From Liolophura sinensis (lineage: Eukaryota; Mollusca; Polyplacophora; Chitonida; Chitonidae), in the NCBI RefSeq assembly GCF_032854445.1, contig NC_088306.1:30229764-30293763 (forward strand): 64,000 nt of DNA, given 5' to 3'. Shown here one piece after another: positions 1 to 64,000 of this stretch. The notes below the pieces were generated by a model. It saw nothing but the letters and a program-made list of their open reading frames with translations, searched no databases and was not told the origin of the DNA. Each line of letters opens with the position of its first letter. Within the stretch, counting starts at the first letter, position 1. The position numbers were made by a program, and so were the translations under genes.

Positions 1-2781
1 TTCTCATAGCGAGAATGACTGAATTTATAGAGTCCTAGACCCAACACATATATACACATACATGAGTCAGAGGGTGGAAATTTGTCAATCGCATTTAGAT
101 TCGCCTCCCACTATTGACTTGGTATATTATATCAATATTTCCTAAATTTATGTTACGCTCCTTTAAATTGAAAAGGTTTCCGTGGACGAGGTGGTTATCA
201 TGCCAGAGAAGCGCAAAGTACCCAGGAGCATCTCACCAATGCAGTCGCCGTGAGTTCAATTCCATTTCATCCTGGCTTAGTCCACGATTGTAAGTGAGAA
301 GATCCGTTAAAACCTGCGGATGGTCGTGGATTTCCCCGCTGTTTCCCCAGTTTCTTCCCACCATAATGCTGATCAGCCTCACATAAGTGAAATATTCTTG
401 TGTAAGGGTAACAGGGAAAATTAAAGATGGACATAACCCTGCGAGTGCTAAAATGTATACCGTAACCTATACACACTGATGATAACACTATGCTTAGACG
501 CTTTGGCACAAATGAGTGGCATAACTCTCAAATCGCATGACCACAATCCCATATGTGTACAGTTTATGTGTATATAGACCTAGTATCCACCACGATTAGC
601 ACTTCTTGAGTAAAGTTCTGCACTGGGAAAAATAGCCAGCCAAATGCTTCACTTTTGTGAAAATGACAATATTTATGGAGTAAAATTTGTTTTACATTTT
701 GCTAAAAAAAATAAATAAATGGATCTAACAAATTTTGGTTTGTGTATAGCTCGAATGTTTATCTTTGCTTACAAATCTGTCATTGCTTCATGAAGATGTT
801 ACCGTTCATTTGTGGTAGTAATTGCTTACCATTATTTTCAGCAGTGGCCGGTTCCGTGGTGTCTGTCTGGGGATCTACAAAAACGGTAACATTCACATTT
901 TATATATGGTCGAGATTTTACAGTAATTTTAAAGATCAGAACTGGAGGAAACTAGATATTATAATTAAATACGCACAGCATAGTGAGTAAAAACAGAGTA
1001 TCGATGACAGTGTGACATCTGGCAAACGACCACATGTAAGCGGTGAAATACACCGCCTACCACCGTGGTTTGAACATAGTTATGAACAAAAAAATGTTAA
1101 TTCCGAATGATTAGACGTCGTTGCTGCGCTGGTAATACTCTCGTAAATACTTATATAAAAGTCACGCACAATATTAAAGACAATAAAAGTCACACGAAAT
1201 ATAAGACACGAAAGGTCTCACACAATATGAGGGAGTTAATGCTTAGGGTTTAAGGTGGTACTGAACATTTTTTCGGTCATACAACGATGAAGGAGTGCAT
1301 GTACGTGTAACCTGCCTCCCTGGTGCATTAGAAACTTCATTTATCTATTGCTGAGACGACTTGCCGAAGGCAAAAAAGTTGCCCCACCCAAGCCATTGAA
1401 CTGATACTGATACGCTTCAACCTATCCGCTTTATGTTGAACGCCTGTTCTAAGGCTGCACTATCCGATTAATGCTGAACGCCTATTTTAAGGTTGCACTA
1501 TTCTTCTTTACGTTGAACGCCTGTTTTAAGGTTGCACTATCCCCTTAATGCTGAACATCTATTTTAAGGTTGCACTATCCCCTTCATACTCAACGCCTGT
1601 TTTAAGGTTGCACTATCCCCTCAATGCTGAACGCCTGTTTTAAGGTGGGATTATCCCCTAATGCTCAACCTCTTTTGTTAGGTTGTACTCTCCCCTTTAT
1701 GCTGAACTCCTACTTTAAGGTTGCACTATCCGCTCAATGCTGAACCTCTTTTAATTCTAATAAAGATGGCTGTCATGAAGATGGCTGTCACAAAACTCAG
1801 CACAGTTGTGCCAGTTGCCGAAGATGTAGATACAGAGTTCAAGAAAGGTCAAGTCAACTTCGCCTCAAACACTTGTTTGCTGCGCAAATTGTTAACAAAA
1901 ATGTTCTGAAGACAACTATATTTACACCTGAATCGTAACATTACTGCAGCAGAGTCATCTCCCTATCTGAGTTTTCTACACTATGACGTAGCTAGCATAC
2001 TATAGTCTGTTTCTTTCAACCATTTGCCTACATTCAGGTGGCTGTAAAAGTAGTCATATTAGTGGTAAAAATTGCCCTTTGTCAGTGACACATAATAACC
2101 CAAGCTCTACAGGTTGACATCTCCATATTTGTAAAGAGAAAATGCAGCTAGAATACTTTTGAAAATTCATAATGTTAAATTTCAGAAGTTCGACAAAAAG
2201 AACTCACTGCCTCGAATGACGTCATAATTCTTCAAAAGTTGCATGATGGACAGAAACAGTGGGCGTGGCTCAATGGGCGTGGCCCATTGGGCGTGGAGAG
2301 AAACAATAGGCGTGGAGAGAAATTTTTGTTTTACAATGGCTGCGCCAACAAGCGCTAAGAACAAATTCCACCCAGTAACACACTCACACTACTGTCTTTG
2401 TGAATAGACTATATGTCTTCAAATTCCTAATATCCATCTGTAAATCCGTATCCCCATGAGATCATATACTACAAAAGATAAAATAAACCTCATTTTTTAA
2501 GGCCATCTTATATTAAAACGTGTAAACAATTTGAAATTTGGCCTTGTGTTAAGTCAATAGAAGTTTAGGTAACTGGTGTTGCCCTCCGTCAAAACACGTT
2601 GAATTCCGTTCAATAGCCAGCATGCCACTGTTTTTGGAATAATTACCCGAGGCAATGGGACCTTGCCATCGAAACTGAACATTTTTTGACATTAGCGTTA
2701 TGAATTAGAAAAGGTGTTCTAATTTCATTTTCCTTGCCAGAATATAGGCTTGTGTTGTTTAGCGTCACTGACTAAAGACAA
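1..2781 (+). repeat. Tandem ~2.79 kb unit, copy 1
   Basis: First full copy of a long tandem repeat. The same landmarks recur at 2782, 5564 and 8375, each opening with the hairpin ttctcgtagcgagaa (here one base different) followed by 'gagtcctagaccc'. Contents in order: tRNA-headed SINE (about 174-425, box-B-like 'gagttcaattcc' at 252-263), a unique stretch with an 82-codon ORF (742-990), a SINE-like block starting 'gtttaaggtggtactgaac' (~1223-1420), a 38-bp minisatellite (~1424-1754, consensus around 'ctgaacgcctgttttaagg'), and the left part of a foldback element (from 2006). The window opens exactly on the hairpin, so the array probably continues upstream. I see no convincing protein gene in it. 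Confidence 0.9.
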
Positions 2782-2815
2782 TTCTCGTAGCGAGAATTAC
2801 TGATTTTATAGAGAG
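2006..2815. mobile_element. Foldback / long-TIR non-autonomous DNA element (array copy 1)
   Basis: The left arm (2006-~2250, from 'tctgtttctttcaacc' through 'cataatgttaaatttcag' to 'tgacgtcataattcttc') reappears inverted and diverged in the right arm (~2630-2815, 'gaataattacccgaggc', 'cgttatgaattagaaaagg', 'gtcactgactaaagaca'). A diverged stand-alone copy at 15908-16628 gives the outer ends independently. No transposase is visible inside, so this is a non-autonomous, MITE-like element that became part of the tandem unit. The spacer carries a perfect TGACGTCA (2217-2224) and repeated GGGCGTGG motifs (2258-2330). Confidence 0.7.
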
Positions 2816-5563
2816 TCCTAGACCCAACACATATATACACATACATGAGTCAGAGGGTGGAAATTTGTCAATCGCATTTAGATTCGCCTCCCACTATTGA
2901 CTTGGTATATTATATCAATATTTCCTAAATTTATGTTACACTCCTTTAAAATGAAAAGGTTTCCGTGGACGAGGTGGTTATCATGCCAGAGAAGCGCAAA
3001 GTACCCAGGAGCATCTCACCAATGCAGCCGCCGTGAGTTCAATTCCATTTCATTCTGGCTTAGTCCACGATTGTAACTGAGAAGATCCGTTAAAACCTGC
3101 GGATGGTCGTGGATTTCCCCGGGGTTCCGCCCAGTTTCTTCCCACCATAATGCTGATCAGCCTCACATAAGTGAAATATTCTTGTGTAAGGGTAACAGGG
3201 AATATTAAAGATGGACATAACCCTGTAAGTGCTAAAATGTATACCGTAACCTATACACACTGTTGATAATACCATGCTTAGAAGCTTTGGCACAAATGAG
3301 TGGCATAACTCTAAAATCACATGACCACAATTCCATATGTGTACAGTTTATGTGTATATAGACCTAGTATCTACCACGATTAGCCTTTCTTGAGTAAAGT
3401 TCTACGCTCGGAAAAACAGCCAGCCAAATGCTTCACTTTTGTAAAAATGACAATATTTATGGAGTAAAATTTCTTTTACATTATGTTAAAAAAATAAATA
3501 AATGGATCTTCCAACATTGGTTTGTGTATAGCTCGAATGTTTATCTTTGCTTACGAATCTGTCATTGCTTCACGAAGATGTTACCGTTCATTTGTGGTAG
3601 TACTTGCTTACCTTTATTTTCAGCAGTGGCCGCTATCGTGGTGTCTGTCTGGGGATCTACAAAAACGGTAACAATCACATTTTATATATGGTCGAGATTT
3701 TACGGTAATTTTAAAGATCAGAACTGGAGGAAACTAGATATTATAATTAAATACGCACAGCATAGTGAGTAAAAACAAAGTATCGATGACAGTGTGACAT
3801 CTGGCAAACGACCACATGTAAGCGGTGAAATACACCCCCTACCACCATGGTTTGAACATAATTATGAACAAAAAAATGTTAATTCCGAATGATTAGACGT
3901 CGTTGCTGCGCTGGTAATACTCTCGTAAATTCTTATATAAAAGTCACGCACAATATTAAAGACAATAAAAGTCACACGAAATATAAAAGACACGAAAGGT
4001 CTCACACAATATGAGGGAGTTAATGCTTAGGGTTTAAGGTGGTACTGAACATTTTTTCGGTCATACGACGATGAAGGAGTGCATGTACGTGTAACCTGCC
4101 TCCTTGTTGCAGGAGAAACTTCATTTATCTATTGCTGAGACGACTTGCCGAAGGCAAAAAAGTTGCCCCATCCAAGCCATTGAACTGATACTGATACGCT
4201 TCGACTTATCCGCTTTATGTTGAACGCCTATTCTAAGGCTGCACTATCCGATTAATGCTGAACGCCTATTTTAAGGTTGCACTATTCTTTTTACGTTGAA
4301 CGCCTGTTTTAAGGTTGCACTATCCCCTTAATGCTGAACATCTATTTTAAGGTTGCACTATCCCCTTCATACTCAACGCCTGTTTTAAGGTTGCACTATC
4401 CCCTCAATGCTGAACGCCTGTTTTAAGGTGGGATTATCCCCTAATGCTCAACCTCTTTTGTTAGGTTGTACTCTCCCCTTTATGCTGAACTCCTATTTTA
4501 AGGTTGCACTATCCGCTCAATGCTGAACCTCTTTTAATTCTAATAAAGATGGCTGTCACGAAGATGGCTGTCACAAAACTCAGCACAGTTGTGCCAGTTG
4601 CCGAACATGTAGACACAGAGTTCAAGAAATGTCAAGTCAACTTCGCCCCAAACACTTGTTTGCTGCGCAAATTGTTAGCAAAAATGTTCTGAAGACAACT
4701 ATATTTACACCTGAATCGTAACATTACTGCAGCAGAGTCATCTCCCTATCTGAGTTTTCTACACTATGACGTAGCAAGCATACTATAGTCTGTTTCTTTC
4801 AACCATTTGCCTACATTCAGGTGGCTGTAAAAGTAGTCATATTAGCTATAAAAATTGCCTTTTGTCAGTGACACATAATAACCCAAGCTTTACAGGTTGA
4901 CATGTCCATATTTGAAAAGAGAAAATGCAGCTAGAATACTTTTGAAAATTCATAATGTTAAATTTCAGAAGTTCGACAAAAGAACTCACTGCCTCGAATG
5001 ACGTCATAATTCTTCAAAAGTTGCATGATGGACAGAAACAATGGGCGTGGCTCAATGGGCGTGACCCATTGGGCGTGGAAAGAAACAATAGGCGTGGACA
5101 GAAGTTTTTGTTTTACAATGGCTGCGCCAACAAGCGCTAAGAACAAATTCCACCCAGTAACACACTCACACTACTGTCTTTGTGAATAGACTATATGTCT
5201 TCAAATTCCTAATATCCATCTGTAAATCCGTATCCCCATGACATCATATACTACAAAAGATAAAATAAACCTCATTTTTTAAGGCCATCTTATATTAAAA
5301 CGTGTAAACAATTTGAAATTTGGCCTTGTGTTAAGTCAATAGAAGTTTAGGTAACTGGTGTTGCCCTCCGTCAAAACACGTTGAATTCCGTTCAATAGCC
5401 AGCATGCCACTGCTTTTGGAATAATTACCCGAGGCAATGGGGCCTTGCCATCGAAACTGAACATTTTTTGACATTAGCGTTATGAATTAGAAAAGGTGTT
5501 CTAATTTCATTTTCCTTGCCAGAATATAGGCTTGTGTTGTTTAGCGTCACTGACTAAAGACAA
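2782..5563 (+). repeat. Tandem ~2.79 kb unit, copy 2
   Basis: Second copy, 2782 bp, almost identical in order and sequence to copy 1. SINE about 2959-3210, ORF of 114 codons at 3428-3772, 38-bp minisatellite about 4204-4536, foldback element from 4799. Differences from copy 1 are scattered substitutions and 1-3 base indels, so the copies are old enough to diverge slightly but recent on the scale of the rest of the window. Confidence 0.9.
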
Positions 5564-5597
5564 TTCTCGTAGCGAGAATTACTGATTTTATAGAGAG
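4799..5597. mobile_element. Foldback / long-TIR element (array copy 2)
   Basis: Same structure as the copy at 2006-2815 inside the second tandem unit: inverted arms of about 200 bp, a GGGCGTGG-rich spacer (about 5039-5103) and no coding capacity. Its right arm crosses into the start of unit 3, so the unit boundary I chose (the hairpin) lies inside this element. Confidence 0.7.
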
Positions 5598-8374
5598 TCC
5601 TAGACCCAACACATATATACACATACATGAGTCAGAGGGTGGAAATTTGTCAATCGCATTTAGATTCGCCTCCCACTATTGACTTGGTATATTATATCAA
5701 TATTTCCTAAATTTATGTTACACTCCCTTAAATTGAAAAGGTTTCCGTGGACGAGGTGGTTATCATGCCAGAGAAGCGCAAAGTACCCAGGAGCATCTCA
5801 CCAATGCAGTCGCCGTGAGTTCAATTCCATTTCATCCTGGCTTAGTCCACGATTATAAGTGAGAAGATCCGTTAAAACCTGCGGATGGTCGTGGATTTCC
5901 CCGCGGCTCCGCCCAGTTTCTTCCCACCATAATGCTGATCAGCCTCACATAAGTGAAATATTCTTGTGTAAGGGTAACAGGGAATATTAAAGATGGACAT
6001 AACCCTGCAAGTGCTAAAATGTATACCGTAACCTATACACACTGTTGATAATACCATGCTTAGAAGCTTTGGCACAAATGAGTGGCATAGCTGTAAAATC
6101 ACATGACCACAATCCCACATGTGTACAGTTTATGTGTATATAGACCTAGTATCTACCACGATTAGCCTTTCTTGAGTAAAGTTCTACACTCGGAAAAATA
6201 GCCAGCCAAATGCTTCATCTTTGTAAAAATGACAATATTTATGGAGTAAAATTTCTTTTACATTATGTTAAAAAAATAAATAAATGGATCTTCCAACATT
6301 GGTTTGTGTATAGCTCGAATGTTTATCTTTGCTTACGAATCTGTCATTGCTTCACGAAGATGTTACCGTTCATTTGTGGTAGTACTTGCTTACCAGTATT
6401 TTCAGCAGTGGCCGGTATCGTGGTGTCTGTCTTGGGATCTACAAAAACTGTAACATTCACATTTAATATATGGTCGAGATTTTACAGTAATTTTGAAGAT
6501 CAGAACTGGAGGAAACTAGATATTATAATTAAATACGCACAGGCATAGTGAGTAAAAACAGAGTATCGATGACAGTGTGACATCTGGCAAACGACCACAT
6601 GTAAGCGATGAAATACACCCCCTACCACCATGGTTTGAACATAATTATGAACAAAAAAATGTTAATTCCGAATGATTAGACGTCGTTGCTGCGCTGGTAA
6701 TACTCTCGTAAATTGTTATATAAAAGTCACGCACAATATTAAAGACAATAAAAGTCACACGAAATATAAAAGACACGAAAGGTCTCACACAATATGAGGG
6801 AGTTAATGCTTAGGGTTTAAGGTGGTACTGAACATTTTTTCGGTCATACGACGATGAAGGAGTGCATGTACGTGTAACCTGCCTCCTTGTTGCAGGAGAA
6901 ACTTCATTTATCTATTGCTGAGACGACTTGCCGAAGGCAAAAAAGTTGCCCCATCCAAGCCATTGAACTGATACTGATACGCTTCAACCTATCCGCTTTA
7001 TGTTGAACGCCTATTCTAAGGCTGCACTATCCGATTAATGCTGAACGCCTATTTTAAGGTTGCACTATTCTTTTTACGTTGAACGCCTGTTTTAAGGTTG
7101 CACTATCCCCTTAATGCTGAACATCTATTTTAAGGTTGCACTATCCCCTTCATACTCAACGCCTGTTTTAAGGTTGCACTATCCCCTCAATGCTGAACGC
7201 CTGTTTTAAGGTGGGATTATCCCCTAATGCTCAACCTCTTTTGTTAGGTTGTACTCTCCCCTTTATGCTGAACTCCTATTTTAAGGTTGCACTATCCGCT
7301 CAATGCTGAACCTCTTTTAATTCTAATAAAGATGGCTGTCACGAAGATGGCTGTCACAAAACTCAGCACAGTTGTGCCAGTTGCCGAACATGTAGATACA
7401 GAGTTCAAGAAATATCAAGTCAACTTCGCCCCAAACACTTGTTTGCTGCGCAAATTGTTAGCAAAAATGTTCTGAAGACAACTATATTTACACCTGAGTC
7501 GTAACATTACTGCAGCAGAGTCATCTCCCTATCTGAGTTTTCTACACCATGACGTAGCTAGCATACTATAGTCTGTTTCTTTCAACCATTTGCCTACATT
7601 CAGGTGGCTGTAAAATTAATCTTATTAGTGGTAAAAATTGCCCTTTGTCAGTGACACATAACAACCCAAGCTCTACAGGTTGACATGTCCATATTTGTAA
7701 AGAAAAAATGCAGCTAGAATACTTTTGATAATTCATAATGTTAAATTTCAGAAGTTCGACAAAAAGAACTCACTGCCTCGAATGACGTCATAATTCTTCA
7801 AAAGTTGTATGATGACCAATGGGCGTGGACAGAAACAGTGGGCGTGGCCCAATGGGCGTGGCCCAATGGGCGTGGCCCAATGGGCGTGGAAAGAAACAAT
7901 AGGCGTGGACAGATATTTTTGCTTTACAATGGCTGTGCCAGCAAGCGCTAAGAACAATCTCCACCCAGTAACACACTCACACTACAGCCTTTGTGAATAG
8001 ACTACATGGCTTCAAATTCCTAATATCCATCTCTAATTCCATATCCCCATGAGATCATATACTACAAAAGATAAAATAAACCTCATTTTTTAAGGTCATC
8101 TTATATTAAAACGTGTAAACAATTTGAAATTTGGCCTTGTGTTAAGTCAATAGTAGTTCAGGTAACTGGTGTTGCCCTCCGTCAAAACACGCTGAATTCC
8201 GTTCAATATCCAGCATGCCACTGCTTTTGGAATAATTACCCGAGGCAATGGGACCTTGCCATCGAAGCCGAACATTTTTTGACATTAGCGTTATGAATTA
8301 GAAAAGGTGTTCTAATTTCATTTTCCTTGCCAGAATATAGTCTTGTGTTGTTACGTATAACTGACTAAAGACAA
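5564..8374 (+). repeat. Tandem ~2.79 kb unit, copy 3
   Basis: Third copy, 2811 bp. SINE about 5740-5990, ORF of 112 codons at 6210-6548, 38-bp minisatellite about 6985-7317, foldback element from 7572. The extra length compared with copies 1 and 2 is mostly extra rounds of the 'ccaatgggcgtggcc' motif at 7817-7910. Confidence 0.9.
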
Positions 8375-8408
8375 TTCTCGTAGCGAGAATTACTGAATTT
8401 ATAGAGTC
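7572..8408. mobile_element. Foldback / long-TIR element (array copy 3)
   Basis: Third array copy. The spacer is enlarged by additional CCAAT + GGGCGTGG rounds (7817-7910). The right arm reads into the start of truncated unit 4. Confidence 0.7.
7817..7910 (+). repeat. CCAATGGGCGTGG micro-array
   Basis: Back-to-back copies of 'ccaatgggcgtggc' and variants. GGGCGTGG is the sequence bound by Sp1/KLF-type fingers and CCAAT is the NF-Y core, so the repeat looks like a multimerised promoter module. Whether it acts as one is inference. Shorter versions lie at 2258-2330 and 5039-5103. Confidence 0.6.
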
Positions 8409-10010
8409 CTAGACCCAACACATATATACACATACATGAGTTAGAGGGTGGAAATTTGTCAATCGCATTTAGATTCGCCTCCCACTATTGACTTGGTATA
8501 TTATATCAATATTTCCTAAATTTATGTTACGCTCCTTTAAAATGAAAAGGTTTCCGTGGACGAGGTGGTTATCATGCCAGAGAAGCGCAAAGTACCCAGG
8601 AGCATCTCACCAATGCAGTCGCCGTGAGTTCAATTCCATTCCATCCTGGCTTAGTCCACGATTGTAAGTGAGAAGATCCGTTAAAACCTGCGGATGGTCG
8701 TGGATTTCCCCGCGGTTCCGCCCAGTTTCTTCCCACCATAATGCTGATCAGCCTCACATAAGTGAAATATTCTTGTGTAATGGTAACAGGGAAAATTAAA
8801 GATGGACATAACCCTGCAAGTGCTAAAATGTATACCGTAACCTATACACACTGTTGATAATACCATGCTTAGACGCTTTGGCACAAATGAGTGGCATAAC
8901 TCTCAAATCGCATGACCACAATCCCATATGTGTACAGTTTATGTGTATATAGACCTAGTATCTACCACGATTAGTACTTCTTGAGTAAAGTTCTGCACTG
9001 GGAAAAATAGCCAGCCAAATGCTTCACTTTTGTGAAAATGACAACATTTACGGAGCAAAATTTCTCTTACATTATGCTAAAAAAAATAAATAAATGGATC
9101 TAACAAGTTTTGGTTTGTGTATAGCTCGAATGTTTATCTTTGCTTACGAATCTGTCATTGCTTCACGAAGATGTTACCGTTCATTTGTGGTAGTAATTGC
9201 TTACCAGTGTTTTCAGCAGTGGCTGGTACCGTGGCGTCTGTTGTGGTACCTACAAAGACGGTAACATTCACATTTAATGTATGGTCGAGATTTTACAATA
9301 ATTTTGGAGATCAGGACTGGGGGAAACTAGACATTGTCAATAAACATGCACACCATAGAATCAATAATTCCGAATGATTAGACGTCGTTGATGCTCTGTT
9401 AATACTTTCGTACATTCCTATATAAAAGTCACATACAATATAAAAGACACTAAAGGTCACACAAAATATAAAAGACTCTGTAGGTGACTCACAGTATGAG
9501 TGAGTGAGTGCTCAGGGTTTAACGTCGTACTTAACATTTTTTTTAATCATGGGACAATAAAAGGAACTGCATGTACCTGTAACCTGCCTCCTTGTTGCTA
9601 GAGGAATTTCTCTTATCTAGTCTGATACTGATACGCGTTTCAATACCCGCTTTATACTGGACGCCTTTTCTAAGGTAGCGTAATCCAATTCATGTTCAAC
9701 GCTTATTTCAAGGTTGCACTATTCCTTTTACTTTGATCGCCTGTTTTAAGGTTGTACTATCTCCCTAATGCTGAACGCCTGTTTTAAGGTTGCACTGTCC
9801 CCTTTATGGTGAACGCCAGTTTTAAGGTTGCACTGTCCCCTTTATGGTGAACGCCTGTTTTAAGGTTGCACCATCTCCCTAATGCTGAACGCCTGTTTTA
9901 AGGTTGCACTGTCCCCTTTATGGTGAACGCCTGTTTTAAGGTTGCATTATCCCTTTCATGCTGAACGCCTCTTTTAAGGTTGCATACTCCCCTTAATGCA
10001 GAGCCTCAGT
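8375..10010 (+). repeat. Tandem ~2.79 kb unit, copy 4 (truncated, diverged)
   Basis: Fourth copy, cut off at the 38-bp minisatellite (about 9645-10010). SINE about 8549-8797, ORF of 86 codons at 9117-9377. It is more diverged than copies 1-3. It lacks a stretch around 9365 that the others have after 'gagtaaaaacagag', and its minisatellite is re-expanded with several near-identical 'tatggtgaacgcc' rounds. It has no foldback element, so this is the downstream edge of the array. Confidence 0.85.
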
Positions 10011-10184
10011 CCCATACATTTTTTTCTTTCTTAGAAAAATATAGTTTAACAAGTAAGGCTTCTATTTTATTCTATTTACTGGATTATTAGCGCAATAAAT
10101 TGATTAGTGGAATTGTGCCGTTAGAATTTAAACAGGAGAAAGTTAAATTCCTCTTGTTTAAGTCTTAGGTTTGGATTATTTCAC

Positions 10185-10830
10185 ATTTACGACCGATTTT
10201 TTCACTATTACGATGGAAATGGGGTATTTCTGAGGGGATGCCGGAACCTAACGCCAAATTAACTACTAACACCACTTCCTCATTTATGTGTTTATTTCAT
10301 TCTATGTAGGTACATCTGAATACATATTGTGGATTTTTTCACTATTACGATGGAAATGGGGTATTTCTGAGGGGATGCCGGAACCTAACGCCAAATTAAC
10401 TACTAACACCACTTCCTCATTTATGTGTTTATTTCATTCTATGTAGGTACATCTGAATTCATATTGTGGATTTTTTCACTATTACGATGGAAATGGGGTA
10501 TTTCTGAGGGGATGCCGGAACCTAACGCCAAATTAACAACTGACACCACGTCCTCATTTATGTGTTTATTTCATTCTATGTAGGTACATCTGAATTCATA
10601 TTGTGGATTTTTTCACTATTACGATGGAAATGGGGTATTTCTGAGGGGATGCCGGAACCTAACGCCAAATTAACTACTAACACCACTTCCTCATTTATTT
10701 GTTTATTTCATTTTATGCAGGTACATCTGAACTCATATTGTGGATTTTTTCACTATTACGATGGAAATGGGGTATTTCTGAGGGGATGCCGGAGCCTAAC
10801 GCCAAATTAACTACTAACACCACTTCCACT
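10185..10830 (+). repeat. 137-bp tandem repeat, about 5 copies
   Basis: The string 'cactattacgatggaaatgg' recurs near 10203, 10339, 10476, 10613 and 10750, giving a 136-137 bp period. Copies are nearly identical, with single substitutions. The apparent ORFs here (10562-10989) are products of the repeat and differ only by phase. A low-complexity AT-rich tail follows to about 10940. Confidence 0.9.
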
Positions 10831-10989
10831 TCCTCTTTTATTCATTTGTTTGTTTATTTCATTCTATACATGTACATATATTTTATTTATATATTTTATA
10901 TATGTATTTTTTTTATTTTGTTTTACACTTTTATTCCAGTCAAACGGGTAAGATACTTACTACTGGCACCGAGCAGAGAGCAGACTTGA

Positions 10990-11369
10990 CCAAGAACGAT
11001 AGTCATAAACACCACGGAACGCATCTGTTAAAATGAAACCAAACTTTGACTTTGTCCTAGTACAGGCATGATAACTATGGAGACTTTAAATCAATAACTC
11101 TGAACCAAACTATACAACACTCTGAGAACGCTTATAAAGTTTTGGTGACTTAATAGATACCTTTCAATAAAACAGATATGAAAAAAGACCACAGAGATGA
11201 AAACATGCTGAACGTTGTATTACAATGATTTTGCAGCCAGTGGGGGGTAAGTTGAAGTTATACTGGTTTTACCACGAAAGTAGCGAAAGTAGCGAAAGTA
11301 CCAAAACAACGTAATGCCACTGCTGATTGAAGTCTTATGTAGGGTATTACATTACGTCTTAGAAGGGTT
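10990..11369. other. No gene seen
   Basis: AT-rich sequence with a short direct repeat 'gtagcgaaagtagcgaaagt' near 11280. I see no coding exon, RNA gene or recognisable element. Confidence 0.5.
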
Positions 11370-11499
11370 GTGATGCGATCGGATGAATTTGTGTGTCGAA
11401 ATAGTATACGTATACCAGTCTTTCAAGAAAGGCCTTCTTGTGTTAAAAAAGGTATTAAAGGAGTAAACTCATTGAATGAGATTAAGCATCGAATTATTC

Positions 11500-12330
11500 G
11501 TTTCACAGCCCGAGAGCGTTATGCTGTGACGAGAACAATTCATGTCACGACCCCAGGGCGTTATTTTGTGACCGAAACAATTCTTGTCGCAGCCATTGGG
11601 TGTTGTGTTAGGGACAGAATGAGTCGTGTCACAATCTGCGGGCGTTGTGTTCTGACTGGAATCAGTTGTGACACGAATTGCGTTGTGACCAGAATAAATC
11701 GTGTCACGGCCTACAGGTGTTGTGTTGTGACAAGAATAAGTCGTGCCACGTCATGCAGATGTTGCGTTGTGGCCAGAATAACTCGTCTCACAGCCTGTGG
11801 GCATTGTGTTGTGGCCAGAATATTTCGTTACACAGCCTAAGGGTGTTATGTTGTGAACAGAATAAGTCGTTTCACAACCTATAGGGACTGCATTGTTACC
11901 AGAATGAGTTGTGTCACGGTTTATGGATGTTGTGCTGTGACCAGGATAAGTCGTGTCAGAGCCTGTGGGTGTAGCGTTTTGACCAGAATAAGTTACGTCG
12001 TGACCTGTGAGTTTGGCGTTTTGACCAGAATAAGTTACGTCGTGACCTGTGAGTTTTGCGTTGTGACCAGAATAACTCGTTTATACGGGTGTTGCGTTGT
12101 GACAAGAATAACTGGCGTCACAGCCCGTGGGTGTTGCGTTGTGGACAGAATAACTCATATCGCGGCCTACAAGTGTTGCGTTGTGACAAGAATAAGTGGT
12201 GTCACAGGCCGTGGGTGTTGCATTGTGACAAGAATAAGTGGTATCCCAGCCCGTTGGTGTTGCGTTGTGGACAGTGTAACTCATGTCACGGCCTATGGGT
12301 GTTGTTTTGTGACCAGAATAACTGATAGAA
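11500..12330 (+). repeat. 42-bp minisatellite with an open reading frame
   Basis: About 20 degenerate copies of a 42-bp unit with core 'gtgttgcgttgtgaccagaa'. Because 42 is a multiple of three, one plus frame reads a 14-residue Cys-containing repeat (core CCVVTRIS) from 11370 to 12368, broken only by a TAA at 11838-11840. The minus strand is also open for 110 codons (12081-12413), which argues that openness comes from unit composition. I do not call a gene. Confidence 0.75.
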
Positions 12331-12410
12331 TAAAATCCATAAAAAACACCGACACCTCTATTAACTAACATCTTGTCAAAACCGACAACATTTCGGTCAG
12401 TTTTCTGTTC

Positions 12411-12865
12411 CATTTGACCTAAAGATTGATGATTTCAAGGCTTCGTCAGGATGGTTGGAAAGCTGGAAACACCGTTTCTCCGTGAAGGCCTGTAAAGTGA
12501 GTGGAGACAGCGCAGAAGTAAATGAAACAGACACAGACGACTACCGCCAGCGCATCCCTGGACTTGGTGCCCATTTCTCACCAACCGACATCTTTAACTG
12601 TGACGAGACTGGGTTGTTCTACCGTGCCCTGTCTGATAAAACCCTTGCCCGGACGGGTGACCTTGCGAAAGGGACAAAAGTCTGCAAGCAACGATTAACC
12701 ATTATGTTCGCCTGCAGTGTAACAAGGGAAAACTTAAGCCACTCGTGATTGGAAAATTTCTAAAGTCACGGTGTTTTAAGAACTCTGGCTTATCAAATAA
12801 GATTAGCTTATCACGCCAATAAGAAGGCGTGGATGACTGGGGCCCATTCAAGGAATGATTCAAGC
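12411..12865 (+). pseudogene. pogo/Tigger-type transposase relic
   Basis: Translation from about 12411 gives a pogo-superfamily DDE transposase segment: a GWLESWKHRF block, then NCDETGLFYRALSDKT, which contains the first catalytic Asp. The frame shifts near 12718; 'KLKPLVIGKF' and 'RCFKNSG' continue in the next frame. After a further break, 'NKKAWMTG' is readable near 12820. Only the middle of the DDE domain survives: no intact HTH/CENPB region and no second Asp. A terminal repeat candidate lies downstream at 13084-13131. Inactive. Confidence 0.85.
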
Positions 12866-13083
12866 AAGCGCTTGAAGAAGCAACAATCTACCCTGGATTG
12901 ATTTTTTTTGTAAAGTAATTATTTGTAAGTGTATATACTAAAGTTCAGAGCAATTTCTTCTTGTTGCTAAACATCACTGTGCTATATACCAAGTTTAATT
13001 AATGTATGTACAATAAACATGTCGTTGTTGTTGTAGGCTACATGCCCATACTTAATACACCGATATCTTTTCTAAAACCGACA

Positions 13084-13131
13084 TTTTTGTTCGGTCCCGA
13101 GTACGGTCGGTTTACAGAGAGTCTACTGTAA
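13084..13131 (-). mobile_element. Right end of the pogo/Tigger element
   Basis: Reverse-complemented, this reads 'TACAGTAGACTCTCTGTAAA' and continues into 'ccgaccgtactcgggaccg'. It has the CAGT...-type end and TA border usual for pogo elements. A related subterminal block ('aaaaccgacaacatttcggt') lies at about 12379-12400, left of the transposase relic, so the two probably bracket one degraded element of about 0.75-0.8 kb. Confidence 0.6.
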
Positions 13132-14420
13132 TCCCTACCCGAAGCAGAGATTCAACCCGTGCTTTGAGAGTCTTCTGGACTAAGTAGCGTCTTATTAAAC
13201 TTTTGAACCACTTATTTACTCGTCTTTAGAATTGCATGTCATAGCCACATTGCTGCAGTTATATTTATTTCTTTAACATTTATTCCTCAGATATTTATCT
13301 ATATTTATTTATTGAGCTATTTTTTTATAAGGAAAAAGGATAATGGGCCGGAATTGATCGGCTGTGTGTGACGCTTTTTCAACCATCACTCCGCTGCTCT
13401 GACTTTACTTTCTATGCTGTGTGAATCCACGATTCACGTCACTGATACTTATTATTTTCACTCCATTGTAATGGAAACCAGAAATTTGATCAAATTTAAA
13501 ATTATGAAGTCCTTATCTAAGGTGGTTTAACTATTATTTTAGTCTCATCGTTGAAACGTGCTATTTTCAGATTTTTGAGGACATACAACCCAGAAATTTG
13601 ATGCAGTCAGTCCCATTTTAAACAGGGGCCTGTCTCACGCCAGTACAAACCTACATAACAGTTATGTAATCAGTGCCTGTGTGGATCGGATATGTATTGT
13701 GATCATCTCGTTGCAACTCACCGTTTCCAGTCATTTCACAAGAAAACCAGAAATGTAACCAGAATACCTCAGCTTAAATACGGACATACAGTGTACCTCA
13801 ATATGGATTAAACACGAAATACTTTTCTGAAGCGGGCTTTTGTTCTGCTGCAATCATAATTGTCAAACATGCCATGGTAAACGGACTTCAGTAGGAACTA
13901 CATATCAAGTACAAAACTCTTATCTAACGTGGTTTAAATTCTCTTGGGGCCACGTCGTTAAACGTGTTGTGAAAACCCGAAAATTGATTAATAATGAACA
14001 TCTACACGAATTTGCACATCAAATATGAAATCTTTATCTGAGAAGATCTCCTATACAGTGTCAAAACACAAGGTTCACAAACTACTTATTTATTAACTTG
14101 TTCGCCGTGCTCAAGATTTTTTTGGATCATATGGTGATATCTTATATACATACACTCAATACTGTAAGTGTATATCACTTATACCATGGTGTTCAGCTTT
14201 ATGGGTTGAGTACAGCACAAAGACCTCTTAATATAACAGCTCTCCTGTCAGACTGAACTGCTCCCCTGAGAGCCATTTATGCGCTTGTTGCTCAGGCTTT
14301 TTGAAGCCTCTAATGTTTAGTCAGTGAAACGTGTAATTTTATTTGCTGAATCCTCAAGTGTCTCAGCTTTGTGTCTGCTTTGTGTCTGTGGGCAGACGGC
14401 GCCCTCTATAAACAAGAGAA
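13132..14420. other. No gene seen
   Basis: AT-rich DNA without splice-bounded coding signals that I can support. Short ORFs such as 13840-14028 have no recognisable content. Confidence 0.5.
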
Positions 14421-14772
14421 AGTGAGTGCTTTGGGGTTTAACGCCATTTTTAACAATTTTTCAGTCATATGACGATGAAGGAATCCTTAGAGTGCATGCA
14501 ATGTGCCTCCTTGTTGCAGGACGGATTTCAACCGTTCCTTTATCTAGTGGTGCTTCACCGAATCGCCTTACCGAAGGCCTTACCGTCCGAGCCATTATAC
14601 TGATACGGATCAACCAGTCGTTCCACTATCGCCGTCATGCTGAACGCCAAGCGAGGAAGTTACAACTTCCTCTATTAAGGTCTTAGGTGTGAGTTGACCT
14701 ACGATTGATCCCGGATCTTCCGCTTCCGAAGCGGGCGCTCTACCAACTGTGTAATCGGTGACGATCAAACAA
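14421..14772 (-). mobile_element. tRNA-headed SINE (family 2), minus orientation
   Basis: Nearly complete copy. Read on the minus strand it begins near 14770 with a tRNA-like head: an A-box-like 'ttggtagagcgcccgc', an anticodon stem-loop region 'cttcggaag', and a B-box-like 'gatccgggatcaatc'. It runs through the body to the plus-strand sequence 'gtttaacgccatttttaac' at its tail. The same body, without the tRNA part, is embedded in each 2.79 kb unit (for example ~1223-1420), and the 38-bp minisatellite there seems to derive from this body ('ctgaacgcc'). Confidence 0.75.
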
Positions 14773-14774
14773 GA

Positions 14775-15905
14775 AAAAGGGAAGACGACTGTGGACTGCC
14801 GAATTCTTATATTTACCTTTTAAATGAATGATCAGAGAGAAAAGGCATGGGAGGAAGCGGGCATAGTTGCTTTCATTTCCGTCGTAAGTTGATCTGATAA
14901 TGTACGACACTCGTTCAGAAAAATGTAATGCCTATTTTTCCGTTTTCAAGTAGATCATGCTCAAACAGAAACTTGATTGTTTTGAGTCGGTCCTCTTGGC
15001 GTCATGAGATGATAGGAAGTGTATGATAGACAGTTTCCCTAAACACATCTAATTCTCACTCATTGTGATACATCTGCTGTCTGTCAAAACTCTAATGGGA
15101 AAGCTTTTGCTTCATGAGCTAGAATTTGTCTAACCAGTCTATACACAATAGCTATGAAATGTTTACATGTAGCCAATGCGGCCGCCAGCATTTTTATGCG
15201 ACATCAAAAGATCCCAGTATCCGTCTCATTCTGACCTAGCTTTTTTATTAGACCTATTGGGCTCTGTGCATCGTACTCAAAGAACATCACTTTATGGACA
15301 GGGCTAGTGCGGAAAGTGGATTTGAACCTATGAAAAAGGTTAACTGTGGAGAGCAACCAGTTGCTAGCGGAAGAAGGCTTTAGACAACTGATCCAGCTAA
15401 GACCAGATATTCGCATAGCGCTTTTTTGACCGTATCCTACTTGAGCCACAATGCTAGATAGCATGTAATTTGCTATTTAAGCATTTACATGAACAGTTAG
15501 AATGAACTCTAAAAGGTAAACTGACGAAACGCCGTATTTCACCGGATACGTGTGACCATTTGTTAGCTAGCACACTGTCGTTTCTGATCGGGTTTTACTC
15601 TCTATACTGTCCGTCTTTAATTAAATTAAATATTTTGTGGATTGACTGATGGACTGACTGTAATAATTGGTGTTCAACACCATGCCCAAAAATGTTTTAC
15701 TTATACGAATGAGGCCAACTGTTATGAGGAAACCGGAGTTTTCCCCGGAATAACCCCCCGGCTTTTGGCTACTGTGAAACACACAGTATAATTCCAATGT
15801 AGTCCAAACGACATGTACAGTGATCTGTGAGCATGACCAGACATGACAGCACCGTGAAGGCCCCGAAAAGAACGGAAGCCGGAGAACCGTACAAAAATTC
15901 ATTAT
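14775..15905. other. No gene seen
   Basis: Minus-strand ORFs at 15204-15464 and 15621-15902 have no motif I recognise. No repeats of note. Confidence 0.4.
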
Positions 15906-15907
15906 TG

Positions 15908-16628
15908 TCTGTTTCTTTTAGCGAATTGAGTATGTTCAGATCTGTATAAAATCACACTCGCTACCACAGTTTTCTTTAGTCAGTGGCACAAGGTCTACAC
16001 ATGGATATGTTGGAAGTCTATATTACTGCGAGAAAGAAGTTATAACACTTTTTCTACTTCATAATGTTAAAGTCCACAAGCTCGGTTTCGACGGCAAGAT
16101 TCCATTGCCTCTGGTGACATCATAACTATTCAAAGAGCAGTGGCATGCTGGATATTGGACGGAGTTCAACGTGTTTTGACAAAAGGTTACCTAAACTGCT
16201 ATCGCCTTAACTGTGACCCTTTTACTGACACTGCCATATTTGGAATTGTTTACACGTTTCTGTATGATACAATCTTAAAAAATGAATTTTATTTCATCTT
16301 CTGTAGCGTAGGTTGGGATATTAAAACCATGAAGGGTATTCGCAGAGACAGCCATGTAGGCTGTGTCACCGCGAGGAGCTAATTGCTCTTGAATAATTAT
16401 GACGTCACTCGAGGCAATGAGTTCTTGGTATCGAAACCAAGCTTATGGAGCTTAGCATTATGAATTCGAAAAAGTGTTCTAACGGCATTTTCCTTGAAAT
16501 AATATAGACTTTCATCATGTCAGTGTGTAGAGCTTGGGTTGTTATATGTTACTGGCCAAAGGCAGTTTTGGTAGCGACTATGATTTTACAGAAAGATGAA
16601 TATAGCCGACTCTCTAAAAGAAATAGAC
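15908..16628. mobile_element. Foldback / long-TIR element, stand-alone diverged copy
   Basis: A 721-bp element related to the ones in the tandem array. The left arm starts 'gtctgtttcttttagcga' (15907); the right arm, reverse-complemented, starts 'gtctatttcttttagaga'. The arms remain alignable for over 150 bp ('cttcataatgttaaagtcc' against 'cattatgaattcgaaaaag'). The central part is the reverse complement of the spacer of the array copies (it shares 'gtttacacgtttc' and 'acaaaaggttacctaaact'). A plus ORF at 16140-16382 falls wholly inside and is not a gene. Confidence 0.75.
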
Positions 16629-16629
16629 G

Positions 16630-18340
16630 ATGATTATTGTTTACACATGAATAAATGTCAACTTGTGGTGTATATCATTCAACTCATATCCCGTCATAGT
16701 ATACCATTTTCAGCTTTATAGACATATTACCGACTGCAAAAAAACGTGTGCTGTTATTTTATACGTCGTCTACATAATGTCTACTGAAATGTGTCTAACT
16801 TTGAGTGGACAATCGAAATTTATTTGGATTCGACCACCCGCTGTATTCGGAAGGCGCCGAAGGCTGACTTTTTGACTGGGTTACCTCCCCTAGTTGCCTG
16901 GACACTGGAGGGATGTTCATTGAACTTCAAATGTCAGACTAGTCCAGACACCATGTTGAGTTGTTATTGTGCGGACTACAACGTAACTTTAGTTCTACCA
17001 TACAGATCGTTGGGAATTACTAATACTTTATAATACATTATCGATAGAATGAAAGATTGTAGTTAGTTACTTGACTTATAATTTGCTTTCAGTCAATTAT
17101 ATTGTATACAGGTGCGATCCACGAGCGCAAGTTGCATTGTGGAGATCTTTGCGCAACCTCATTTGCATATTATCTTCTTGGGCAGACAGTTCAGACCTAA
17201 TGGCCGTGTAAACTAATTGATGTATGTACGGTCACTTCAGGCCAGTGACAGAATTCCACTTATAATTAATTGACATTTTTCGCAAAATATATAATAATGA
17301 GTCAAATGCAATTCATTCGGTATTTGGCTGAACCAGCTCAAACATTCTGAATTTCTTTCGGCGATATATTCCCTTTAAGTGCGAAAGATAGGAAAACTAA
17401 TTTCTATATTTTTCAGAGCTACCTCATTGAAACATGCCAAATTCATCCGAGATTAAGATAACGCTTTAACATGCCGCAGCGGACCGTCTACGTTCTTAGG
17501 CCTAGAGAATGCAGGCGATTGCTAAGCAGTCGATGTGTCACACATTATGCGGCTACAAGCCCGGCCTCGTGCGAAGAATTAGCAGGTTCCATCGTACTCT
17601 ATGCCCGCAATCAGGACTGCGCAGTTATTAAAACGGGAAAAAAGCAAAATAGCTGGAGGTTTCAAGGACCTCCGCTGTAGATTGCATAAAATATTCCAAC
17701 AAGGGCTGTGCGTCTTAAACAAAATGTTTGCTTTTAACACTAACATGTTATCTGACTTTGTAGAATGAAAATAAACTGTATTGGCCTGAAAAGGTCCGAA
17801 TTACGCTAAAGAAAGTCTCACATAAGTCTCACATATTGTAGCAGATATAGTTTTCTTAGATAAAAGTTTAGATAAAGATAATAACCTGTCAGAACGCACT
17901 GTATGTAAAGTAATAAAATTCTTCATTTCGTCCATCACTGCAATACGTACCGTAATCTATGTAAAAGCAAGAATTCCCTCAATACTAAGCATTCCTTCAA
18001 TACTCTAAAGCAAAATTGGAAGCTTTATTTTACTGACTAGTAGCGTATTAATAATTCTGTCTACTGTTAAGCTAAGAAACGAACACTTAAAAATTGAGCT
18101 TAAGTACCTATAATTCTATACGTGAACTATTTTTTTAAACACAATATCTTCTGTCCACTTTTCCATGCCCCTAACAAACGTTCGATTGCTTTCTGGGTAC
18201 AATGATATTTGACAAAAAAGAAAGAAACATTATTTTCCTACCTTAATTAGCCTCACGGATGACTAAACTAACTCGGTTTGATTTGTTCTGGTTGTGGCAA
18301 TCTCTGGTTGCCTAAAGACTCATATACCCAACCTATATAC
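16630..18340. other. No gene seen
   Basis: AT-rich intergenic DNA. Small plus ORFs (16663-17033, 17471-17680) show no domain, codon pattern or splice context that I can defend. Confidence 0.4.
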
Positions 18341-18357
18341 GCGTTTCTATCACAAAC

Positions 18358-18395
18358 TTTCTTTGTGTACTAGAATCCCCAAGACAACTTTGCGT
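18358..18395. repeat. Source of a 38-bp inverted duplication
   Basis: These 38 bases (core 'gtgtactagaatccccaaga') reappear as an exact reverse complement at 19604-19641 inside the 59-bp satellite. Flanks at the two places do not match, so only this piece was copied. Confidence 0.85.
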
Positions 18396-19034
18396 TGTAC
18401 GTTTGTATATTTGTTCAGTTCCATGGTTTCAGTATCAGACCACGTGGTTAGGTAGTTTTTCTGCAGAAAGGTCTGCAACAAGACTTGCCATTGGCTAGTG
18501 CTGAACTGCATGAAATGAATACCTAGCGACTTAGCGTTTTTATTGATGTAAACAGTAAACTGTCTCCGTGGATATTTTCTTTGAGTTGCACCCCTTCTTG
18601 ACCTTCGAGCTGCTGTTGTGACATGTTTAATAACTCCACATGGCACGCAGAGGTACCAATCCTCTAATTGTTTACAGAAACCCTTACTAGCAAATAAAGT
18701 ATGTCCTGTTTTACCCCAAGTCTAAATCGTGCACTAGGTTAGGCAATCGAACTCTTTGAAAACTTGAAACCCAATCTCAAAAAGCAAACAACTCAAACGC
18801 ATTTGATCTATTCAATTCATTGGCCATGACAAATGTGACGCATTTTCGCATTTAACAACGAATGGAGATCCAGTTGTAAGCTGTCGAGTTGTCTTCCACA
18901 AGGCAAAAATAAATGCTTTGATATCAACTTATTAACCAAGAGCATAGTTATATATCTGATGACATCAACCGTTCAAGACAGTACAGTCGGCAATAGTAAG
19001 GCGTCGTCCATACTGTACAGCAATGTCGACACAG

Positions 19035-20085
19035 TTATCTAGATACAGCAACTGTCTGTGCACAAAACACCATATAAGTCCATATTTATATGTGTATCTC
19101 CATCCAGCAAGTGTCTGTGCACAAAGCACCACATAAGTCCATATTTATATGTGTATCTGGATCCAGCAATTATCTATGCACAAAACACCATATAAGTCCA
19201 TATTTACACGTGTATCAGGATCCAGCAAGTCTCTACGCACAAAACACCATATAAGTCCTATTTACATATGTACCTGGATCCAACAAGTGTCCATGCACAA
19301 AACACCATGTAAGTTATATTTACATATGTATCTGGATCCAGCAAGTGCCCATGCACAAAACACCATAAAAGTCCATATTTAAATGTGTATCTGGATCTAG
19401 CAAGTGTCTATGAATAAAACACCATATAAGTCCATATTTAAATGTGTATCTGGATCCAGCAAATGTATATGCACAAAACACCATATAAGTCCATATTTAC
19501 ATGTGCATCTCAGTTCAGCATGTGTCTATGCACAAAACACCGTGTAAGTCCGTATTTATATATGTATCTGGATCCAGCAAATGTCTATGCACAAAACACC
19601 AAAACGCAAAGTTGTCTTGGGGATTCTAGTACACAAAGAAAATTACATGTGTATCTGGATAAAGGAAGTGTCTATGCACAAAACACCATATAAGTCCAAA
19701 GTTACGCGTGTATCAGGATCGAGTAAGTCTCTATGCACAAAATACCATATAAGTCCATGGTTACATGTATATCTGGATCCAGCAAATGTCTATGCTCAAA
19801 ACACGATATAAGTCCATACTTACATACGTATCTGGATCCAGCAGGTGTCTATGCACAAAACACCATATAAGTCCATATTTACATGTGTATCTCAGTTCAG
19901 GAAGTGTCTATGCACAAAACACCATATAAGTTTATATTTGCATGTGTATCTGGATCGAGCAAGTGTCTATGCACAAAACACCATATAAGTCCATATTTGC
20001 ATGTGTATCGCAGTTGAGCAAGTGTCTATGCACAAAACATCATACAGGTCCATATTTACATGTGTAACTCAATCCAGCAAATGCA
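19035..20085 (+). repeat. 59-bp satellite, about 17-18 copies
   Basis: The unit is about 59 bp with core 'tctatgcacaaaacaccata' and 'tatctggatccagcaa'. Copies are diverged by substitutions and by small length changes (one copy near 19250 lacks part of the 'ccatattta' segment). The frame drifts, so ORFs in it (19149-19811) are chance. Confidence 0.9.
19604..19641. repeat. 38-bp foreign insert in the 59-bp satellite
   Basis: It interrupts the satellite register: the copy before it stops at 'acaaaacacc' and the copy after it resumes at 'ttacatgtgtatctgg'. It is the exact reverse complement of 18358-18395, about 1.2 kb upstream. This looks like templated filler DNA from break repair. Confidence 0.85.
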
Positions 20086-20099
20086 TGTCCACGTTGATA

Positions 20100-20490
20100 A
20101 CAAAAGCCCTACAAGAAGTTAAATTTTTGGGGGAAGTTGTTTGTTTATCAACAAAGTTCGATGTACCAAGCATGCAAATAATATACAACTTAGAGTAGAG
20201 AGTTAGAGTACCAACATCGACGATTTCAATCTACGGTTTGGAACATTGCTGCCGAAACTTGAAATCACTTATTTTTGATGCTGAATCGGGAACTACCCAA
20301 TGTTATTAAAGGGTTTTTTTTGTAATTTGTTAGGACTCCAGTCTCGTTTACGGTAGAATATCCCTGATTCAACCTCTCTGCATTTGACAAAAAAGATATA
20401 CTAGAGCCGTGGGTACTTTACAGAAAATAAATCTTTAACTTATTGTTTGCAATGTTGTGAACGCAGGCAACGTAAATGTTTTGTTTGCTT
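20100..20490. other. No gene seen
   Basis: Single-copy AT-rich sequence between the satellite and a SINE fragment. Nothing recognisable. Confidence 0.4.
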
Positions 20491-20502
20491 AAAGCCAGAT
20501 GG

Positions 20503-20584
20503 ACCACCATAATGCTGGCCGCCGTTGTATAAGTGAAATATTCTTGAGTACGGCGTAAAACACCAATAAAATAAAATAAATAAT
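20503..20584 (+). mobile_element. SINE (family 1) 3' fragment with target-site duplication
   Basis: A 5'-truncated copy of the conserved SINE tail: 'accataatgctggccgcc', then 'gtgaaatattcttgagtacg' and an A-rich 'aataaaataaaataaat' end. It is flanked by a 9-bp direct repeat, gccagatgg at 20494-20502 and 20585-20593, as expected for LINE-driven insertion. Confidence 0.9.
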
Positions 20585-20599
20585 GCCAGATGGTCGGAT

Positions 20600-22660
20600 T
20601 ATATAAATACACGAGGTTCTATGAAAACCCATGGCTACGCATCTAAGCGTTAGGCATATTGGAAAATATGTTCCACTATTTACACAGTATATTTTACTTG
20701 CCTTGCACATTTACGATCAACTGTCTGGCTATCCAGTTGTGATAGACAGTTGTGTATTCGGTCTGCAGCATATCAGTACATAAAAGTTCAGTGCGTACCT
20801 CGTCTTTCTAAGCGCACAGCCGCTATATATGATGACTACGCGCACGAACTAGATGTTGTATACCGAATGGAAAGAAAGTAGAATTTTCGAAATGCCTCTG
20901 AATGAATTTGTCAAGTTGTTGTTGACACTGTAAAGTAAGACCGTGCCATGGTGACGGGAAGCATTGCGAAAGACGTGGTAAGTATTATCGATATAGGACA
21001 ATCCACAAGTGTCTTTCTGTTGAAAAGAACCAATGAAATAAGTGATATCGGACCATTTAGTAGGTCTATATAGCCCCTCATAGAGATTCAAATCACAAAT
21101 ATTGGATTCCTATTTATTGGTCGTGAATAGGTGTCATAAATCACTTCCAATTATTGCTCTACTGACGCTTGCCTATTTTTTTGGTTCTTTTTCACTTTAA
21201 CAAGAACTCACGGTACAATCGCGACTACATTTCTGATTATAGAGAATGTAGACGTCACCAAACACATGTGTCTACCAATGTCAACCAGTACGTACTTTTC
21301 AGGTCAATAATTGCAAGGCCAATTCTCTAAACAACGTACAGCACAAACTAACAAAGCATTAAGAAAGTATTCTTAAAATAATTAAGAAATTAAGACAGAT
21401 TCATAAAAAAGGGAAGCAGTCAACAGTTTTCTGTGATGTTGCAAATACGTCAGGAATGTTTAAAAAAAAATTGCAAAAATTTCTTTTATGGACTGACCCT
21501 CAGTGGTAAAATAATTAGTTTTCGCAATTTTCGTGAAAGAGTAGAGACTTTGAAAATCCCGATTTCCTTTCAAATCAGCTGGTATCAGCTGAAAATTCTC
21601 ATCCTTGAACGAAATCCTAAGGAAATGAATGAAATCAGTACCCAAATAGTGTAGCACCTTTAGTTAATAGAAATATGTATTCCCTTTGCGCTTCAAACGC
21701 CAAAAAGAGACGCAAGCACAGTAAAAACACTTGTGCTGTTTGAACACAAAAATGAAAAAGACCGTAGCTGTTGCTGTTCTCAGTCAAGGTTAGGCGTTTA
21801 GGTGGGATTTAGGTACAAAGTGGAAGGAATTATTGAACGATTTTCTGGTTCTGGTTTAGAATACGAGGGAAACCATGCCATAATGAACTATAGAAATTTT
21901 AAGTATATACTTACCAGTGTATATGACTTTCCAGTGATGCTCCCAATATAAAGACTCCCACGAACGCTATATGGTACACACCCAGAATGTCGGATCATTG
22001 GAAAATTCGTCCCACTGCCTGTCTAAATAGTGCATTATCCACATTCGGAAATATGTCTTTTTATTTGAACATCAGAATGTCAACCTCGCATCTAAAATCA
22101 AGCATTATGGGTACCACACAAACACTGGTACCTTTTTAAATCTGCGTTGTATACATATTATTTTATTTGATCATACTCTTCTTTAAATGACGATATCCAG
22201 TATTTGTAGAAAAATCCAGCAAATAATACGAAAATAAAAAAGTAAAGACAAACAAGACCACCAGTTTCCCTTTTCGTCCTTATGCACACATTGATAAACA
22301 AGTTTATTATCTTCGTAATTTAGATCTTTAGACCCAAATTAAAAGTATATAACATATATATCGTGAATATTGTGGAATAAAAACAGAATAATTTACTTAT
22401 TATTCCAGTCCTTAGTTGTTTTCGGGAAGAAGGAAGATTTGTATATACTGAAGCGGCATCTAAATATACGTAAATTTTCATGTTACCTTAAGTTATATAG
22501 TATACTCTGTTGATCGTCTTGGTAATAGGGACTGTAGGGGAAAATCCATTTACAAGTTTAAAAAGTAGCAGAATCCTATGTTGCCTACGCCGAACATATA
22601 GTGGTGTCCAATTAGTTTCACTCAGCAGAACTTTATCTGATGTACGATGCATTCCACTTG
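20600..22660. other. No gene seen
   Basis: AT-rich DNA. ORFs at 20849-21091, 21433-21657 and others are short and overlapping on both strands. I find no domain, repeat array or RNA gene. Confidence 0.4.
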
Positions 22661-22663
22661 TAC

Positions 22664-23720
22664 AAAGGAAAGCTGCGCGCCTTTAAACATTTCTTAGTTT
22701 TGGGGAAAGTGCAATACTACAGGTATCATATAATATGCCGCCGTACTCTATATAACGTTATTAAATACTTCCCTGTTAATATCCTCTTCACTCTATTTAT
22801 AATACCTAATTTCTTATTACATTTATTTACCAGTGATCTTATATGTTCGTCCCATTTACCATCGTGCTGTAGAATGATAACAAAGTGTTTATGGTACTGA
22901 ACGCTCTTCACTTCAATACCATTTAAATACAGTTTTGGGTACATCGGGTTCTTTTTATAGGAAACAAGTAAGTATACAGTTTTCTGCGCATTAAATGTTA
23001 TCAACCACTGTTTTGGCCCATTGTGACAAGCGATCTAGATCTCGATTTATTTTATTTTCAGATGTAATAAACTCAGTAATCTCTTCGAACAAAGATGTAT
23101 CATCGACAAAAATATTGATATTGATAGAAATCTGTCTTTCTCTGACTTAGTCCTCTGAAATCTTTTAAACATCTCTTATTCTTAATTTATAACGAATATC
23201 ATTTGTCATCCACGGTTTATCCCTCGGTCGTATTGTTACTTGCATATTTGGTATTGCTTCCGCAGAACAAGATAAGAGATTGTTTGGAATGTACAGTTTA
23301 TAATCCATATCATGGAATATGTCATACACGGCTTCCCATGGAATGGAAGAGATAAATGACGGAAGTTATGTTAAGTCAGCACATTTAAAATCCCATATGT
23401 GCCTTTTATATGATTTTGGTTTATGATTTACCAGAATATTTAAGGTACAATATACACAACAATGGTCAAAATTGACCATGGGCGAAGCTAGTCCTTATTC
23501 AGTTAAACCGATATTATCTGTTATGAATTTATATGAAGTTCCATTGCTATGACTTCGTTAATTAACTGAAATAAATTTTTACTTGTAATAATATCAAACA
23601 GCTTCATTTTTAGTTCACTTTTATCGTGGTATTTGGACCAATCAACACATCTATCATTAAAACTCATTTTTCTATCGGCCTGTATCGTATTTGAGATGTT
23701 AATATAGTGTGCAGTCACTG
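22664..23720 (-). pseudogene. Non-LTR retrotransposon (jockey-like LINE) relic
   Basis: Read on the minus strand, 23718-23521 resembles the end of an endonuclease region ('NLFQLINEV'). About 23400-23170 resembles the linker to the reverse transcriptase ('RPRDKPWMTNDIRYKLR'). 23110-23099 encodes FVDD, the position of the RT catalytic (F/Y)xDD motif, and 22980-22730 matches the RT thumb region ('KKNPMYPKLYLNGIEV', 'DEHIRSLVNKCNKKLG'). Frames change at least twice (near 23030 and in the endonuclease/RT linker) and stops are present. It is truncated at both ends, with roughly 1 kb left of a several-kb element. Confidence 0.85.
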
Positions 23721-23724
23721 TTTA

Positions 23725-26110
23725 CAACTGCCGAATTAGAAGACTTGAAACATCGCTTTCAAAAGCTTTCGTTTTTGTCCATAGCACGTTCTTGCCGGCT
23801 AGTCTGTGGGGTTTTAGGGTACAGGACAGGTCGCTCGTTGACCGAGTCGTCCTTTGGCACGTTCATACCTTAGTATATCCAAGTCGTACGTCAAGTTCCC
23901 CGGCTAAAGTTACGAGTCTTACTGCTGTTTTGTGTGAATAAAATTCCCACTACATACACAGAATAACAGTGGTGTAACCTTTCCATGTCCAGGGATGTCA
24001 AAATGAGGAAATGATTGGGTACCGTTATTAACTTTCGACAGACATCTGCGCACGACCTGTCAGGCTATTTTATTGACGTAGCCTATATTACGTACCATTA
24101 CATAGTTAACAAACCTGTGAAACATAGTCCATATGTCAGAAAGTAGCTTTACCCGTAAATTTCATCGTCTGATAAATTTACGATCTGAAAACGAGCATAG
24201 TTTTAGACCTACTTTTCGTCATTTTGAAATTAGTTCCCGACACTGTCAGTTGATACAACTCTGCTCAGTATATATTACATTAAGAAATGGTCTCAGCCTG
24301 CATGTACATGTCATACGGTAGTTTACAGTTACATTCATCTAAAGTCTTTGTAATTCTACGCTGACGGCAAGCATTAGCTGTGAGGGTGAGGTGATCGGTA
24401 ATCATTCCATCACAGAGCAATGGTGAAATATTTTGTTCTTGTTGCTCTCCTCTGTATCGTACTCTGTTTTAATTGTTAACACAATGTCCAAACATTTGCT
24501 TATAAACGATCCTGTTTACTTGTACACACAAGAAAATTGGTCAGTGCAATGACATCAACTCATGTGGCCTATCCACCAGACATTTTTCTGGCTTAATCAC
24601 CCACCGATCGGATTAACTACCAGGTTCCTCTGGCCTACTCCATTCTAATGAAATTAAATGTCTGTGTGTTGACATGTTTATCTCTGTACACTCATGTGCA
24701 TGTATAGTCCCTTGTTTCACGAGAGCACAAGAACTGAAGAAAAATTATTCATTGCAGGGCTAACCGCAGGCAACTAAGCAGTGCTTGCGATATTATAACT
24801 ATAAAATATTTACCTTGTTTCCGATTTTGATAAGCGTTTGTATTGAAATATACCAAGAACCACAACATGGATATGGTAACGTAGGCTCCGACTTGGCTAT
24901 AATAACGTACCACTTGACTATGGTAACATATGCCTTGTTTTGCACAGCACCTATCGGCCCGTTTCATTGTTGGTTACCCTCTCACTCCCTCTCATGGACA
25001 GGTTTCCACTGTATGCAATTAAAATGGACGAATGTGTGACTAAGTTCGTTACTTTAGTTTAGGCCATATTTATGGGGCCAGGCCCAGTCTAGGCCTAAGC
25101 CAGAAAGTGGTGTCCGGCAGGTGACTGGACATAGCTCTTCTATAGTGGGCTGGTGGTAGTCACAGTGGCAAACGTGTTACTCCCATTCTCAAATACCTCC
25201 CCTCAGGCCACACCAACCTCAAAAACGTCTCTTAAATCCTGTTCCAAGGCACGGAAGTGGGCTGGAGATTTGTCTCAGTCTAGTTTCCTCCCAAATCCCT
25301 GGATGTATACATGTGCACCTTGGAGCACCACCTATCAGATCAGGCTTCGATTGCTGTTTATAGGGACTTCTGGAATCTGCCGCCTGGTAGTCATAATTTT
25401 CCACTTATAGTTCACCATAGATCTACATGTAAAGCTGTCTGGTTATTTCCCACAAAACTGAGTAAGCTTTCCACATGAAGTACAAGTGGCTGAGGCTCAT
25501 CCAGGCTATTGACAGTTCACAGAAGCTCTCTCTCAGTTTGCTCCAAAGTATAAACAACAATCAAAGTCGGTCAGAGCCAGATCAAGTACGACTAACATTG
25601 CATGTACCTATTCCTGATAAAGGCCTACTGCCATACTGGTACTTAGTTTACAATTACATAGTGTATAGTGTGAGACTTTGAAATCCGTCAAAACAAACCT
25701 CAGTATTACTTTTTAATCTGGTCAGTGGTGAGAAACTCGACTAGTCGAATTAGACTCTGATTTTGGGTTTTTAGTACTACATCAAAGCTGTGGCAGAAAA
25801 TGATTATATACGGTACGAAATGACCTTAGTGGGAAATGACCAAGGTATGAAGTGACCAGGTACGAAATTACATCGTTTTACTAGGTCTATTTTCTGAACT
25901 TGAAGTATCCATGAATATATTCACTTAGGCAACCACCAGGCTTCCCTAAATCCAGAATAACAGGCTTGATTGAATAATATGAAATAACTTAAATTAGGTA
26001 GGCCAAACCAGGTTTGAGGTTGGCCTGCCCTACGTACATGTATCAGCACAGTATGCACCAATCATCCAATGTACATGTTTTTACAGAGGACGTGTGTTAC
26101 ACTTTCGTTT
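23725..26110. other. No gene seen
   Basis: Intergenic or 5' flanking DNA upstream of the first exon candidate at 26114. ORFs at 24133-24321, 24785-25039 and 25153-25410 have no recognisable content. Confidence 0.4.
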
Positions 26111-26113
26111 CAG

Positions 26114-26217
26114 GATGAGGTGCAAAAAACTATCCCCTATTCAAGAAGCAGTACAGTCGTGCTTATCTGGAGTTAATACAGCTGATTTACAAGCGCGGCT
26201 TGTTAGTGAAGAGACAG
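26114..26217 (+). CDS. Candidate first coding exon (34 codons + 1 nt)
   Basis: ATG at 26115 opens a frame beginning MRCKKLSPIQEAVQ, followed by a consensus donor (acag|gtgagt) at 26218. It ends in phase 1. The frame joins cleanly to the exons at 28110, 29314 and 29812 if the exon at 26786 is skipped. The ATG could be an internal Met, since an acceptor-like 'tttcag' sits immediately upstream, so this may be an internal exon. No domain recognised. Confidence 0.5.
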
Positions 26218-26785
26218 GTGAGTAGAGTTTTAGATTTTTGTCATGTGTCATGATTTTCCCAGCCCCATACTGTATCACCTCACAACTTTAACTTTACACC
26301 TGCCCTCGAGCCTGACAAGCGAAAAACATGACGGATAAGGTATGCCTAAAGTGCTTTGCAGACAGGTCATGTGTAAACAAACAAATATTTTATTCTGTTT
26401 AAGACTGATCCTTGTACATGGATTCAATATCAATGAAAAGAAATAAATGCATGACCATGCCCAGTTTAGAATAAACAAGTTTCCACTCCTTTTCTGGAGT
26501 CGTTCTCAAGTTGAGGTCTTTCTCATATCATATCACCGAGTGCATCATAAAACAGTAATCAGTGTACTCAGTCTTATGATAGTTAAAGCTGTGACACAAT
26601 TCTGTTTGAGAAAAGAGGGTACAGTTTGAAGTCAGTGCTGTGAAAGAATTTGGGATATACCTTAACATAAGTACACTGCTTGTGAAGCCAACACTCGAAT
26701 TGCTAATCATTCTGATTTGTTAGAGAATAGGGCAATGTTTTGTAAGTTTATGTTAAACTTGTTTTATTATGTTAATATTTTGCAG

Positions 26786-26854
26786 GTCGAGGTACATTAC
26801 ACAGAACTAACAAAAGAATACCAGTACCGGCTTGCGTGAACAGACGTTAAGCGG
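26786..26854 (+). CDS. Candidate alternative (poison) exon
   Basis: Acceptor 'aatattttgcag' at 26774-26785 and a possible donor at 26855. Joined in phase 1 to the exon at 26114 it adds about 20 residues (RGTLHRTNKRIPV and on) and then hits TAA at 26848-26850. It may be a terminal or premature-stop alternative exon, or a chance acceptor. Confidence 0.3.
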
Positions 26855-28109
26855 GTAAATATCTCTCTTTATTGTGGTCTTTGGCTACATTAAAGTCAGG
26901 AATGCTGCAAAATGTTTCATATTACATTGTTATGTGAACAACTGCCGTTAGCTTCTAAATTTAGCTCGTCACTGTTTACATATGCTGAGTTCAGGGCCTG
27001 CTGTCTGCCTCTGCCTTAGATTGTTCCAGAATACGCTCAGTTCGGGGTCTTTGTTTACAACAAGTGTTCAAGAATTTTCTTATTCTAGAAAATTCCACCA
27101 GTCTATATAAGACCTATGAAAGCGGGTCAAAGCGGGAGAAAGGAGAATTATTGAGTGTTTTGTATGCTTTCGCTGTGTGCTACTTTAGTAGGCCTTTTGT
27201 GCAGAATTTTGGTGTCTTTATAGCCTCTGCCTTTGTTATATCATATCTCCACCGAGCACTTGTTCAGTCTGAACTTGTATATTTAATTTGTGCTCTTGTG
27301 TATACAGTGCTTATTACTACACGGACCCTGTCTGTGAAATTTTGTGTATATTTCGTCATACCCTCAGTTATACTGTGGATTTTCCCTCTTGTGAATATTG
27401 CCTCTGTGCATTTTTAAGCATTGTGGAGTATATGCGTCCGTTTGGACTTGACACCACTGTACATGTAATTACTTTAGTATTTGTATAGATACTGTTATCC
27501 TTTCTTGTTAAACTTAAGTACTTATTACTTAGTATTTGTATAAGTCTTGGTAGATAAATTTATATAATTGTTTAGGTAAAAATATTTAGTGTACACAGGA
27601 TGTTGCAGTTCTTTTTAGACAACTTGATTTTTTAGACAAAGTGATTCATTCCACGATAAATTAGTTAATTACCTGCTTTTTAATGCCACACTCAGCAATA
27701 TTTCAGCTATAGTGTGTCCACTGAATCAATAATATTCTTATCTGTGGACTCCTGTACCTCTGCTGCTCTCCTTCACCTATTGAATCAATGCTACCTGGAT
27801 CTAGTATTTAGTTAACAACAACAACCCCATTTGGGACATTCTAGCTAATATTTTTCTTACAGCAAAGAATTGTACTAAGCTGCATTAAAGACGGAAAGTT
27901 TTTTTTTGTCCAAATGGCTGTGGCACCAGTGCTAATATTACTTTTAAAACCAATTGTGAAGGGTGACTTACCACGATTACATGTATTGTCAAAAGTATTA
28001 AAATACCTGGTCAGTTAATAATTATGTTATCGTACTGCTTTGAAACTGGCCTGGTACATATCAGCATTTCTCCTTGTTAGCTGTACTATTTATGTGTCGA
28101 TTCTAAAAG

Positions 28110-28157
28110 ATGAGCAGTACGAGCCAGTTACAGAAGACGATGAACCAACTTCAACAG
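28110..28157 (+). CDS. Candidate 48-bp acidic exon, phase 1-1
   Basis: Flanked by 'ttctaaaag' and a donor 'acag|gtatgc'. It starts and ends in phase 1, length 48, so it can be included or skipped without changing frame. It encodes an acidic, unstructured segment (EQYEPVTEDDEPTST). The composition and phase resemble the exons at 52937 and 55167. Confidence 0.5.
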
Positions 28158-28791
28158 GTATGCAACTTACTATTAGGTCTCTGGGGAATATATTGTCAAT
28201 TGGAGTCATGCCTTAAAATATTTTAATGTCTAAGGGTTGCTTTAAGTAAAACAACGTAAATGGATGTTATGAAGTTAAAAGTAGTACATATACTTTGGGG
28301 TGATGTTGGCCTGTGTTGCTGCTGCATAATGGTCATAAAAGCATAAAGTTTAGGGTAAATAGAAATAATTACAGCCTTTATGACATTCAGTAACATATTC
28401 TTTTAAAAATAACGTTGTGAGGTTGAGCAAGAATAACAGTATAGAGTATAGGATACAGAGTCGTTTTCTATCACATCACATTACGTTCGACGCCCTGTGT
28501 CACAATATAGAAGTAACATTATGATGTTGCACTGAGTAGTGAAATCATAAAGCAGATGCTTGCTATTTGTGGCAGCAGTGAAAATAACTAGAACGAAATT
28601 GGAATTTTCTACTTTCACTCAGTGAAATATTCATGGTAATGATCAGTGTCACAATAGATATAGGTATTCTAAGCCATATCCTTAAGACAGATTTTCATAG
28701 GATGTTGAAACTTACCTCACTACAGGACCTATACATTGCCATTGTGCACTGTTTTTCCCCAACCACACATCAGTAAATCTGTCTGTCGGTT

Positions 28792-28905
28792 TCTCTGAAA
28801 CCATGGTCCCTTACAGTTAACTCTGAAACCATGGTCCCTTACAGTGGACTCTGAAACCATGGTCCCTTACAGTCAACTCTGAAACCATGGTCCCTTAGTT
28901 AACTC
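28792..28905 (+). repeat. ~28-bp tandem repeat, 4 copies
   Basis: 'tctgaaaccatggtccctta' repeats four times in a row with small differences, inside a putative intron. Non-coding. Confidence 0.85.
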
Positions 28906-29313
28906 TGAAATCATGCTCCCTGAAACTCAATCCATCTGTTGTTTATCTTAAAAGCCCTTAAATCTATTTCCAATACCTTTTGATCAAATGAACATACACA
29001 AGCCCATCGAAACTTATCAGATGACATTTTATGGATTTATGCCTCCTTTCAAAACTGAAAAGTGTATATCTTCAGAACGGTTTCACCTTTACTTTGTCAT
29101 CCTTCTTTATGTAATGGCCACATAGAAAGTCGGTTTTATCGGACAACATTTTATGGAGTAAAAATACTGTATTTGGCATACATCATACTTGTACATTGTA
29201 TAATGAGAAAGCACAATTCAATTGAATATCTAATAAGCTATACTCACTTTTACACTGATTTATTTTCAAGTACATGTCACACCATTTTTATTTATATTTT
29301 GGTGAATGTTTAG

Positions 29314-29355
29314 GTTCAACAAAAATCAGTAGGGACCACCATCACCATGCTACAG
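29314..29355 (+). CDS. Candidate 42-bp exon, phase 1-1
   Basis: Acceptor 'gtgaatgtttag', donor 'acag|gtaaat'. Phase 1 at both ends. It encodes STKISRDHHHHAT, with a run of four His. It links the exon at 28110 to that at 29812 in frame. Confidence 0.45.
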
Positions 29356-29811
29356 GTAAATTCTGAAAGTTTTTAGTTTTAAAAGCTTCAATTGTTTTTA
29401 TCACAAGCCTAATCTTTTGACACAGTGTAGCTGTTAATTTTGTTTCAATGTTAAAATTTTAAAGATTAAAAGAATTAAAATTCTTTAACTAAGTTTGCGA
29501 AAAGGTGTATGTCTTTTTCTATGGATTTGACTGCTGAGGACAATACTTTGATTGTACACAACATACAAGAGACCAAACTAGGTAATGCATACACTTTACC
29601 TCTGGTTTTTTTATGATTTAGTGTCCTGGTCTACAAATGATACCAGCCTTATTAGAGACCATTTCAAGGAATATTTACATTGTTCTTCACACACATCAAG
29701 CAACAAAGGAAAGCTTCCAAATACAATTGTTACATGTCCAGTCTGTGTCTCACAATTAAAATGAATAAACAATATATCGGTTTTAATGAAATCATTAGCT
29801 GCTAATTCCAG

Positions 29812-30053
29812 GTGTACCAAAAATAGCCTACAGCCGATGTCAGGCTGTGGACAAGTCACATGCATTTCGATGTAGCATACACGCTAGTTTTGGTCCTTAT
29901 ATACCTAAAATACTGTATTGTGCTCGAAGGCCATCATCTGTCGGAAATATAGACAGCAATGTTATATACAAGAAGGTGAGAGTGAAAATATTCAATGAAC
30001 GGAAAACCATGAGAGGAAACATCAGAAGAAGTATTCAGACTTTTCAGCAGTGA
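29812..30053 (+). CDS. Candidate exon, Cys/His-containing, to a stop at 30053
   Basis: Acceptor 'gctaattccag' ends at 29811; phase 1 entry. The frame encodes 'VPKIAYSRCQAVDKSHAF' and continues through a basic segment to a stop at 30051-30053. A donor-like aag|gtgaga at 29976 offers an alternative end in phase 0. With 26114, 28110 and 29314 this gives an uninterrupted ORF of about 144 codons. I do not recognise the family. Cys and His residues are spaced as CQAVDKSHAFRCSIH, which might bind metal. Confidence 0.5.
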
Positions 30054-30059
30054 GATACC

Positions 30060-30585
30060 AGTTGGTGGTGTATCCTACCTCAGTGGTGTAACTTAGATGG
30101 TGGGCTGTTAAAAAAATGGATTAAAAGGCTCACAACATAATTCAGCATTTAATCGATTTCCTAAATATAACTGACGCGGTGTGCCATTTTAACCAATGAC
30201 CAAGCTCCCTGAGCGTTAGTGCAGGCCTGAATTAGGGTATTTTTGAATATTGAACTGGCTTATTAATGCATGGACTTGCTTAGAATCCTGTCACAAACCC
30301 ACTTAGGAATGTTTATCTCAGTTTATAAGTTTGTAATTTATTCCTTGTCATTACATGTACCTAAGGGCTCAACCTTAGGGTTGTGTATTTTCCTTGGGAT
30401 CTTATTAAATGCTAGTATACACGCCCATTCTGGTCACTTTATTGTTACAATATGTATATGCCTGTATATGGATCTTTATATAAAATGTGATGTATTGTGT
30501 GAATTGAAAGACCAAAAAAATTAAATTTAGGTAAAATAAAATGTCTTTTATTAAGATATCCTTGCAACTGGTCAATTATTTCTGT
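30060..30585. other. No gene seen
   Basis: AT-rich. The 84-codon ORF at 30270-30524 shows no recognisable motif. Confidence 0.4.
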
Positions 30586-30606
30586 TTTGGATGTTTCTGT
30601 TGGTGG

Positions 30607-31480
30607 TCATCTTAATGCTGGCATGTATGCACATGGTGACATGGTGATAATCATAATGCTGGTATGTATGCACATAGTGGTCATGTTATTGCTGGTAAAT
30701 ATGCACATAGTGGTCATCTTATTGCTGGTATATATGCACATAGTGGTCATCTTATTGCTGGTATATATGCCCATAGTGGTCATCTTATTGCTGGTATATA
30801 TGCACATAGTGGTCATCTTATTGCTGGTATATATGCACATAGTGGTCATCTTATTGCTGGTATATATGCACATAGTGGTCATCTTATTGCTGGTATATAT
30901 GCCCATAGTGGTCATCTTATTGCTCGTACATATACACATGGTGGTCATCTTATTGCTGGTTTGTATGCACATGTTGATCACGGTGATCACGGTGGTCATC
31001 TTAATGCTGGTATGTATGCGCATGATGATAACCATAATGCTCGTATGTATGCACATAGTGGTCATCTTATTGCTGGTATATATGCACATTGTGGTCATCT
31101 TATTGCTGGTATATATGCACATAGTGGTCATCTTATTGCTGGTATATATGCACATTGTGGTCATCTTATTGCTGGTATATATACACATGGTGGTTATCTT
31201 ATTGCTGGTATATATGCACATAGTGGTCATCTTATTGCTGGTATATATGCACATTGTGGTCATCTTATTGCTGGTATATATACACATGGTGGTTATCTTA
31301 TTGCTGGTATATGTGCACATAGTGGTCATCTTATTGCTGGTATGTATACTTGTGGTCATCTTATTGCTGGTATATATACACATGGTGGTCATCTTATTGC
31401 TGGTATATATGCACATAGTGGTCATCTTATTGCTGGTATACATGCACATAGTGGTCATCTTATTGCTGGTATATATGCAC
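30607..31480 (+). repeat. 33-bp minisatellite, array A (about 26 copies)
   Basis: The unit is 33 bp with core 'tatatgcacatagtggtcat' plus 'cttattgctgg'. Because the period is a multiple of three and the unit lacks stops in several frames, long ORFs run on both strands at once (plus 311 and 276 codons, minus 283). That pattern shows the ORFs come from the repeat, not from selection on a protein. Confidence 0.9.
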
Positions 31481-32010
31481 TGTTACGGTATTAAAAACAG
31501 CAACAGAAAACAGACTCATTGACTCAATATTACAATGTAAACAATGCTTAATATATAAAATGAGACGTACAGTTTTACAGACAGTTCAACAACAACAACA
31601 TAAAAAAAACATACACATCAGTATTACCGGTCTTTAAAAGTTTCCAGTTCACCTTTGTATCCCAAGGAACGTATTCCAGGAGATCCAACGCAAAGACCAT
31701 GGGATAAACACACAATTCACACAAGTCACAAATTGTCCCAGTCAGGTACTTCGCTAGGTTAGCGAACGCGAACACAGTACACAGGTTACACAGAACTGGA
31801 ACAGTCAAGCCTTTGAATGACGTCACACCCGCAGAGCACAACACAGGGTAAATACAGGCATGGAGGTATAATCCACTTTAGAACAGTCACAGCTCCCGCA
31901 GAAACTCACAAACGAGCCGTTCAGAGACGTAGAGTAATGTCACCTTGTGGCAGAACGAACGTCCTTTGCAAAACTGAAAACTTCAGTTTAGAGTCCTTGA
32001 CGACCTTGTA
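31481..32010 (+). mobile_element. LTR-like ~0.53 kb repeat, copy 1 (interrupts the 33-bp arrays)
   Basis: Begins TGTTACGGTATT and ends near 'acgaccttgta'. An inverted copy, over 90% identical by eye, lies at 61987-62509. It contains a TATA-like 'atatataaaatgag' (31551-31564). It splits array A from array B, and flanking satellite differs on the two sides, so no clean target duplication is visible. A TG start suggests a solo LTR, but neither copy ends in an obvious CA. Class uncertain. Confidence 0.7.
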
Positions 32011-33180
32011 AGGCTGGTGTATATACACGTGGTGATAATCATAATGCTGGTATGTATGCACATAGTGGTCATCTTAATGATGGTATATATGCACATAGTG
32101 GTCATCTTAATGATGGTATGTATGCACATAGTGGTCATCTTAATGATGGTATATATACATATGGTGATAATCATAATGCTGGTATGTATACACATGGTGA
32201 TCATCTTAGATCTGGTATGTATGTATGTACATTGTGGTCATCTTAAACCTGGTTTATATCCACATGGTGATCATCTTAATGCTGGTGTATATGCACATGG
32301 TGATCATCTTAATGCTGGTGTATATGCACATGGTGATAATCATAATGCTGGTGTATACGCACATGGTGATAATCATAATGCTGGTGTATATGAACATGGT
32401 GATCATCTTAATGCTGGTGTATATGCACATGGTGATCATCTTAATGCTGGTGTATATGCACATGGTGATAATCATAATGCTGGTGTATACGTACATGGTG
32501 ATAATCATAATGCTGGTGTATATGCACATGGTGATAGTCATAATGCTGGTGTATATGCACATGGTGATAATCATAATGCTGGTGTATATGAACATGGTGA
32601 TAATCATATTGCTGGTGTATATGCACATGGTGATAATCATAATGCTGGTGTATATGCACATGGTGATCATCTTAATGCTGGTGTATATGCACATGATGAT
32701 CATCTTAATGCTGGTGTATATGCACATGGTGATAATCATAATGCTGGTGTATATGCACATGGTGATAATCATAATGCTGGTGTATATGCACATGGTGATA
32801 ATCATAATGCTGGTGTATATGCACATGGTGATAATCATATTGCTGGTGTATATGCACATGGTGATCATCTTAATGCTGGTTTATATGCGCATGGTGATAA
32901 TCATAATGCTGGTGTATATGCACATGGTGATAATCATAATGCTGGTGTATATGCACATGGTGATAATCATAATGCTGGTGTTTATGCACATGGTGATAAT
33001 CATAATGCTGGTGTATACGCACATGGTGATAATCATAATGCTGGTGTATATGCACATGGTGATCATCTTAATGCTGGTGTATATGCACATGGTGATCATC
33101 TTAATGCTCGTGTATATGCACATGGTGACAATCATAATGCTGGTATGTATACACATAGTGATCATGGTGATCATCTTAAT
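32011..33180 (+). repeat. 33-bp minisatellite, array B (about 35 copies)
   Basis: Related to array A but with a different majority unit: core 'tatatgcacatggtgataat' plus 'cataatgctggtg'. Two sub-variants alternate (gataatcataat and gatcatcttaat). One plus frame is open for 434 codons (32017-33321) and reads an 11-residue His-rich repeat (VYAHGDNHNAG). The minus strand is open too. Confidence 0.9.
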
Positions 33181-33218
33181 TTTTACTCAGCATTAAGGTT
33201 AACTGTAAATAAAGAAAT

Positions 33219-33390
33219 ATATGCACATCATGGTCCACTTAACGCTGGCATATATGGATATTATAGTCGACCTTATGCTGGGATATATGCACATCATGGT
33301 CCACTTAATGCTGGTATTTAAGCATAGTATAGTCAACTTATGGCCGGTATATATGCACATCGTGGTTCACTCAATGCCGGTATATAATAA
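33219..33390 (+). repeat. 33-bp repeat, array C (5 diverged copies)
   Basis: Five 33-bp units with core 'atatatgcacatcatggtcc' and 'acttaatgctgg', separated from array B by about 40 bp. It is the most diverged end of the same satellite family. Confidence 0.85.
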
Positions 33391-33544
33391 CATTATCATA
33401 GCAAAAAACGTTGCCTAAGTAAATTACCTGAAGTGCTTAGAGACACACCCTGAGTGATAAATTAATCAAATATATTCTGTCTTCTTAATGCTGGAAAACT
33501 TAAAACATTCGGTCTACTTAATGCTAGAAAACATTGTATGTACG

Positions 33545-33655
33545 GTGGTTCCCATAATTCTGGAATATGTGTATATTGGTTCCCATAATTCTGGAATATG
33601 TGTATATTGGTCCCCATAATTCTGGAAAATGTGTATATTGGTCCCCATAATGCTG
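33545..33655 (+). repeat. 31-bp tandem repeat, about 4 copies
   Basis: 'cataattctggaatatgtgt' plus 'atattggtccc' repeats four times. The 'aatgctgg' end still resembles the 33-bp family, which suggests a common origin. Confidence 0.8.
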
Positions 33656-33673
33656 GAGTTGTATTTTTTTTTA

Positions 33674-33708
33674 GGTAGACCACAAATATTATATATTTGT
33701 GGTCTACC
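33674..33708. repeat. Perfect 15-bp hairpin
   Basis: ggtagaccacaaata, a 5-base loop ttata, then tatttgtggtctacc. The hairpin stands alone. It might be the end of a small foldback element, or a chance palindrome fixed by replication slippage. Confidence 0.8.
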
Positions 33709-33719
33709 ACAAATTTTCT

Positions 33720-34370
33720 TGATACTTCTATAAGTTCAAGTGGGGGCTTTTAATAGTGAAATGGGTGATTTTTTTCGTAAAACCTTCAATTGCCATCGAT
33801 ATATATTTTGTCTCTCTAATGCTGGATTCTAGGCATGGTCCACTTCATCATGGTTCCAGATATATACATATGTGTATATAGCGACACATTTGTTCACTAA
33901 AGAGGTATTTTGTCGCTGTTGGACGTTCTAATGAGGTACCAAAATTTGTGGGGTACATTTTCACAAGTAATCTGTTTGCAAATTCTTAACAGGGCATGTC
34001 CTTGCGTTTTTGCAGAATGCTGATGTGCCCTAACGTTTGATTGGTTAATTTCCCCGAATAGGGAAGTCCATTTCATGCTTTTCAGCGGAAGGAGTGGGGA
34101 GAAAACGAAACACCGTATAAGCAAGTATGTCTATGCAAAAATTTGTATATAGAATTCTATTACCCTTCGATTCCTTTTTATTACATACAACGCACTGCCT
34201 GGCTCTGTGCCAAGTGTACATTATCTCAGTCGTTAGATCCCCCCATCAAGAGACAGAAGCGTTTGACTTCTGGACGGGTCTATTGTAGTTCTATGGGTGG
34301 ATAGAGGTTGTTGTTTACTTTGAATAAAGCAGACGACAGGTATAAACAAGGAAATAAAATGGCGATTTTT
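33720..34370. other. No gene seen
   Basis: Unique AT-rich intronic or intergenic DNA ahead of the Crypton-type fragment. Confidence 0.4.
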
Positions 34371-34374
34371 TTCT

Positions 34375-34900
34375 ATCAGAGCAAACGTTTATTTTAAAGG
34401 AGAAAAGTATCAAGCTACAGATGTTTTTAAACCCATAGGGACGTTTGAATGCTACACAGTAAGAGATAATAATGGTTTCACGAAAGTTTTTTTCTTACGA
34501 CAACCTACAACGGCCACAGTTCTTGCTGATGCCGGGGTTTCTGTGATGGACGTCATGTCTGTTACGGGCCACCGCAATAGATCAAGTGTACCGAGTTATG
34601 TCACCAAACTGTCCGTTTCAAAACGCCGTGAAATCAGCAATATCCTGCATGCTTCAAGTGTGTTATCAGAAAATGCTGAAAGTGAAAATGCCGTTGAGTG
34701 AAAATACTATCAAGTCATTCATGCCACCCGCAGTCCAAATGCCCGACGCTGTCGACTATAATGTTACATGTAACAGTAGCAATACCATCCAAATGGCAAA
34801 ATCCTGGTTTTCAGTCAGGCCTCAAAGTTTTGGAGGGTTGTTCAACAATGTAACAATAAATAACAGCAGAGTTCACATCAACTTCACATCCTCTGGATAG
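34375..34900 (+). pseudogene. Crypton-type tyrosine recombinase C-terminal fragment
   Basis: A plus frame open from about 34375 to 34701 contains the C-terminal catalytic end of a tyrosine recombinase: 'TATVLADAGVSVMDVMSVTG' (34510-34569), GHRN (34567-34578, the His/Arg box), then 'SSVPSYVTKL' with the presumptive nucleophilic Tyr at about 34595. A second frame (34586-34900) ends 'GGLFNNVTINNSRVHINF', like the tail of Crypton-derived proteins of the QRICH1/KCTD1/ZMYM (DUF3504) kind as I remember them. The shift between the two frames and the missing N-terminal half make this a relic. A complementary N-terminal/middle relic lies at 61055-61720. Confidence 0.75.
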
Positions 34901-34904
34901 CGGA

Positions 34905-36170
34905 CTGGCTGCAGATCGTCCTATTCAACTCCCAGTTCTTGTTTGATGTTATCTGTGTTAAACTGTTGTTTTCATTTTTCGACAATGTTCAGTCCGTTTA
35001 CTCATGTTTTCTGTCCGCAAACTCTATTGTCTGACTGCCGCCAATATATTGCCGTTGACCCAGGTGTTCAAATTTGGTACATCATGTGACCTTTATGCAT
35101 GAGTGTGACGCGTATATTTTACGTAACTGTTACGGCGCACTGAGTGAAACATGTGCACGGGACTGGTTTAATGTACATATAACTTTGCACAGATTGCGTC
35201 ATTACAAATTTAAATTGTGATAACCATCCATTGTATTTCACAATACTATAAACGCAAATGATATTTATCCTCATGATACCTTAAACATATAAATGATAAT
35301 TTGTATTATTTGATATTTATTTGCTTACTTATAATAAGCGTAAACACATATCTATGATGCTGTTATTGTTTTGTTATTTATCAATATATGTTGAGAAATT
35401 AACATTGAAATGAAAATGTGAACTGAAGTGTTCCATTATTTCAACATTCGTTGCCCAGTGTTTATGGATTTGATACAGAATGCAACACGACCGCAAAGCA
35501 TTTACATAAGCAAACCAAATAAAATTCAGTATCAAACTATTGTTAACCTAATTTTGTGTGTTTCAATTTCATTTTTTCGTACGTAATTCCGACTAATTAC
35601 GTTTAAACAGTTAAACTCCCCACTTCTGTTGTCGGTTTGCTGATGCTAGAGGGTTCCAGCTCCTTTAGCTCTGTCAGACAGAGTTTGGGAAAACTTTTGA
35701 TCTGCCCGAACTCTCGCTGCAAGCAACGAGCGACCTCCCCGGCTCACTGTCAGTGTGGTCGCTGTTTTTACACCATGCCTGTGTCACCGAAGCCTACCCT
35801 GATAACAGCGTCTGAGCTGAAAGCAGGACAATATGAAAGCAGCCCTGCAGATATTTTATTTTATAGTGCTATATTTTATAGTCGGAATTTTTTTCGAGAA
35901 ACAAACGTATTCTTATTATTATTCTATCCTAGTCGTGAAGCACGTTTGTAATATTTAGCGTCGCATTTGAACACCCCCTGTAAAGCACATCATGGTTTCG
36001 TCCAGAATTAGGCCACGTTCCTTTAGAGCGTTCGGTTGGACGAAAACTACGTGTCAGGGAAAGTGGGGGCGTTTTTTGCCGTTAATCTATACCGCCAAGG
36101 CGCTTTTGTTATAATTACGAAAACATTTTTCTGCTACCAAGGTAATAGAACAGAAATAATGTTCGTGTCA
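34905..36170. other. Mostly empty; one Cys-rich ORF
   Basis: AT-rich sequence. A 104-codon plus ORF at 35637-35951 contains CPNSRC...CQCGRC, a four-Cys pattern that could be a zinc ribbon fragment. I cannot assign it or show splice sites, so it is not called as a gene. Confidence 0.35.
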
Positions 36171-36171
36171 G

Positions 36172-36211
<40 letters not shown>
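36172..36211. repeat. (TA)n microsatellite
   Basis: Near-pure TA dinucleotide tract. Confidence 0.95.
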
Positions 36212-36214
<3 letters not shown>

Positions 36215-36783
36215 GTAAACTCTTCCACATCGATTTGATGTAAAACTACAGTTAGACTACCCTGATACGTACATTATTTCTTAAATTCATACTCTCGCCA
36301 GAGGGCAGTACTGATTTCTACAGCTCCACAAATTTGACGATGTACAGTGCCGCTGGTCTGATATGAAGTGTTTTATGTAGACGATGACCTCGAAAGAAAG
36401 GGTACGTCACGATGAGTAGCTAGTTGAGTTTCCTACACTTCATGTATACAAACCCACTGAAGGTTTGAAGTAGTTAGCTTCACAAGACGTAGGGCCTTAT
36501 CTCTACACGAAATAATCCGTCATGTGTCTGCCGAACACCGATGCGGGCACTCAAGGACATGAACACCTACATTTACACGAACGGCCTGCAAACTTGTTTG
36601 CTCGCGGGGACTCGCATGTCTTTAGCATTCTGTGTGAGTGTGTGTGTAAAATCCTTGTGGACACCATGTCAGAAAAGCTGCTTGACTTTGAGATGGTCAA
36701 CACTGCATGCATGGTCATATAGTGATGAGCTACAATATAATGCAATATAACGTAATATTCATTTAAATTTATTGTATTTGCAG

Positions 36784-36901
36784 ACCATTTGCCATTCATC
36801 ACCGCAAAAATGAGCAGAAGGAAATGAAACTTTGGAAGAATCACTGTCTTCTGGAAGGAAACCACCTGGGTTCCAAGTTTGATTTATTCATGAAAATATA
36901 G
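36784..36901 (+). pseudogene. Candidate broken exon
   Basis: Acceptor 'attgtatttgcag' and donor 'tatag|gtaagt' are both good, but phase-1 reading meets TGA after about 14 residues (HLPFITAKMSRRK). A different frame then reads 'KEMKLWKNHCLLEGNHLG' to a TAG at the exon end. This looks like one exon with a frameshift. Whether it belongs to the recombinase-derived gene downstream is unknown. Confidence 0.4.
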
Positions 36902-37029
36902 GTAAGTTAAAAGTATTTTGTGGTGCCCTTAGTAGGGCAACTCTTGTCCAGATTTGTGCAAAAATGTGCAAATGTTCAAGTCAGAAAGGAGAATTAATCA
37001 TAAGGCATATACTGCCTTAAGGACCCTTA

Positions 37030-37440
37030 TTCTCACGAGTTCACGACAATATTTGTATGTAGAAGAAACCTGATAGGCATGGCAGGATAACACTGAGCAG
37101 TCTGTAACACTTAACATGTCACTGTGTGATGGTAACTTACAAGTTTACTACAATATTTGTATGTAGAAGAAACCTGAGAGATATGGCAGGAAAACACTGA
37201 GCAGTCTGTAACACTTGACATGTCACTGTGCGATGGTAACTCACAAGTTCATTACAATATTTGTGTGTAGAAGAAACCTGATAGGCATGGCAGGAAAACA
37301 CTGAGCAGTCTGTAACACTTGACGTGTCACTGTGTGGTGGTAACTCACAAGTTTACTACAATATTTGTATGCAGAAGAAACCTGATAGGCATAGCAGGAA
37401 AACACTAGCAAATCTGTAACACTTGGCATTTCCTTATGTC
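37030..37440 (+). repeat. ~104-bp tandem repeat, 4 copies
   Basis: 'acaatatttgtatgtagaag' starts near 37046, 37150, 37253 and 37357. Copies carry small substitutions. Intronic and non-coding. Confidence 0.9.
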
Positions 37441-37681
37441 CTGTTACCTTAAGTTCACTGTTGTAAGTATAACGGACATTTTTAATGCTGACCAGTCTGT
37501 AACATTTGACATGCCATTGTTAGGGGGTTCCTAATGTTCTTAAGCAGCACCTACTCCCAGGGCACCTAAACAATTGGATGCGCTTTTTGTCACTGTTTGT
37601 CAACAGATTTTTTCAAGAATTGTGCTTGTCATTCTGAATCATCTTTTAGAAAATTTTTCGTCCATTTTAATAACCATGCAG

Positions 37682-38115
37682 GTGTGCATAGTGATGGTCA
37701 TCAGGAGCAGCAATACCTGTGCTCTGACTGGAGAGGAATTTTGTGGTCAAGCATCAACCCTAGAGAAGTCAAATCTCATCACCAATCAACAGCCCCAGAG
37801 TTGTGCGCCAGAACTTCCTTTCCCCACAGTCAACAATACAAACGTTGTGTACAGCCAAACAGTCTGTTGACAAACACCTACCAGAGTTATGGAAGAAGCA
37901 GACAAGAGACAAAGACCCACGCAGACCCCTATCAGCTGTTTGGACTACAAATTTGTTTTGTGAATCATAATTAAGTGACATTCCTGGGCTGAAAGATTGC
38001 TACATGGGAGGTGGGGACAGGGAACCAATGGAGAATATTGTGCTGACAGATGAACGATCTGGACGTTTTCCCTTGCCACAGGACTTAGGTCTGAAGAAAA
38101 AAAAGTCCCGCTATG
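37682..38115 (+). pseudogene. Candidate long exon with frameshift
   Basis: Acceptor 'ataaccatgcag' ends at 37681. Phase-1 reading gives 97 codons (VHSDGHQEQQYLCSDWRG...) to a TAA at 37972-37974. A second frame then takes over (GLKDCYMGGGDREP, LTDERSGRFPLP, KKKKSRYG) and reaches a consensus donor tatg|gtgagt at 38116, again in phase 1. Matching phases at both ends suggest one exon of about 434 bp broken near 37975. The product is not recognised; it ends in a basic Lys run. Confidence 0.5.
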
Positions 38116-38119
38116 GTGA

Positions 38120-38580
38120 GTTTTTTTTAAAATTTTTTAATCAGTGTGTGGATGGAAGTTTTAAGAGCTTAGAAAAAAATATTGTCACTTACAAATAATC
38201 AAATAAAATCCAGTGACCACATATCTCCAGTGGCATATGTGGACTGAAAATTATGCGAGATTCTTTAAGATAAGCACTTTATTTTTCAAGTATAACAACT
38301 TTACCCATCAATGCCAAAAGCAATGAATTATTGAGTACATTTGATTGGAAGTAGGTTCAAGTCAAAATTGGTACATGTTTATCAGAGTTTTCCTTTGTAC
38401 CTTTTAATACTTCTTGATTGGTTTGGGCACCTGAAAATTTTAAAATGTAAGTTTTCCAGAACTTGGTCATTCTCTAGGTATGGATTTTATGCTGCTTTTA
38501 TTCTCTGTGTGGACCAAACACTGCTTCTTTAAATCATCAAATGAATTGTGCAAATGAACACATTTCTTGGCAAATGCAGC
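38120..38580. other. Intron-like, no gene seen
   Basis: AT-rich DNA following a good splice donor. The 63-codon ORF at 38341-38532 has no recognisable content. Confidence 0.4.
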
Positions 38581-38587
38581 GTTGATT

Positions 38588-38883
38588 TAAAGTTTGACTA
38601 GTGGGTGATTTAAAGTTTAACTAGTAGGTGATTTAAAGTTTGACTAGTAGGTGACTTAAAGTTTGACTAGTGGGTGACTTAAAGTTTGACTAGTAGGGGA
38701 CTTAAAGTTTGACTAGTAGGTGATTTAAAGTTTAACTAGTAGGTGATTTAAAGTTTGACTAGTAGGTGATTCAAGGTTCGACTAGTAGGTGACTTAAAGT
38801 TTAACTAGTAGGTGATTTCAAGTTTAACTAGTAGGTGCTTTAAATTTTGACTAGTAGGTGATTTAAAGTTTGAATAGTAGGTG
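38588..38883 (+). repeat. 23-bp tandem repeat, about 13 copies
   Basis: Core 'tgatttaaagtttgactagt' plus agg, with tgactta, tttaac and other variants. Confidence 0.9.
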
Positions 38884-40564
38884 TTTCAAAAACTTTATTT
38901 ATTTTTGTACGTGAACAATAACTTGTAAAACTGAAACACAAGAAGAAACCTGTGGTAAAGGGTGCTATAAGTGGAGTATAGGAATCTGTGGTAAAGGGTG
39001 CTATAAGTGGAGTACAGGAATCTGTGGTAAAGGGTGCCATGAGTGGAGCACTATAATCTATGGTAAAGGGTGCCATAAGTGGAGAACTGTAATCTGTGGT
39101 AAAGGGTGCCATGAGTGGAGCACTATAATCTATGGTTAAGGGTGTCATAAGTGGAGCACTATAATCTGTGGTAAAGGGTGCCATAAGCGGAGCACTATAA
39201 TCTATGGTTAAGGGTGTCATAAGTGGAGCACTGTAATCTATGCTAAAGGGTGCCATGAGTGGAGCACTGTAATTTGTGGAAAAGGGTGCCAGAAGCGGAG
39301 CACTGTAATCTATGGTAAAGGGTGCCATAAGTGGAGCAAAGGGTGACATAAGTGGAGAACTGTAATCTGTGGTAAAGGGTGCCATAGGTGGATCACTGTA
39401 ATCTATGGTAAACGGTGCCATAGGTGGAGCACTGTTATCTATGGTAAAGGGTGTCATAAGTGCAGCATTGTAATTTGTGGTAAAGGGTGCCATAAGTGGA
39501 GCACTGTAATCTGTGGTAAAGGGTGCCATAAGCGGAGCACTGTAATCTATGGTAAAGGGTGCCATAAGTGGAGCAAAGGGTGGCATAAATGGAGAACTGT
39601 AATCTGTGGTAAAGGGTGCCATAGGTGGATCACTGTAATCTATGGTAAACGGTGTAATAAATGGAGCACTGTACTTTTTGGTAAAGGGTGTCATAAGTGG
39701 AGAACTGTAATCTGTGGTAAAGGGTGCCATAGGTGGAGCACTGTGATCTATGGTAAAGGGTAACATAGGTGGATCACTGTAATCTATGGTAAACGGTGTA
39801 ATAAGTGGAGAACTGTAATTTGTGGTAAAGGGTGCTATAAGTGGAGCACTGTAATCTGTGGTAAAGGGTGCCATAGGTGGAGCACCGTTATCTATGGTAA
39901 AGGGTGTAATAAGTGCAGCATTGTAATTTGTGGTAAAGGGTGCCATAAGTGGAGCACTGTAATCTGTGGTAAATGGTACCATAGGTGGAGCACCGTTATC
40001 TGTGGTAAACGGTGTAATAAGTGGAGCACTGTACTTTTTGGTAAAGGGTGCCATAAGTGGAGCACTGTAATCTGTGGTAAAGGGTGCCATAGGTGGAGCA
40101 CTGTAATCTATGGTAAAGGGTGCCATAAGTGGAGCAAAAGGTGCCATAAGTGGAGAACTGTAATCTATGGTTAAGGATGCCATAAGTGGAGCAAAAGGTG
40201 CCATAAGTGGAGAACTGTAATCTATGGTTAAGGATGCCATAAGTGGAGCAAAAGGTGCCATAAGTGGAGCACTGTAATCTGTGGTAAAGGGTGCCATAAG
40301 TGGAGCACTGTTATCTATGGTTAAGGATTCCATAAGTGGAGCAAAGGGTGCCATAAGTGGAGCCCTGTAATCTGTCTTAAAAGGTGCTATAAGTGGAGAA
40401 CTGTAATCCATGGTAAAAGCTGCCATAAGTGGAGCAAAGGGTGTCATAAGTGGAGCACTGTAATCTGTTGTAAAATGTGTCATAAGTGGAGTACCAAAAA
40501 ACTGAAGTGGACCTAATAGTACATGAGGGTAGTACGTTTCCAACAGGGTACAATGTGGCCACAT
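38840..40564 (-). CDS. 574-codon ORF over a 36-bp repeat (uncertain gene)
   Basis: ATG at 40564 opens a non-repeat leader (MWPHCTLLETYYPHVLLGP), followed by about 42 rounds of a 12-residue repeat with consensus APLMAPFTTDYS, then a non-repeat tail with basic and aromatic residues ending at 38840. There is no transmembrane segment or signal peptide that I can defend. Variant short units of 21 bp keep the frame, as do all other length changes. Only this frame is open throughout; the shifted frames break within about 70 codons. That could reflect coding constraint, or simply a stop-free repeat whose length changes are multiples of three. It lies antisense within a presumed intron. No family recognised. 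Confidence 0.3.
   Translation of the reverse strand: MWPHCTLLETYYPHVLLGPLQFFGTPLMTHFTTDYSAPLMTPFAPLMAAFTMDYSSPLIAPFKTDYRAPLMAPFAPLMESLTIDNSAPLMAPFTTDYSAPLMAPFAPLMASLTIDYSSPLMAPFAPLMASLTIDYSSPLMAPFAPLMAPFTIDYSAPPMAPFTTDYSAPLMAPFTKKYSAPLITPFTTDNGAPPMVPFTTDYSAPLMAPFTTNYNAALITPFTIDNGAPPMAPFTTDYSAPLIAPFTTNYSSPLITPFTIDYSDPPMLPFTIDHSAPPMAPFTTDYSSPLMTPFTKKYSAPFITPFTIDYSDPPMAPFTTDYSSPFMPPFAPLMAPFTIDYSAPLMAPFTTDYSAPLMAPFTTNYNAALMTPFTIDNSAPPMAPFTIDYSDPPMAPFTTDYSSPLMSPFAPLMAPFTIDYSAPLLAPFSTNYSAPLMAPFSIDYSAPLMTPLTIDYSAPLMAPFTTDYSAPLMTPLTIDYSAPLMAPFTTDYSSPLMAPFTIDYSAPLMAPFTTDSCTPLIAPFTTDSYTPLIAPFTTGFFLCFSFTSYCSRTKINKVFETPTIQTLNHLLVKI
38955..40490 (-). repeat. 36-bp minisatellite, about 42 copies
   Basis: Plus-strand unit core 'ggtgccataagtggagcact' plus 'gtaatctatggtaaag'. 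Some units are shortened to 21 bp ('ccataagtggagcaaaggg' type), producing a higher-order pattern in which short units follow the same partners (near 39330, 39560, 40130, 40190, 40240). Confidence 0.95.
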
Positions 40565-40569
40565 GTGCT

Positions 40570-41160
40570 ACCAGAAAACAAATTAAAATTTTTTTTAAAT
40601 TAACAAATTGGGAAACACAAGTGTGTCTATGAGTGGTAAATGTGCGTTTTAATGTGGCGTTGTTTTAGCCATTAAACTGGTGTCCGCTGCCTCAACATAT
40701 GTATACTATTTGTAGCGTCTGTTCTCCTCTGAGAATATTTACAGTATCTAACTAATGTCTATGCTGGCTGATGATAAATTTTGATGAACTGTTAGATAAA
40801 TATCCCGTCTAATGAAAAAAAGGTGTGCTCTGACACAAGAAATGAAATCAGACAAATGCTGCCGCTTCCAGCCTGATGCCGTGGACCAAGGGGACATTTC
40901 TCTTTGTACCCACAATATTAACAGCTGAGCAATTTTCAGTTTCTTTCCATTCTCACACAATATCTGGTCAACTGAATGGAATATACCCTAAGGCCATTAT
41001 TTCTTCTTGTGATGCATGTAATTGTGCTTGATTTTGATGTATTCCGGTAAGAACTTACACTACTTTTCTGGCATGTCTGGTAGCTGGCAAACTTTTTTGA
41101 CTTTAATATTGTGTTGTTGATTTGTTTGTAGGTAACAGAAGAAGTCTAACCTGTTGACGT
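40570..41160. other. No gene seen
   Basis: AT-rich intronic DNA between the 36-bp array and the weak exon at 41169. Confidence 0.4.
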
Positions 41161-41168
41161 TATTACAG

Positions 41169-41240
41169 ATGAATCTGTGGACTTATCTCTCGAAAATACA
41201 AGTTGTATCAGTGAAAACGGTGCACTGATCGTAAAGGAAA
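41169..41240 (+). pseudogene. Weak exon candidate
   Basis: Acceptor-like 'gttattacag' then, in phase 1, 'ESVDLSLENTSCISENG'. No clear donor. Acidic and unstructured, like the linker exons near 53 and 55 kb. Confidence 0.25.
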
Positions 41241-41704
41241 GGTTATTCTTATGAATTTCAATTTTAGCTCGCCATTGCGAAGAGAGACGGAAAGTAGCCA
41301 GGTAATCATATGTTACAGTGAAATGTTTTGATGTACATTAAAGTTTATGTGCTTTTTTTTCTAAAATTGTCGGAGTTTGACTTCTTCAATTTCAGTTCAT
41401 GTGCATGTTGCCCAAGGGAAATGATTAATATCTGGATCCTCTGCCTTTACACGCTTTACTGCATCTTCTAGAAACTTTAGGAGCTTTGATGGTGTAAAAG
41501 ATCATAATTTGGAGATAACATTTGCCCTTTTTCTTCAAAATTGTCAGCTTTTGGACTTTCCAAAGACCACATAGAATTACTTGTGTCCATGGACATTCAG
41601 TCCTAAAGTGAGATTTAGGTTTTAATATGGTAGGAATGATGGAGCATAATTTATTTATTTTATAAGTCATCCATCAATTATCACTGTGCGGTTTTGCTTG
41701 ACAG

Positions 41705-41780
41705 GATGTTGCAGCGGAGATAGTGGACAGATTTGATCAAAACTTTGATCCCCCATCGTTGTATTAGGAAAGGTTAAAAG
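41705..41780 (+). pseudogene. Weak exon candidate with in-frame stop
   Basis: Acceptor 'gcttgacag', donor 'aaaag|gtaagt' at 41781. It reads DVAAEIVDRFDQNFDPPS and then a TAG at about 41765. Good splice borders with an internal stop fit a decayed exon. Confidence 0.35.
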
Positions 41781-42205
41781 GTAAGTTAAACATACAATAC
41801 TGAAATCCCAAATTTTCAGATTTTGTTGTCAATTATCACTAGGAGTAGCAAAAGATGAATTTTTTAAAACTCTAAATACGTCAATTTCATTTTCAAAATA
41901 ATGTAGCATGTTAATAAATAAGAACACAAGACAATAAATATGGAATCATAGCTTTATTGATATTCTTCTGCCAGTACTTACCGTTCAGAATAGCGTTGTA
42001 TTCAGGGCCACAGAGTAAATTTTGTGTGTGAGGTTTACAGCGGTGAAGGGCTGAAAGCAAGAACTGTTTGTAACTGCAAAAACTGGCCTGCGATAAAGTG
42101 TTTCGGTTGCAGCTAATGTATGAAACATGTACAGAGGAAATTATAATGTATTATAATGTATTATAATGTATAAGTTGACATGCCTTAGAAAAATTCTTTT
42201 TGTAG

Positions 42206-42720
42206 TGTTAAACACAGATTCTGTTGAGGTGCCTCAAAACCTTAAGTGGAAGCATGGTGATGATATTGTCCATAGTGGGATTCATATGCCTGTCCATCGA
42301 CAGCCGTCCTATGTCATCCGCAAAAGAGGTAATGTTGTGAAGAAAAGGAAGTTGCCATTACTGTGGTGATCTGTTTTCCAATATAAGTAAACATTATAAA
42401 ACTTTACATAAGCATGAGATAAAAGTAGCTAGAATTCTAGCATTGAAGGAAACCGGACATAAATCCAGGGCCTCCAAGACAGAGTGGGGGCTGCTTAGAA
42501 GCTAAGGAAACTACAAGTACAATAAGGATATTATGGAAAAGAAAGATGGTGGGTTGCTTGTTGTACGGAGGGAAAAGGGCGGGAGGGAAAAACTTTTGTA
42601 GTAGTTACTGCACCCCCGGAGACAATTACAACTTCTCAGCACCAAGTACGACATGTTGATGTTGTGGAGACAGTGCAGTCGAGATTGGTCCTATTTAACA
42701 AAAGGGGAACTGGCATTGAG
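42206..42720 (+). pseudogene. C2H2 zinc-finger exon, broken
   Basis: Acceptor 'ttctttttgtag' ends at 42205; donor ttgag|gtaatc at 42721. The first part reads 'LNTDSVEVPQNLKWKHGDD' and on to RKRGNVVKKRK. A +1 shift near 42345 leads into CHYCGDLFSNISKHYKTLH, a Cx2C-x9-Hx4H finger at 42353-42409. Then come HEIKVARILALKE and, after a TAG, 'GNYKYNKDIMEKKDGGLLVV'. A finger followed by an 'ALxK...S' helix and an 'L...G.Y..N..V' block is the N-terminal layout of the family as I remember it. Several stops follow from about 42598. Confidence 0.65.
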
Positions 42721-42945
42721 GTAATCATGGGCTGTTTTTAATGAAATGTACAATTTAGCACATGACGGTCAGTTGTTCAAGTTGCGTGCTCATCCTGTCT
42801 ATTGTGCTAAAGGTTGGGAACCTGGTTCCATTGTTTGATAATGTGGCTCATCCTCGGGGAATTACCAATTTACTGATGGGTTTTATATGTTTAAAGCTGT
42901 TTTAATTGTTTACAGCATTCAACTGAATTGTTGTTTCTTCCTTAG

Positions 42946-43010
42946 GTCCAGTGACATGTGTCTTGTGTGGGAGGGATCCTTTTTGTTCCACGTACAACAC
43001 ATGTACAATT
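42946..43010 (+). pseudogene. Weak second finger-like exon
   Basis: Acceptor 'tttcttccttag' and phase-1 reading GPVTCVLCGRDPFC, a CxxC pair without convincing His partners. No donor identified. Confidence 0.25.
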
Positions 43011-43029
43011 TTCTTCTACATACATTTAT

Positions 43030-44800
43030 GGCCAAAAGTATTGACACATAAAACTAAAGCCAGTATTAAAGAGATAATAATGTACTAATTGTTGTTGGAC
43101 AGTTTGGTCAAGACCGAGGCCCAGTATAAAAACATTAATCATTTGGCAAGGTTAGAATTTCATATACATATGACTGCACGAGAATTCAGCTGGATTCCTT
43201 CCTGTGCCTGTTACGTGAATTCACAGAAACCAACTGATGAAAATTTTTATCAAAATCAAAAATATACTTGAATTTGCAAAATCAGTTAGATCTAGTATTC
43301 AATATTCAGAAATTTTCTGATAAAATTGAAAGGCAGTTTCAAGTCGTTCATATTGTTATATTTTTTCTGCAGATGAGTTATCTATTTTTAATGCCATACT
43401 CAGTCATCGTTTAAGCCCCTCAGAGCCTGCATAACTTTAAATTCTCATGTGATGAGTGCCCTTGACATTGTAGGCCACAGCATTATACCTTTCTTTACCT
43501 TTATATCTGCTTTATATATCTTCGCAGTGTGTTTAGCGAAAATAATATATCCGGGCACTGCACCACAGCCTTTTTCCCTTGCTTGTGTCTTTCAAGCTTA
43601 GATGTAAGCTTGAAATTTCTCTCTTCAATATTATTTCAAAAGGGCCTTTACCGTGAAACCATGGCAACACTGTCAGAGTCTTTAAAATTCGATTGACAAC
43701 GAGACTCCTCGCCATCAAATTTCTGCAACACTAGAATAAATAAACTACAAGTAGATATTTTTATAGAGGCGGGTCTAAAAATTTTAATTATAATTTCTAA
43801 TGCGAATAGACGAAAGTGTTTTGTTAAATTTCATTGCAATTATGTAAAAACAAAAATAAACGTAAATCTGACGTCTACAGAGTTTTTTTCTACCAGGTCA
43901 CTAAGGCGTTAAACCCTGTGCATTGTATAAAACATTTTTTTTAAAATGCACAGTTAAGCGGCCACATTGTTTGCTGTTTTGCCAAACAAATTAGCAAAAC
44001 AGAGTTGTTTTTTTTTCTGTACATTTATGATAGTTTATTTTTTTATTATTACCGATCTTGTGACCACTTGCCAGTGTGCTGGTTCTGTGAATCGCCACTT
44101 GCTGTGGCTGCAAGTTTTGTCATAGTTAGCTTGTCATCGTGTTTGTGTAATGTGATACATGTATCTTGATATCTACTTTTGGTCATACGTTCGTTGTTTT
44201 CGCCATGTTTTATACAATGCAGTATTACACCTTGCGAGTTGACATACATGTAGGGACCATGTGTTAAAGTGAAGTATGAGGCGTTCAGCTACATGTAGTT
44301 GAATCTGCTCCTACGTCACTTGAGCACCTATGAAACCCTGTCATACATTGATGCGTGGAATGACTTGCCAAAAACTGGGACCGTGTGCAAGTTCTATCAC
44401 AAACTCTACTTTACTGACCAATCAACGCCTGATGTCTTTAAAGTGGCTTGGCCTGTTATGAATATCCTATCCTTATTAATAGCTTTTTTCATTGTCAATT
44501 CAGAAATAAGCTGGCTAGCAGCTCTACCATTCTGGATGTATTTCTGCTACTGTTAACATGGTTAAGTCACCCAAACATTCAGTGAAAATGACACAACAGG
44601 ATTCAAACCGGGAATCAGTCATCTGTCATCATTTGGGTACAGAACGCAAGAATACTCCAATCTTGACCACGGAAGTTGTGCTTTTAAATTTCAGCCTGGT
44701 GTGTGAGGTACTCCAAGAGCGCAAAACAGTTACAGTTATATGTCTATCAGTTGTATGCTCATGAAAGTGATTTAGGGGATAAAAGCGGGATAAAAACCTG
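43030..44800. other. Intronic DNA; unassigned ORFs
   Basis: AT-rich. An 85-codon plus ORF at 44299-44556 (contains YIDAWNDLPKTGTVCKFYHK, then a hydrophobic run) stands out from background but has no start context, splice partner or family that I can name. Confidence 0.35.
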
Positions 44801-44815
44801 TAAATTGTCTTCCAG

Positions 44816-44870
44816 ATTTCATTGCAAAGCAGGCCAGAGTCAATACACCTGTGCAGATCAAAGAGTACTG
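44816..44870 (+). pseudogene. Weak exon candidate
   Basis: Acceptor 'ttgtcttccag', phase-1 reading FIAKQARVNTPVQIKEYW, donor tactg|gtataa. It lies where the start of the recombinase-like region would be expected, but similarity is not certain. Confidence 0.3.
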
Positions 44871-45591
44871 GTATAACCTATTTTTTCATATATCTACGTA
44901 TAAATTTTCATAAAATTACTAAAGCATTAGGAACCTCAGCACAATGCGATAGTTCTCAGCACTGGACAACGCAGGCAAAGAATTACTTTGTTCTCTGGTG
45001 AACTAGTGCACATACAAAATAACATGAAGAATAAGAAATTTTCCACCACAAAAATTGGTAGAAAACAGGAAACCCAAAGCAATAAGTACTGGGGTGAAAA
45101 TTAGTTAAAAATTAACAAATACAATTTTATAACTGAATATATACATAGGAAATCTTATATTGCCAAAACCGAAAATTATGCGGAACAGAGATATAAGTGA
45201 CATCCTAAATTGATACGGGGAGGGCTGAGAAGCAGTTGCAAGCAGATCGCTTTGACACCATCTGACCTTATTCATTTAAGTGTACTAAAATTTTATGTAA
45301 TATTATGAAACCCTCAATAGTTTCCATTTAGCCAACAATTTATTTTTACTAGCACACAAGTGAAAGACTTTTGAGCAATGTCATTTTGACCAGAGTGTAC
45401 TGTGTAGGCTGGGTGACTTCTCAAGAGGCAGCGAACACGTATTGGTACGTGTGATCACGTGTAAGAATATGACATTATGAAAGCGTTAACAGTGTTAATG
45501 TAACGATGAAGATGCGCAGAGAATGCATCAGATTCACTAAGGCAACATTTTTGTTGTGCTTTTTGTGCACTGACATGACTTATGTCCACAG

Positions 45592-45865
45592 TCTATAGTA
45601 GTTTTCGCGATCTTACTGTACTCAGGCTGGAAGACTTCTCCAGAAGAGGTAACAATGACACGGTTTTGTCAGATGTTGTGAAAAAGACACTCAGCAAACT
45701 GGAAAAAAACTGTTATCAACACGTGAAGTTGTGACAGTTCAAGGGAAGAGAGGAAATGCAGTACCCATTATCATTCCACCTGACACAGCCACAGCCATGA
45801 ACTTGCTCCTAGATGAGATGTTCAGAAAGGCAGCTGGGCTCACCCTGCTACAAGAAGAGACATTA
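45592..45865 (+). pseudogene. Recombinase-like domain exon, N-terminal part
   Basis: Acceptor 'cttatgtccacag' ends at 45591; phase 1. It reads 'LRLEDFSRRGNNDTVLSDV' and on to KLEK. After a one-base shift in the A7 tract at 45703-45709, it continues 'LLSTREVVTVQGKRGNAVPI' and 'PPDTATAMNLLLDE'. The GKRG.xVP block is a hallmark of this recombinase-derived family. The RRR..GE-type catalytic Arg box, expected just upstream, is not visible. The exon runs into a (TA)n tract, so its donor is lost or obscured. Confidence 0.7.
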
Positions 45866-45892
45866 TATATATATATTATATATTATAGAGAC

Positions 45893-45953
<61 letters not shown>
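45862..45953. repeat. (TA)n microsatellite cutting an exon
   Basis: Two short TA tracts and a long one starting within or at the edge of the coding exon above, apparently replacing its 3' end. Confidence 0.9.
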
Positions 45954-45955
<2 letters not shown>

Positions 45956-45999
45956 TCAGGCACACGACGGACATGTATGAGATACCAACTGTTGTTTTC

Positions 46000-46122
46000 A
46001 TTTGAGTAATTTCAACCACTACTTCAACATTGCTCACTCCAGGACCATACTTGTGAAACCTTTGTTTAACATCAAAACCAGTGATGTTAGAAAGACATGT
46101 GTGTTATCATTAAAACACATGA
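46000..46122 (-). repeat. Dispersed ~120-bp repeat, copy 1
   Basis: Contains 'agacatgtgtgttatcatta' and 'tcatttgagtaatttcaa'. A reverse-complement copy sits at 57650-57780. The two are roughly 85% identical by eye, with one internal gap. Class unknown. Confidence 0.75.
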
Positions 46123-46176
46123 ATTCCATGAATTGCTTGACTGTATGAATGTTATTTGCCCATTAATTTCTTTTAG

Positions 46177-46302
46177 GTGACGAAGTCTTCAGAGCCTTTT
46201 CATCTCTTAAAAAATGTGCTGAAACGAGTTGGATGCAATGAAAAAATTGCCAGTCAGATCAAAGCATCAAACTTAAGAAATTACCTGGCAACAAACTGAC
46301 AG
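46177..46302 (+). pseudogene. Recombinase-like domain exon with TGA stop
   Basis: Acceptor 'atttcttttag', donor gacag|gtgaga at 46303. Length 126, phase 0-0. It reads VTKSSEPFHLLKNVLKRVGC, then IKASNLRNYLATN, followed by TGA (46297-46299) and Gln. The 'xxLR.YxAT..Q' block continues directly into LMNLSE of the next exon, so the TGA replaces a single codon in an otherwise perfect join. Confidence 0.75.
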
Positions 46303-46309
46303 GTGAGAA

Positions 46310-47690
46310 GAGGGAAAGTAAATTAATGATCCTAATAGTTTACAGGTGGCTTAGATCTGAGGTATGTTCCATTCATCCCAGCTTAGTTTTAAGAACTACA
46401 GATCTGCATTATGCCAATCTCTGACTATGCTTACCTGGAACTCCATCATTTTGAATGTGCTGTCCTTGACCTGTCAAATCTGTGTATCCTACAGAAACAA
46501 GCATGTTTTGATCCTGCAGTAATTCTGACTTCACATCATCTTATGATCATCATCTTATTATTGAATATTCATTATTCATGAATAATAATGACATAAACCT
46601 CACAATTAACGCAAGTTTATCAGGGGCATCGACAAGCAGCTAAACTTTGATAACCTCCATTTTTCATTTGAATGGTCTGAACCGGACAGCAAAAACGAAC
46701 TCCACACGAACGTTCAGGTTGAAACAAGGACGATTATGACAAAGAAATGGCAACTTATTTAGCAGTGTTTTCTTGTAATAGTATACAGAAAGACTATAGG
46801 CAACAATTGTAACAAAGAAGATGGTCTTATCTTTGAAATGAGTAGCCGAGTGCACCCAAACAACAGCGTCACATGATCTAAAAATAGCGGATTGCAAAAT
46901 CTGTATAGTGTCCCTCGGGATGCATCGGGTGTATTTGTGTTAACTGCAACGCTTTGGTGCTTATTATTCTTGCAAAATGAGATGATGGGCATTTAAAATT
47001 ACGTTTTGGAGGCAACAGGATTAAGTTCCAGGTTAGTAAACTAAGCACATCTGGAACACTAAGTGGAATCTGGGAACATGCATGACCAACCGATCTCAAA
47101 ACTAGTAGTGGCTGTATCGAGAATGGGCCTTTGTCTCTAGGATTTGCTTCGTACTAAGTGACGTGACCTTCTGTACATGAGCTATCTGATATTACAAATG
47201 AAAATGTTTGTCAAATACTTACCGAAGGTCACTGATTTTCATCCAAGAAGATCTGTTATATTCTCTCAATTAACAGACTGCCATATTGTAACCAAAACTG
47301 TTTAGTATGACATAATGAACAGTGAAAAGAATCGCACTCTTGATTTCTGACTATTACAAAACACCGTACATGCATGTACATTAGATACCTGTAAATACCA
47401 TAAATTTCCTGCTAAATTCCCCTCTTTCTTCTAAGACCTCCCCATAAAGTCTTAGAACTTCAGTTTCAGAACTTCAGCTAATGATTTAACAAAACATTAT
47501 ATTGTGTTGCAGTCTGTGGTCAGTCGGCATGTAGTGTAGCTTTTTGTGAAACTGACTCATTATAACACTGTTTATGAAGAGAAAATACTGAGAGACAGTT
47601 TTCAGGGAAATAATATGTCCATTTAGTGTGGAAAGTTTGAAAGGATTTTGACAAGACTGCTGCCTGAGCTATACAGAAGTACGAAATTTA
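46310..47690. other. Intron, no gene seen
   Basis: AT-rich. Minus ORFs at 46664-47099 overlap each other in different frames and show nothing recognisable. Confidence 0.45.
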
Positions 47691-47700
47691 TTTCTTTCAG

Positions 47701-47896
47701 TTAATGAATCTAAGTGAGACTGAACTTGATTGGGTCGTACGACACTTGGGCCACACGAAACTGACCCAGATGAACAACTATAGGTTGTCGTCTTCGACAG
47801 TTGAAAGAACCAAAATAGCCAAGCTGCTTGTCTTACTGGAGAAGGGCATGCTGGGTAAAGCCCAGGGCAGTACACTGAGTGACCACAGTCTTGATG
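47701..47896 (+). pseudogene. Recombinase-like domain exon, C-terminal part
   Basis: Acceptor 'atttatttctttcag', donor gatg|gtatgt at 47897. Enters in phase 0, leaves in phase 1, open throughout. It reads 'LMNLSETELDWVVRHLGHTK', then NNYRLSSSTVERTKIAKLLV. The HLGH box and the Tyr about 8 residues later correspond to the C-terminal His and nucleophile positions of tyrosine recombinases. In this family such domains are usually thought to be non-catalytic host derivatives. Confidence 0.8.
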
Positions 47897-47899
47897 GTA

Positions 47900-50860
47900 T
47901 GTTTTAGTACAATAAATTTTCAAGTGATTTTGAATTAATTTATGCATGCAGATTTTTGAGGTTGAGTGGTCAACCCCAAAATACTTACACATGACATGAA
48001 GGATGTGTTCATGATGTGATAAAAACATGGCTTTTGGGACATATTGCATTAGAGACACCCCTCACCTGATACTTGTGGAATTTACACTACTATCATACTT
48101 AGAGACGAGCATTAAAGGAGGAGGCAGCAAATGATAAATATCATTGTTGCAATTCGTAAAAGCTACTCTGTTTTCGTTATTAAAGTGCAGAATTTTCATG
48201 TGATTGCTGTTTTTTGAAAAAAAACTTTGAATAATTCGTGCGTCTAACTGGTTTTGCAAAACAGCCATGTTCAGGGCTATGGTCAATGAGTATGAATTAC
48301 CCGGTAAACCATTACTCCTTTCAAACTTCTGACACTGCTTGTTTCGTTCCTCACTTTTTTTTTAGCTGCATTCAACATCTTGATTTCGCACTGCTGTGTC
48401 AGTCGCGAGCTGTACTCAAAAATGTCTTGCTAGGACTAAATAACGCTGTGGCTGACAACTGGTAGGTTAACCCAAGCGATAACAGGTTTTAGAACAGAGA
48501 TATGTAATAATTATCCCTGTTTGTAGGGCAACAGCTCGTCATCGACATGCAAGTGAGATTTTTGAAAATGGAGGGTTTCAGGACGAGAGCGCAGCGCAAG
48601 TTCTCAAACAGTTCACCCGGCCCTGTTTTTCTTGCATATGTCTATGGCATTTTTGCAAAAATGTCAAACTAAGACGATCACAAAAACTTTTCTCCCAACC
48701 TCGTGTACTGAATACATCTGAAAAAGTCACGTAATTTTGACTTTTTTTGTGAACTTTGGCATTAAGCTTGACATTTTGTCCAGTGATGGGATCCATTTTG
48801 ACAACTCCATTTATGGTTTTGATTTGATAGAGACAGACGATATTGTTGACAACTAACTGTTCAGTCTTCATTTGGAGTTTAAATGTCACATGGAACGTTG
48901 TCTAAGTTAATACCTACTAGAGAAAATCGTTTTGAACCAGACGTTGGCCTATATGTTTCTTGGGTTAAAGATTTCACTCATGTGATACAATGTTGTTTTA
49001 AAGATAAACTAAAAGTGCAAAAGTTCAAAATTTCTCAAAGTTTGAAAAAGCAAATAAAATAAGTTGTGTGTCAAATTTATACTTGTCAATATTAATTTGA
49101 GTGGTGGCATTGATTAGAAATCCCTAAAAATCCATTATGATGTCAACATTCGTTCACATTCAGAAATAAATCTATGGTTGATCAGGCACAAAACCGACGT
49201 ATGAAGGACACTAATGCCTATGTCAGAAGCATTTTGATTGGTTTATGGTGGCACGGCCTCAAACAATGGTTGCTTCGAAACGGAAAGCGTGTTTACGATT
49301 TGACTGTAGTTTATACGTGTTTCTCTAACAACAGACACAACAGGAAAGTTCTCATTTTATATGATTAATACGCATAAGTCTTGGGCTTTCTTATAGTATT
49401 GTGTATTATTAATATCCTGCCTCTTCCTCTAAGTTTGTTGCTGCTCACATACTTTTGAGGAATCTATCTTTTGTAAAGTTTTCATTAATTTCTAACAGAG
49501 TACACATAGCTGTTCAGCTGCAGAGTGTTTGACTTCATTGTGGTTTGCCTGTGTACGTGTAGCTTAATTCATAAAAAAGTATAAAAAATACTTTAGGTCT
49601 CACTCATGAAGTGCATTATTTAAGATCAAGGTTGAAAATAAAATTGAACTGTGAAATGTTGAGAACATCTATTCATATTAGCATGTTAATTCATGGTATT
49701 CATGATTTTAATGACAGTAGCCAGTATTTAAGCAAAGTTTTAAATAGTGACTATCATGTTGATGGGTACCACTACCATTTGAGGTAGCTACCAGATGTTA
49801 GAATTTACTTGTGCAACACATTACGTTCTACAAGCTTCTACAAGATGGCAGTCACATCAGGTTTGAACCTTGTGGGTAATATATAAATCAGATTTATGTT
49901 TTAGGCAGTCATTGAGTTTAATCTTAAAATCATCTTTGATTCAAGATCTTATGTTGTGCATGTAACTTTCATGATACAGTAGCTGTACATCTGCAGTCAC
50001 AGGTTAACAGGATAAGTTAATCCCAAACAACAACAACAACATGAAATACAACAACGTCACAGTAAATATAGCATAATGTAGGCATGTCAGCTGCGTCTTA
50101 AATATTACTGGTTCATCATATTAAAAATACTTTAAGTAAATGCACAACGTGTATTTTGTTTTTGTTTTAAAATACTTTAAATTTGATCTATATATTATTC
50201 ATGAAGAAGAAAATTGATAATTAATTATTCCAAAAGGGGGGCAAGTCTTTGTTAACCACAAAATGGTGGATTTATGGCACTTCCAGGCATATCTTGTAAA
50301 GTAGAGAGTGAATTTCTGAAAGCGAAGAGCATATTTTGTAGAATAAACCTAAGAAAATGCAAATGGGGATGCAATAATGAAATGAATTTGTTTTTGTTTT
50401 TTTTGAAAAACGTATTAGCAAACATCCACTTCTTACCAACATGACCAATTTAACATTGGCATGGACACTAACAAATGTCTGTTGTAACTGGCATACACTC
50501 TCATCAGTTCGATGAAAAGTATTTCAAAAGTTTGAAGAGGATTAGCCTTCAACGTAATGCTGTAACACGTTCCTGCAGGGTTATATACATGTATATAGCC
50601 TAAATATCCGGACTGTTTCATTTGCTCTGGCTTTTTTTTCCCACCGCTTCTAAAACATGCAGTTCATATTTTTTCTGTATGGATAGAAAGTGGGTAGTGA
50701 CTTAGATGCCATCACAAGTCACATGATATAGCGTTGGGCTATTTTGAGCTATTCTGTTTTGCAATCTTTCCTTCCAATCCCAATTGGATAGGGCCTGCAT
50801 ATGTCAGCAAATCTTAAACTATATTTCTAATGCTGTATGATGACATTTTCTTTTTTTTTT
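47900..50860. other. Large intron, no gene seen
   Basis: About 3 kb of AT-rich DNA between two exon candidates. ORFs at 48238-48465, 48578-48889 and 49174-49368 have no recognisable features. Confidence 0.45.
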
Positions 50861-50863
50861 TAG

Positions 50864-50901
50864 AAATTCCCACAACACAAAGTAACTCAGAATCCATGAA
50901 G
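50864..50901 (+). pseudogene. Short linker exon candidate
   Basis: Strong polypyrimidine acceptor (ten T, then tag). It reads IPTTQSNSESMK in phase 1 and has a donor gaag|gtgaga. It leaves in phase 0, which does not match the next exon (phase 1), so it may be alternative or damaged. Confidence 0.4.
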
Positions 50902-51705
50902 GTGAGATGTACTTTGTATTTGTTTCCCACTCTTTCATGAAAGGTGAAGGATATACTTCATGAAACTTCAGGTTTGTGTTTACATTTAAAAAAAACCTTG
51001 GACTTTGCAGAGGGAGTGGAAGAGATCGGCAGCATAAAATATGGTGTTTTCTCCTTATTTTCGCCGATTCTGGGGGTTGAATAGGAGTTTATAACTGTTG
51101 TTGGAATTGGACAATATTATATGAAGTGGTTCTGGTGGCAGGTCCTCAGATTAAAAAACTTGTCCAGATTCATCCAGGACCAGTCTCCTGACATTGCCCT
51201 TCCAGATGTTGACCAAAACTTGCCCATGTTTAAAACACATGTAGCTTTATAACAGCTGAAATTAGTCAACTAGCCGTTGTTCAGTTGAGATACACTTTTT
51301 TTGGCACAGTGACCGACCCATCAAAATTCTTGTTCAAGCTTACGTGATGCATATTTATACATTCCCTTGGTTCTAATGGAGTCAATGCGTTTATTATGGA
51401 CCTTACATGGTTTCTGATTATGTGAGAAGTGTGAGATGTATTACCTCCCAGAACCATCTACGTTTAGATTCCCTTCTCTTGGAAAGTTACACAAACTAAG
51501 CTCCATGCACTGGTAATGTAACTGAACACTAATTCATCATATAAATTGTCTCATGTGATAGGCTAAATTTGTTCATTTTTATATGCTATCAGTTCAAGTC
51601 CTTCTGCCATTTCCCAGGAAAAGGCTAATGTCTTTAATGAAAGATACATGATTACATACAGTACGTTGTCACTCTGTTTAATGATGAATTTCGGTGGGGG
51701 TGGGG

Positions 51706-51960
51706 GGGGGGGGTGGCTCTATGGCTGAGGTGATTAGTGTGCTAGTGCAATAACCCAGGAGCCTCTCACTAGTGCTGTCGCCTTAAGCTCAAGTCCAGGT
51801 CATACTGGCTTCCTCTCCGGTCCTACGTAGGAAGGTCTGCCAGCCACCTGCGGATGGTAGTGGATTTTCCCGGGTTCTGCCCTGTTTCCCCAGCCATAAT
51901 TTCATGAAAGTGAAATATTCTTGAGGATGGCGTGGAACACAAATCAAATAAACAAAATAA
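51706..51960 (+). mobile_element. SINE (family 1), near full length
   Basis: tRNA-like head ('ggctgaggtgattagtgtgc' for box A, 'ctcaagtccag' for box B), the 'cctgcggatggtagtgga' core, and the tail 'gtgaaatattcttgagg' with an A-rich end. The preceding poly-G (51690-51712) may mark the junction. Confidence 0.85.
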
Positions 51961-52936
51961 TTAACATTCCATGTGTGATAAAAAGACACATTTTCCTCGA
52001 TTATGTGCAATGCATTCATCTTCAAAAAGATATTTTAGGGTTTGCGTTGAAGTTGGTACGATGTACCGCCGGGAAACATAAGTTTTTTCACTATAATATT
52101 ATGAAACATTTTGGGCTCTCTGAAAGTGCGTTTTTCATCTTAAATTGCAAGGCAAATATGGTATTCCCTTTTACACAGGATGCGATGCTAAAGGAAATGT
52201 ATAGAGCAACCTCGCTTGCTTTGTGTTTTAATAAAAAAAGTATTTATGTTAATTTTGCTTCTGAAACTAATGTTTCGATTGGCATGGTTTATATTTGTTG
52301 TACACAGCTATCTACATCTACATGTACATGTGATTTTGAGTGAAAAAAATGTGAAGATCATTTACGTGAACAGTACAGTGACCCTATTCAAGTTTTGCGA
52401 TGTCATTGTGTGTGCCTGACTGAACTCTTTGACAAAACTCCATGTTAATATAACATATTGTGAAGACATTGTAGCTTGAATGTGTCTGGGAAGACCTCAT
52501 CTGAAGAAATGAGTTGAAATTCACGCAATCTGCTGTGATAATTTTTAGCCTGCCAGTCATATGTCTTCTGTGACAAATCCCAAACCACAACACTCTGTTG
52601 AGGCTGGAATAGCAACTTTGGTGAAAAATGAATAATCCTTATAGAAAAAGTCACCATTTACATGTCAGTGTGATTTTAAAACCTTTTTGTTGAGACTAGT
52701 AATCACTGAAGCCTATATATTGGCTGTGAGAAAATGACCTACGGTCAGAATGCTTATGAAATGCTGGCGTATTTTAGGATTATACCATTCAAGTTTACAG
52801 TTGGTTTTCTGAACATACATGTATGCACCTAAGGAGGAGTGAAGTTTGTTTGACACAAACCATCTAAATATAGGTTAGTGTTTCTTTCAAAAAGGTGTAC
52901 CCTTATTTATTATATGAATTCCTTGTTTTCTGTTAG

Positions 52937-53014
52937 ATGAGCCTTTAGAGGTGGAGAAGAAGGGCACAGCATCAACTGCAACTTCACAACGGACAGCAGA
53001 CAGTCGAAACTCAG
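52937..53014 (+). pseudogene. Acidic linker exon, phase 1-1
   Basis: Acceptor 'ttgttttctgttag', donor ctcag|gtaagt at 53015. Length 78, open. It reads EPLEVEKKGTASTATSQRTA. The last bases of the donor are the TA target site of the Tc1 element that follows at 53022. Confidence 0.6.
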
Positions 53015-53021
53015 GTAAGTA

Positions 53022-54560
53022 AACTACCAGGCAAAAGAAAGGTTTCACCCACTTCTTGAGCCCATAAACAAAAAACAAGGCAGATATAAGAATTAAGAAG
53101 ATTGGTTTATAAACAGAAATCATTGTGAAATATTCTCTCAAAAAGGCTTTAAAATATTGGCATTCAATTGGCCACAAAACACAATGAAAGAGACAAGGGG
53201 TCAGAAGAAAAAATTACACAAATGTAAAGTTAACTGGCAAGTGCATGTAAAGTCACAGTATCCACAGAAATGAAGGACTACAGTCGTCAGTAGCGAGTGT
53301 GGCCACCCTGGGCATCAATGCAAGCAAGCACACGCCTCCGCATTGATGTCGTCATTGATGTCGGATGACGTCAACAGGGATAACGTTCCATAGGTTTAAC
53401 AGAGCTTGCTCAAGTTCCTGTTGGTTAGTTGGAGGAGGCACCAGCTGCCTCAAACGGCGGTCAAGGTGATCCCAGAGATGCTCAATGGGGTTCATGTCTG
53501 GTGAGTTGGCTGACCAGGGCAACACGATGTCGTTTGCGGTCTCGAGGTAGTCTGTAACAATGCGGGCAGTGTGAGGTCTTGCGTTGTCGTGTTGCAAGAT
53601 CGATCCTCTTGGCTGTCGTTGGAGGAAAGGAACGACGACAGGTCTCAGTACCTCATCAACGTATCGCTGGCCAGTCAGATTACCTCGCACAATAACCAGC
53701 TGCGTCTTCATTTAGTCACAAATCCCTCCCCAGACCATGACGCCTCCGCCTCCAAACGGATAAATCTCTCTTACGCAGTTTGGCGCGAGACGTTCGCCTC
53801 TTCGTCGGAAAACTCGAACTCTGCCATCGATCCTGAATAGACAGAACCTGCTCTCGTCTGTAAACAGCACTCTCGCCCAGTCACGTCGCTGCCACCGACG
53901 TACAATACGTGCCCATCGCAATCTGCGTTGACGGTGTAAAAGGGTCAAGGCCATCCCACGGAAGGGGCGGTAAGGTCGTAAACCAGCTGAACGAAGACGA
54001 CGCAGTGTTGTTCTGGGACTGATGACATGGCCTAGTGCTGTCGCCGCTGTTGACGTCGCCGTGACGAATCGGTTTCGGAGGTGGATCTGCCGGATGTAGC
54101 GATCTTCAGCCGCAGTTGTTACCCTCGGTCTTCCCGATCTTGGTCTGTCTTGGGACTGGCCTGTCTGCTGATAGCGTATCAACAACCTCCTGAAGGTGGT
54201 TTGGCTGCAGTTGAACGTTCTTGCAATGTGACGTTGCGAGACTCATTAGGTGGACATACCGATGGCCTGGTCTCGTTGCGCTTGCGTAAGTCTTGTCATA
54301 CTGTTGGTGTTTTTTCGGTCACTGAATGTCTGCTCTTTCGAGCAAGAATATTTATGCAACATCACGAGCCATGCCTCAAAAGGACGTTTTGCATCTGGTC
54401 GTAATTTCACAATTCCAATTGCTGCGTTCGTGACGATGCGTTCTGGTAGAGGAAACGATGCAGTCATACACTAAGTCCTGCTTACAATCAAACCCGGAAC
54501 CGCGCTTTTACTTTTTTTATGTCAAAAAATACGGTGAAACCTTTCTTTTGCCTGGCAGTT
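53022..54560 (-). mobile_element. Tc1-type transposon, both ends present
   Basis: Flanked by TA on both sides (53020-53021 and 54561-54562). The 28-bp terminal inverted repeats start AACTACCAGGCAAAAGAAAG on the left and AACTGCCAGGCAAAAGAAAG on the inverted right, differing at one base. Total 1539 bp, normal for Tc1. It contains the nonsense-mutated transposase at 53352-54299. The close TIR match indicates a fairly recent insertion. Confidence 0.92.
53352..54299 (-). pseudogene. Tc1-type transposase with three in-frame stops
   Basis: One continuous frame from ATG (MTRLTQAQRDQAIG) to the terminal stop, 315 codons before it, interrupted by TAA (54248-54246), TGA (54245-54243) and TAA (53714-53712) and by no frameshift. 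The N-terminal HTH pair spans about residues 1-110 with 'RPRSGRPRVTT'. The catalytic triad is intact: Asp in LFTDESRF, Asp in QHDNARPH, Glu in NPIEHLWD, with 34 residues between the last two (DD34E). Pure nonsense decay suggests a young copy that could be mobilised in trans through its good ends. Confidence 0.92.
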
Positions 54561-54564
54561 TAGA

Positions 54565-55160
54565 TTAAACAACATAGTATTAATGTACTCTTAGGACAGA
54601 GTGACACCATTAAGATGAGGTAAGGTTCTTCTGAGGCCACACGGGGCTCAAGTTTGTTTTTGATAGGTTTCAACTTTTGAGTATATACATGTAACTATGG
54701 AAATGAGGGTTTGCTTGAGGTGATACAGGCAGTGCTTATAAGTTGGTGCATGTATGTCTGATTGTAGCTGGTGTTCAGATAACTTGTCATAATCTCTTGA
54801 TTGGATTTTTTTTATAAATATAGTCACGAGCCAATTAAATTGCATGTAAGTCTTATATTCAATTGTAGTTTGTACATTAATAAAAACATGATGAATTGTT
54901 TATATTCAGAATACATGTACTTTAGTATTGCTGTTTAGGTTGCTGTGTACAGCTGCCCTGAGGTCCAAACCAGTGCAGTGCAAAATTAAGCAACAGCACA
55001 TGTATGAAATTCCTGTGTTTCAGTGCTTGATGGCCAGTTAATATTTTATGGTTGGACAAGTCATTTTGTGTTTTAAAAATATCTTGTAGGATATGTTTTA
55101 CTTTTAGCAATCAGTTTTGTGATGTGTGTAATCGTGTGTTCAATGGTTTAGAAGCTGTCC
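54565..55160. other. Intron, no gene seen
   Basis: AT-rich sequence between the Tc1 element and the next acidic exon. Confidence 0.45.
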
Positions 55161-55166
55161 CTGTAG

Positions 55167-55256
55167 ATGCGGAGGATTCACAGAGTGAGTTTGTCCCGGG
55201 CAGTGAGGAGGACGGGGAGGGGGAGGACGGGGAAGGAAGTCGCTGCTTCCTTGGAG
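55167..55256 (+). pseudogene. Acidic linker exon, phase 1-1
   Basis: Acceptor 'agctgtccctgtag' at 55166. Length 90, open. It reads AEDSQSEFVPGSEEDGEGED and on. The donor is weak (ggag|gtcatt), which may be damage. A run of Asp/Glu/Gly before the basic C-terminal domain is typical of this family as I know it. Confidence 0.55.
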
Positions 55257-55259
55257 GTC

Positions 55260-55900
55260 ATTTATGGAAGGCAAAGACCGCAAATATCATGTTGCCAGGC
55301 AGTCAAGTAGTCAGTTCTCCGAAGATGAGTGTTCATTGCCAAACATAAAAATCAGAAACGGAAGAGTAGACATTCCCAAGTAGACGAGTAGCCATAGCCT
55401 AACAAGACAAATCTACGTTTTCAGATAAGTTGCGTTCATTCCTAGACAGTCTACTCCTACAAATACACAAGTAGTCGTTACTAAACCATTAATTAGTTAT
55501 TCCCAAACAGATAAGTCACAGAAACAAGTTCCAAAAACGTTGGTAGAACGGTGTAATACAACAACCAGTCAGTGAATATCTGAGTTGTCCATTTTTAAAA
55601 TGTAATATTTTGATAACCTTTTGGAGGATTTTAATAAAGTACATGCTGAATCACACATAAATTAAAGGGCTTTGTAATGAAACGTTAACCTCATTAGCAT
55701 TGGAATAATAATTTCTAACAAATGTAGAAAAAGAGAAACTTGACTTTTTTTACAATGAGGTCATTCACCCAAAATCGACTACAGATCTTAACAATGCAAC
55801 AAACCTTCATCTTACCCAAACAGAAGGGACAAAATCTGTTGTTTTTGAAACCCTCTTTTCCATTCTGTCATGGCAGGGTGAAAGGTCTGTTACATTTATA
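55260..55900. other. Intron, no gene seen
   Basis: No coding or repeat signal apart from the SINE that follows. Confidence 0.45.
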
Positions 55901-55902
55901 TA

Positions 55903-56161
55903 TTTTTTGATTGGTGTTTTACGCCCCTACTTAAGAATATTTCACTTGTACGACGGCGGCCAGCATTATGGTGGGAGGAAACCGGACAAGGACCAGGGGA
56001 AACCCACGACCATCCGCAGGTTGCTGGAAGACCTTCCCACTTACGGCCGGATAGGAAGCTAACATAACCTGGACTTGAACTCACAGCGACAGCATTGGCG
56101 AGAGGCTTCTGGGTCATTACACTACGCTAGCGCGCTAACCAACTTAGCCACAGAGGCCCCC
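55903..56161 (-). mobile_element. SINE (family 1), full length, minus orientation
   Basis: Head near 56161 on the minus strand ('ggcctctgtggctaagttgg', box A; 'gagttcaagtcc', box B), core 'aacctgcggatggtcgtggg', tail 'gtgaaatattcttaag' at 55930-55945, and a short A/T-rich end near 55903. Confidence 0.9.
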
Positions 56162-56363
56162 AGGTCTGTTATAAAACAGATCGTACATTAACTTGTCTGT
56201 ATGAGTACTTGAGCTTACTGACATCTATAAATACCTGAATTAATACTGCATTTATTTGTTACATTTACTTTAGACTGGGAGGTGGAATGGATTATTCACC
56301 CTTGATTCCACAAACCGACTGCTGAAAATACCAATTTCTCTTTGTCACTCTGTTTTCTCACAG

Positions 56364-56576
56364 CTTCCAAACTTTTCTTTGGACAGAGGAACAAGGCCTG
56401 ACAAGAAGAGACTATTCATGCCCTAAAGAAATAGTTTCGTCTAAATCTAGAAAATAGAACATACCCAACTTTTTCCACAAATTGGAAGTTTGCAGAAGAG
56501 GTACCCCTCCTGGCTGAGTGAACGTCCTGAGGCGCAAATCAAATCTAAAATCATGTACATCAAACTGAAACAGTGA
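56364..56576 (+). pseudogene. Last exon, basic C-terminal domain, broken
   Basis: Acceptor 'gttttctcacag' at 56363. Pieces in changing frames read LWTEEQ, then ETIHALKK, stop, 'FRLNLENRTYPTFSTNWKFA' and EEVPLL, and finally RPEAQIKSKIMYIKLKQ to TGA at 56574-56576. A W-x-x-E-E start and an 'R..aQIK.Ki..i' end is the pattern I know for the C-terminal domain of this family. At least two frame changes and two stops break it. Confidence 0.6.
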
Positions 56577-56645
56577 TTCCAGTTTGAGTTCTGTGTAAAC
56601 TTATAAAACTATTCATTCAAATTTGTAATGTGAAAAACAAAGTAC

Positions 56646-56651
56646 AATAAA
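56646..56651 (+). promoter_or_regulatory. Poly(A) signal
   Basis: AATAAA 70 bases after the last-exon stop, in the right place for the 3' end of the decayed gene. Confidence 0.55.
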
Positions 56652-56659
56652 TGTTTTGA

Positions 56660-57645
56660 TTTTTCACTGAATTGACTTCCAAAGTCTTTGATGGTTATCT
56701 GAATTTGTACATCTTATATGTAACTTCAGTTCAGTCAGATATTGTTTGTTTGGCTGTAGAGGCATAGTTTATGTACGAAACAATTCTGAACATATTTAGT
56801 ACTCTAAGTAGACCAGTCAAAACATGATAGAGTAATTAAAATATTGAAACATCTACTGTATCCCCCTAGGCTGGATGAATGTCCCGAGGCACGGACTCAA
56901 GTCCTTATGTAGTAGCAAAAATGTGGAGCCTATGGTAGGTTTTGTGGTACAGATTTGATGACTCATGTTATCTTGTGGTACCCATCCAAATGTGTTGACA
57001 TATATTTTTGGCTACACATGACAACCCATTCCTGTTCTAATTTCGCATAACCTCTAGGTGAACTAGCTCAGCCTTTCCCAATTCAATTCCCAAGTAAGTC
57101 GTGGATCTTCGATAAATCCTTGAAGTTCGTTAAGTATTTACAGTTTTGGAAGATCAACATTATATTTCATCAAACTTCACTGCAAGTTTATTTTTTTCCC
57201 AAATTGTTGATTAGCTGTGAACAGCTGGGGCACAAAAAGAAAATGTTGGAAGGAATTAATGTTAAGATTACATTTGCCATATTAAAGGCAGGTGGGCTAT
57301 CTTGAAAGGTGTATACGGAAAGTGTGTTCCGCAATTCTGTTCAAATACGTCTGTTTTTCACTTGGTTATTTTGCCATTTATAAGTCATTTTCATTCAAAA
57401 TAGCTTTTGTGCAAAGAAGGTTGCAAACTGTTCAAGTGGGTTTCTTCAAATTGTATTGTGTGGACTTCGCAATATGAGATTTGTTTGGAGCCATTGAACA
57501 TATACAGGGCACTTAATTAAGCACCCCCCTGGTATTCACAGTAGCGATTTTGTATGCATGCGATTAATATTCTTCTGAATCAAAAGTGTGTAAAATGTAA
57601 TTGTTTGTGAGCCGTGTGACCCTTTGGCGAATGAAAAAATATAAA
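56660..57645. other. No gene seen
   Basis: Downstream flank, AT-rich. ORFs at 57120-57477 show nothing recognisable. Confidence 0.45.
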
Positions 57646-57649
57646 ATGA

Positions 57650-57780
57650 TAGGAATCCATGTGTTTTAATGATAACACACATGTCTTCCTAACATCACGG
57701 GTTTTAATGTTAAACAACGGCTTTGCAAGTATTGTTCCGGAGTGAGCAGTGATTGAAATTACTCGATGAAAACGTCATTT
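57650..57780 (+). repeat. Dispersed ~120-bp repeat, copy 2
   Basis: Inverted relative to 46000-46122: 'tgtgttttaatgataacaca' at 57659-57678 and 'tgaaattactcgatgaaaac' at 57754-57773. Confidence 0.75.
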
Positions 57781-57784
57781 AGTA

Positions 57785-58480
57785 TGTAACGTGGGACTTT
57801 TCGGACTGGGAGAAACAACAGAAAGGGACAAGTTGCTATGGATTGACCGGCAACATTCAATTTATTAAGCTGTATATGACTGAACGACCTGACGAGAGAA
57901 AAGTACCAAAGTTAGGAAACTAATGGCAGAGAGGTATGGTAGAAACTGCCGAAACGACACAATTAGTCGAATTAAATGCGATGGTTGGTTTCTAGGTATA
58001 GCGCATTTTACCTGACGAGAGAAAAATACTAAAGTTAGGAAAACAAAAGGCAGAGAGGTGTGGTAGAAACTGTATCCTTTAACCGCCAAGCAAGTGCTTT
58101 TACTCTAACTAAGCTCTAACTAAGCCCTAGTCCATCCAATCAGAAACAACCTGCTTGAATACAAATTGTCTACCGTAAGCGGTCATATAAAACTACACGA
58201 AAATGTCCAAGTGGCTTATGAGTAGCGACATGAAGACTCCATGCAACGCGACACCAAAACAAACGTTAAAAAAGATCTAGTAGAATAATGTGTTGAGTTA
58301 AAAAGATGAAGACAAATGCATAGTTGAAACAGAAATGGAAATAGAAAGTTACTGTGACATGTAACTGGTATCATGTTAGGTGATTTCTGGGGCCCCTGTT
58401 AAAAAGCTGTTGCAAAGTTGCCCTAAAATTTCACATCTTCTTGGATGAGGCAGTGAATTTACTATCCAAGCCCAAAGTGT
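57785..58480. other. No gene; short direct repeat
   Basis: Contains an imperfect ~45-bp direct repeat ('tgacgagagaaaagtaccaa' at ~57891 and 'ctgacgagagaaaaatacta' at ~58012, each followed by 'ggcagagaggt'). Nothing else. Confidence 0.5.
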
Positions 58481-58486
58481 CGCAGG

Positions 58487-58570
58487 CGTCTTCCAGGTGT
58501 GTTTATTGTTACCATAATAGCAGAATTTATACTGTGTACCACTGAGTAAACTACGGCTATCACTGAAACC

Positions 58571-58636
<66 letters not shown>

Positions 58637-58657
58637 GGTGGGCGGAAATCCACGTAT

Positions 58658-58696
<39 letters not shown>

Positions 58697-58776
58697 CGTG
58701 GATTTCCGCCCACCATAATGCTGGCCGCCGTCGTATAAGTGAAATATTCTTGAGTGGAATATATATATTATATATA

Positions 58777-58840
<64 letters not shown>

Positions 58841-58926
58841 CGGGTTTCAGTGATAGCCGTAGTTTACTCAGTGGTACACAGTATAAAATCTGCTATTATG
58901 GTAACAATAAACACACCTGGAAGACG
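58487..58926. repeat. Palindromic foldback 1 around a SINE tail and (TA)n
   Basis: The outer arms (58487-~58575 and ~58838-58926) are near-exact inverted copies ('cgtcttccaggtgtgtttat' ... 'ataaacacacctggaagacg'). Inner arms 58637-58665 and 58690-58714 are inverted copies of 'ggtgggcggaaatccacg', which is SINE family 1 sequence. The SINE 3' tail continues to 58757 on the plus strand. (TA)n fills the spacers. ORFs made of TA codons here are artefacts. Confidence 0.85.
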
Positions 58927-58928
58927 TA

Positions 58929-59175
58929 TGTACACTAACTAAAATGTATTACTTCATAAGAAATATGTACAGTGACAGGAGTGCAGTGTTTCATACGAAA
59001 GATGTATTCAGTGTCGGATTGGAATCCACAAATAGTAAGTTACGTATTTATCTTTTTATTTATTTGATTTATTTCATTGGTGTTCTACGCCGCACTCAAG
59101 AATATTTTCACTTATACGACGGCGGCCAGCATTATGGTGGGCGGAAATCCACGTATTATATATATATATATATAT

Positions 59176-59220
<45 letters not shown>

Positions 59221-59391
59221 TAGGCAAAAATATAGTATATATATATATAATACGTGGATTTCCGCCCACTTACATACGTAACTTACTATTTGTGGATTCC
59301 AATCCGACACTGAATACATCTTTCGTATGAAACACTCACTCCTGTCACTGTACATATTTCTTATGAGTAATACATTTTAGTTAGTGTACAT
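58929..59391. repeat. Palindromic foldback 2 around a SINE tail and (TA)n
   Basis: The outer arms (58929-~59047 and ~59271-59391) are inverted copies over about 115 bp ('tcggattggaatccacaaat' against 'atttgtggattccaatccga'). Inner arms 59137-59160 and 59246-59269 are the same SINE-derived segment as in foldback 1. A SINE tail in minus orientation (about 59065-59145) is on the left side only. Confidence 0.85.
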
Positions 59392-59397
59392 ATTTAT

Positions 59398-59940
59398 TAT
59401 ATTACATATTACTTATTATTACATATTTAAGTACTGCGCTGTACTGAATATAGAACTTACTTGTAGCTATTCCACTAGTACACAGAATACATCTTTGCTA
59501 TGAAGTATTGCACTCCAGTCAGTGTACACATTCCTTATGAAGTACTGCACTCTATTAATACATAACTTACTATTTGTGGATTCAATCCGACATTGAATAC
59601 ACCATTCGTATGAAACACTTGCACTCCTGTCACTGTGCATATTTCTTATGAAGTAGTACATTTTAGTTTATATTAGTACATATTCCTTATGAAGTATTGC
59701 GCTGTACTTAATATATAACTTACTTGTCAGCTATTCCACTCCTAGACAGCACATCATTTTTATGAGGTACTGCACTCCAGTCAGTGTACATATTCCTTAC
59801 AAAGTGTTGCACTGTACTGAATATAGAACATACTTTTTAGCTACTCTGTTATTACACAGAACACATGTTTCTTATTAGATACTGCACTTTAGTCAGTGTA
59901 CACATTCCTTATAGAGTACTGGACTTTATGTACTACAGTA
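59398..59940. repeat. Degenerate ~110-bp tandem repeat
   Basis: 'cattccttatgaagtactgc' variants recur near 59528, 59638, 59680, 59785 and 59905, with 'gtacacagaatacatc' between them. They are related to the outer arms of foldback 2, so the foldback seems to have been made from this repeat. Confidence 0.7.
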
Positions 59941-60129
59941 CATAAAGGCCGTACATGTTTAATTTTGTTACAGTGCGTGTACTTATGGTACACCGTCGTT
60001 TTTAGAGAGTATTTACCGAGTAGAGATGTGACTTATTTAAGGAGTTTAAAGATTTTTGCATTCTATTAGTGTCGAATGTATTCATTATACTTGTTTTAAA
60101 TTTTATATCAGGTTTTGAATATATTAACT

Positions 60130-60205
60130 AGCAATTTCCTCCCACCGTAATGCTGGTCGCCATCGTTTAAGTGAAATATTCTTGAGTACGGCGTAAAGCA
60201 CTAAT
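60130..60205 (+). mobile_element. SINE (family 1) 3' fragment
   Basis: 'tcccaccgtaatgctggtcg' then 'gtgaaatattcttgagtacg' and an A-rich end. 5' truncated. Confidence 0.85.
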
Positions 60206-60208
60206 GAA

Positions 60209-60390
60209 AAAAAATATATTAGCAATGTGTCAGTACATGTCAGTACACAAAAAAATAAATAAATATATTAGCAATGTGTCAGTACATGTCAGTACACAAA
60301 AAAATAAATAAATATATTAGCAATATGTCAGTACATGTCAGTACACAAAAAAATAAATAAATATATTAGCAATGTGTCAGTACATGTTTT
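60209..60390 (+). repeat. ~54-bp tandem repeat, about 4 copies
   Basis: 'tattagcaatgtgtcagtac' plus 'atgtcagtacacaaaaaaataaataaa', nearly identical copies. It begins in the A-rich tail of the SINE fragment above, so the tail may have seeded it. Confidence 0.9.
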
Positions 60391-60671
60391 TTTTGGCAAG
60401 ATACTAGTTTCTTAAAATTATCAGTAATCGTATTAATTGTAAATGCCTAGAACAATAAAATATTTTGTACCATAATTTAATGACATGAATAAGGCCCCCA
60501 TTTATTCAGAGAAGAGTACATATATGCCCCACAAGGTTACTGAAGTACCTCACAGAGTGAAGATTTTAGCGACCTTTATGATGTTCTTAATGGTACCTCA
60601 CAAAGGTATGGTTACAAGTATGCGTCTGCTGTCTTCTTGCGGGAACCTCATTTTCTTCACAGGTTAAATTT

Positions 60672-60674
<3 letters not shown>

Positions 60675-60747
<73 letters not shown>
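60675..60747. repeat. (TA)n microsatellite
   Basis: Pure TA tract of about 70 bp. Confidence 0.95.
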
Positions 60748-60751
<4 letters not shown>

Positions 60752-61054
60752 GTTTGCACTGTAAGTTCTATTTTCATAAAGTGTAGAGTAAACGAAGGGA
60801 TTTGTTTAGTTGAAACTTAAACTGATCTTGTACGTCACTCGCCAGCCATCGTCTGACTGTTTACTTCACAATCGAGCCGACGATAGACAGCAGACGAGGG
60901 AAGACAGACACGCAAAATCGACGGCTATTGTCACGAGATCGTCAGCTATTGCCTCGTGAAGGTTGGATACGGATGCGCAATAGAATTACCGGGCAGAAAT
61001 ATGGTAAGGGGGGTAACTCAGTTCGGCCTACTTCTGCTGGAGTTGTCGGTCGCT

Positions 61055-61720
61055 AAAAGTGGGGGATAACGTCGATGTGTCTACGGGCGGCAAGAAACGA
61101 TTTGCATCTCACACTAGCAAAGAACTGCTAGGAAAAAGGGCAAAGTTATTGCAAAGTAGACAGACAAGTTTAATTTATCCGCGGCGAAAATATTTCGCGA
61201 ATACCTCTTCGAAAAACACCAAGATCTGGATTTGGAGCCACACCACCCTGTGATTCTTATTGAAGCTTTAACGACTTTTACACTGATTGTGACAAAGAAC
61301 GCGGTACTCACTACAAAACAAATTCCCTTTTTTTCCCGCCATACAACTCAGCCCTAAAAACCCTTCCGGATTATTACATAAAGTTATGTTTGACTTTGAG
61401 GTTGTACTTTTGTCAAGGAGGACTTAAAAACTTGGAAAGAATGACTGAGGCCACATATGCGGTGAAAGTAGACAGTACCACAATAAAGCTGTGGACGAAC
61501 TGTCAAAAAATCACAGAGCTTGCGACAAAGATAATGTAATCCCTCGTGTGTCTCTCGTGTGTCCTGTGCCTTCATTTCAAACATACATCGCTAAACTGCA
61601 TCCCGATCTACACATGCTCTGGCAGAACCCAAAGTATTCGTTCTTGGATGAAGAAAGCGTCTGATTTACCAGGAAATCAATGGGGACAGACACCATGTAA
61701 CGCTTCATTTCCGAACTGAG
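61055..61720 (+). pseudogene. Crypton-type (DUF3504-like) recombinase relic, N-terminal and middle parts
   Basis: Fragments in changing plus frames: 'KKRFASHTSKELLGKRAKLL' (61088-61147), then IFREYLFEKHQDLDLEP (~61189-61239), 'FYTDCDKERGTHYKTNSL' (~61276-61329), a 'FDFEVVLL' block with the start of a catalytic Arg region (~61390), 'AVDELSKNHRACDKDN', 'CPVPSFQTYIAKLHPDLHML' and 'WQNPKYSFLDEESV' (~61485-61663). This order matches the DUF3504 domain of QRICH1/ZMYM/KCTD1-like proteins and Cryptons as I remember it. At least three frame changes and several stops. The C-terminal His/Tyr part is absent here. Confidence 0.75.
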
Positions 61721-61986
61721 TCAATACTGTAATCTGTTCCAAATATATACCAGTCACAGCATCCGTGTCACAGGGTCCACGAAACTTTCACAGCTTTTCA
61801 GCTTTTCTGCGCGTCACAAATTATGGCGGTCACAGGTCACAAAAGTGTATCGGGTCTTGCTGTGTCAGAGCCAGGTGAATTTATGTGAATTTCTGCGGAA
61901 GTCACGTTTATTGGTGTTCGGATCTTTATTATGATTATACAGTGTTGACTGTGTAATTTGTTTAACACGCTGACCTCACCTGACCG

Positions 61987-62509
61987 ACAAGGTCGTCACG
62001 GACTCTAAACTGAAGTTTTCAGTTTTGCAAAGGACGTTCGTTCTGCCACAAGGTGACATTACTCTACGTCTCTGAACGGCTCGTTTGTGAGCTTCTGCGG
62101 GAGCTGTGACTGTTCTAAAATGGATTATACCTCCATGCCTGTATTTACCCTGTGTTGTGCTCTGCGGGTGTGACGTCATTCTAAGGCTTGACTGTTCCAG
62201 TTCTCTGTAACCTGTGTTCGCGTTCGCTAACCTAGCGAAGTACCTGACTGGGACAGTTTGTGACTTGTGTGAATTGTGTGTTTATCCCATGGTCTTTACG
62301 TTGGATCTCCTGGAATACGTTCCTTGGGATGCAAAGGTGAACTGGAAACTTTTAAAGACAGGTAATACTGATGTGTATGTTTTTTTATGTTGTTGTTGTT
62401 GAACTGTCTGTAAAACTGTACGTCTCATTTATATATATAAAGCCATTGTTTACATTGTAATATTGAGTCACTGAGTCTGTTTTCTGTTGCTGTTTACAAT
62501 ACCGTAACA
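61987..62509 (-). mobile_element. LTR-like ~0.53 kb repeat, copy 2
   Basis: Inverted relative to 31481-32010. In the minus direction it starts TGTTACGGTATT at 62509. A TATA-like 'tatatataaatgag' lies near 62440, and beyond 61987 there are AATAAA hexamers (near 61926 and 61913 on the minus strand) that could belong to a longer original end. It sits just past the end of the minus-strand coding remnants at 62577-63124, where a 3' LTR would be expected, but no purine tract precedes it. Confidence 0.65.
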
Positions 62510-62576
62510 CATAGCTCACAGGGCTGGTCACACACATTCCCAGGACAACGAAGCGGTGTTTCGAGTCTTCAGACGG

Positions 62577-63124
62577 CGAAAACGGTGAGCTGAGGCTCGG
62601 CCCCGAGCGAATCAATGCGTTTACCTGTCACCATGGAATACTCGCGGATTGCAGCGTCCACATCCCGGAAAGTTTGGACGGCATGGAACTGCCTCCGGAG
62701 CTCTTCGTTGATCCAGTCTAAGCACTCAGTTCATTTTCGGACCGATGCCCCCTGAGCGGCGGCTTGGAGCTATTCTACTGTCTTGACATGGCGCTTCCGC
62801 TCATCGTCCACACCGGAAGACCTTAGCGCGGAGAAGAGGTAGTTCGACCCTCAGAAGGCCTCAGTACCTGTTTGGGGCGGGACAAGTATATCTTCCAGGT
62901 GGCCTTCTTCTTGAGCCAATCGCGAGCTGTGTCTTCAGAGGCATTAGCATCGGTATGGCTGCAATGCCTTTCCAGTAGCCCTTGGACGCGAGACAGCTTC
63001 CGGTCCATCTATCACCTCGTGGTGGGAGAGATTCCAGCAACCCCTTCAGTCTCCCACAGGCTTCAGTGACCGACTCTGGTACCACCGCGCCGCTCACCAT
63101 TATTGCGATGGACGCCATTCTCAC
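62577..63124 (-). pseudogene. Degraded GC-rich coding remnant
   Basis: Minus frames show protein-like, compositionally uniform sequence: MASIAIMVSGAVVPESVTEA from an ATG at 63118, a shift near 63025 into 'RKLSRVQGLLERHCSHTDAN', later ECLDWINEELRRQFHAVQ and 'DVDAAIREYSMVTGKRIDSL', ending in a stop near 62577. Two in-frame stops lie between 62770 and 62700. Amphipathic, probably helical and coiled. No family recognised. GC content is far above the surrounding DNA. Confidence 0.5.
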
Positions 63125-63184
63125 TTCATGATATCTGCTGAAATTTCTGTTTAATTCGCTTGTCCTTGGTCCCCATCATCGACC

Positions 63185-63379
63185 ATCATTCCGAAGTCTC
63201 AGGGGGTGAAGTCTAGCTTGGGGGGGGGGGGGGGGCCTCCAACAACCATCTTTCCCAACCTCGAGTACCCGACAGCTAAGCCGGAGACGGACTGCGCTGT
63301 CATAAAGCGCGTTTACAAGAATCTTCCCATCGGTAACTGGAGCTGTCATGTTGTTATCGACACAAGCAACATACTTCAT
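63185..63379 (-). pseudogene. Small ORF disrupted at poly-G
   Basis: ATG at 63379 (MKYVACVDNNM) or at 63349 (MTAPVTDGKILVNALYDSAV). The frame runs into a 16-base G tract on the plus strand (63220-63235), after which no frame looks protein-like for long. The homopolymer may be a true mutation or an assembly artefact. It starts 24 bases after the stop of the 145-codon ORF, as in a compact element. Not recognised. Confidence 0.4.
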
Positions 63380-63402
63380 ATAATGCTGGCTGCGGTTTCT
63401 TT

Positions 63403-63840
63403 TCAAACGATTATCTGGTGGTTGGCCCGACCGTAGTCAATGGCTGCAGGAGGCCGAGGCTTAAGAGCCTCGCCGGATTTGTTGCGTGTGAAGAATAGCA
63501 CTCCAAGTCCTGCGACGCCAACCAACACCCAGTAGAGCTTTTGACGTTCGCCGGCTTGTGCCCCCGCGGGGTCCGGGGCATGGGGGGCCCGATAGGGGGC
63601 GAGGGTTATCATCCGGCGTTGCGACAGAGTCGCAGGCGGGGCTTGCGCGTGTTGCAGAGAAGCTTTCGCTTCCCGAAATTCATCCAAGATTTTGGCATCA
63701 TTGGCCTTTCTCGCTGCACCACCAGCCTTTCCAGCGGAAGCTCTCTTGGGATCTTCAGCACGTTTGTCACCGCTCACCGTTGTCATCCTCTCCTCCTCTG
63801 ACTTCACACCCGCGTTCCCCTGCTCCTCTGTAGCACTCAT
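63403..63840 (-). CDS. Unrecognised 145-aa protein with one membrane segment
   Basis: Intact ORF from ATG (63840) to TGA (63403). Residues 1-65 are charged, Lys/Glu/Ala-rich and probably helical. Residues 66-100 are Pro/Ala-rich linker. Residues 102-118 (LYWVLVGVAGLGVLFFT) form one transmembrane helix followed by a basic stop-transfer RNK and a 27-residue tail. There is no signal peptide, so a type II or tail-anchored-like topology is likely. It is GC-rich (about 57%) in an AT-rich window and followed at once by further minus-strand coding remnants. The setting suggests a mobile element or an integrated virus-like element, not a host gene, but no hallmark gene is visible. Confidence 0.55.
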   Translation of the reverse strand: MSATEEQGNAGVKSEEERMTTVSGDKRAEDPKRASAGKAGGAARKANDAKILDEFREAKASLQHAQAPPATLSQRRMITLAPYRAPHAPDPAGAQAGERQKLYWVLVGVAGLGVLFFTRNKSGEALKPRPPAAIDYGRANHQIIV

Positions 63841-64000
63841 TTTCTTCCCCCCGTCCCGGGCACATATGCTTAAAAGAGAAAGGCCTAGCTAGGGAAGTGA
63901 GCATATCGTTTCTCTGCGTCAACGCCTTCAGAGCGCTACAGTCATCGATGATTTAAGGATTACACTTTCTGAATATAGCACAGATTATACTGATTAACGG
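63841..64000. other. Upstream flank of the 145-aa ORF
   Basis: On the minus strand it contains TTTAAG-like and C/G-rich sequence shortly before the ATG ('tctcttttaagcatatgtgc'). A promoter is possible but unproven. The window ends here. Confidence 0.3.

Follow-up and report, generated by a model that had tools for sequence, protein, structure and literature searches.

The 64,000-nucleotide stretch of Liolophura sinensis DNA analysed here (the window) probably contains an old, dead copy of a tyrosine recombinase (YR) transposon gene, belonging to a diverged lineage of elements like that at C6 in the same genome. This assignment draws on features that were observed directly: homology, the order of the exons, the lesions, the ends of the element with their GA/AG tracts, and reciprocal empty sites. 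It is preferred to that of a dying host gene because the sole relative found open, C6, sits inside a transposon-like unit. What had been taken for a dying host gene is thereby shifted into the history of a little-studied class of transposons.

On the + strand of the window, between 42.3 and 56.6 kb, a C2H2 finger (CHYCGDLFSNISKHYKTLHKHE, at ~42353-42420) is followed by YR blocks and then by a basic, SANT-like end (Table 1), and the blocks, their order and their borders were recovered where the original prediction of a dead, recombinase-derived, multi-exon zinc-finger gene had placed them. The proposed start at 41785 falls outside every supportable exon, and the basic end and AATAAA signal are both present. 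Of the exons described as intact, that at 47701 is open and supported by homology, while those at 52937 and 55167 stand as candidates on frame and borders; the GH...Y exon joins the pieces at 52937-53014 and 55167 onward in frame (phase 1), and neither piece gave an acceptable match in two C4 stretches (best E 0.42 and 0.25, respectively). Use of the 38 nt piece at 50864-50901 as an exon breaks the frame. The Arg-I block has, by eye, a glycine where the catalytic arginine is expected. The Tc1-like element begins 5 nt inside the intron that follows the candidate exon 52937-53014. Tracts of (AT)n at 36182-36210 and 58573-58634 were weighed as borders of the window copy and then set aside.

Table 1. 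Features of the YR-derived locus, in positions of the window
Feature	Position	Strand	Remarks
Probable 5' part of zinc-finger exon, other frame	42207..42345	+	Placed by frame and family position
Zinc-finger exon piece	42350..42577	+	C2H2 and LLRS*GNYKYN...LLVVRRE block; homology to C4, C12, C6
Arg-I block of recombinase (RLVLFNKRGTGIE)	42640..42720	+	
K-hairpin exon (LEDFSRRGNND...VTVQGKRGNAVPIIIPPD)	45606..45857	+	Contains GKRG..VPIII block; frame change inside
(TA)n tract in place of K exon end	45862..45953	none	
Box II exon (KASNLRNYLATN*Q)	46177..46302	+	AG before, GT after; TGA inside
GH...Y catalytic-block exon, open	47701..47896	+	Enters phase 0, exits phase 1
Exon-like 38 nt piece	50864..50901	+	AG/GT borders only
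Candidate acidic linker exon, entered and left in phase 1	52937..53014	+	Frame and borders only
Tc1-like element, intron insertion	53020..54562	-	TA at the ends; terminal inverted repeats of ~30 bp; transposase frame interrupted by stops
Candidate acidic exon, entered in phase 1	55167..55349 (3' limit provisional)	+	Frame and borders only
SANT-like basic C-terminal exon	56365..56576	+	Ends in stop 56574-56576; homology to C4
AATAAA signal	56646..56651	+	

Searches of the genome with the GH...Y exon returned nine matches, seven of them visibly broken, one a fragment (C11:17.3 Mb) and one open (C6). The nearest, at C4:600878, is accompanied by the other blocks of the gene in the order and on the strand seen in the window, and the nine matches together with this conserved arrangement argue that the blocks represent more than chance. 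The window and C4 copies share 74% amino acid identity in the best exon, and their GH...Y exons have the phase-1 exit in common, the box II donor of the C4 copy appearing damaged. Comparison with this nearest paralogue, as suggested by the original prediction, gave a pN/pS of 0.31 (bootstrap 0.25-0.37, 224 codons) with silent sites saturated; for the GH...Y exon pN was 0.166 and pS again saturated. The zinc-finger piece matches C4:597119 (45%), C12:7276483 (60%, with one TGA) and exon 1 of C6 (38%, E 1.6e-10; C6 at 40% in a further search). K exon matches at an E limit of 0.001 were confined to the window and C4 copies. The SANT-like exon is 39% identical to C4:619527 and 43-44% identical to three other C4 places, among which the match at C4:10266553 is open (44%); no YR exon match was found in the 7 kb fetched alongside it. 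Match places besides C4:10266553 were seen at C4:10255270, C4:10056898 and C3:2011305. Three window-lineage places were found, every one with breaks, and neither the window copy, the C4 copy nor the C12:7276483 fragment has an open reading frame across all exons.

The relative at C6, by comparison, is open in all tested exons, the only such relative found in the genome, and sits in a unit of ~15.8 kb. It shares with the window the intron that separates box II from the GH...Y exon (equal position, phase 0) and the phase-1 exit, although the window lineage is only 38-39% identical to it in the best exon and differs from it in the exon borders from Arg-I to box II. In the family protein an acidic N-terminus is followed by a C2H2 finger, a second Cys/His block, the YR domain and, at the C-terminus, a basic SANT-like part. 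Exon 1 of C6 is found at 13 places in its own genome, with a stop-free match of >300 aa only at C6 and C30. Within the unit the YR exon is the sole stop-to-stop frame of >130 aa, a count that a reverse transcriptase gene split by introns could escape. C6 represents a younger branch of the family, with the gene inside an element of ~15.8 kb.

The match of the C6 protein to Pfam Phage_integrase (E 1.8e-5, 25.1 bits) lies below the 27.1 cutoff. By eye, the catalytic residues R, K, R, H and Y are in place, with threonine for the box II histidine; the GK and GH(x8)Y motifs align with XerD and LR does so by eye, the hhalign match to XerD being weak (E 0.024, probability 2). No Pfam match to DUF3504 was obtained in profile searches at E limits of 10, 1 and 0.1, and these gave no indication of CryptonA/DUF3504 membership. 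Pfam searches in which single exons or a read-through composite served as query, searches of NCBIfam and PHROGs, a PDB search by sequence, and scans of IMG/VR and GTDB contigs returned nothing useful, and a literature search by motif strings returned no paper. Weak matches to Toll-like receptor 3 in a PDB profile search were taken as chance, and AlphaFold gave for the GH...Y exon a model (three helices, mean pLDDT 61.6) that was too weak for use.

The boundaries of the C6-type unit are defined and recur between copies. Its left end lies beside GAGA and continues with ACTTGTG..., its right end is ...CCAGCC followed by (AG)n, and TTTATGGGGAC motifs lie near both ends. An AG tract follows each of the seven right ends found (six independent flanks; the tract at C11:12.05 Mb is imperfect), and a GA tract precedes three of the four left ends, the remaining one (C3) having TAGAGA only and no long GA tract; in the C30 copy the left end is missing its first 11 nt. 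In the nine stretches examined, tracts included, AGAGAG was counted at 179 of 318,946 positions. Dinucleotide runs of at least 8 units number two in C6 (30 kb), one at each end, two in C4 (55 kb), also at the ends, the left one being GT next to a shorter GA run, and one in C30 (20 kb), at the right end; none was present in the C11a-d stretches. The flanks of the C4 element adjoin in C30 without an insert, and those of the C30 element in C4, such that each provides the empty site of the other. Ends, a target and empty sites are thereby available for a YR element of an animal, and such repeat-tract ends suggest a way of telling host genes from transposon copies in the zinc-finger YR family.

A search for C6-type ends was negative in the window and in the surroundings of C4b and of the C4 copy at 597-620 kb, and as the window copy's own ends were not located, an ancient domesticated relative has to be considered. 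According to this alternative, which we regard as unlikely albeit deserving of serious consideration, the window and C4 copies are the remnants of a transposon-related host gene that was domesticated long ago and lost in this lineage. The pN/pS of 0.31, indicative of long past purifying selection, the 18 kb gap between exons in the C4 copy, the small number of window-lineage places with an intron pattern of their own, and the lack of detectable termini at the window or C4 copies would all fit such a history. However, an active transposon lineage would show past selection too, all three window-lineage places are broken, and the open member of the family belongs to a mobile unit; the view that a host gene family is losing a member is not supported.

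It was also considered whether the C6-type unit had spread by segmental duplication instead of transposition, as C11a and C11b, 42 kb apart, share a flank and reach 97-98% identity in their longest stretches, and as related copies of one target harbour the C4 and C30 elements. This is most improbable, as equal ends recur with other flanks in C6, C4, C30 and C3 and, for right ends, at C4:830 kb and C11:12.05 Mb, and the C4 and C30 copies occupy different points of the target, each without the insert of the other.

For the transposon reading, the following sequence of events may be envisaged. The finger and SANT-like parts would bind the element ends, and the YR would join the two GA-rich ends to form a circle, which could then recombine with a GA tract elsewhere through strand exchange by this YR, leaving the insert between GA tracts. 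The window copy itself may once have been inserted by this route; it then lost function through its stops and frame changes and the large loss within the gene, and it carries Tc1-like, SINE-like and (TA)n insertions of later date. It is conceivable, though we advance this more tentatively than the assignment of the window copy, that animals carry a class of intron-bearing YR transposons of ~16 kb, equipped with their own DNA-binding finger and SANT-like parts, for which GA tracts serve as sites of crossover. Many of the zinc-finger YR genes annotated as 'uncharacterised' in animal genomes would then be copies of such elements, or their relics, and not host genes, and the window lineage would represent an older branch of these elements.

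Among known systems, the C6-type element resembles CryptonV, a name credited to Kapitonov and Jurka 2012 (Repbase Reports, cnidarians; cited in PMC8869645) and used as a class name in PMC5753468. CryptonV is described in part of PMC8869645 as a YR-encoding DNA transposon, some families of which reportedly insert specifically in microsatellites; the likeness, in the YR and in microsatellite insertion, is one of description, not of sequence or structure, and that mode of insertion was found for the C6-type unit only. Endogenous nimavirus YRs of crustaceans, as the excerpted PMC10871703 describes them, have a C2H2 domain and five of seven key residues, are encoded by multi-exon genes in two cases, insert into short tandem repeats and are reportedly not close to DIRS, Enterprise or Cryptons. 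By description they share with the present family a C2H2-bearing YR, multiple exons and short-repeat insertion, but they form part of large viruses and are associated with (TAACC)n or 28S rDNA, whereas the C6 unit has the YR exon as its only stop-to-stop frame of >130 aa and is associated with GA tracts. CryptonA and the DUF3504 genes KCTD1, KIAA1958, ZMYM and QRICH1 are likewise eukaryotic YR DNA transposons or genes derived from them; according to extracts of PMC3212892, animal CryptonA/I are without a C-terminal domain and the DUF3504 genes have lost the catalytic tyrosine. In contrast, GH...Y is kept in C6 and in the window, and C6 has a SANT-like C-terminus. A survey including two molluscs reported, in the part of PMC4157794 available, only one Crypton, from a cnidarian, and PMC10027918 makes no mention of tyrosine, Crypton, C2H2, DUF3504 or recombinase.

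As to the decay of the window copy, the original prediction of at least four independent lesions was exceeded: seven small lesions break the frame, ~240 codons present in C6 are missing, and the K exon runs into (TA)n. Frame changes are located at ~42340-42355, just 5' of the finger (located from frame and family position alone), within the A7 run at 45703-45709, and at ~56510-56527 in the SANT-like exon. The four in-frame stops are TAA 42503-42505, TGA 46297-46299, TGA 56399-56401 and TAG 56432-56434, at which the C4 copy encodes Glu, Cys, Trp and Glu, respectively. The larger loss is evident from the distance between finger and Arg-I, 101 nt in the window as against 277 codons in C6. The C4 copy is open across the place of the A7 run, and by eye an NPYLFA-type K exon end is readable there, in another frame, at the place of the (TA)n tract; its own frame changes lie near the positions of the last two window stops, and the break points of the two copies are mostly different. 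That the window gene is alive and its breaks are errors of sequencing or assembly is scarcely credible, one break within an A7 run and several open exons notwithstanding, since such errors would have to account for all the lesions listed above, since the C4 copy is also broken, at mostly different points, and since within this one assembly the C4 and C11 copies are broken though C6 is open. From four stops in 338 readable codons, ~0.12 substitutions (range 0.03-0.31) are estimated to have accumulated at each site after inactivation, which suggests that loss of function was not very recent and leaves little weight to the earlier proposal of a recent one. Selenocysteine was considered for the TGA at 46297, which stands in the box II exon as predicted and where C4 has Cys, and was rejected, as ordinary decay, given the many further breaks, is sufficient.

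The open relative of the window gene on contig C6 of the same assembly is a transposon gene and forms the core of a longer unit, copies or parts of which, with internal deletions and later inserts, are present at C4:580115-593849, on C30 and in three stretches of contig C11 (C11a, C11b and C11d). Against Pfam, its joined tyrosine-recombinase (YR) part hit Phage_integrase below the curated cutoff (E 1.8e-5); the "SANT-like" label for the C-terminal part and the family's resemblance to database proteins from fish and molluscs are assumptions, judged by eye.

The unit starts with ACTTGTGTTTGG and ends in CCCAGCC. Its last 125 nt matched at seven places, all seven matches reaching the final base and being directly followed by an AG tract (imperfect at C11:12.05 Mb); six cases are independent, since C11a and C11b have a common flank. 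The first 119 nt matched at four places (C6, C4, C30 and C3), with a GA tract preceding the left end in C6, C4 and C30, the last of these without the first 11 nt of the unit. The C3 left end is preceded by TAGAGA only, thus a short GAGA may suffice or may be part of the element. In C6, C4 and C30, dinucleotide runs of at least 8 units occur at element ends only (two in C6, two in C4, of which the left is GT beside GA, and one, the right, in C30); none was found in the four C11 stretches or in C4b, another C4 relative, and the eight in the window are all AT/TA. The C4 and C30 units were inserted in copies of one GC-rich target, situated immediately 5' of a frame that starts with MVDAFNESVRNALAAYV. 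The C4 flanks are about 40 nt apart in C30, with the insert absent, and the C30 flanks about 186 nt apart in insert-free C4, so target sequence was lost with the C30 insertion.

According to PMC8869645, microsatellites are the specific insertion target of some CryptonV families (CryptonV being a lineage of YR DNA transposons), a finding credited there to Kapitonov and Jurka 2012 (cnidarians); the C6 unit works in a similar way and is a candidate member of that lineage. PMC10871703 describes nimaviral YRs as bearing a C2H2 domain and going with insertion in telomere repeats, and PMC3212892 describes animal Cryptons as lacking a C-terminal domain and DUF3504 genes as having lost the catalytic tyrosine.

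Parts of the window gene (window positions; window = C12:30229764-30293763 of the 609 Mb assembly) and of the C6 gene (contig positions)
Feature	Position	Strand	Basis
Finger block	42350-42577	+	frames/borders
Arg-I block	42640-42720	+	frames/borders
K-hairpin exon	about 45606-45857	+	frames/borders
Box II exon	46177-46302	+	frames/borders
GH...Y exon	47701-47896	+	frames/borders
Candidate linker exon	52937-53014	+	frames/borders
Candidate linker exon	55167 onward	+	frames/borders
SANT-like end	56365-56576	+	frames/borders
AATAAA	56646-56651	+	
C6 acidic N-terminus	63226364		open frame
C6 exon 1	63227536-63228807		open frame
C6 exon 2	63229213-63229479		open frame
C6 exon 3	63229788-63229985		open frame
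C6 SANT-like end	63232707-63232901		open frame

The window gene, its parts defined by reading frames and borders, carries four stops (42503, 46297, 56399 and 56432) and three frame changes, one ahead of the finger (its place set by family position alone), one within the A7 run and one near 56510-56527, and its K exon enters a (TA)n tract. The VVRR-to-Arg-I interval spans 277 codons in C6 versus 101 nt in the window, so about 240 codons are missing from the latter. The GH...Y exon gave nine matches in the assembly, the window's own included: that at C4:600878 shares 74% of amino acids with the window, and seven others 33-40% (C6, C30, C11 at 22.13, 22.17, 12.07 and 17.3 Mb, and C4:652 kb). The K exon at E 0.001 matched the window and C4 copies only, the finger block additionally C12:7276483 (60%, one TGA), and linker exons 52937 and 55167 had no acceptable match in two C4 stretches. 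The nearest relative, the C4:597-620 kb copy, retains the block order finger, K, box II, GH...Y, SANT-like end, with six stops in its first exon, a K exon frame change and breaks in the SANT-like end. Its frame stays open where the window has the A7 run, and amino-acid codons stand at all four window stop positions, with frame changes of the C4 copy's own near the last two; both copies are thus broken, at largely different points. Over 224 codons pS was 0.887 and pN 0.275 (pN/pS 0.31, bootstrap 0.25-0.37), and in the GH...Y exon pN was 0.166 at saturated pS; therefore both copies were under selection for the greater part of the time since they separated. If each substitution has a 0.032 chance of creating a stop, the four stops among 338 readable codons correspond to roughly 0.12 substitutions per site since loss (Poisson range 0.03-0.31), which argues against very recent loss.

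As the family's open member sits inside a mobile unit, membership of a host gene family, as first suggested, is not the default reading, and the window gene is probably a dead transposon copy. That it is instead an ancient domesticated relative is possible, if distinctly less probable; element ends of the window lineage were looked for and none was found, and few would be expected to survive because silent sites are saturated.

A minus-strand Tc1-like element (53020-54562; inverted ends of about 30 bp, stops in the transposase frame) starts 5 nt into the intron following 52937-53014, its TA completing the GTAAGT donor; a genome search gave 163 candidates, and of the 40 matches that were scored the window's own was 100% and the rest 95-97%, one lying inside C4b. 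An unnamed repeat has inverted copies (80%) within the gene (45982-46127) and past it (57652-57785). Dispersed copies of a repeat that is tRNA-SINE-like by eye occupy 51711-51951 and 55897-56161, others lying near 189-408, 2972-3192, 5754-5974 and 8563-8774 and in the compared C4 and C6 stretches. Within 1422-9999 a 38 bp unit forms arrays about 2.7-2.8 kb apart (1422, 4207, 6989, 9650), a spacing resembling large tandem duplication, and a long 33 bp minisatellite (30639-33386) is open in more than one frame and on both strands. Two fragments scored below cutoff, a second, distinct YR remnant at 34324-34701 (TGHRNRSSVPSY; Phage_integrase E 0.026) and one at 12365-12748 that weakly matches the DNA-binding domain of Tc5-type transposases (E 0.0011). 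Contig C4 (25 Mb) bears many family matches (0.58-0.83, 7.4, 9.9 and 10.5 Mb); an open SANT-like frame lies at C4:10266553, the adjoining 7 kb being free of YR exon matches, and additional SANT-like matches are present at C4:10255270 and C3:2011305.
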